A stretch of DNA of 25,856 nucleotides, taken from the IMG/VR virus record IMGVR_UViG_3300033182_001262, positions 1-25,856 of that record. One strand, 5' to 3'. The DNA comes from a virus. Each line of letters starts with the position of its first letter. The stretch's first letter is position 1. Below the pieces are notes generated by a model. The model ran no database searches, had not been told where the DNA came from, and worked only from the letters and a program-made list of their open reading frames with translations. Position numbers and translations under genes: made by a program. Below, in pieces: positions 1 to 25,856 of this stretch.

Positions 1-2
1 CA

Positions 3-1175
3 GCAATTGATTTGGGTATGGTGTTCACACGTGGCGACGGAACCGATGAAGACACTAGCAATGTTAGCTTCTTCTGGGATGAAAGTGCAGATGAATTTGT
101 CGTAGCAAACACAAACACAGAAGACGGAACAACAAACGGTAACATCACAATCGACGACTATGCAGACTTGCACATGGGCGGATTGACAGTCGACGATAAT
201 GCAACTGTAGGCGGAACACTGGGTGTAACAGGCGAATCAACACTAGCAAGTGCAACTGTAAGTGACTTGACAGACAACAGAATTGTTATTGCAGGTACAG
301 CAGGCTCGCTAGAAGATGATGCAAATCTAACATTTGATGGCACAACATTTGAAGTTGGTACAGGATTTGATGTAGTAGCAGCAAGCGGTAATACCACAAT
401 CGGTGGTACACTGGATGTTACTGGTGCAACTACAATTGATGGTGTTGTAGAAATCAACAGCACAGGTGATCATGCACTACGTGCAGACGGCATGATTCGT
501 GTAGCAAGCACAACAGATGGCGAAGGTTTTAGAATAACCAGCAGAGGTGGCTTTATTGTTGCAGGAAGTGATACTAGAGTTTTTGCCAACAGTAGTTTGA
601 TACTTGGTTCAACAGATACTGGAACAGCACTTACTGTTGATACAGACAACGATGTAACTGTTGCAAACAATCTAGATGTAAGTGGTAATGCAACTGTAAG
701 CGGCACACTGGATGTCGATGGCGATACAACTATTACAGCTAACCTTGTAATTGATGATGCAGACAAATACATTCATCACGGTGATACAGGATATTATACA
801 AGACAATATGTGCTGTATGGCACAACCACAGATGCTACAGAAACAGAGATTTTTGTAGGCGGAACTACCAACAGCAGAGTAGGTGTTGCAAGCAACACTA
901 CCATGTTCTATGAAATCAAATTTGTTGCTAGACGCACAGATGCCGCAGGCGAAAGCGCAGGTTGGCATGTAAAAGGTGTTGTTGACAATCACAGTGGCAC
1001 AACTGCCGACGTTGGCGACCTGTACGAGATTATTGTTGCACAAGATGATGAAGACTGGCAAGTAGATGCGCAAGCAGACGATACAAACGATGCACTCAAA
1101 ATTACTTGTACTGGCGAAGCCAGTAAAACAATCAAATGGGTCGCAATTGTTACAACAACAGAAGTAGTCAACTAA
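3..1175 (+). CDS. Tail-fibre / virion structural protein, 5' truncated by the window edge
   Basis: The reading frame is open to the window edge (…AIDLGMVF), so the true start lies upstream and only the last 391 or so residues are seen. The first two thirds are degenerate beta repeats of the form TxxGTLxVxGxTT (for example VGGTLGVTGES, IGGTLDVTGATT, VSGTLDVDGDTT), typical of trimeric beta-helical shafts in marine T4-like phage fibres. From about nt 780 the sequence becomes a compact non-repetitive domain containing ARRTDAAGESAGWHVKG and ending TGEASKTIKWVAIVTTTEV. I recognise this as a recurring C-terminal module of marine phage fibre proteins, plausibly receptor-facing. It ends 10 nt before the next fibre gene. 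Role in host adsorption is inferred; the repeats and domain boundary are seen directly. Confidence 0.8.
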   Translation, partial: AIDLGMVFTRGDGTDEDTSNVSFFWDESADEFVVANTNTEDGTTNGNITIDDYADLHMGGLTVDDNATVGGTLGVTGESTLASATVSDLTDNRIVIAGTAGSLEDDANLTFDGTTFEVGTGFDVVAASGNTTIGGTLDVTGATTIDGVVEINSTGDHALRADGMIRVASTTDGEGFRITSRGGFIVAGSDTRVFANSSLILGSTDTGTALTVDTDNDVTVANNLDVSGNATVSGTLDVDGDTTITANLVIDDADKYIHHGDTGYYTRQYVLYGTTTDATETEIFVGGTTNSRVGVASNTTMFYEIKFVARRTDAAGESAGWHVKGVVDNHSGTTADVGDLYEIIVAQDDEDWQVDAQADDTNDALKITCTGEASKTIKWVAIVTTTEVVN

Positions 1176-1185
1176 GGAAAAGATT

Positions 1186-1944
1186 ATGCCAAGAAGAACA
1201 CGTGGATGGAAATGGAATAACAGAACAAAGAAACAATTTATCAATGACATTGAAGTTGTAGACGCTACTTCGAATTATATCGTTGCAGACGGTGGTAAAT
1301 TCACTTCACCGGGTAGTTTGATTGTGCAAATTGACAACGATAATAATGCAACAGATGAAACATTCAAAGTTCAAACTGGTAGTACTGACATTCTTACCCT
1401 TACTGAAGCTGGTGATCTGAGTGTAACTGGTTCGATTACTTCCACTGGTGACACTATACTCAACGGCGATATCGATTTAGGCGATGCAACCAGCGATACC
1501 ATTACATTTACAGGTCAAGTTGATAGCAACGTTATACCCGAAACAAACGATACCCATAACTTGGGAAGCGAAACCAAACAATGGGCTACTGTGTTTACAA
1601 ACAACGTACACATGCACAATGCATATCATTCGCATGCTTCTACAAATACCAGCAGTGCAACCACACAGTTTGCAGCAGACAGTTGGGATATAACCGAATA
1701 TAGAAGTGCAGAATACTTTATCAGTTGCGAAAATACAACTGACAGTGAATATCATGTGGAAAAAATCATGGTAATGCATGATGGCACAGATGTGTATATC
1801 ACCAAGTATGGAACATTGGTAAGCAGTGGTGTGCAGTTTACATCATCAGCTGATATCAATGGCGGTAACTTGCGACTTCTAATTACTCCAGATAGTACAG
1901 ACTCAATGAATTATCGTTTCATTGCAGAAAAACATCTAATCTAA
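1186..1944 (+). CDS. Short tail-fibre-like structural protein (252 aa)
   Basis: ATG at 1186 has the purine-rich sequence AAGGAAAAG just upstream. The N-terminus is basic (MPRRTRGWKWNNRTKK), followed by fibre repeats (SVTGSITSTGDTILNG). Next comes a GDIDLGDATSDTITFTG…LGSETKQWATVF module that also occurs in the large fibre at 2019. The C-terminal half (from about nt 1620) contains TEYRSAEYFISC, IMVMHDGTDVYITKYG and GGNLRLLITPDS, a conserved C-terminal module I recall from many cyanophage and pelagiphage fibre or structural proteins. It probably forms a trimer tip or attaches to neighbouring fibre chains. There are no transmembrane or enzymatic motifs. Cotranscription with the upstream fibre gene is likely because only 10 nt separate them. 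Confidence 0.8.
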   Translation: MPRRTRGWKWNNRTKKQFINDIEVVDATSNYIVADGGKFTSPGSLIVQIDNDNNATDETFKVQTGSTDILTLTEAGDLSVTGSITSTGDTILNGDIDLGDATSDTITFTGQVDSNVIPETNDTHNLGSETKQWATVFTNNVHMHNAYHSHASTNTSSATTQFAADSWDITEYRSAEYFISCENTTDSEYHVEKIMVMHDGTDVYITKYGTLVSSGVQFTSSADINGGNLRLLITPDSTDSMNYRFIAEKHLI

Positions 1945-1958
1945 TCGCAGATACTTTG

Positions 1959-1966
1959 TATAAATA
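1959..1966 (+). promoter_or_regulatory. T4-type late promoter element (TATAAATA)
   Basis: Perfect TATAAATA, 52 nt before the ATG of the large fibre gene. With T4 late geometry (element at -13 to -6) transcription would start near 1972. That gives a leader of about 47 nt containing the Shine-Dalgarno GAGAGGGA at 2004-2011. Confidence 0.75.
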
Positions 1967-2018
1967 GTAGCAACATGACGAGAGTGATGTAGCCTATTAC
2001 GTGGAGAGGGAAGCGAAC

Positions 2019-5000
2019 ATGGCAACATTTGAACATAATTTCAAGGTCAAAAATGGCCTCACTGTTGAAAATACTGCTGGCAATGACAGCAGTGTTGAAA
2101 TCAACGACAACAGTGCAACAGCATTTACATTTCAAGAAGGTGCTAATACATACCTTACATTTGTAAGTACCAATGGTAGCGAAGGTATTACTTTTGGAAA
2201 ACCAATAACAGCAGGCGATATTACTGCAACAGGCACAGTAAACTTTGCCAGTGCAACAGTTAGCATGCCAGCTGGCGGTTTGTCAGGTACACTGTTTACA
2301 GCAGGTGCAACAGCAGTAGAACAAGGCGACACAATCAATGTCACTGGCACAACAAACGAAGTTGAAGTTAGCGAATCAAGCGGTACATTTACAGTTGGGC
2401 TTCCTAGTTCGATTACAACAAATCTTACTGGTGATGTAACAGGTAATGCAGATACAGCAACAGCATGGGCAACAGCAAGAGACCTAACATTCAGTGGCGA
2501 TGCAACTGGTACACTTACCGGTGTCGACGGTAGTGCCACAGTAGATGCAGCCCTAACACTTGCAACAGTAAACAGCGACACAGGTTCATTTGGTAGTGCT
2601 ACAGCAATTCCAGTTGTCACAGTAAATGCCAAAGGTTTGGTTACAGCGGTAAGCACAGCAAGCATCAGTACAGATTTGAGCACAGCAGCTGACAGCGGCA
2701 CTGGCACAATAGCTTTAGCAAGTCAAAGTTTGACTATCAGTGGTACAGCAAATGAAATTGAAACCAGTGCATCAAGTCAAACAGTAACCATTGGATTGCC
2801 AGACGCAGTTGACATTACAACATCATTGACTGTTCCGCTTATTGACACTCCTGCTTCAACAGATCTTACACTAGATGTTACTGGCAACATTATTCTTGAT
2901 GCCGACGGCGGCAATGTTACAATAAAAGACAATGGCGTTACTGTACTAGACATTGTAATGAATGGTGCAACAGATGTAACATTGGACGCACCTGGCACAC
3001 TAAAACTTGACAGTGCAAATGGTTACATCGATCTAGTAGATGATGGTGTAATATTTGGCCAGCTGATGAATCACAGCAGTGGCAACATAAAAATCATGAG
3101 TGGCAGTGATGACTTGGCCGTTATGTGGACAGACACTGCTGCTGAATTTGGTGGCGCTGTTACAGTTCCGGGTGCTACTACACTAAATGACACACTTGAT
3201 GTTGCCGGTGTATCCAACTTCAATGATACAACCACAAGTACAAGCAACACCACAGGTGCAGTTATCATTGATGGTGGTCTTGGTTTAGCTGAAAACCTAA
3301 ACATGGGCGGCAATTTAGACGTTGACGGAAACGGCACAGTACACGGAAACCTTGTTGTAAATGGCGATACTGATTTAGGCGATGCTACAAGTGATACACT
3401 CACTGTCACAGCAAGAGTAGACAGCGACTTTGTGCCAAGTACAGATGGCGCACGTGACTTGGGTACTTCAACACTACGTTGGGCAGAACTACATGCAGAC
3501 AAAGCACTGCTACAAGGTGAAATCACTGGTGTTGATTATATAGATTTTGATACGTCACACAGTACTCCTTCAAACAGCGAAGGCAGACTGTTCTACCACA
3601 ACGGATTTGATACACTTGCATTTTACACAAATGACAGCAACAATACCATTTCAGTTGGACAAGAACTGTTCCAAAGAGTGTACAACGATACTGGTAGCAC
3701 AATTACAGCAGGTAAGGCTGTTAGATTTGTTGGTGCCACAGCAGGCGGTACACCAAAACTTGCACTAGCAGACAAGAGTTCATCAGATGTTGAGAACACT
3801 GTTGGCTTGGTGTTCAGTGATATTGCCAATGCTGCATACGGTTATGTTAGCACGTACGGTCTTGTTGAAGGCATTGACACCAGTGGTATCTCAGCTGGTT
3901 CTAGAGTACACGTTGGAGCAAACGGTGCTCTACAGGAAACAGCACCTAACTATCCAGACTTTGCAGTTGATGTAGGTTTGTGTTTGGTCAGTGATGGCAC
4001 AAATGGTTGTATACTAATTGACATTGTTCACCATGTAAGTGAAACATACAGAACCACAGGTGATGCACGTTTTGAAGGTGATGTTACAGTTGGTGGTAAC
4101 TTGACCATCCTAGGTGACACCACTGAAACAGCAGTGAACAGCTTGAACGTTGAAGATCCATATGTGTTCTTGGGTAGTGGTGACAGTATTGGTGAATCAG
4201 GAACATCTCAAACAACAGGCAGCGGGCTTGATGATGCTACATTGCTTGGATTGTTTGAAGGTACAACAAGTACAACATACTACGTGAAGATCGACGGCAC
4301 TGGTACACCAGATACATTTAGCTGGAGTAAAGACAACTTCTCAACCACAGAAGCAACAGGTGTCAACATTACAGGCAACAGCCAAACATTGGACAACGGT
4401 ATCAGTGTAAAATTTGTTGCAACAACTGGACACACACTAAACGATGTGTGGAGTGGTACAGCCACACCAGCCAACCTTGACTTGGGTATGATTGGTTTCA
4501 GAAACACAGGTGCAAGCGGCGTAGGATTTACACAGGTTGGTATGTTCTTTGACGTTACCGATCAAAAGTTTAGATTGTTCGACGAATACGATCCAGCTAT
4601 TACAGGTAACATTGACACCAGTGACAGCAGCTTTGAACTAGGACATCTAGTACTGGAAACAGTAACAGCAGATACATTTACAGGTGACCTAGATGGTAAT
4701 GCTGCAAGTGCAACAGAAGCAAGTACAATTCACACAGTACAGCGCAGTACAAATGCCACACACTATCTGACATTTGTTGACAGCGATGATGCAAGTTTGA
4801 GTGTGAACGCAGTGTACACAGATGCAGGTATTACTTATAATCCAAGTACAAACAACATGACCATTGGCGGTGATTTGACTGTTACTGGTAATAACTTGAA
4901 TACACACACTATTCCAGGTGGTACTGGTACACTTGCACTAACCAGTGATATCAACAATGCTACACTGACAGTTGCAGCAGGTACAGGTGTTAGCTTGAGT

Positions 5001-6308
5001 GCAACACCTACATTTACTGCAAACGCAAGTTCTGATAAAACAATTACAGTTACCAACAGTGACAGAGGTAGTTCGCAGAACATCTTCAAAAACTTTGCAG
5101 TAACTGACACAGACAGTGGATACAGTTGGAGCGAAACTGCTACAGTGGTTGCTGACAGCAACGACGATACTCTTACGCTGGTAAGTGGAACAGCAATTGA
5201 CATTGATGCAGACGCTTCAAGCGATGCTATCAAAGTACAACATTCGTCAGTAACTCGTTCAGACACAACATCAACTGACTCACCAAGCTACGGTGGTACA
5301 TTTGAAGCAGTTACCAGTGTTACAACAAACACACAAGGTCACGTTACAGCAATTGATGTTTCAACTGTTACAATTCCAGCAAGTGACAATACCAATCAGC
5401 TAACAACATTTGTTGTAGAAGACGGCGACGGTACAGAAGTAACAATAAGTCACGGCAAAGAGTGGAAATTTGTTGAAGGCGGTGCAATTGATATCAACTG
5501 GACTGACACTAGTACAGGTAGTGATGCTGATCCATATGATCTAACAATCAGCCACACTGATACATCATCGCAAGCATCTGTAGACAATAGCAATGGTACA
5601 GTTATACAAGACGTTACACTAGACACATACGGACATGTTACAGGTCTAGGAAGTGTAAACTTAGATAATAGATATGTGCTTGACAATGGTGTTGACAATG
5701 GTAGTACTACTATCACGGTAAACGATGCAGACTTTATTGTACAAGACGGCACAGATACTGTTACAAACTTTATTTGGAGAGATCACAGTGAAACTAAACT
5801 GTATCTAGGAACAACAGCCGCAGTAATTACTCCAAGAAGTGACATCGATATGGACGGTAGCGGTACTGCATACAATATTAGCGATGCAAAAAGTATTGGT
5901 GTAGGAACAGCAGCAAGCAACAGCGCCGGAGACATTCGAGCATCAGCAGACGTTACAGCGTATTACTCATCTGATGCTACACTGAAAGAAAACGTAAAAG
6001 TTATTGCAGATCCAATTCTAAAAGTTCAACAACTACGCGGTGTTGAGTTTGACTGGACAGATGAATATATTGAAAACAAAGGCGGAGAAGATGATTATTT
6101 TGTCCGCAGACACGATGTAGGTGTTATTGCTCAAGAGGTTGAGCAAGTGCTACCAGAGGTGGTCGGCACAAGAGAGGACGGCATAAAAGCCGTGCGCTAT
6201 GACAGAATGGTGTCGCTATTGATTGAGGCAGTAAAAGAACAACAGGAGCAAATTCAAGCCTTGACAGACCAACTAAATACTGTTATAAACACTAATAGCG
6301 AGAAATAA
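2019..6308 (+). CDS. Large tail fibre with C-terminal peptidase S74 intramolecular chaperone domain (1429 aa)
   Basis: The start is set at ATG 2019 (MATFEHNFKVKNGL), 7 nt after GAGAGGGA; an in-frame GTG at 2001 would place the Shine-Dalgarno inside the gene. The shaft is a mosaic of beta repeats. It includes a GDTDLGDATSDT module (about residues 445-495), a YNDTGSTITAGKAVRF module (about 550-670) and a GDVTVGGNLTILGDTT…EDPYVFLGSGDS module (about 684-725). The last 120 or so residues are a peptidase S74 / intramolecular chaperone domain: SSDATLKENV, then HDVGVIAQEVEQVLPEVV, and a C-terminal coiled coil (SLLIEAVKEQQEQIQALTDQL). S1318 and K1323 are spaced as the Ser/Lys dyad of the K1F endosialidase chaperone. 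The domain is expected to assist trimer folding and then cleave itself off before virion assembly. It is preceded by a late promoter and followed 3 nt later by a small gene. Confidence 0.9.
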   Translation: MATFEHNFKVKNGLTVENTAGNDSSVEINDNSATAFTFQEGANTYLTFVSTNGSEGITFGKPITAGDITATGTVNFASATVSMPAGGLSGTLFTAGATAVEQGDTINVTGTTNEVEVSESSGTFTVGLPSSITTNLTGDVTGNADTATAWATARDLTFSGDATGTLTGVDGSATVDAALTLATVNSDTGSFGSATAIPVVTVNAKGLVTAVSTASISTDLSTAADSGTGTIALASQSLTISGTANEIETSASSQTVTIGLPDAVDITTSLTVPLIDTPASTDLTLDVTGNIILDADGGNVTIKDNGVTVLDIVMNGATDVTLDAPGTLKLDSANGYIDLVDDGVIFGQLMNHSSGNIKIMSGSDDLAVMWTDTAAEFGGAVTVPGATTLNDTLDVAGVSNFNDTTTSTSNTTGAVIIDGGLGLAENLNMGGNLDVDGNGTVHGNLVVNGDTDLGDATSDTLTVTARVDSDFVPSTDGARDLGTSTLRWAELHADKALLQGEITGVDYIDFDTSHSTPSNSEGRLFYHNGFDTLAFYTNDSNNTISVGQELFQRVYNDTGSTITAGKAVRFVGATAGGTPKLALADKSSSDVENTVGLVFSDIANAAYGYVSTYGLVEGIDTSGISAGSRVHVGANGALQETAPNYPDFAVDVGLCLVSDGTNGCILIDIVHHVSETYRTTGDARFEGDVTVGGNLTILGDTTETAVNSLNVEDPYVFLGSGDSIGESGTSQTTGSGLDDATLLGLFEGTTSTTYYVKIDGTGTPDTFSWSKDNFSTTEATGVNITGNSQTLDNGISVKFVATTGHTLNDVWSGTATPANLDLGMIGFRNTGASGVGFTQVGMFFDVTDQKFRLFDEYDPAITGNIDTSDSSFELGHLVLETVTADTFTGDLDGNAASATEASTIHTVQRSTNATHYLTFVDSDDASLSVNAVYTDAGITYNPSTNNMTIGGDLTVTGNNLNTHTIPGGTGTLALTSDINNATLTVAAGTGVSLSATPTFTANASSDKTITVTNSDRGSSQNIFKNFAVTDTDSGYSWSETATVVADSNDDTLTLVSGTAIDIDADASSDAIKVQHSSVTRSDTTSTDSPSYGGTFEAVTSVTTNTQGHVTAIDVSTVTIPASDNTNQLTTFVVEDGDGTEVTISHGKEWKFVEGGAIDINWTDTSTGSDADPYDLTISHTDTSSQASVDNSNGTVIQDVTLDTYGHVTGLGSVNLDNRYVLDNGVDNGSTTITVNDADFIVQDGTDTVTNFIWRDHSETKLYLGTTAAVITPRSDIDMDGSGTAYNISDAKSIGVGTAASNSAGDIRASADVTAYYSSDATLKENVKVIADPILKVQQLRGVEFDWTDEYIENKGGEDDYFVRRHDVGVIAQEVEQVLPEVVGTREDGIKAVRYDRMVSLLIEAVKEQQEQIQALTDQLNTVINTNSEK

Positions 6309-6311
6309 GTT

Positions 6312-6542
6312 ATGGCATTACCTGCAACCGGCAGTCAGATATCAATGAGTCAAGTAAGAGACTTTTTCGGACTCTCCGGGCAGGTCAGTCTGAGTGCTAC
6401 TCTAGGTGCATTCATATCACCAAGTGTTACCACAAACACAAAATTGAGTGCTACGTTTGGTGGATGGCAAAATGGTAACCAATGGGGTACAAGCTCTGGT
6501 GTTGCTCCTCACCTTGATGAATATGGTAGCAGTAACTACTAA
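6312..6542 (+). CDS. Small fibre-locus accessory protein (76 aa)
   Basis: A 76-residue protein beginning MALPATGSQISMSQVRDFFG and ending in a Gly/Asn/Ser-rich tail, 3 nt downstream of the large fibre gene and probably cotranscribed. The N-terminal pattern (MALP.sG.IsmsqV...fG) resembles small structural proteins often found beside phage fibre genes. Functions in that family are mostly unknown (fibre tip, hinge or adaptor are possibilities). No signal peptide, membrane segment or catalytic motif is visible. The Shine-Dalgarno is weak (GCGAGA in the preceding gene's end), consistent with translational coupling. Real-gene status is supported by position, codon style and clean start and stop; function is not assigned. 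Confidence 0.7.
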   Translation: MALPATGSQISMSQVRDFFGLSGQVSLSATLGAFISPSVTTNTKLSATFGGWQNGNQWGTSSGVAPHLDEYGSSNY

Positions 6543-6549
6543 TCAATAG

Positions 6550-6578
6550 GTCAAGCAAGATGATATTTCTTGCTTGAC
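6550..6578. repeat. Perfect 11-bp inverted repeat overlapping a -35 box
   Basis: GTCAAGCAAGA (6550-6560) and its exact reverse complement TCTTGCTTGAC (6568-6578) flank a 7-nt loop. The right arm contains the first five bases of the TTGACA -35 box at 6574-6579. No T-run follows on either strand, so a rho-independent terminator is unlikely; an operator or a structured RNA element fits better. Confidence 0.7.
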
Positions 6579-6602
6579 AAATCCGCAAATATATAGTAAT
6601 AT
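6574..6602 (+). promoter_or_regulatory. Sigma70-like promoter for the 6640 gene
   Basis: TTGACA (6574-6579), 17-nt spacer, TAATAT (6597-6602). A consensus -35 with optimal spacing sits upstream of the strong Shine-Dalgarno AAGGAGG (6627-6633) of the following gene. TATAGT (6592-6597) and TATAAA (6600-6605) overlap as alternative -10 or late-like elements, so the exact start site is uncertain. Confidence 0.6.
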
Positions 6603-6639
6603 AAAATTTATACATTGTAAAACTTAAGGAGGTAAAACA

Positions 6640-7137
6640 ATGGCCGATAGTAATATCATTGAAGGTGTTGTGATTCACAGAACACGATACGAACTTGAAA
6701 ACTTTGTGCTAGGAGAGCATCCGCATCCTGCACGTCAAGCACAATTGCTTGTAAAAGAAATCCGCTGTGTAGAACATGCACTGGCAGCTGGCGATGCTGA
6801 CGAACACACCACTGCCGGACTAAAAGCTGAACTGGACATTCTGTACGACATTCTCGTCAACATGAACGACAAACATGATGTCAAAGTATTGCTTGATAAC
6901 ATTGAAACATATGAAGAGCAGTACTGGGTAGATCGTCTGGCACGTCTAGCAGCAATTGACATGCTCACAATTGGTAAAATTCAACCAGATCATATGAATC
7001 GCATTGCTGCACTCAATGACACAGCATTTGCAAACTGTGTGAAAACAACCACACAACTTGCTAAGATTCTAAACGATGGTGTTGTTCAAGCAGAGCGTCA
7101 GCTATCGCAGGATATGGTACCGCAAGAGCTTATGTAG
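6640..7137 (+). CDS. Hypothetical helical protein (165 aa)
   Basis: ATG at 6640 follows a strong Shine-Dalgarno (AAGGAGG, 6627-6633) and a sigma70-like promoter, so this gene probably starts a transcription unit that continues into the glycosyltransferase genes. The protein is mostly helical with regular hydrophobic spacing (LLVKEIRCVEHALAAGDADE, LKAELDILYDILVNMND, WVDRLARLAAIDMLTIG). It is acidic overall and lacks a signal peptide, membrane segment or recognisable catalytic motif. I do not recognise the family. The stop codon abuts the Shine-Dalgarno of the next gene (9-nt gap). A small cytoplasmic or virion-assembly accessory role is possible but not supported. Confidence 0.75.
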   Translation: MADSNIIEGVVIHRTRYELENFVLGEHPHPARQAQLLVKEIRCVEHALAAGDADEHTTAGLKAELDILYDILVNMNDKHDVKVLLDNIETYEEQYWVDRLARLAAIDMLTIGKIQPDHMNRIAALNDTAFANCVKTTTQLAKILNDGVVQAERQLSQDMVPQELM

Positions 7138-7146
7138 GAGGAATCA

Positions 7147-7803
7147 ATGGTAAGTATTCCTTCGACTTATGCAAACAATGACGGTGCACGAATAGCAATT
7201 GCTGTGCCTGTACGTGATACAACCAGCATGCTGTTCACACGCAGTCTAGCAAATCTAATGCACAAATGCGGACAAGATCGCAAACCTATTTCATTGCACA
7301 TGAATCATGGTAGCAACATCGTGTCGCAAAGACAAGATCTTGCAAGTGAAATTTTGAAAAATACACGTGCAGATTATATTCTTTGGCTTGACAGCGACAT
7401 GCATTTTCCAAGCGATCTAATAGATAAAATGCTGAATCGCAAATGTAAAATTGTTGGTGTACCATATGCTACACGTACACGACCAATTCGCAGTACAGCA
7501 TTTGCAAGTAGATTTGATTATAATGCTAGATTGAACAAATCTACAACACGAGAAAAACTGGAAAAGGTAGCTGCTTTGGGTTTTGGTTGTGTTCTTATAC
7601 ATCGAAGTGTGTTTGATGCTATGGAGCAACCTTACTTTGGGCTGAAATGGGATCCGGGCACAGAGAGTGTTATGGGAGAAGACATCTACTTTTTTGAAAA
7701 AGCAGCAAATGCAGAATTTGATATTTTTGCTGACTTTGAACTTGCTGAAAGAGTTGCTCACATTGGCAACAAAGCATTTACACTCGGAGATATTGAAGAA
7801 TGA
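7147..7803 (+). CDS. GT-A fold glycosyltransferase-like protein (218 aa)
   Basis: The ATG follows AGGAGG. The protein opens with a nucleotide-sugar-binding style strand (RIAIAVPVRDTTSMLFTRSL), has NHGSNIVSQRQDLASEIL, then a DxD motif in YILWLDSDMHFPSDLIDKML (D82, D84). KIVGVPYATR and LGFGCVLIHRSVF…GEDIYFFEKA follow; the GEDIYF segment resembles the acceptor/base region of GT2-type enzymes. DxD coordinates the metal and the sugar-nucleotide in this fold. At about 218 residues it is a bare catalytic domain with no membrane anchor. It overlaps the next gene by ATGA, implying coupled expression. The substrate cannot be read from sequence; glycosylation of virion proteins or of host surface material are both possible. 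Confidence 0.8.
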   Translation: MVSIPSTYANNDGARIAIAVPVRDTTSMLFTRSLANLMHKCGQDRKPISLHMNHGSNIVSQRQDLASEILKNTRADYILWLDSDMHFPSDLIDKMLNRKCKIVGVPYATRTRPIRSTAFASRFDYNARLNKSTTREKLEKVAALGFGCVLIHRSVFDAMEQPYFGLKWDPGTESVMGEDIYFFEKAANAEFDIFADFELAERVAHIGNKAFTLGDIEE

Positions 7804-8960
7804 ACATTACACCGCACGGACTAAACTACAGCTTTGGCACTGATACAGAAATGGGTATGTGGGATTCTACATGGAATTCACAGTTCGATCCTGCATATGT
7901 TGATCGTATCCAAGGTGAAGTTCAAGTTAGTCCTTGGGCACGTGTTCTAAAGATTGTGCAAGAGTTTCCAAGATTATACTTGGATGACATTGACGACATG
8001 GAACTGGTGCATGCACTGGCTGCTGAATATGCTGACGAGTTCAGTCATATTTGGGTTGTCAATGAAAAATATGTGGTTGCAGATGATTTTCCATGGCATT
8101 GGAGACCAGCTGGACCAGATACTGACTACGTGTATGAATTTCCACGTGTAAGTCATCGCAGTAAACGACCGTTGGGCTGGGATATTATACGTCTTGTACC
8201 AACTAGAAACACTCCCAAGGAAACAATCAAAAGTCGTATTATTGCAGGATATGTAGATACAGAATTTGATATTTGCTTTATCAGCTATCACGAAAGCGAA
8301 GCAGACAGAAACTTTCAGCGTCTTAGCGAACGGTTTCCTGAAGTTCGCCATATTCGTAATATCAAAGGTATCGAAAACGCATACAAAGAAGCTGGAACCA
8401 CCAGCTCAAGCGAAATGGTGTGGATCGTTGATGCTGATGCAGTTGTACTAGATCACTTCCGATTTGATTTTGTGCCTCCTAAAAGCAAGCGGAATAATAC
8501 AACTTACTGTTGGCGAGCTCGAAATCCTGTAAATGGATTAGAGTATGGTTATGGTGCAATCAAACTGTTTCCAAGAAAACAGTTGATGGACATGGGTAAT
8601 AGAATGCCAGATTTTAGTACCAATGTTGCATTTTTCCAACCAATCGATCAAGTCAGCAATATCACAGCTTTCAACAAAGATCCATATCGTACATGGCGTG
8701 CAGCGTTCCGCGAAGCAGCTAAACTATCTAGTAACATTATTAGTAATAGTAGAGTGCAAGAAAATCAGGAACGGTTGGACAAATGGACCACAGTCGACAA
8801 TGGTGCTCGTTTTGGACGCTATGCACTGCGTGGTGCAAAAGACGGTGCAGCATATGGCGAAAAATTTGCCAATGACAAAAAGCAGTTAGCAAAAATCAAT
8901 GACTTTGATTGGCTCAAGGAGCAATTCTTGCAGTCAATGAAGAAAAAGCTAACTGTATAA
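7800..8960 (+). CDS. Glycosyltransferase-like protein, second in cassette (386 aa)
   Basis: It starts on ATG overlapping the preceding stop (ATGA). The N-terminal 140 residues are aromatic-rich (FSHIWVVNEKYVVADDFPWH, DTDYVYEFPRVSH). From about residue 155 a GT-A-like domain is visible: FDICFISYHESEADRNFQRL, FPEVRHIRNIKGIENAYKEA, then MVWIVDADAVVLDHF with DxD at D211/D213, and later YGYGAIKLFPRKQL. This arrangement matches a marine-virus family I recall as glycosyltransferase-like, without a known substrate. No membrane segment is seen. The stop is only 5 nt from the stop of the convergent Nudix gene, and a hairpin followed by T7 that could end this transcript lies just downstream, inside that gene. 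Confidence 0.72.
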   Translation: MNITPHGLNYSFGTDTEMGMWDSTWNSQFDPAYVDRIQGEVQVSPWARVLKIVQEFPRLYLDDIDDMELVHALAAEYADEFSHIWVVNEKYVVADDFPWHWRPAGPDTDYVYEFPRVSHRSKRPLGWDIIRLVPTRNTPKETIKSRIIAGYVDTEFDICFISYHESEADRNFQRLSERFPEVRHIRNIKGIENAYKEAGTTSSSEMVWIVDADAVVLDHFRFDFVPPKSKRNNTTYCWRARNPVNGLEYGYGAIKLFPRKQLMDMGNRMPDFSTNVAFFQPIDQVSNITAFNKDPYRTWRAAFREAAKLSSNIISNSRVQENQERLDKWTTVDNGARFGRYALRGAKDGAAYGEKFANDKKQLAKINDFDWLKEQFLQSMKKKLTV

Positions 8961-8965
8961 CACGC

Positions 8966-9412
8966 CTAATCTAAATTGGAACCTGTACCTGAACTATGTT
9001 TCTTGTATATGGTTCCAATTTTTTTGGCTATACGTTTTTCGTAGAGTATATTTTTACTTCCTGGATGCAACGGTCTTGGCCAGTTGCCTATTTTTACCCA
9101 ACAGTACCCATCGCTTTCGTTATTCAGTATAGGAATAAATTCTTCGTACACAGTTACAACAAACGTATGATATTCAAACTCGCCACGTTTGCTGTCAAAC
9201 GTGTGCAACGGATACACTTTTTGCATCTCCGGTATCATACCAATTTCTTCTTCTAGTTCTCTAAGCAGGGTTTCAATAGGGCGCTCGTCCTTTTCTGCTT
9301 TGCCTCCCCAAAACGCCCAAGTACGAGGATGGCTAGTATTGCTACTTCTTTGCTGTAAACAAATGCGCCCGGTGTCAAGTGCTAAGAAAAGACATCCGCT
9401 GGCTGTTATCAA
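8966..9412 (-). CDS. Nudix hydrolase (148 aa)
   Basis: Contains a complete Nudix box GX5EX7REUXEEXGU at residues 37-59 (G37 K A E K D E43 … R51 E L E E55 E56 I G58), preceded by the usual GxxxLALDTGRICL strands and PRTWAFWGG. The family hydrolyses nucleoside diphosphates linked to another moiety, and E52/E55/E56 are expected metal ligands. I chose TTG at 9412. It overlaps the gp15 stop (TTGA), lies 8 nt after GGAGA (9425-9421), and begins exactly where the Nudix fold begins. An upstream in-frame TTG at 9466 would overlap gp15 by 58 nt and lacks that Shine-Dalgarno. It is the last gene of the minus-strand operon. Substrate is unknown; nucleotide-pool sanitation, ADP-ribose or cap-like NAD hydrolysis are all possible. 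Confidence 0.85.
   Translation of the reverse strand: MITASGCLFLALDTGRICLQQRSSNTSHPRTWAFWGGKAEKDERPIETLLRELEEEIGMIPEMQKVYPLHTFDSKRGEFEYHTFVVTVYEEFIPILNNESDGYCWVKIGNWPRPLHPGSKNILYEKRIAKKIGTIYKKHSSGTGSNLD
8973..9025 (+). terminator. Rho-independent-like terminator inside the opposing Nudix gene
   Basis: AAATTGGAACC (8973-8983) pairs perfectly with GGTTCCAATTT (9011-9021), an 11-bp stem with a 27-nt loop, followed by a run of seven T (9019-9025) on the plus strand. It lies 13 nt past the end of the second glycosyltransferase gene. The long loop is atypical. On the minus strand no T-run follows. Confidence 0.6.
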
Positions 9413-10761
9413 ATAAACAATCTCCAAAATCCTGGTTTGTAACGCTGCTGATATGCGTTTACCCAATCGCTGCCGTCCCAGTACAATAGTGTGTCTGTGT
9501 CGTTGTCTGTTACATATGGATCTCCGCTAGCAGCACTGGCATCAAAGCTCACTGTCCAGTTTGTTCCATCGTATGCAATGATATCGCCTGCGTCTGCACT
9601 GATAGTACCCCAATTTGCACCACTGGGCACTGCTGCGGTTACAATGTATCTTTGTCCACTGGCCGCGGCAGGCAGTGTGCCATCACCTGGATAACTGGTT
9701 TGTGGGTTTACAACATCATCTACTGCGGTTAGTGTAGCAGCAGGCAAAGTATCTTCATCCAGTGTGAGTATCAATTTGGTACTGTCCGAACTGTGAAAAT
9801 CAATTGTACCAATTACATCATCGTCGTTGTCATCGGGTGTACCTGCAAGACGCAGTCTAAGTTGACTGTATCCTGGATTCAACTCGCCGTATGGTATCAA
9901 TACCTTTTCCCAATCCAATGTGACACCGTTTTCATCTGTGGTACCAAAACTTCTGTTGAGCAGTTGTACTTCGTTTCCTGTAACTTGAATGTAATATTGA
10001 CTTGGCGTTACCACAACGTAACTCAAATCATCGTATGTAAAACTGTTTCCGGCTGCAAAGTCGTCCACTTGATCTTCGCTTACTGTGTACAGCTTGTTGA
10101 TAATTGTGTGAATGATTTTGTTTCTGTTGAACTTGGCAGGCGGTGTTAGATTGATTTGTGTACTGAATGTTAGCGTACCAATATCAATGATATCTTCTGT
10201 ACCCACTGGCTGACTTCTACTGCTGAAGTTGATGTTTGTAAGTTCGTTGTAGGTAAGCGCAGTCCAATCAAACGGATTGTTACTGGTATTCAAATCCACA
10301 GTTGGATTGAACAATACCAACAGTTGTTCAAACAGTTGTAGTTTTTGATCAGTGTTGCTGGTCCATATATCTACATTGACATCCAAGTTGTAAGGCACAG
10401 GAATATGCCTAGTAATACTGTATGCATTGCCTGGTTCGTTTGTGTATTCGCCAGTGCTTTCGTTGAAGTTCTTTTCATAAACAGAACGAGTTTCTGTGTA
10501 CGTAGGACTCATTCTGCGTTCTGGTGCCATGCGCAATCCTGTGATATACACACTCATCATTGGAACACTGAGCATTTTGTTTTCTGAGTTTTCACGCATA
10601 ATAGCAGCAGCCATGCGCGAAGGATCTCCGTATTTCACTGGTACTGTTCTGTAAATTGGATCCCCTGCGGGTCCAGTGCCAATTTGCACACTGAAGTTGC
10701 TGAACAGCCTGACAAACTGTAAAAGATATCTTCTTATTTGTTTGTCATAGAAATAGTTCAT
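9409..10761 (-). CDS. gp15: Tail completion and sheath stabiliser protein gp15-like (450 aa)
   Basis: The N-terminus MNYFYDKQIRRYLLQFVRLF aligns by eye with T4 gp15 (MFGYFYNSSFRRYATLM) and with cyanophage homologues. These share the segments VKYGDPSRMAAAIMRENSEN, RHIPVPYNLDVNVDIWTSNT, QKLQLFEQLLVLFNPTVDL and TLTFSTQINLTPPAKFN. gp15 caps the T4 tail tube/sheath and joins it to the neck. At 450 residues it is much longer than T4 gp15 (272). The extra C-terminal part (about residues 367-450) holds two copies of a small beta module (GQRYIVT…IIAYDGTNW and TLLYWDGSDWV) also found in the gp14 and gp18 homologues here. The ATG follows GGAG and overlaps the stop of the small membrane protein gene (ATGA), so it is translated from the minus-strand operon. 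Confidence 0.85.
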   Translation of the reverse strand: MNYFYDKQIRRYLLQFVRLFSNFSVQIGTGPAGDPIYRTVPVKYGDPSRMAAAIMRENSENKMLSVPMMSVYITGLRMAPERRMSPTYTETRSVYEKNFNESTGEYTNEPGNAYSITRHIPVPYNLDVNVDIWTSNTDQKLQLFEQLLVLFNPTVDLNTSNNPFDWTALTYNELTNINFSSRSQPVGTEDIIDIGTLTFSTQINLTPPAKFNRNKIIHTIINKLYTVSEDQVDDFAAGNSFTYDDLSYVVVTPSQYYIQVTGNEVQLLNRSFGTTDENGVTLDWEKVLIPYGELNPGYSQLRLRLAGTPDDNDDDVIGTIDFHSSDSTKLILTLDEDTLPAATLTAVDDVVNPQTSYPGDGTLPAAASGQRYIVTAAVPSGANWGTISADAGDIIAYDGTNWTVSFDASAASGDPYVTDNDTDTLLYWDGSDWVNAYQQRYKPGFWRLFI

Positions 10762-11030
10762 TTTTCGCTCCAGTCAGAAATGCGTTTGAAAATAGGAATG
10801 AAAATCAAACCAATGATACAACCAAATGCTGTGCCAAACGCAAGGTCCCAGCTGGCTGTGCTAGCACCTCCTAGAAAGTCACTAACAGCATTGCCAATGC
10901 CTGCGCCTACAACAGCAGCAAGTCCTTTTTGAAATCTAGCCGGTAGATACTTTTCAACACTGAGCCCAGTCATTGCGCCTAGTATCATGATAGCATTGTC
11001 TACAATACCAAAAATTATGAATTGAATCAT
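10758..11030 (-). CDS. Small membrane protein, holin-like in form (90 aa)
   Basis: A 90-residue hydrophobic protein with about three membrane-capable segments: residues 2-22 (FIIFGIVDNAIMILGAMTGL), 35-53 (GLAAVVGAGIGNAVSDFLGG) and 61-81 (LAFGTAFGCIIGLIFIPIF), ending in a charged tail (KRISDWSEK). Size and topology fit a phage holin, but no holin family motif is recognised. It sits between gp14 and gp15, not next to a lysis enzyme. Glycine-rich helices and the DNA/SD pattern (GIVDN, GNAVSD) look conserved-family-like. Start and stop overlap both neighbours (TAATG upstream, ATGA downstream), so expression is tightly coupled to neck-protein synthesis. Membrane location is a confident reading; lysis function is only a guess. 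Confidence 0.75.
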   Translation of the reverse strand: MIQFIIFGIVDNAIMILGAMTGLSVEKYLPARFQKGLAAVVGAGIGNAVSDFLGGASTASWDLAFGTAFGCIIGLIFIPIFKRISDWSEK

Positions 11031-12106
11031 TATGAGTTTTCATCCTTTGGTGGTAATACTTGAGATAGTGGAGTTCGTACATCAAACTCGTCGTTGTGAA
11101 CACTGTCTTTGCCCATTTGATTTACAAAGTCTTCCACAGTGCTGTATACACTATCATCCCAAGTTCTTGTTGTAATGTTGTCGTATAGTCTGACCCATTT
11201 GGCACCTCTGCGCACAAACAATCTGTTTGGATCAAAGTCTGTACGTATAAAATAGTCGCCTTCATTTGGATCAGCTGGGAAACTCAAACCAGTTGGTATT
11301 GTTTCGCCGTGGTTATATGCATTGCTAGCAGGTGCAGCACCTGTGTACAAATGGTCGTCGTCTTTTTCGCCTTTGTAGTTTTCTTCTGCTTGTGCAATAA
11401 TTTTTTCGTTGTAATCAAGTTCTTGGTTGTATGTGCTAACAAGACTTGCAAGGCTGTCTTGATCATCATTGCTGCCCAACAAATTGGTGTATTCTTGTGA
11501 ATCGTTTAGCGGTGATAATTTTACACGCCAAATGTGCGGGTACCAAGTTTGACTGAAGCCTTCGCTGCCTCTGCTTGCATCAGTTACAGTGTAAAATTTG
11601 GGTATTGGTTTTTTACTTTGATCCAATGCAAGTTCGTCTAGCAGGTGTGGCATTTCAATAACATCACCTGCCATAAGACGTCTGCCCATTCTAGTGATCA
11701 TGTCGTTTTGATGGAATGTCATAAACAGTGTGTCGTTTGTTAGAAACAAACCAAATTGCGACAAATCAAAATCAGTGTCTGCTACATTGTACACTCCGCG
11801 AAGTTCATAAATGTCAGGATCGTACATTCTGTCTCTGTTTTCCAAAAACAATATGTCCTGTACATCCAGTTCATTCAATGATGCTTCTAAATTTGTTTCA
11901 ATGTCGTTTGCATCTGTCATACTACTGTCCAAGTAGTTGGGTTGGCTCTTGTCGTCTGTGCTGTTGACCACAGCATCTGCATCAGGACCCAGGTACTTGT
12001 GTACTATAACACCTACTCCGCCAATGTCAAATTGTTCACGGATGGTTCTATCCATGAAATAGTAATCACTGGTTTTCTGAGATTTGTATAAACTCAGTCT
12101 AGGCAT
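11030..12106 (-). CDS. gp14: Neck protein gp14-like (358 aa)
   Basis: Features matching my recollection of marine T4-like gp14 are QDILFLENRDRMYDPDIYEL, FGLFLTNDTLFMTFHQND, the ADG-type segment RLMAGDVIEMPHLLDE, and IPKFYTVTDASRGSEGFSQT followed by WYPHIWRVKLSPLNDSQEY. In T4, gp13 and gp14 form the neck that joins the filled head to the tail. Its position beside gp15 supports the call. Residues 273-310 (PADPNEGDYFIRTDFDPNRL…GAKWVRLYDN) are a beta module repeated in the gp15 and gp18 homologues. ATG at 12106 has AGAGGA upstream and overlaps the previous gene by 8 nt. gp13 lies on the opposite strand about 1.3 kb away (measured from the operon's first gene), unlike the collinear T4 order. Confidence 0.75.
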   Translation of the reverse strand: MPRLSLYKSQKTSDYYFMDRTIREQFDIGGVGVIVHKYLGPDADAVVNSTDDKSQPNYLDSSMTDANDIETNLEASLNELDVQDILFLENRDRMYDPDIYELRGVYNVADTDFDLSQFGLFLTNDTLFMTFHQNDMITRMGRRLMAGDVIEMPHLLDELALDQSKKPIPKFYTVTDASRGSEGFSQTWYPHIWRVKLSPLNDSQEYTNLLGSNDDQDSLASLVSTYNQELDYNEKIIAQAEENYKGEKDDDHLYTGAAPASNAYNHGETIPTGLSFPADPNEGDYFIRTDFDPNRLFVRRGAKWVRLYDNITTRTWDDSVYSTVEDFVNQMGKDSVHNDEFDVRTPLSQVLPPKDENS

Positions 12107-12725
12107 TATAGTCCTCTCTGACCAACTGCATTACATCTTCGTCTACTACAACATTGTCATAGTACCAGTCGATTTTGCCAGCAGCAAATGCAGCTTCTAG
12201 CAGCGTTTCGTGTTCATCGTTGGCCATGTAGTCTTGTATTACATCTTCGTGTTCCAGCATTTCTCCGCTGAAATGACTCAGTCCATATGAACTGAATTCA
12301 AATGATTTGATTTCTTCTTCGTTGATATTGCTCAATGGACGGCTAAAGATAAAAAATTCTTTGGTATATTCTCTAAGAAGATTTACTGCAATAGGTGCCT
12401 GGCTGTAATCGTCGATGTCTGCACTGTTGTTAGGTTCTGCAATGTATGTAGCCTTTGACTGTTGGCTTTGCAACAGCATGTCTATGTTTTGATTTTCAAA
12501 AACATAAAAAACATCAGTGAGCAACAGTACCCAATCGTAGTTGTTTTCTTTGAACCAATCAATGTGTTCACGCGGATCTCGTTGACCGGAGTCAGGTAGC
12601 AAATACTTGGTATCTTCTACACCAATATCTAATCTATCCAAGCTCATGCTCATCTGAGCTATCCATTTGTCAATGTGCGCTTCACTGAAGTCGTTCATGT
12701 TCCATACTATTGCACCTATTTTCAT
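12099..12725 (-). CDS. Hypothetical protein, first gene of the minus-strand neck operon (208 aa)
   Basis: ATG at 12725 is preceded by AGGAG and by a late promoter on the minus strand. The protein begins MKIGAIVWNMNDFSEAHIDK and contains a hydrophobic strand NYDWVLLLTDVFYVFENQN. It then becomes very acidic (NINEEEIKSFEF, MLEHEDVIQDYMANDEHETL, VVVDEDVMQLVRED). The alternating beta strand and helix pattern and the strand ending in an acidic residue are loosely reminiscent of a GT-A or Rossmann-like domain, but no DxD triad is clear. I do not recognise the family. Overlap with gp14 suggests a role in, or coexpression with, tail/neck assembly. Confidence 0.7.
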   Translation of the reverse strand: MKIGAIVWNMNDFSEAHIDKWIAQMSMSLDRLDIGVEDTKYLLPDSGQRDPREHIDWFKENNYDWVLLLTDVFYVFENQNIDMLLQSQQSKATYIAEPNNSADIDDYSQAPIAVNLLREYTKEFFIFSRPLSNINEEEIKSFEFSSYGLSHFSGEMLEHEDVIQDYMANDEHETLLEAAFAAGKIDWYYDNVVVDEDVMQLVREDYNA

Positions 12726-12746
12726 GGTAAGTCTCCTGGTTACTAG

Positions 12747-12754
12747 TATTTATT
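12747..12754 (-). promoter_or_regulatory. Late promoter element for the minus-strand operon (AATAAATA)
   Basis: The plus strand reads TATTTATT, so AATAAATA lies on the minus strand, 21 nt before the operon's first ATG. Standard late geometry puts the start near 12741. The resulting leader of about 16 nt contains the AGGAG at 12737-12733. Confidence 0.7.
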
Positions 12755-12757
12755 TGA

Positions 12758-12786
12758 TTGACAACTATTCAATACTGCTATATACT
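12758..12786 (+). promoter_or_regulatory. Strong sigma70-like promoter for the 12814 gene
   Basis: TTGACA (12758-12763), exactly 17 nt, TATACT (12781-12786): a consensus -35 and a 5/6 -10. It is divergent from, and immediately beside, the minus-strand late promoter, so one 76-nt gap serves two transcription programmes. Confidence 0.8.
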
Positions 12787-12813
12787 TACACAGTAAAATG
12801 AATGGAGATACCT

Positions 12814-13983
12814 ATGGCTCGTGCAGCAAAAGCAGCAAAAGTAACAAAACGCAAAGCACCTCGTAGACAAAGACGTGGCAGTGAGTGGGATATGGTTCCG
12901 GTTGACAAGGGCTGGCATGCAGCACAGTATCATATTCATTACATGATCGAAAGTAAATCATGGGAAACCAAAGTACGTGAGTATATCAAAAAACACTATG
13001 ATAAGAAAACTGTTGCGGCTATCAATAAGCTACCGGCTTGGAAGGTTGGTGGGAAGAGCCACTATGCAACTGCGGCTGTTTTTGAAGAACAACGACCTGA
13101 TTTGATACACGAAAGTTATGTAGGAAGACTTGATGCATGGATCAAAAGTCTAGCAGAAGAAGGCGCAAAGATTGTAGAAGAAAAGAAAGCTGAAGAAAAA
13201 GCCAAAAGCAAACGCTATGTGCCTACTATTCAGGAACGGCTAGAAGAAGCAGCAGAAATCAAGTACGAAAACATTGAAGGATGGCTAGACGACTTCATTC
13301 GTGATCCAAAGAAGAATCCGCTAAAAGGACACAACATACTTGGTGAGCTGAAAAAACAAGGTGTCAACTTGGGACATGTGCGTTTTTACAAAAAATGGTA
13401 TGCAGGTCCGCAGGATGAAATCGACGAGCTTATGACACTGCCCCCTGCTAACAAGCGTAACGAAATGCAAAAGCAACTAGCAGAAGGATACAGCACATAT
13501 ACAAAAGCGCAACTGAAAGATCTACAGATGTTCTATCAGCGTCTGTTTCAAGCATTTGACATTTTGCAAGCAGAAAACAAACACAATCGTATTGTGCGCA
13601 AGCCCAAAAAGAAAAGTGCAGCTGAACTAACCAAGAAAATGAAGTACAAAATCAGTGATCCAGATTTTGGCATTGCCAGTGTGAAGCCAGAAGAAATTGT
13701 TGGTGCAAACATGCTGGTGGTGTTCAACTGTAAAACTAGAAAACTGGGCATATACTATCCTGAGGATCATGCACAGTTCAGTGTAAAAGGCACAACACTA
13801 CAGTTCTTTGACGAGAAACGCAGTACACAGAAAACAGTGCGCAAGCCACTTGAAGTACTGCCTGAGTACAAAAAAGCACCCAAAACACGCTGCATGAAAC
13901 TGTATGAAAGTCTCAAAACCACAAACACAAAAATGAACGGACGTTTCAATGACGAGACCGTCATACTGAGAGTTTTCAAATAA
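12814..13983 (+). CDS. Conserved-looking hypothetical basic protein (389 aa)
   Basis: ATG at 12814 lies 5 nt after GGAGA (12804-12808); the in-frame ATG at 12802 overlaps that Shine-Dalgarno and is unlikely to be used. The N-terminus is very basic (MARAAKAAKVTKRKAPRRQR), suggesting nucleic-acid or capsid contact. Next come GWHAAQYHIHYMIESKSWET, an E/K-rich coiled-coil stretch (IVEEKKAEEKAKSKR) near residues 120-140, and a C-terminal beta-rich part (ANMLVVFNCKTRKLGIYYPE, VKGTTLQFFDEK, TRCMKLYESLKTT). I have a faint recollection of similar proteins in cyanomyoviruses, annotated only as hypothetical. A strong sigma70-like promoter predicts expression earlier than the surrounding structural genes. 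The gp13 late promoter overlaps its last codons. Confidence 0.75.
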   Translation: MARAAKAAKVTKRKAPRRQRRGSEWDMVPVDKGWHAAQYHIHYMIESKSWETKVREYIKKHYDKKTVAAINKLPAWKVGGKSHYATAAVFEEQRPDLIHESYVGRLDAWIKSLAEEGAKIVEEKKAEEKAKSKRYVPTIQERLEEAAEIKYENIEGWLDDFIRDPKKNPLKGHNILGELKKQGVNLGHVRFYKKWYAGPQDEIDELMTLPPANKRNEMQKQLAEGYSTYTKAQLKDLQMFYQRLFQAFDILQAENKHNRIVRKPKKKSAAELTKKMKYKISDPDFGIASVKPEEIVGANMLVVFNCKTRKLGIYYPEDHAQFSVKGTTLQFFDEKRSTQKTVRKPLEVLPEYKKAPKTRCMKLYESLKTTNTKMNGRFNDETVILRVFK

Positions 13984-13986
13984 ATA
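13979..13986 (+). promoter_or_regulatory. Late promoter element abutting gp13 (AATAAATA)
   Basis: AATAAATA overlaps the stop of the 12814 gene. Its last base is 5 nt before the gp13 ATG, so standard late spacing places +1 on the A of the start codon (13992). No Shine-Dalgarno precedes gp13, consistent with a leaderless message. Confidence 0.65.
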
Positions 13987-13991
13987 ATAGC

Positions 13992-14729
13992 ATGACAGCT
14001 ACAAATGACCTAATCAAAGAAATAGAACTTCGCCTTGGCGGACAAATGGTAGACGTAGAGCTTGATCCTGAGCACTACGATCTTTGTGTTCGCAAGGCAT
14101 TGGAAAAGTATCGCCAACGTGCAGAAAACAGTGTCGAAGAAGCATTTGTGTTTTTAGACATTGTGGAAGAAGTAAGCGAGTATATACTGCCTAAAGATAT
14201 CATCGAAGTGCGTGATATCTATCAAAGGACCAGTGGTACCAATCAAAGTACAGGAAACGATATTGAACCATTTGAAGCAGCATACTTGAACACCTATTTG
14301 TTAGCAGGTGGTAGAGCAGGTGGTTTAGCAACATTTGATGCGCTACAGCAGCACAGAGAAACACTGGGCAGATTGTTTGGTTCAGAAATACTTTTTACTT
14401 GGAACGAACGTAACAAAAAACTCACACTGCACAGAAAAGTCAAAGCCAACAACAGTGTGGTACTGCATGTTTACAAAGAAGTAGGACAAGATGCACTACT
14501 AGAAGATGTATATGCAGGACCATGGCTAAAAGAATATGCACTGCAACAAGCCAAACTAATTCTAGCAGAAGCACGTGGCAAGTTTACACAGATTGCTGGG
14601 CCACAGGGCGGCACTACATTGAACAGTGATGCATTGAGAGTTGATGCACAGACTGCATTGGAAAAACTAGAACAAGATCTAAAAACCTATGCAGAAGGCT
14701 CAGCAGGCTTTGGCATCATTATTGGCTAA
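13992..14729 (+). CDS. gp13: Neck protein gp13-like (245 aa)
   Basis: Matches my recollection of cyanophage gp13. Landmarks are IEIELRLG-type N-terminal helix (LIKEIELRLGGQMVDVELD), ALEKYRQRAENSVEEAFVFL, EYILPKDIIEVRDIYQR, EPFEAAYLNTYLLAGG, GRLFGSEILFTWNERNKKLT, AGPWLKEYALQQAKLILAEA, RGKFTQIAGPQGGTTLNSDA and a C-terminal GFGIIIG. In T4, gp13 binds the portal vertex after packaging and, with gp14, forms the neck for tail docking. Length is somewhat below T4 gp13 (309), as usual for marine relatives. It sits directly upstream of gp18, not next to gp14, which is on the other strand. There is no Shine-Dalgarno; see the overlapping late promoter. Confidence 0.88.
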   Translation: MTATNDLIKEIELRLGGQMVDVELDPEHYDLCVRKALEKYRQRAENSVEEAFVFLDIVEEVSEYILPKDIIEVRDIYQRTSGTNQSTGNDIEPFEAAYLNTYLLAGGRAGGLATFDALQQHRETLGRLFGSEILFTWNERNKKLTLHRKVKANNSVVLHVYKEVGQDALLEDVYAGPWLKEYALQQAKLILAEARGKFTQIAGPQGGTTLNSDALRVDAQTALEKLEQDLKTYAEGSAGFGIIIG

Positions 14730-14769
14730 TCATTATATACCCACATAACTGTAAATTAGGCGGTTTTAG

Positions 14770-14817
14770 CCCTTTCTCCCATAAATACATTTAGAAGATA
14801 CCTAACTAGAGAAAGGG
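14770..14817 (+). promoter_or_regulatory. Inverted repeat able to hide the gp18 Shine-Dalgarno
   Basis: CCCTTTCTC (14770-14778) is the exact complement of GAGAAAGGG (14809-14817), which contains the gp18 Shine-Dalgarno. The late promoter lies between the arms, so only read-through RNA carries both arms. Confidence 0.55.
14780..14787 (+). promoter_or_regulatory. Late promoter element for gp18 (CATAAATA)
   Basis: CATAAATA, the form common in cyanophage late promoters (NATAAATA), 36 nt before the gp18 ATG. Predicted start near 14793 gives a 31-nt leader carrying AAAGGGA. Confidence 0.75.
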
Positions 14818-14823
14818 AATAAA

Positions 14824-17277
14824 ATGGCTACACTAACATCACCAGGTGTATCGGTTACCATCTCAGACGAAAGCGCATACGCTTCTCCGGGTGCAGGCAC
14901 AGTACCTCTGATTATCCTTGCAACAGCAAACGATAAAACAGATCCAACTGGTGCAGCATCAGACGGAATTGCAGCAAGCACCAAGTCTTCGGCAGCCAAT
15001 GTACCAGTACTGGTTACTTCACAAAGAGAACTATCACAAAAATTTGGTAATGTCTCTTTTGCATCTACAGCAGGTGCAGAAACAAGCGAATACGGTCTAC
15101 TAGCAGCATACAGCTTCCTAGGACAAGGCGGTAGCGCATACATTCAACGTGCAGATATTGACCTATCGGCTCTAACTGCAACAACAACAGAACCAACTGC
15201 GGCATACAGCACAGCGGCAAGCATGTGGCTGGATACAAATGCCAGCAAGTATGGTATTCATCAATACGACGACAGCACAGGACTATGGAACAACGTAGAA
15301 CCAACTGTAGAAGTAAACCTTGATGCAACTGCTAATGAGGCAGGCGGCGACAACTATACACCAAGTGCCACAGTTGTTGACGGCGACTTCCTGGTTGTTG
15401 TACACGGCGATCAAGATGGTGATCTATCACTTGAATATTTCTACGGTGTAAGCAGTGCATGGGAAGTACTAGACAGTGACGCAGCATTGAGCTCAGGCGA
15501 AACTGTAACATATGCACCACACTACAGCCTACCAAGTTCACCAGGCGATGACGATATTTGGATCAAAACAACAAGACCTGCAAATGGTATTGATCTAAAG
15601 ATCTATACATTCAGCAACAGCAAGTTCAACTTGCAAACTGTTGTAGGTGTTACAAGTGCACTAACAGCTGGCAAATCAACTGCAATTGGCGACTTCCGCA
15701 AGCAAGACGGTACAAGCACAACTGCACTAACAGCTAGCGATGTAAGCGAAAATCAACTGCTACTTGACTTGGAAGTGAACACAAAAGCTGTAATCACTAT
15801 TCAGCAAGTTGACGGTGATGATGCACCAGAAAATCTAAGTGCATACACAAGCAAACTAGCACAAAACGACACGCCAACTGCAACAGCAGCAAACGGCACA
15901 TACTGGCATGATAGCACAGTAAACAGTCTAGACCTATACAAAGCAACATCAAGTGGTTGGGAAGCTGTAACTGCAACGTATTCAAGCAGTGAGCCAACAT
16001 CACCAAGCGACGGCGATGTTTGGGTTGACACAACTGGTGCAACAGGTGCTAACGAACGTGCATATCCAGCAATTTATGTGTATAACAACACATTGACTGA
16101 TTGGGTCAAGCACAGCAACACAGACCAAACCACAGAACGTGGTGTTCTATTTGCTGATATCACTGACACAGCAAGCGATAATACAAACGGTGGTTATGCA
16201 ACAGTAATCACAAATGGTCCAAGTCACACTGTTTATCCAACGGGTATGATGGCTGTGAACATGGGTCAAAGTAAAAACACTGTAAGATCGTACAACACCA
16301 CAGCAAGTGCATGGCGCAACGCAGCAGCTAACCACGCAGATGGTTCAGGTGCATTTGGACGTCTAGCACAGCGTAAAGTTGTTGCAAGCAAATTGCAAGC
16401 GGCAGCAGCAGCCAGTGAACTACTAGAAGAAACAATTGACTTCAAACTTATTGCAGCACCAGGTTATCCTGAACTAGCTGACGAAATGTACACAATCAGC
16501 AACAACAGAAACAACACAGCGTTTGTTATTGTTGACTCACCACTTCGTAAAACAGTAGCAGAAGCAATTACTTGGGTAAATGGTACAAGTGCAGATGAAA
16601 ACGGTGAAGACGGTCTAAACACCAAAAACACATATGCTGCAACATACTATCCAGCATTGAAAGCAACTAACCCAACTGACGGTAAAACAGTTGTTACATA
16701 TGCATCACACAGTGTACTATATCAGTATGCATACAACGACTCAATCAGCTACGAATGGTTTGCACCAGCTGGTCTAAACAGAGGTGTTGTAACAAATGCT
16801 AGCGGTGTAGGTTACATTGATGACGAAGGCGAGTTCAAAGCATTGAGTCTAAACAGCGGCGACAGAGATAAACTGTATGCAGCTAAACTAAACCCAATTG
16901 CAAACTTCCCAGGTACAGGCATTGTTCTATATGGACAAAAATCACTGCATGCAACAACAACTGCACTTGATCGTGTAAACGTTGCAAGATTGGTTGCACA
17001 CCTACGTGGACGCTTTGATGAGATTGCTCGTCCGTTCTTGTTTGAACAAAACGATCAATTGACACGTGACAGAGCAAGATTGGTATTCAATCGCTTCCTA
17101 GAAAACATTGCTAGCCAGCGTGGTATTACTGACTTTGCAGTTGTGTGTGATGAGTCAAACAACACACCAGCACGTATTGATGCAAACGAACTGTACATTG
17201 ATATCGCAATTGCTCCAACCAAGAGCATTGAGTTTATCTACATTCCAGTGCGTATTGTAGCAACAGGCACACTGTAA
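14824..17277 (+). CDS. gp18: Tail sheath protein gp18-like (817 aa)
   Basis: The N-terminus (MATLTSPGVSVTISDESAYA) and the C-terminal third identify a contractile sheath subunit: AAPGYPELADEM, NNTAFVIVDSPLRKTVAEAI, then YFNP-type WFAPAGLNRGVV, GTGIVLYGQKSLHATTTALD, RVNVARLVAHLRGRF, and LVFNRFLENIASQRGITDF through IEFIYIPVRIVATGTL. gp18 polymerises around the tube and contracts during injection. It is longer than T4 gp18 (659). Extra length falls in the protruding region, about residues 122-420, which holds four degenerate GDxWxxT-type beta modules with tryptophans at 135, 246, 361 and 400. The start has GGGA 5 nt upstream. A late promoter precedes it and a terminator follows, so gp18 is a largely self-contained high-output unit. 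Confidence 0.93.
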   Translation: MATLTSPGVSVTISDESAYASPGAGTVPLIILATANDKTDPTGAASDGIAASTKSSAANVPVLVTSQRELSQKFGNVSFASTAGAETSEYGLLAAYSFLGQGGSAYIQRADIDLSALTATTTEPTAAYSTAASMWLDTNASKYGIHQYDDSTGLWNNVEPTVEVNLDATANEAGGDNYTPSATVVDGDFLVVVHGDQDGDLSLEYFYGVSSAWEVLDSDAALSSGETVTYAPHYSLPSSPGDDDIWIKTTRPANGIDLKIYTFSNSKFNLQTVVGVTSALTAGKSTAIGDFRKQDGTSTTALTASDVSENQLLLDLEVNTKAVITIQQVDGDDAPENLSAYTSKLAQNDTPTATAANGTYWHDSTVNSLDLYKATSSGWEAVTATYSSSEPTSPSDGDVWVDTTGATGANERAYPAIYVYNNTLTDWVKHSNTDQTTERGVLFADITDTASDNTNGGYATVITNGPSHTVYPTGMMAVNMGQSKNTVRSYNTTASAWRNAAANHADGSGAFGRLAQRKVVASKLQAAAAASELLEETIDFKLIAAPGYPELADEMYTISNNRNNTAFVIVDSPLRKTVAEAITWVNGTSADENGEDGLNTKNTYAATYYPALKATNPTDGKTVVTYASHSVLYQYAYNDSISYEWFAPAGLNRGVVTNASGVGYIDDEGEFKALSLNSGDRDKLYAAKLNPIANFPGTGIVLYGQKSLHATTTALDRVNVARLVAHLRGRFDEIARPFLFEQNDQLTRDRARLVFNRFLENIASQRGITDFAVVCDESNNTPARIDANELYIDIAIAPTKSIEFIYIPVRIVATGTL

Positions 17278-17295
17278 ACCAACACAAAACACTGT

Positions 17296-17320
17296 AAAAC
17301 GGGTCCTTTGGGCCCGTTTT
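17296..17320 (+). terminator. Rho-independent terminator after gp18
   Basis: AAAACGGGTCC and GGGCCCGTTTT form an 11-bp stem (one G·T pair) around a TTT loop, with the TTTT of the right arm as the T-tract, 18 nt past the gp18 stop. It isolates gp18 from gp19, which has its own late promoter. Confidence 0.85.
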
Positions 17321-17353
17321 CCTTTGACCCTGGAAATTTTTTTACCGAGAAAT

Positions 17354-17361
17354 CATAAATA
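17354..17361 (+). promoter_or_regulatory. Late promoter element for gp19 (CATAAATA)
   Basis: CATAAATA 47 nt before the gp19 ATG and downstream of the gp18 terminator. The predicted leader (about 17367-17408) includes AAGGGAG at 17394-17400. Confidence 0.78.
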
Positions 17362-17408
17362 CTAACAGCGTAAGCACTATAAAACTTTTTACTAAGGGAG
17401 TAATTGAT

Positions 17409-18020
17409 ATGGGACTTAACAATTTTGGCGTGCCACTAAACGGTGCAACGGATACAACTGTAATGCCTAAGCTACAGTATCGTTTCCGTGTAACGTTTTC
17501 AGGGTTTGGTTCAAATACTGGAGGTATTTCCGAAGCAACACTAACACGCAACGTAATTACTGCAACTCGTCCTGCACTATCGCACGATGAGATCACACTA
17601 GACGTTTACAACTCACGCATCTATATGGCTGGCAAGCACACACTTGATCCAGTAACAATTGTACTACGTGACGATGTAAACAGTGAAACAATTAGAAATG
17701 TGAACCAACAGGTTCAAAAACAAATCGAACTAAACGATCAAGTTACAGCAGGCGCAGCAGCTGACTACAAGTTCACAACAAAAATTGACATGCTAAATGG
17801 TAGCCACGGTGGCGACAATAGCATTGTCATTGACAGTTATGAACTGTATGGTTGCTATCTACAGAACGTACAGTACGGTGACCTAAGCTATGCAGCAAGC
17901 GAACAAGTACAAGCTACATTGTCAATACGCTATGACAACTTCGATCACTTCTCATCGGGACAAACTACGTTTGAAGGCACAGGTGAAAACACTGAAGTAG
18001 CAACAAACGGCCCGGCGTAA
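17409..18020 (+). CDS. gp19: Tail tube protein gp19-like (203 aa)
   Basis: ATG 8 nt after AAGGGAG. Contains the tube-subunit layout PKLQYRFRVTFSGFG, RPALSHDEITLDVYNSRIYM followed by AGKHTLDPVTIVLRDDV, a helix around SETIRNVNQQVQKQIELND, and the C-terminal strands YELYGCYLQNVQYGDLSYA and VQATLSIRYDNFDHF. Hexameric rings of this protein stack to form the inner tail tube through which DNA passes. Slightly longer than T4 gp19 (163), normal for marine relatives. It lies between gp18 and a second gp19-like gene, in one transcription unit with its own late promoter. Confidence 0.92.
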   Translation: MGLNNFGVPLNGATDTTVMPKLQYRFRVTFSGFGSNTGGISEATLTRNVITATRPALSHDEITLDVYNSRIYMAGKHTLDPVTIVLRDDVNSETIRNVNQQVQKQIELNDQVTAGAAADYKFTTKIDMLNGSHGGDNSIVIDSYELYGCYLQNVQYGDLSYAASEQVQATLSIRYDNFDHFSSGQTTFEGTGENTEVATNGPA

Positions 18021-18037
18021 ACGCATAGGTATGTAGC

Positions 18038-18703
18038 ATGGGGATCAGGAATTATGCAATTGATTACTACTCTACTTCGACAGCTAGTGTAAAACTCCCT
18101 AAGCTGAAGTTCGCTCACGCAGTTCAGTTCATGGTTGATCCTGATATCCCATTGCTACAAGACCTTTACAGAGCAACACAAGGTTACACATTTGATGTAA
18201 CCAGTGTTACACTGCCTACTGTGACATACAACACAAACACAGTAAACAGTTACAACAAAAAGCATATATATCACACAAACAAGTCATATGCACCAGTTCA
18301 AATTACACTGCGTGATACAAGAGATAGTGCATTGAACGTTGGTCTTGCAGCATATGATCGTGTGTTTTTCAACAGTGCAGGACCTGACAGACCTACAGCA
18401 AGAAATGTATTGGGCTTTGGCAACACCGCAGAAGGCCTCAAACTAAACGATTCAAAAGATCCAATTCAACAGATCAATATCTTTACCTATCATCCAAATA
18501 AACAAAAAGTAGCTGATCAGTACAAGTTGATTAGGCCTATTGTTACCAACATTGCCAGAGACACTGTTTCATATGCAGATAGCAGTCCGATAGAAATCAG
18601 CATCACAGTTGAATATGAATACTATGATTATTCATTGGTAACTGATGCTCCGATACCAAGCACTATACAAAACGATAGATCAAGTGTACTAGGTCCTAAC
18701 TAA
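18038..18703 (+). CDS. Second tail-tube-like protein, gp19 paralogue (221 aa)
   Basis: The layout parallels gp19: KLPKLKFAHAVQFMVDPD at the first strand, FDVTSVTLPTVTYNTNTVNS, YNKKHIYHTNKSYAPVQITL then RDTRD (compare AGKHTLDPVTIVLRDDV), a helical stretch, PIQQINIFTYHPN, and the closing strand PIEISITVEYEYYDYS. Sequence identity to gp19 is low by eye. It could be a tube variant, a tube-terminator or initiator ring (T4 gp3 and gp54 are tube-associated), or a tail-tip protein. It follows gp19 after 17 nt with only a weak AGGT upstream and overlaps gp4 by TAATG. Virion location is well supported; the exact ring position is not. Confidence 0.75.
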   Translation: MGIRNYAIDYYSTSTASVKLPKLKFAHAVQFMVDPDIPLLQDLYRATQGYTFDVTSVTLPTVTYNTNTVNSYNKKHIYHTNKSYAPVQITLRDTRDSALNVGLAAYDRVFFNSAGPDRPTARNVLGFGNTAEGLKLNDSKDPIQQINIFTYHPNKQKVADQYKLIRPIVTNIARDTVSYADSSPIEISITVEYEYYDYSLVTDAPIPSTIQNDRSSVLGPN

Positions 18704-19149
18704 TGGCTAAGTATATCCAAGGCGCTTTTGAGCCGCAAAACCCTACAAAATATATCGGTAAACACACACCGAGATACCGCAGTGGTTGGGAATTGGCATT
18801 CATGCGCATGTGTGATAATCATCCCAACATCATTGCATGGGCCAGCGAATCACACAGAATACCATATGTGAATCCTGTAACAGGAAAAAGAACCACATAC
18901 GTACCAGATTTTTTTATGGTATACGAAGATAAAAATGGCAAGCGTCATGCAGAAGTAGTTGAAGTAAAACCCAACAGTCAAATCATGGGAAATGCTCGCA
19001 ACAAACACGACAAGATGCATGCAGTTGTCAATGAAGCAAAATGGCGTATGGCCAGCCAATGGGCACGATCACAAGGTCTAGGCTTTAGAGTTATTACAGA
19101 AAACGAAATTTTCAACAAGCCAAAAGGCAGCAAACGGAAAAAACGATGA
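18703..19149 (+). CDS. gp4: Head completion protein gp4-like, nuclease fold (148 aa)
   Basis: Matches T4 gp4 features: KYIGKHTPRYRSGWELAFMR with MCDNHPNIIAWASESHRIPY, then TTYVPDFFMVYEDKNGKRHA and EVVEVKPNSQ. D69 and E87-V-K89 form a PD-(D/E)xK-like constellation. In T4, gp4 (with gp2) is needed to finish heads before tail joining. The length (148) is close to T4 gp4 (about 150). The C-terminus is strongly basic (KPKGSKRKKR). It starts on TAATG shared with the tube paralogue and overlaps gp16 by ATGA, so translation is coupled. Placement next to the small terminase differs from coliphage T4. Confidence 0.85.
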   Translation: MAKYIQGAFEPQNPTKYIGKHTPRYRSGWELAFMRMCDNHPNIIAWASESHRIPYVNPVTGKRTTYVPDFFMVYEDKNGKRHAEVVEVKPNSQIMGNARNKHDKMHAVVNEAKWRMASQWARSQGLGFRVITENEIFNKPKGSKRKKR

Positions 19150-19661
19150 CCAAGAAACTAGAAGATGAATTCAATTTGCCTCCAATGAGTTACACAGAAC
19201 CAGACACAGGCGAAGAAGTCACAACAGAATTTACCACAACCGACATCATGGATGCAATTGGTGCAGCAGACAAAATTGATGCAGCACTGCCGCAGGTAAC
19301 TGGACTAGACTCGCTGGACAAAGACATGGACGAATATGCACAAAAAGCAATGAGTACGTTTGACGATCTAGTGTCATTGGGCAACAATGTAGAAGACCGT
19401 CATGCTGCAATGATATTTGATACAGCCAGCAAAATGATGACCAATGCTATTACAGCCAAAACAGCAAAGATGGACAAGAAGCTGAAGATGATTGAATTGC
19501 AAATGCGCAAAAGCAAATTGGATTTGGACGAGCGTAAATTTGCAGCCAGCGACAAAGGCGGTGCAGTAATACACCACGACAGTGAAGAGATTGTAGACAG
19601 CAGAAACAGCATGTTGGAAAGTCTCAAAAGTATTGCAGATAGCCTAAAAAACGATAAATAA
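19146..19661 (+). CDS. gp16: Small terminase subunit gp16-like (171 aa)
   Basis: The central segment (about residues 75-135) is characteristic of gp16: DDLVSLGNNVEDRHAAMIFD, ASKMMTNAITAKTAKMDKK and LKMIELQMRKSKLDLDERK form long helices that build the oligomeric ring. Length is near T4 gp16 (164). gp16 recognises or regulates concatemer DNA and stimulates the gp17 ATPase/nuclease. It is about 2.9 kb from gp17, separated by four other genes, whereas T4 has 16 and 17 adjacent. Starts on ATGA overlapping gp4; its last codons are overlapped by a late promoter for the next gene. Confidence 0.85.
   Translation: MTKKLEDEFNLPPMSYTEPDTGEEVTTEFTTTDIMDAIGAADKIDAALPQVTGLDSLDKDMDEYAQKAMSTFDDLVSLGNNVEDRHAAMIFDTASKMMTNAITAKTAKMDKKLKMIELQMRKSKLDLDERKFAASDKGGAVIHHDSEEIVDSRNSMLESLKSIADSLKNDK
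19653..19660 (+). promoter_or_regulatory. Late promoter element before the head-cassette genes (GATAAATA)
   Basis: GATAAATA overlaps the gp16 stop codon, 19 nt before the next ATG. Predicted +1 near 19666 leaves a 14-nt leader that still contains TGGAGA (19668-19673). Confidence 0.65.
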
Positions 19662-19679
19662 CTACAGTGGAGAAAAGAC

Positions 19680-20213
19680 ATGAATTATTTGAAAGCATAT
19701 CTCACTGAGTCTAAGAAAGATTACAAGTACAGAATCAAGACCACAGTTGAAGTAACAGACAATATGATGGATGCACTTGAAGAGCATCTAAAAAAGTACG
19801 ATGTCGCAGAAGTCAATACTCCTAAGAAAACAATACTACAGAGTGCTCCAATTGACTTCCCAGGCACACGTGGTGCGGAAGTGACGATTGTAGACATTAC
19901 CAGTAACGTTCCAGCAAGCCAATTTGCACTGATGACAGAAGTTTGCAAAATTTGGAATGCAGGCGAAAACCAAGTGAAAGTAAGAGCACACAACGAGCCA
20001 GCAATGGCACGTGAGCTAGCCGAAGAGGCAGCAAAAGAACAAGAAACAAAAGCACTGCTTGACGAAGAAACATATGAAGCAGATGCAAAAGAAACAGTCG
20101 ATCACAACGACTATTACGGCGAAGACTTCAAGGACAACTTCGTCAAGGAAATGATGAAATTACGTAGAGAGCAGCAACCAGAAGGTGTTGGCTACGAAGG
20201 AGAAAAGGCATGA
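19680..20213 (+). CDS. Uncharacterised protein with putative capsid-targeting N-terminus (177 aa)
   Basis: It begins MNYLKAYLTESKKDYKYRIK. The first ten residues end in L-T-E, resembling T4 internal-protein targeting peptides (MKTYQEFIAE in IPIII), which gp21 protease cuts after I/L-x-E. The core (residues 15-105) alternates strands and helices (YKYRIKTTVEVTDNMMDALE, APIDFPGTRGAEVTIVDITS) like one or two ferredoxin-like units; similar proteins occur widely in marine phages, function unknown to me. The last 70 residues are acidic and helical (ARELAEEAAKEQETKALLDE). Behind its own late promoter and Shine-Dalgarno; overlaps the next gene by ATGA. Internal head or scaffold protein is an inference. 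Confidence 0.75.
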   Translation: MNYLKAYLTESKKDYKYRIKTTVEVTDNMMDALEEHLKKYDVAEVNTPKKTILQSAPIDFPGTRGAEVTIVDITSNVPASQFALMTEVCKIWNAGENQVKVRAHNEPAMARELAEEAAKEQETKALLDEETYEADAKETVDHNDYYGEDFKDNFVKEMMKLRREQQPEGVGYEGEKA

Positions 20214-20716
20214 ACATCAACGACCTGCAGAAGCTAGCTGGCTTGCCAATCACTGAATGGGCCAATACACCTGCACATACAAATCACCCAGAACCAGAAG
20301 AAATCGACGTACCAGAAGCTGACGTAGATCAAAGTCTACGCCGCTACTTGAACGCTGATCCAATGCCAGTTACTGTAACTGAAGATCACACAGTTGAAGG
20401 TATGATGAAAAGTTTCAAAGATTACTTGGCAGAAGGTGAAGAAGAGCTCGAAGAAGGTCGCATGAAAGACTCAGTAATTCATGATTCAGAAACAATGTCA
20501 AAAGAAGAATTTGCTAAAAAACATGGCAAAGAATTAGCAGACGAGATGTACGAATCAGTAGAAGAAGTTGAAGCAGTTGAAGAAAAAGAAAAGGCTGATG
20601 AAAGCATGGATCCAGATATTGCAGCACTGAGAAAACTAGCCGGCATTGGCGAACAAACAACATCGCAGACGGTATCAGAAGATATTATTGCACTGAAAAA
20701 ACTAGCAGGTATCTAA
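20210..20716 (+). CDS. Acidic protein with repeated LxKLAGI motifs, candidate internal head/scaffold protein (168 aa)
   Basis: A very acidic, low-complexity protein (EGEEELEEGRMKD, VEEVEAVEEKEKADES). It starts MNINDLQKLAGLPITEWANT, an amphipathic peptide followed by I-T-E, a candidate prohead-protease site. A second FKDYLAEGEEE site (L-A-E) lies near residue 75. The motif DIAALRKLAGI occurs near residues 143-152 and again as DIIALKKLAGI at the extreme C-terminus, with the related LQKLAGL at the N-terminus. No enzymatic motif is seen. Composition resembles T4 small acidic head proteins such as gp67. It overlaps the previous gene by ATGA and is followed 1 nt later by a gene with the same C-terminal tail. 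Function not assigned. Confidence 0.75.
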   Translation: MNINDLQKLAGLPITEWANTPAHTNHPEPEEIDVPEADVDQSLRRYLNADPMPVTVTEDHTVEGMMKSFKDYLAEGEEELEEGRMKDSVIHDSETMSKEEFAKKHGKELADEMYESVEEVEAVEEKEKADESMDPDIAALRKLAGIGEQTTSQTVSEDIIALKKLAGI

Positions 20717-20717
20717 G

Positions 20718-21398
20718 ATGAGTTTAGCAGAGAGAATCAAACAGTATTTGGCAGAAGATATTGAAGAAGCAAGCATGGGCGCACCGGACTACAATCCAGC
20801 TGCTGGCAAATATGCTAGCAATATGGACTATGGCATGTTCACCGACGGTGGCAACGAAGAAGTAGAAGAAATTGTTGTTGCTGCATGTGACTTGGTCAAA
20901 GATGGTAAAATGGACAGCAGAAAAGCAGTTGATGCTGCAATGCAAATGCTAACCATGCTAGCAGACGATACTCCGCATGACGAAGCAGAAGATACCGATG
21001 TACGTGAAAGAGTAGCACGTGAAATCATGTCACGCTGTGATGACATGGATGAGTCTGTAGATGAAGCAGTAGGCGAACCAGCTTCACCAATTTATGATCT
21101 AATCGACGAAGTTGGATCACATCAGATTGTAATGGATGAACTAATACGTTACTTGGATGTTGACCAAATTGAAGAGTTTGTTGCAGATTTCCGTAGACAC
21201 CATGACATGAACGAAGCAGACGTTGAAGAAAACGCATTCAATCAAGCAGCCGCAGCGGCAGCAAGAGCACACAAAGATGAGTTTGAATTCAACGGTAAGA
21301 AATACAAGACCAAGATGAGCAAGGCAACTGCTCACGAACTAAATGATTCCGTTAGTAATGAAGACCTAGCAGCACTACGTAGGCTAGCAGGCATCTAA
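20718..21398 (+). CDS. Acidic protein sharing the ALRRLAGI tail, candidate head protein (226 aa)
   Basis: The N-terminus MSLAERIKQYLAEDIEEASM has a basic amphipathic helix ending in L-A-E, like a capsid-targeting peptide. Helical acidic regions follow (RKAVDAAMQMLTMLADDTPH, SHQIVMDELIRYLDVDQIEE, FVADFRRHHDMN). Then comes AFNQAAAAAARAHKDEFEFN with GKKYKTKM, a short segment I recall from other marine phage proteins. The protein ends NEDLAALRRLAGI, matching the tail of the preceding gene product. It starts 1 nt after the upstream stop and is closed by a terminator at 21410. Function unknown; membership in a matured internal-protein cassette is inferred from the shared terminal motifs and position between the terminase genes. 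Confidence 0.75.
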   Translation: MSLAERIKQYLAEDIEEASMGAPDYNPAAGKYASNMDYGMFTDGGNEEVEEIVVAACDLVKDGKMDSRKAVDAAMQMLTMLADDTPHDEAEDTDVRERVAREIMSRCDDMDESVDEAVGEPASPIYDLIDEVGSHQIVMDELIRYLDVDQIEEFVADFRRHHDMNEADVEENAFNQAAAAAARAHKDEFEFNGKKYKTKMSKATAHELNDSVSNEDLAALRRLAGI

Positions 21399-21409
21399 TC
21401 ATTTATACT

Positions 21410-21436
21410 AGGCTGCACAAGTTGCAGCCTTTTTTT
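21410..21436 (+). terminator. Rho-independent terminator closing the gp19-to-head-cassette unit
   Basis: AGGCTGCA (21410-21417) and TGCAGCCT (21423-21430) form an 8-bp stem with a 5-nt loop, followed by a T-run (21430-21436), 11 nt past the preceding stop. Confidence 0.88.
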
Positions 21437-21443
21437 CTGACTT

Positions 21444-21451
21444 GGTAAATA
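21444..21451 (+). promoter_or_regulatory. Near-consensus late promoter element (GGTAAATA)
   Basis: One mismatch to NATAAATA, placed 5 nt before ATG 21457, the same spacing as at gp13 and at the 24082 gene, and just after a terminator, where a new promoter is needed. No other promoter is apparent. Confidence 0.5.
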
Positions 21452-21456
21452 ATACT

Positions 21457-22518
21457 ATGAGAGCAAGACAATTTTTATTCGAGTATGACAATGTAGATCA
21501 GTTGAAAGCTGAGATCCTCAAAACGATCAACAGCATAGACACTGCGGCCGGCGATGAAAAAATGCAAAAGCAGAATGCCGAGCTGTTGGATCGTGTTTAC
21601 ACAATTCTCAACAAAAGCAACGTAGTAGACAGATTCCAGTCAGTACTTCCGTCGGTGTTGCGTGGCGAATACAACGATCAAGAAATTATGAAGATTGCTG
21701 GCAAGATCAGCGAAGCACCTATCAGCTACAAAGACAAAGTTCGTTTTGTGAGTAACTTGGAAAAAGACACTGTGATCAATCCTAAGGTTTTGATTACACC
21801 TGGTCAGTACACAATTGATGAACTGTGTAACAATGATCCTGTAAACAAGGCAATGTTTGATCATTTGAAAATTTACGGTGTTGGGCAAAAAATGAAAGGT
21901 CCAGCAGAACATGCTCTTGCTATTCTAAGTCAAAAAATATCAATTGAAGGCAAAGGCGATGTTACTATTGGCAATGTCGCTGTTGAAGTAAAAGCTGCTG
22001 TAGGTGAAAAACTTGGCAGCGGTGGTGGGCGTTTTGGCGAAACTGGCAGACTGCCAAGTAGACAAACAATGGTAGACATACTGCAAAGTTTTGAAGTGCT
22101 TGCACCCACAGTGAATCAATTCTTAGAACGTCAAGCTAGCATGAATGTAGAAACCTTTGTAAAACTTGTTGATCAAGTAAACCCAGATCCAAATACACGC
22201 AAAGCAATTGGTCAGAAAGTATTTGGTACAATATTTGGCAATGAAGCAGCACCTGTTGTTGATACATTTGCACGTGGTGCAAGTCCAGATGAAGTTCGTC
22301 GTGCATACATTGAAAGCAACTTCAACTGGTACAAGAACAGCGATATGGGCGGCGACTGGAGTGTATTGTGTAGCATCAGTTTTGCAAACAATTCAGTAGC
22401 AACTATTACATCAGGTGACGATCTTAGAAACATCACCATGTACAAAAAGAACCCTGCAATTATTACAACTGATAAGCCGCAGGAAATGTTGTTCCAATTC
22501 AATCCAAAGAACGCATAA
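21457..22518 (+). CDS. Uncharacterised protein with nuclease-like D…ExK motif and putative capsid-targeting N-terminus (353 aa)
   Basis: I choose ATG 21457 (MRARQFLFEYDNVDQL); the in-frame TTG at 21442 lies inside the late promoter. The first nine residues end L-F-E, again resembling a prohead-protease-cleaved targeting peptide. The middle holds KGDVTIGNVAVEVKAAVGEK (D168, E177, K179), a PD-(D/E)xK-like constellation, followed by a Gly-rich GSGGGRFGETGRLPSRQT segment. The N-terminal third is helical; the C-terminal part includes FNWYKNSDMGGDWSVLCSIS and NITMYKKNPA strands. I do not recognise a named family. Possibilities are a packaged or ejected nuclease, a terminase-associated factor, or a structural protein with a degenerate nuclease fold. 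It lies 1 nt before gp17. Confidence 0.75.
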   Translation: MRARQFLFEYDNVDQLKAEILKTINSIDTAAGDEKMQKQNAELLDRVYTILNKSNVVDRFQSVLPSVLRGEYNDQEIMKIAGKISEAPISYKDKVRFVSNLEKDTVINPKVLITPGQYTIDELCNNDPVNKAMFDHLKIYGVGQKMKGPAEHALAILSQKISIEGKGDVTIGNVAVEVKAAVGEKLGSGGGRFGETGRLPSRQTMVDILQSFEVLAPTVNQFLERQASMNVETFVKLVDQVNPDPNTRKAIGQKVFGTIFGNEAAPVVDTFARGASPDEVRRAYIESNFNWYKNSDMGGDWSVLCSISFANNSVATITSGDDLRNITMYKKNPAIITTDKPQEMLFQFNPKNA

Positions 22519-22519
22519 T

Positions 22520-24073
22520 ATGACAGTAGATACAGGACTCATAAAACGTCCGCACCAGGATCAATCCTTTACAAGAGACCAAATGATGGAATTGGCTCAG
22601 TGTATGGCTGACCCAAAATACTTTGCATTGAACTTTTGTTATATTCAGCATCCTACCAAAGGACGTATGAAGTTTGCTTTGTATGAGTATCAACATGAAT
22701 TGTTGGATACCTACAATGACTACAGATACAGTATCAGCTTGTTGCCACGACAAACAGGCAAGTCGACCTGTGCGGCTGCATACTTGCTTTGGTATGCAAT
22801 GTTTCAACCAGACAGTACTATTCTTATTGCTGCACACAAGTATTCAGGTGCACAGGAAATCATGCAGCGTATTAGATACATGTATGAAATGTGCCCAGAT
22901 CATATACGTGCAGGTGTAACAGCTTACAACAAAGGATCGTTGGAATTTGACAACGGATCACGTATTATTGCACAAGCAACTACAGAAAACACAGGACGTG
23001 GTTTGTCACTTACATTGGTGTACTTGGACGAATTTGCATTTGTGCCACCTAGAGTTGCACAGGAGTTCTGGACTTCACTATCACCAACATTGAGTACAGG
23101 TGGTAAATGTTTTATTACCAGTACGCCAAACCAAGACGACGATCAGTTTGCACGTATTTGGAAAGATGCTGAAAAGCGACTGGACGAATATGGCAATGAA
23201 ACAGATGTAGGCAAAAACGGATTTAGAAGTTTCCGTGTACACTGGAGCGATCATCCTGATAGAGATCAACAGTGGGCAGACAGCGAACGTAACAAAATTG
23301 GCGAAGAACGTTTTAGACGTGAACACGAATGTGAATTTATTGCGTTTGATGAAACATTGATCAACAGTTTGAAACTGCCAGACTTGGAAGGTGTAGATCC
23401 ATTGGAACGCATTGGACAAGTGCGTTGGTACACCAAACCACAGCGTGGCAGTACATTCATTGTAGGGCTTGATCCTAGCTTGGGTACTGGTGGCGACAAT
23501 GCAGCTATACAGGTGTACAGTTTGCCTAAACTAGAACAAGTAGCAGAATGGCAACACAACAAAACACCTATACAAGCACAAATAAGAATCATGCACAGTA
23601 TTATACAAGCATTAGATGAAGTACCAGATAGCGAAATATATTGGAGTGTGGAAAACAACACATTGGGCGAAGCAGCATTGGTAGCCATCAATGAAATGGG
23701 TGAAGACAATTTCGCTGGCACATTCCTTAGTGAACCCAAGCGTTCTGGCAATGCTAGACGATTTAGAAAAGGATTCAACACCACACACAAAACAAAAATT
23801 GCAGCCTGTGCAAAGTTCAAGCAGTGGGTAGAATCTGACAAGATGAAAATACGCAGCAAGAACTTGATACGTGAAGTCAAAACATTTGTAGCACGTGGCA
23901 ACAGCTATGCCGCCAAAGACGGTGAAACAGATGATCTTGTAATGGCAACAATGCTGTGTACACGCATGATTCAAAACGTTGTAAGATATGACGAGAACGC
24001 ATTCAGTATGATGAACGAATCTGATGGCAGTGATGACGAAGTAAGAATGCCAATGCCGATAGGTTTTATATAA
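22520..24073 (+). CDS. gp17: Large terminase subunit gp17-like (517 aa)
   Basis: The ATPase has a Walker A-like LLPRQTGKSTCAA (R77 to S82; K81 is the P-loop lysine) and Walker B LVYLDEFAFVPP (D170, catalytic E171), with ITSTPN as the coupling motif. The RNase H-like nuclease has VGLDPSLGTGGDNAAI (D318), SVENNTLGEAAL (E378) and GETDDLVMATML (D471/D472), equivalent to the T4 gp17 acidic triad. It cuts concatemers and pumps DNA into proheads. At 517 residues it is shorter than T4 gp17 (610). I use ATG 22520 (MTVDTGLIKRPHQD): it follows the upstream stop by 1 nt, whereas an upstream in-frame start at 22415 would overlap that gene by about 100 nt. A late promoter for the next gene overlaps its end. 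Confidence 0.95.
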   Translation: MTVDTGLIKRPHQDQSFTRDQMMELAQCMADPKYFALNFCYIQHPTKGRMKFALYEYQHELLDTYNDYRYSISLLPRQTGKSTCAAAYLLWYAMFQPDSTILIAAHKYSGAQEIMQRIRYMYEMCPDHIRAGVTAYNKGSLEFDNGSRIIAQATTENTGRGLSLTLVYLDEFAFVPPRVAQEFWTSLSPTLSTGGKCFITSTPNQDDDQFARIWKDAEKRLDEYGNETDVGKNGFRSFRVHWSDHPDRDQQWADSERNKIGEERFRREHECEFIAFDETLINSLKLPDLEGVDPLERIGQVRWYTKPQRGSTFIVGLDPSLGTGGDNAAIQVYSLPKLEQVAEWQHNKTPIQAQIRIMHSIIQALDEVPDSEIYWSVENNTLGEAALVAINEMGEDNFAGTFLSEPKRSGNARRFRKGFNTTHKTKIAACAKFKQWVESDKMKIRSKNLIREVKTFVARGNSYAAKDGETDDLVMATMLCTRMIQNVVRYDENAFSMMNESDGSDDEVRMPMPIGFI

Positions 24074-24076
24074 ATA
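24069..24076 (+). promoter_or_regulatory. Late promoter element abutting the 24082 gene (TATAAATA)
   Basis: Perfect TATAAATA across the gp17 stop. Its last base is 5 nt before the next ATG, so +1 is predicted on the A of that ATG. No Shine-Dalgarno is present within 15 nt of the start. Confidence 0.7.
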
Positions 24077-24081
24077 GTATT

Positions 24082-25407
24082 ATGGACAGTTCAAACATTG
24101 CAGAAAAGATTTTTGATTACGTAAAGGGACTGGGCGAGCATGTCGTCCTTTTCACAACCACTGGCGAAAGCACGTTGGATACAAACGATGCTAGACGCTT
24201 TTACTTGAAAGACAGTAAGATAATGATTCACTTGGATGACAGTGAAAGTCGTGAAGAACTGAAAGTGATGTTCGGCGGTGAAGTTTCGCCAAAGCAATAC
24301 GAACACATTTTCAAAGGTCTCAAAAACATTGCACACAAAAATCTCATCGAGTTTACACTAAAACGATTCAGCAAACAAATTGAACCAAAAGACTTTGCAT
24401 ATCAAGGAAGCGTAGCTATGAAACAAGAAACAAACGAAAGTTTTAGCAAGCCATACGGCAAAACTAAAACCAGTTACCAAGAGCTGAAGGACAGCAAAAT
24501 TATCATCAAGCATAAAAAAGCAGTCAACGAAGAAGTTCGCGGTAGTAGAAGTAGAAACATTCAAGCCATTTACTTAGAGAACAGCGCAGGTGAACGCTTC
24601 CAATATCCATATAATCACCTAGCTGGCGCACGTGCAATGCTACGTCATGTAAAAGAAGGCGGCAATCCATATGATGATTTTGGACAGCACATCATTGAAC
24701 AAAGCAAAGAACTTGGCGACCTTATGAAGTTTGAACGTTGGGTCAACGGTAACAAACTGCATGAAGGCAACGAAGAAGAAGTCGAATTGGTAAAAGAAGC
24801 AAAGACACGTATTCGCGAACACATCAAGCGTCTACAAACTGAAGCATACTACAAAGAGTGTTCATGCGAATACAAAGCAAAAAGCTTCACTGCAAGTCCT
24901 ACAAAAGTAAATAAGATGCGTGAACGTTTTACTGCTAAGAATTTTGACGAAGGACTAAACGATGCATTGGGTATTGTTACACGTCTAGTCGCTGAAAATC
25001 GTGCAGCAAAAGAAGCGCAAGATGATGTTGTACAATTGGTACAGTACATCAACAAAAACAAGAACATTGCGTTCCGTGGCGTAGAAGCAGATGACCCTGC
25101 AAATCCAGAAGCAGAAAATCAAAACAAATACGCAGGTCCGCAAGGTAAAACAGCAAAATTGGGTGCAATGGCTAGTTACCTAGCACAGCGCACAATGGAT
25201 GACACTGTCAGCAATCACCTAGCAAGGCTGGCTGACAATGTTCATATTATGAGCCCTAAATTTTTACTTGGGGTTGAAAAAGTGATTGACTTCTTGTACA
25301 AATCTGCTACAATGAAAAAAGAACAGGCAGTAGCAAGTTCAAGCGTAGCAGATCAAGCATATGAATCACTTGAAGAATCATTTGAAATTTTTGAACCAAA
25401 GTTCTAA
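24082..25407 (+). CDS. Uncharacterised protein downstream of gp17 (441 aa)
   Basis: It begins MDSSNIAEKIFDYVKGLGEH; a perfect late promoter ends 5 nt upstream. The protein is mixed charged. It has DSKIMIHLDDSESREELKVM, a lysine-rich stretch (DSKIIIKHKKAVNEE), then RNIQAIYLENSAGERFQYPY and NHLAGARAMLRHVKEGGNPY. A long helical, coiled-coil-prone region follows (residues about 235-330, EEEVELVKEAKTRIREHIKR). The C-terminus is alanine/glutamate rich and ends SFEIFEPKF. I have seen similar sequences in marine phages only as hypothetical proteins. No catalytic motif, signal peptide or membrane segment is visible. Late expression suggests a virion or assembly role. It is followed by a switch to a sigma70-like promoter for gp32. 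Confidence 0.75.
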   Translation: MDSSNIAEKIFDYVKGLGEHVVLFTTTGESTLDTNDARRFYLKDSKIMIHLDDSESREELKVMFGGEVSPKQYEHIFKGLKNIAHKNLIEFTLKRFSKQIEPKDFAYQGSVAMKQETNESFSKPYGKTKTSYQELKDSKIIIKHKKAVNEEVRGSRSRNIQAIYLENSAGERFQYPYNHLAGARAMLRHVKEGGNPYDDFGQHIIEQSKELGDLMKFERWVNGNKLHEGNEEEVELVKEAKTRIREHIKRLQTEAYYKECSCEYKAKSFTASPTKVNKMRERFTAKNFDEGLNDALGIVTRLVAENRAAKEAQDDVVQLVQYINKNKNIAFRGVEADDPANPEAENQNKYAGPQGKTAKLGAMASYLAQRTMDDTVSNHLARLADNVHIMSPKFLLGVEKVIDFLYKSATMKKEQAVASSSVADQAYESLEESFEIFEPKF

Positions 25408-25414
25408 ATTTCAC

Positions 25415-25444
25415 TTGACAAATATCGTTGTTTGGCTGTATACT
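25415..25444 (+). promoter_or_regulatory. Strong sigma70-like promoter for gp32
   Basis: TTGACA (25415-25420), 18 nt, TATACT (25439-25444). The leader of about 50 nt contains AGGAGA (25489-25494) and a CATAGG repeat (25475-25480 and 25486-25491). GTCAAGCAA at 25455-25463 also occurs in the palindrome at 6550. Confidence 0.8.
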
Positions 25445-25500
25445 AACACTTATAGTCAAGCAAATTGGCAAAACATAGGCATATACATAGGAGAAACATT

Positions 25501-25856
25501 ATGGCTTCATTGGCAGAAATTCGTGCAAAACTACTGGCACAGGAAAATAACAGCAGTTCGAGCAGCAGCTCAGGTGGTGGTGACAACGGAATCTTTCCGT
25601 TTTGGAACCTAGAAGAAAACAAATCAGCAACAGTACGATTCCTAAACGATGGCGATACGACGAACGATTTCTTTTGGAAAGAGCGTCAAATGATTCGTCT
25701 GGACTTTCCTGGTATCAAAGGACAAGCAGACAGTCGTCGTGTTACAGTAAACGTTCCGTGCATGGAAATGTGGGAACCAACTGGTTCATGTCCTGTACTG
25801 GCTGAAGTACGTCCTTGGTTCAAAGATCCTTCACTAGAAGATATGGGTCGTAAGTA
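25501..25856 (+). CDS. gp32: Single-stranded DNA-binding protein gp32-like, 3' truncated by the window edge
   Basis: It begins MASLAEIRAKLLAQENNSSS, matching the marine gp32 N-terminal cooperativity helix followed by a Ser/Gly linker. The OB-fold start follows: FPFWNLEENKSATVRFLNDG, NDFFWKERQMIRLDFPG, then VNVPCMEMWEPTGSCPVLAE and VRPWFKDPSLEDMGRK at the window end (118 codons seen). gp32 coats ssDNA in replication, recombination and repair. C87 and C97 have the C-x9-C spacing of two T4 zinc ligands, but the positions of the other two T4 ligands are not Cys/His (L100 where T4 has the last Cys). The zinc site therefore looks absent or altered. It is driven by a sigma70-like promoter with a clear Shine-Dalgarno (AGGAGA), in line with early/middle expression. 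Confidence 0.92.
   Translation, partial: MASLAEIRAKLLAQENNSSSSSSSGGGDNGIFPFWNLEENKSATVRFLNDGDTTNDFFWKERQMIRLDFPGIKGQADSRRVTVNVPCMEMWEPTGSCPVLAEVRPWFKDPSLEDMGRK

Follow-up and report, generated by a model that had tools for sequence, protein, structure and literature searches.

The window, by which we mean the whole 25,856-base virus fragment analysed here, carries a gp18 tail sheath gene preceded by a 94-base gap. The genes and predicted elements at this junction are the following.

13992 to 14729, + strand: head-tail adaptor Ad2 gene (PHROG 211), co-directional with gp18 and upstream of it, the nearest source of read-through.
14759 to 14778, + strand: upstream arm, the left strand of the predicted helix, with runs at 14759-14761 and 14763-14768 and the core CCCTTTCTC at 14770-14778 (from the fold and duplex statistics).
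14780 to 14787, + strand: late-type promoter CATAAATA between the arms, recognised by its motif; a TAAATA core stands at a like place in relatives.
14809 to 14829, + strand: right strand of the predicted helix, with the Shine-Dalgarno GAGAAAGGG at 14809-14817, a run at 14820-14825 that includes the A and U of the AUG, and a run at 14827-14829 (from the fold).
14824 to 17277, + strand: gp18 tail sheath gene, the putatively regulated gene (PHROG 10581, E 6e-178), with its ATG at 14824.

The first-pass annotation had described two complementary 9-nt arms, the right one carrying the Shine-Dalgarno of gp18, and a late promoter between them. Every coordinate of the arms proved correct, and the promoter was confirmed at its place. 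The Shine-Dalgarno ends six bases ahead of the gp18 ATG. The Ad2 stop codon occupies 14727-14729 and 30 nt separate its end from the helix, so ribosomes terminating there should not melt the stem. We take the late start of gp18 to be at about 14793, by the offset usual in T4; the promoter motif lies 3’ of the left arm, so that late RNA with this assumed start would lack that arm. Farther downstream, two adjoining genes (17409-18020 and 18038-18703) each match PHROG 4542, a tail tube family, and form a tandem tube-like pair.

When positions 14740-14860 are folded, the 9-bp stem grows to 18 bp in three runs (14759-14829), a predicted helix that pairs the Shine-Dalgarno together with the A and U of the gp18 AUG. 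The MFE of this fold, -27.3, was equalled by 5 of 200 shuffles, and the stem is still present when 381 nt of context are folded. Plain RNAduplex scores against shuffles gave a first signal and were then set aside, because they mix local pairs with long loop chains; we preferred the opening cost, defined as the energy needed to open 12 nt over the Shine-Dalgarno. The predicted cost of opening the ribosome site is 11.8-14.4 kcal/mol in read-through RNA of four lengths, versus 1.4-3.2 kcal/mol in five versions of the late RNA starting at 14788-14796, and on average 14809-14817 is unpaired with a probability of 0.00 in the former and 0.31-0.72 in the latter. Gene e of T4, run as a positive control, gave 13.6 versus 2.7 kcal/mol, with none of 100 shuffles as good, and in the same test the T4 gp18 leader (2.3 versus 2.8 kcal/mol) was predicted to have no switch. 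By predicted opening cost, and with gene e as control, the folding comparison that the first-pass annotation had proposed thus came out as it expected, with read-through RNA closed and late-start RNA open.

Could a purine-rich Shine-Dalgarno simply face a pyrimidine run upstream of a promoter by chance, in one phage? Perfect 9-bp runs by themselves are not unusual: 147 of 2000 shuffles of the left-hand 60 nt contained one, and with about 20-25 genes in the window some multiple testing is involved. Nevertheless, few sequences matched the energy of the whole duplex (17 of 5000 shuffles; 5 of 2580 stretches of 60 nt from the record), and none of 150 shuffles of the left part with dinucleotides kept matched the opening cost of the window. 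Together with the excess among relatives described below, these figures make chance an unlikely explanation. It is also conceivable that the hairpin acts in RNA processing or in RNA stability, through RNase III cutting for instance, or in attenuation, rather than blocking initiation. A 9-bp core with a 30-nt loop may well be cuttable by a double-strand RNase, but the helix ends on the Shine-Dalgarno and AUG in successive lineages, and no terminator-like site was found on the + strand, the strand of gp18, between 14000 and 15500; we consider this reading highly improbable.

A DNA search with the window leader found no match in the phage collection. Two loci (L001 and L002) are near-identical to the window and their arms are invariant, so that the window's own pair is without covariation. 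Among diverged leaders, the nearest two that were tested, L482 and L520 (63% gp18 identity), show no switch: 48 and 13 of 60 shuffles, respectively, did as well, a result that favours the chance reading. L484 (62% gp18 identity) has a strong but different arm pair just before the promoter (3.6 versus 10.9 kcal/mol, 0 of 60 shuffles), and L486 and L487 (54-56% gp18 identity) are borderline in the opening-cost test. The expectation that the arms would be conserved or would covary in relatives therefore stands in part: the layout recurs and L484 carries a different working pair, but L482 and L520 are without arms and those of the window do not vary.

The late-promoter motif itself is a regular feature of these leaders. 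A TAAATA core lies 28-85 nt upstream of the gp18 ATG in 222 of 235 leaders, versus about 32 in shuffles; within the window, ATAAATA alone showed no enrichment (7 copies, with 4.3 expected). In the RaK2-like phages, and by eye in L019 and L103, the promoter sequence doubles as part of the left arm, so that a transcript from that promoter can hardly carry the arm. Other conserved elements were seen in this region. A double pyrimidine element (like CCTTTT..CCCTTTTT), often following ATTTACC, stands about 60-95 nt before gp18 in L015, L022, L160, L166, L188, L212 and others; it is possibly a terminator tail or a weak anti-Shine-Dalgarno, and the clade that carries it is large and mostly fails the switch test. 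A conserved palindrome, CCTATATAGG, precedes the gp18 promoter in L228, L234, L243, L249, L261 and others, at about 85-100 nt from the gene, and the L028 family has CCTTCGAAGG at a similar position; neither of these palindrome families shows the switch.

For a wider survey, gp18 loci were collected from scans of viral contigs down to 26% identity; 59 loci in which the gp18 start pattern was not found and 11 with too little upstream sequence were dropped. Clustering that left end gaps free lumped together 87 of the 135 leaders, and a stricter procedure that gave 58 leader families took its place. After exclusion of the three families without a promoter, 16 of 55 reached p<=0.05. Merging all sets gave 114 gp18 leader clusters, of which 26 did so where 5.7 were expected (binomial 7e-11 against 5%), a count that takes one arbitrary member per cluster, leaves aside 13 of 177 entries without a promoter and draws its p-values from differing shuffle numbers (150, 100, 60 and 40). 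Other late-promoter genes of these loci served as controls: of 114 (117 minus three gp18-like rows), 10 reached the threshold (Fisher 0.003 versus gp18), and a difference of at least 6 kcal/mol was found in 19 of 114 gp18 clusters versus 5 of 114 control genes (Fisher 0.002). The control genes are themselves slightly above 5%, and some of their matches, in the tube genes of the L009, L016 and L007 phages, resemble the same device. This excess at gp18 argues against chance pairing in a single phage. At the 0.05 threshold 88 of the 114 gp18 clusters fail, and on a gp18 tree the switch label (25 of 67 rows) needs 18 changes, versus 20.5 with shuffled labels, which suggests either that the switch is quickly gained and lost or that many calls at that threshold are false.

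It is the layout, not the letters, that recurs. The arms are largely unrelated in sequence between lineages, as in AAACCTTTCAA/TTGAAAGGTTT (L009), TCTGTCTCTTTTTT/AAAGGAGAGACAGA (L004), GGGTA-CTCCA/TGGAG-TACCC (L016) and ATAACCCC/GGGGTTAT (Atu_ph07). When each leader's cognate left arm was set against 63 foreign ones, the cognate arm came first for 10 of 64 leaders and ranked within the top 5% for 19 of 64 (3.2 expected), the 64 including four RaK2-like rows that are not independent. The window ranks seventh in this test; six of the 63 foreign left arms pair as well as its own, a further point for the chance reading. Within lineages, several substitutions keep the pairing: a C-G pair in L347 and L349 is U-A in L362 and L363 of the L004 clade, an A-U pair is reversed to U-A between 121Q and XbC2, and C-to-U changes facing Shine-Dalgarno G's leave G-U pairs, which are pairs in RNA only, in 121Q, GAP32, CBB and the L020 clade. 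At a site where 121Q, GAP32 and CBB keep G-U, Kaldavass and XbC2 have a mismatch. These compensating changes are examples chosen by eye and fall short of a full covariation test; arms cannot be aligned across lineages, and the RaK2-like leaders have diverged too little for much covariation to be expected. Some members of the L004 and L020 clades fail the switch test. In L020, L026, L052, L142 and their kin, a local hairpin, AGATTTaggagAAATCT, stands just before the gp18 ATG and, in late RNA, places the Shine-Dalgarno in its loop; the upstream left arm can pair with the hairpin stretch, giving two competing folds.

The comparison of arms also bears on a DNA-level explanation, in which the inverted repeat is bound by an activator or repressor protein, or the left arm acts as an upstream element of the promoter, and the pairing in RNA is incidental. 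That the arms flank or overlap the promoter would suit such an element, as would the good conservation of the RaK2-like letters just before AATAAATA. It is harder to reconcile with arms that differ among lineages, with a right arm that always lies on the Shine-Dalgarno, and with repeat imperfections of which several, by eye, are the G-U pairs noted above, good in RNA only (the one mismatch in Kaldavass and XbC2 apart). In RaK2, moreover, the gp18 leader (ATCCTCCA/TGGAGGAT) and the tube leader (ATTTCTCCA/TGGAGAAAT) have different arms; both left arms precede AATAAATA and each fits its own Shine-Dalgarno, which indicates that the left arm is matched to the ribosome site of the gene it precedes. 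We regard the DNA-level explanation as the least probable of those considered.

Among cultured relatives, run beside T4, 16 of 18 gp18 leaders were positive at p<=0.05, which again speaks against chance. The positive phages are 121Q, Hallingskeid, Kae01, Munch, BF, CBB, GAP32, Kaldavass, XbC2, Muenster, RaK2, XaC1, PA5oct, Phosso, Atu_ph07 and XacN1, of which 12 are RaK2-like close kin that amount to few independent cases, and the Munch leader is identical to that of Kae01. The gp18 leaders of Vibrio phage 2.275.O and SCTP-2 fail the opening-cost test. The 18 were taken from 60 cultured records, and those left out were mostly near-copies but also K64-1, RCIP0023, 7t3 and CM1/RAS14.

The device does not appear to be confined to the sheath gene. 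Against about 5% expected, 23 of 141 late-promoter genes pass in four jumbo contigs, 6 of 59 in RaK2 and 12 of 65 in 121Q; the starts of genes beyond gp18 are ORF calls made in this analysis. Ten passing proteins were compared with PHROGs, and those that could be named include a neck Ad2 protein, an Rz-like spanin, a tail fibre, a nuclease and several virion proteins. The window's other late-promoter genes tested (the gene starting at 2018, and the tube and minus-strand leaders in the near-identical L001) show no switch. A PHROG 8113 gene (L453:879-1436 in RaK2; from 15278 in L465 of 121Q) is among the strongest predicted switches in both genomes, going from 2.6 to 18.2 kcal/mol in RaK2 and from 2.5 to 13.6 kcal/mol in 121Q, and its arms differ between the two phages.

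The same helix might serve another purpose, namely to uncouple the dose of gp18 from upstream genes, late ones included, rather than to silence early RNA. The window's upstream neighbour, Ad2, is a virion gene, so the read-through RNA may well be late RNA itself, and in RaK2 and 121Q the device is found in a minority of the late-promoter genes, both of which agree with a role in dose. However, in the RaK2-like phages and PA5oct (L426, L427, L430, L431, L433-L439 and L441) the gene before gp18 carries the annotation dNMP kinase; in Hallingskeid a tiny ORF separates the two genes. This kinase is likely to be expressed before the late genes, in which case RNA reading on into gp18 would be a genuine hazard in these phages; this argues against the dose explanation. 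We hold that explanation to be rather unlikely, although the helix would also block RNA arriving from late promoters farther upstream, and the gain could be one of timing or of dose. In PA5oct, a Hef-like homing endonuclease gene (L441, 4103-5719) lies between the sheath and tube genes.

Precedent for a switch of this kind is clearest in T4, as the first-pass annotation had pointed out for gene e and a few other genes, in agreement with the review PMC3014915. There the structure of gene e is described as demonstrated, with a 100-fold effect, and the cases named are e, soc, 49 and homing endonuclease genes including I-TevI. As is predicted here, a long RNA started upstream buries the Shine-Dalgarno or AUG of e, soc, 49 and I-TevI in a helix, the late promoter lies inside or adjoins the left arm, and late RNA is without that arm (PMC3014915). 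The effect predicted for gene e is of the same size as that for gp18 of the window, and the predicted gene e helix also includes promoter letters. Unlike the T4 cases, the regulated gene here encodes the tail sheath, a major structural protein, and the switch is known by prediction; the arms of the window are also unrelated in sequence to those of gene e. Similarly, in the T4-related Aeromonas phage Aeh1, RNA structure at the initiation region of mobE lowers translation initiation, but mobE is a homing endonuclease gene (both as named in PMC3014915). For CBB and GAP32, an ATAAATA late-type promoter motif ahead of structural genes has been reported, with a gp55-like sigma factor in CBB; unlike our analysis, the accessible part of PMC5259590 describes the motif only, and the term ‘secondary structure’ is absent from it. 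Our literature search, to which subscription journals were mostly closed, turned up no sheath gene with a structure of this kind, and none in these phages.

These comparisons lead us to favour the reading, with a probability of about 0.72, that the modelled gp18 leader is a cis-acting, transcript-dependent translation switch of the T4 gene e kind. It is probably a real switch, newly seen at a sheath gene, and recurrent across T4-like jumbo phages. RNA arriving from upstream would carry the left arm, which would pair with the Shine-Dalgarno as well as part of the AUG and may thereby keep 30S subunits off, whereas RNA from the putative late promoter between the arms would be without the left arm and would be translated. 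If RNA does read through into gp18 as we suppose, the protein would then be made mainly from its own late promoter. Sheath protein can polymerise by itself, and a possible benefit is that none would be present before tube and baseplate exist. That read-through RNA is closed and late-promoter RNA open is upheld by the folding, the gene e control, the 114-cluster statistics and the recurrence with unrelated arms; the nearest diverged relatives, L482 and L520, which lack the arms, weigh on the other side.

It is tempting to speculate, though we do so tentatively and at somewhat less than even odds, that self-silencing late leaders form a whole class in T4-like jumbo phages, serving the sheath gene together with some of the neck, tube, spanin, fibre and other virion genes. 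The late promoter of each would come with a private anti-Shine-Dalgarno arm, sometimes the promoter itself, repeatedly gained and lost with unrelated sequences, and translation would be bound to the genes' own promoters genome-wide. If the switch is real, logic of gene e strength at the sheath gene of sources as distant from one another as RaK2, 121Q, Atu_ph07, Phosso and the window would be a recurrent means of tying a major virion protein to its late promoter, and the abundance of late-gene RNA in such phages need not imply its translation.

Follow-up and report, generated by a model that had tools for sequence, protein, structure and literature searches.

The window analysed here, the whole stretch of 25,856 nucleotides, is a fragment of the genome of a marine jumbo phage of the T4 superfamily, which infects bacteria. 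It carries a four-gene cassette, the genes and features of which all lie on the plus strand. Gene A (19680..20213) encodes a 177-aa protein with an N-terminal tag, a ferredoxin-like domain and an acidic tail, gene B (20210..20716) a 168-aa acidic protein with several tags, gene C (20718..21398) a 226-aa acidic protein with a tag at each end, and gene D (21457..22518) a 353-aa protein with a candidate PD-(D/E)XK core. All four open reading frames and the N-terminal peptides assigned to them in the original prediction were confirmed in position. The cassette had also been placed between the two terminase subunits; gp17 was confirmed, whereas the gene at 19146, taken to be gp16, matches only phrog_16202, a family of unknown function, which leaves that name unverified. 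Searches of Pfam, PADLOC and PDB sequences with the cassette proteins gave no match.

The presence of late promoters, likewise predicted, is borne out by their placement. Each of the seven ATAAATA cores in the window has a same-strand gene start 12-54 nt downstream of it, and one of them stands before gene A (19654..19660); only this placement, and not the raw count, is above chance. A TAAATA core precedes A in 10/10 loci inspected. Immediately before D lies a late-promoter-like GTAAATA (21445..21451), and the core was found 5' of D in 7/7 other loci inspected. An intrinsic terminator (21410..21437, stem 21410-21430) sets A-B-C apart from D, and at the same place between C and D the loci L003, L139 and L140 have a different hairpin followed by a T-run. 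D sits in the cassette only in the closest relatives.

The four N-terminal peptides had been described as amphipathic and as sharing one kind of targeting peptide, each ending in an equal (L/I)xE cleavage site. Their hydrophobic moments are not above those of shuffled sequences (fractions 0.16-0.76), so that the first description is not borne out, although the T4 targeting peptide likewise shows no excess over shuffles. The sites are conserved in A and D and moderately so in C, whereas the N-terminal site of B is not conserved, and the idea of one peptide common to all four fails for B. A capsid targeting sequence (CTS) of about 10 residues like the T4 peptide MKTYQEFIAE, which is cut before A, is present in the A family and in C-type relatives, is absent from the N-terminus of B and is weak in D.

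The strongest of the four cases is A. Its N-terminal targeting peptide MNYLKAYLTE (19680..19709), with a gp21 site predicted from conserved columns after E10 (before S), belongs to a family in which Y7, L8 and E10 are among the best-conserved alignment columns and E10 is kept in 33/35 homologues, including those of Escherichia, Agrobacterium and Vibrio jumbo phages. The marine consensus, MKSLKxYLxE, matches the MKTYQEFIAE of T4 IPII and IPIII, with which the family aligns residue for residue at M1, K2, S/T3, the aromatic residue 7, L/I8 and E10, although the window's own A starts M-N-Y and not M-K-S/T. Both T4 proteins and one A homologue match phrog_2667, "internal head protein", at their N-termini. 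E10 is absent from the A homologues of PA5oct (MKSFRDYYDAS) and Phosso (MKNFYEYLSSV); since the PA5oct protein, gp282, is nevertheless recorded in virions, the site is not needed everywhere for incorporation. A itself matches PHROG 14802, "virion structural protein", over residues 1-162 (E 3.8e-16), as do 29/29 marine A homologues. The set is thus undescribed, as had been claimed, only in part: this PHROG, which includes GAP32 gp204, 121Q 557 and PA5oct gp282, already covers A, while giving no function, tag or processing. The AF2 model of A (mean pLDDT 70) resembles ferredoxin-like folds over residues 13-123 (Z about 7). Structural matches of A to pterin kinases, ribosomal protein S6 and ACT domains are taken to reflect no more than the common ferredoxin-like arrangement.

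B begins with MNINDLQKLAGLPITE, followed by W, and the nearest other relatives do not keep its N-terminal site: LPITE becomes MPQTE there. The only conserved feature of B among the relatives compared is a different motif, LxxLAG. Four tags were located in B from the sequence, the two terminal ones also through the tag census described below: an N-terminal LQKLAGL (20225..20245), MKSFKDYLAE (20405..20434), which repeats the A-type tag inside the protein, an internal LRKLAGIGE (20627..20653), in which LxxLAG is followed by an IxE site, and a C-terminal LKKLAGI (20693..20713). LxE-type sites lie between them. Indels change the length of B between near-identical viruses (168 vs 208 aa) without altering the tags. 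The N-terminal peptide of C, MSLAERIKQYLAE followed by D (20718..20756), was assessed from relatives' cassette proteins: its site reads YLAE in the window and YLGE in L002 and has moved to NYLGTLNE in L003, and T4-like N-termini occur in further cassette proteins (MKTFTEYLKE in L041, MKSFTDYLNE in L049, MKKFKDYLGE in L058). At its other end C carries LRRLAGI (21375..21395), found in the sequence and in the census. Neither C nor D matched the named phages by tblastn.

In D, the N-terminal peptide MRARQFLFE (21457..21483) has a predicted cut before Y10, and E9 and Y10 are nearly invariant. The form [LV]xE/Y, where the slash marks the predicted cut, is kept in 10/10 aligned D homologues, counting L137, which reads VRE/Y but was shifted by the aligner. 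In L132, L133 and L136, which are larger fusion proteins, LNE/Y or LFE/Y marks the internal junction between domains. The candidate nuclease core comprises E151, D168 and E177-V-K179 (21907..21993), four residues invariant in 10 sequences; in the AF2 model (pLDDT 81.6, residues 1-10 below 50) D168 lies just before one strand, and E177 and K179 on the next. It is conceivable, if rather doubtful, that D is an encapsidated PD-(D/E)XK nuclease, freed by gp21 and, once ejected, acting on the DNA of the host or of a competitor. The invariant residues and their strand placement fit such a role, as does the presence of LxE/Y before the domain even within larger proteins, and MspI gives a weak structural match whose Z of 3.2 (139 aligned, rmsd 5.3) is at noise level. 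Against it, D has no profile match in Pfam, PHROG or PDB. Foldseek returned nothing significant in the PDB and uncharacterised phage proteins only in a viral library.

A point overlooked in the original prediction is that B and C both have LxxLAGI at their C-termini, as does the product of the gp22-type scaffold gene adjoining gp21. Among gp22 homologues from viral contigs, a terminal LxxLAG was found in 72/72, representing 13/13 distinct C-termini, and similar ends with small changes occur in the gp22 of Atu_ph07, Vibrio 2.275.O, 121Q (annotated as scaffolding), RaK2, XacN1 and PA5oct. To the gp22-type scaffold of jumbo T4-like phages (PHROG 10922; 121Q gp602), B and C are thus alike in their C-terminal LxxLAG[IL], whereas they are shorter, gave no other similarity that could be found and are encoded elsewhere, at the terminase and not between gp21 and gp23, the gp22-type gene being separate. 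In the terminase-side proteins LxxLAG may be C-terminal, N-terminal or internal, and in places it is followed by a protease site.

A tag census compared 50 non-redundant cassette proteins with 514 control proteins from related contigs. Strict YLxE or terminal LxxLAG was present in 36/50 cassette proteins and 11/514 controls. Taken separately, N-terminal [YF][LI]xE was found in 13/50 against 2/514 (p 4e-13), C-terminal LxxLAG in 19/50 against 3/514 (p 3e-19; gp22 is among these controls) and N-terminal LxxLAG in 18/50 against 2/514. Over whole genomes, PA5oct included, the broad N-terminal pattern is little above its interior rate, which indicates that the tag signal is specific to the cassette. 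These figures bear on a deflationary reading, that an N-terminal (L/I)xE is incidental in acidic proteins and that the products are late assembly or neck proteins of the ordinary kind. The motif in its loose form, [LIF]xE complete within the first 16 residues, does occur in 19% of the controls (its chance in 4/4 proteins, counted post hoc, is about 0.0013), and the N-terminal site of B is not conserved. Yet the strict forms and terminal LxxLAG stand far above control, and few positions in the two families are better conserved than E10 of A and E9-Y10 of D, which makes this reading highly improbable.

No gene for the gp21 protease (PF03420) was found in the window, a gap attributed to the record being a 25.9-kb fragment. 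G010, a contig from the same virus species that shares 95.8% identity with the window across 10.3 kb, carries a gp21-type protease (PF03420, E 8.9e-26). Its gp22 ends LRKLAGIRT, and its capsid protein has KSYLTE/TADAG. In T4 gp23 an FLTE ends at residue 65, which is the length of the N-terminal region removed from that protein (PMC9958956). The 121Q capsid protein is 42.2 kDa by sequence and 37 kDa when mature (PMC5646251), and a cut after its MLTE is computed to remove 5.0 kDa. Among related phages, the A homologue (gp282) and the B counterpart (gp281) of PA5oct are recorded as virion proteins by ESI-MS/MS, the cassette genes 557-561 of 121Q are annotated as structural, with LxxLAG motifs in 560, and GAP32 gp204 and gp206-208 are annotated as virion structural proteins.

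Head targeting and processing, as proposed originally, are well supported by comparison through the T4-like tag on A and several C-type proteins, the gp21 of the same species and the virion records of PA5oct; the cleavage-site peptide of B is the part that did not stand. The suggestion of an inner scaffold gains support from the C-terminal tag that B and C share with the scaffold. The cassette probably encodes accessory proteins of the prohead core, or internal head proteins, which two kinds of tag would recruit and gp21 would trim, with docking, cleavage and location inside the head all inferred. The proteins would be made late and drawn to the assembling core through the N-terminal T4-type peptide or through LxxLAG[IL], a second recruitment tag, as at the scaffold C-terminus. 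The gp21-type protease would then cut after YLxE or LxE, the capsid protein having a candidate site of the same form. Cleavage would detach the tags and break down the multi-tag B at least in part, leaving in the head A, with its ferredoxin-like domain and acidic tail, and D, with its candidate nuclease-fold domain.

A competing view, which deserves serious weight while falling somewhat short of an even chance, casts B and C as sacrificial helpers of the scaffold in the manner of T4 gp67 and gp68, which are acidic core proteins of small size that gp21 cleaves: B and C would enter the core, be shredded by gp21 and leave, with A and D alone remaining as cargo. The acidity of both proteins, the scaffold C-terminus of C and, in B, fixed tags separated by protease sites within an indel-tolerant sequence would suit such a role. 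No profile match links B and C to gp67 or gp68, and the gp67/gp68 position before gp21 is held in these phages by other acidic genes. The view is opposed by PA5oct, in which gp281 (498 aa) is recorded in the virion and the scaffold gp330 is not, and by the structural annotation of the tagged proteins 121Q 560 and GAP32 gp207. The objection from virion records is tempered in turn by phAPEC6, where scaffold remnants can persist (gp226, 2 peptides).

The one link between LxxLAG and docking is that scaffold and cassette proteins have it in common. We consider it an evenly balanced proposition that, across a wide clade of jumbo phages in the T4 superfamily, the LxxLAG[IL] scaffold C-terminus serves as a portable tag for docking, by which cassette proteins would enter the prohead on the partner that the scaffold binds, to be released there by cleavage. 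No description of the tag was found in the open-access literature, which is not proof of absence; the scaffold-type tag appears to be new, whereas the T4-like tags fit known biology.

Compared with T4 IPII and IPIII, the cassette shares the N-terminal peptide, and its virus species likewise has a gp21-type protease. It differs in that its mature proteins have no sequence relation to them, its genes adjoin the terminase and several of its proteins carry the scaffold-type tag, which the T4 internal protein sequences compared do not show. Inner-body and ejection proteins of phiKZ and SPN3US are also processed by a protease and packaged in the head of a jumbo phage, as is predicted for the cassette. 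Those phages use an S80 protease, A-X-E-type sites and mostly long propeptides, unlike the S77-type (PF03420) protease, LxE sites and 9-13-residue peptides of the cassette phage. In P1, DarB has an N-terminal signal that is sufficient for head packaging and, at 30 residues, is longer than the cassette peptides. It has further to be considered whether the cassette supplies the inner-body rod of 121Q and phAPEC6 heads. 121Q, which has the cassette, shows inner-body bubblegrams, and phAPEC6 has a rod of 91 x 18 nm, its proteins reportedly having no sequence match to phiKZ inner-body proteins. Other proteins of the virion could equally well form the rod, and RCC1-domain proteins are favoured by the phAPEC6 authors; this assignment is unlikely.

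Giant phages package numerous proteins along with the genome, by addressing rules that have been worked out mostly for T4 and the phiKZ group. If the tags do what is inferred here, it would become possible to predict packaged proteins from the genome sequence alone in a large group of jumbo phages, the scaffold C-terminus would be a testable loading signal, and D could be a head-packaged nuclease-fold protein. A portable LxxLAG would, if real, constitute a second head-targeting code beside the T4 CTS, and the proteins that bear it would be named candidates for the inner body of 121Q-type phages and phAPEC6.

The 25,856-bp record is part of the genome of a jumbo myovirus, marine in origin and belonging to the T4 superfamily. 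The large terminase it encodes shares 56% identity with the counterpart in the Pseudomonas jumbo phage PA5oct, and the genes for tail sheath, tail tube and head closure lie 5' of the cassette. The head-closure gene (18703-19149) matches the N-terminal domain of TnsA-like endonucleases (PF08722, E 6.7e-20). Two longer contigs represent the same virus species, G001 (about 97% identity over 18918-25856) and G010 (95.8% over 5952-16239, about 93% over most of 1-5540, tetranucleotide correlation 0.98). A genome lacking a gp21-type prohead protease had been named as evidence against packaged cassette proteins, a point answered by G010, which encodes this protease (PF03420, E 8.9e-26). G010 also supplies two other genes that, like the protease, are missing from the window: a gp22-position (scaffold) protein ending in AEIINLRKLAGIRT and a gp23 capsid protein containing KSYLTE↓TADAG (arrow, predicted cut). 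In five contigs (L086, L089, L090, L091 and L167), candidate sites of self-cleavage lie close to the N-terminus of the gp21-type protease itself (SIIIE, NIIVE, NIITE, ALVAE, NFVAE).

The four forward-strand genes, A (19680-20213), B (20210-20716), C (20718-21398) and D (21457-22518), are all present and begin as originally described. In its loose form, [LIF]xE, the motif occurs by residue 16 in 19% of control proteins (514 non-redundant, from related contigs), so that four of four would arise by chance with a probability of about 0.0013. The claim that all four products carry this site held among relatives for A and D, while the site of C is less constant and that of B reads MPQTE in the nearest other relatives. 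The strict form is more informative: of the 50 non-redundant cassette proteins, 13 have [YF][LI]xE by residue 14, compared with 2/514 controls. Adding a terminal LxxLAG tag, 36/50 cassette proteins are tagged versus 11/514 controls (p about 1e-35), these p-values being indicative only since clustering at 50% identity reduces but does not abolish relatedness.

Protein A falls in PHROG 14802, annotated as "virion structural protein". Tyr7, Leu8 and Glu10 are among its best-conserved columns (35 homologues, mean column identity 34%) and are invariant in all 29 marine homologues. Homologues begin with MNKLQKILTE (GAP32), MNRLQQILTE (121Q), MKDLNTILTE (Vibrio 2.275.O) or MKTLQDYLTE (Atu_ph07), and T4 ipII and ipIII with MKTYQEFIAE; one PHROG of internal head proteins is matched at the N-terminus by both T4 IPII/IPIII and one A homologue. 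The AlphaFold model predicts a helix (residues 2-11) followed by a ferredoxin-like domain. Judged by its sequence, A has the sequence part of what defines a T4 internal protein.

The original prediction overlooked a second peptide, located at the C-termini of B (LKKLAGI) and C (LRRLAGI). B also starts with LQKLAGL and contains an internal LRKLAGIGE and an A-type tag, MKSFKDYLAE (residues 66-75). Between B and its counterpart in a near-identical virus (L001 1293-1919), the acidic linker differs by 40 aa with every tag unchanged; B is little more than tags and acidic linkers of variable length. LxxLAG ends the gp22-position gene adjoining gp21 in 72/72 viral contigs with a readable end (13/13 distinct ends), as well as in Atu_ph07, Vibrio 2.275.O (IAGI), XacN1 and PA5oct; 121Q, whose gene is annotated as gp22-like scaffold, and RaK2 have the variant LSGI. 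Outside the cassette and gp22, terminal LxxLAG is very rare (C-terminal in 3/514 controls, one being gp22 itself; N-terminal in 2/514). It is seen at or near the C-terminus in G009 106787-107590, G006 12856-13329 and PA5oct 155221-155847 (gp249), the last recorded as an ESI-MS/MS virion protein. Searches of open-access literature found no account of a scaffold-type tag on non-scaffold proteins.

The form of the predicted site was compared with capsid proteins. FLTE of T4 gp23 ends at residue 65, and 65 residues is also the published length of the region removed from this protein (PMC9958956). For the 121Q capsid protein, 42.2 and 37 kDa are listed (PMC5646251), and loss of the first 43 residues, ending in MLTE, is computed to make it 5.0 kDa lighter. 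The equivalent position in marine capsid proteins reads YLTE↓T, YLSE↓A or LSE↓S.

In D, [LV]xE↓Y is kept in 10/10 homologues. Three of these are fusion proteins of about 900-1340 aa from other large phages (L132 1291-4047, L133 37-4047, L136 1204-4068) in which D is the C-terminal portion, with LFE↓Y or LNE↓Y at the junction, as expected for a processing site and not for an N-terminal habit. Two fusion N-termini are also tag-like, MKFKDIKTLEHFLLEY and MKFKNIRTLESFLKEY. An invariant E...D...ExK pattern suggests a PD-(D/E)XK nuclease fold, which structure searches with D did not confirm. A further N-terminal peptide, MRxxELFE/D, recurs on otherwise unrelated proteins (L063 7189-7515, L071 9481-9981, L021 3345-3767, L085 2073-2588).

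By number alone, the ATAAATA sites of the window are not unusual, but 7/7 lie 12-54 nt upstream of a same-strand gene start. A terminator separates A-B-C from D, which has its own late-promoter-like TAAATA core (within 21445-21457). At this and seven other D loci, the core lies only some 5-10 nt upstream of the ATG with no clear ribosome-binding site; the leader is therefore very short or absent, and the D late transcript possibly leaderless. In relatives, inserts separate cassette and terminase (L016 4231-5493, L074 7972-9195), some of their proteins having radical-SAM-looking cysteine patterns.

In the PA5oct record, ESI-MS/MS detection in virions is noted for the A homologue gp282 and for gp281, which corresponds to B in position and tag, but not for the gp22-type gp330; 121Q 557-561 are annotated as structural and GAP32 gp204, 206, 207 and 208 as virion structural, all of these being record annotations and not spectra. 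The cassette products are most likely prohead-core proteins, resembling T4 internal proteins in N-terminal tag and protease. Both peptides would direct them into the core, where gp21 would then cut the tags off. As tags on variable acidic linkers, B may be broken down near-completely and hence may be a scaffold helper, whereas A and D should persist as internal proteins. The jumbo coliphages 121Q and phAPEC6, from the wider group, have an inner-body rod in the head (121Q: PMC5646251). The cassette is present in 121Q and is a plausible candidate for the source of the rod proteins.
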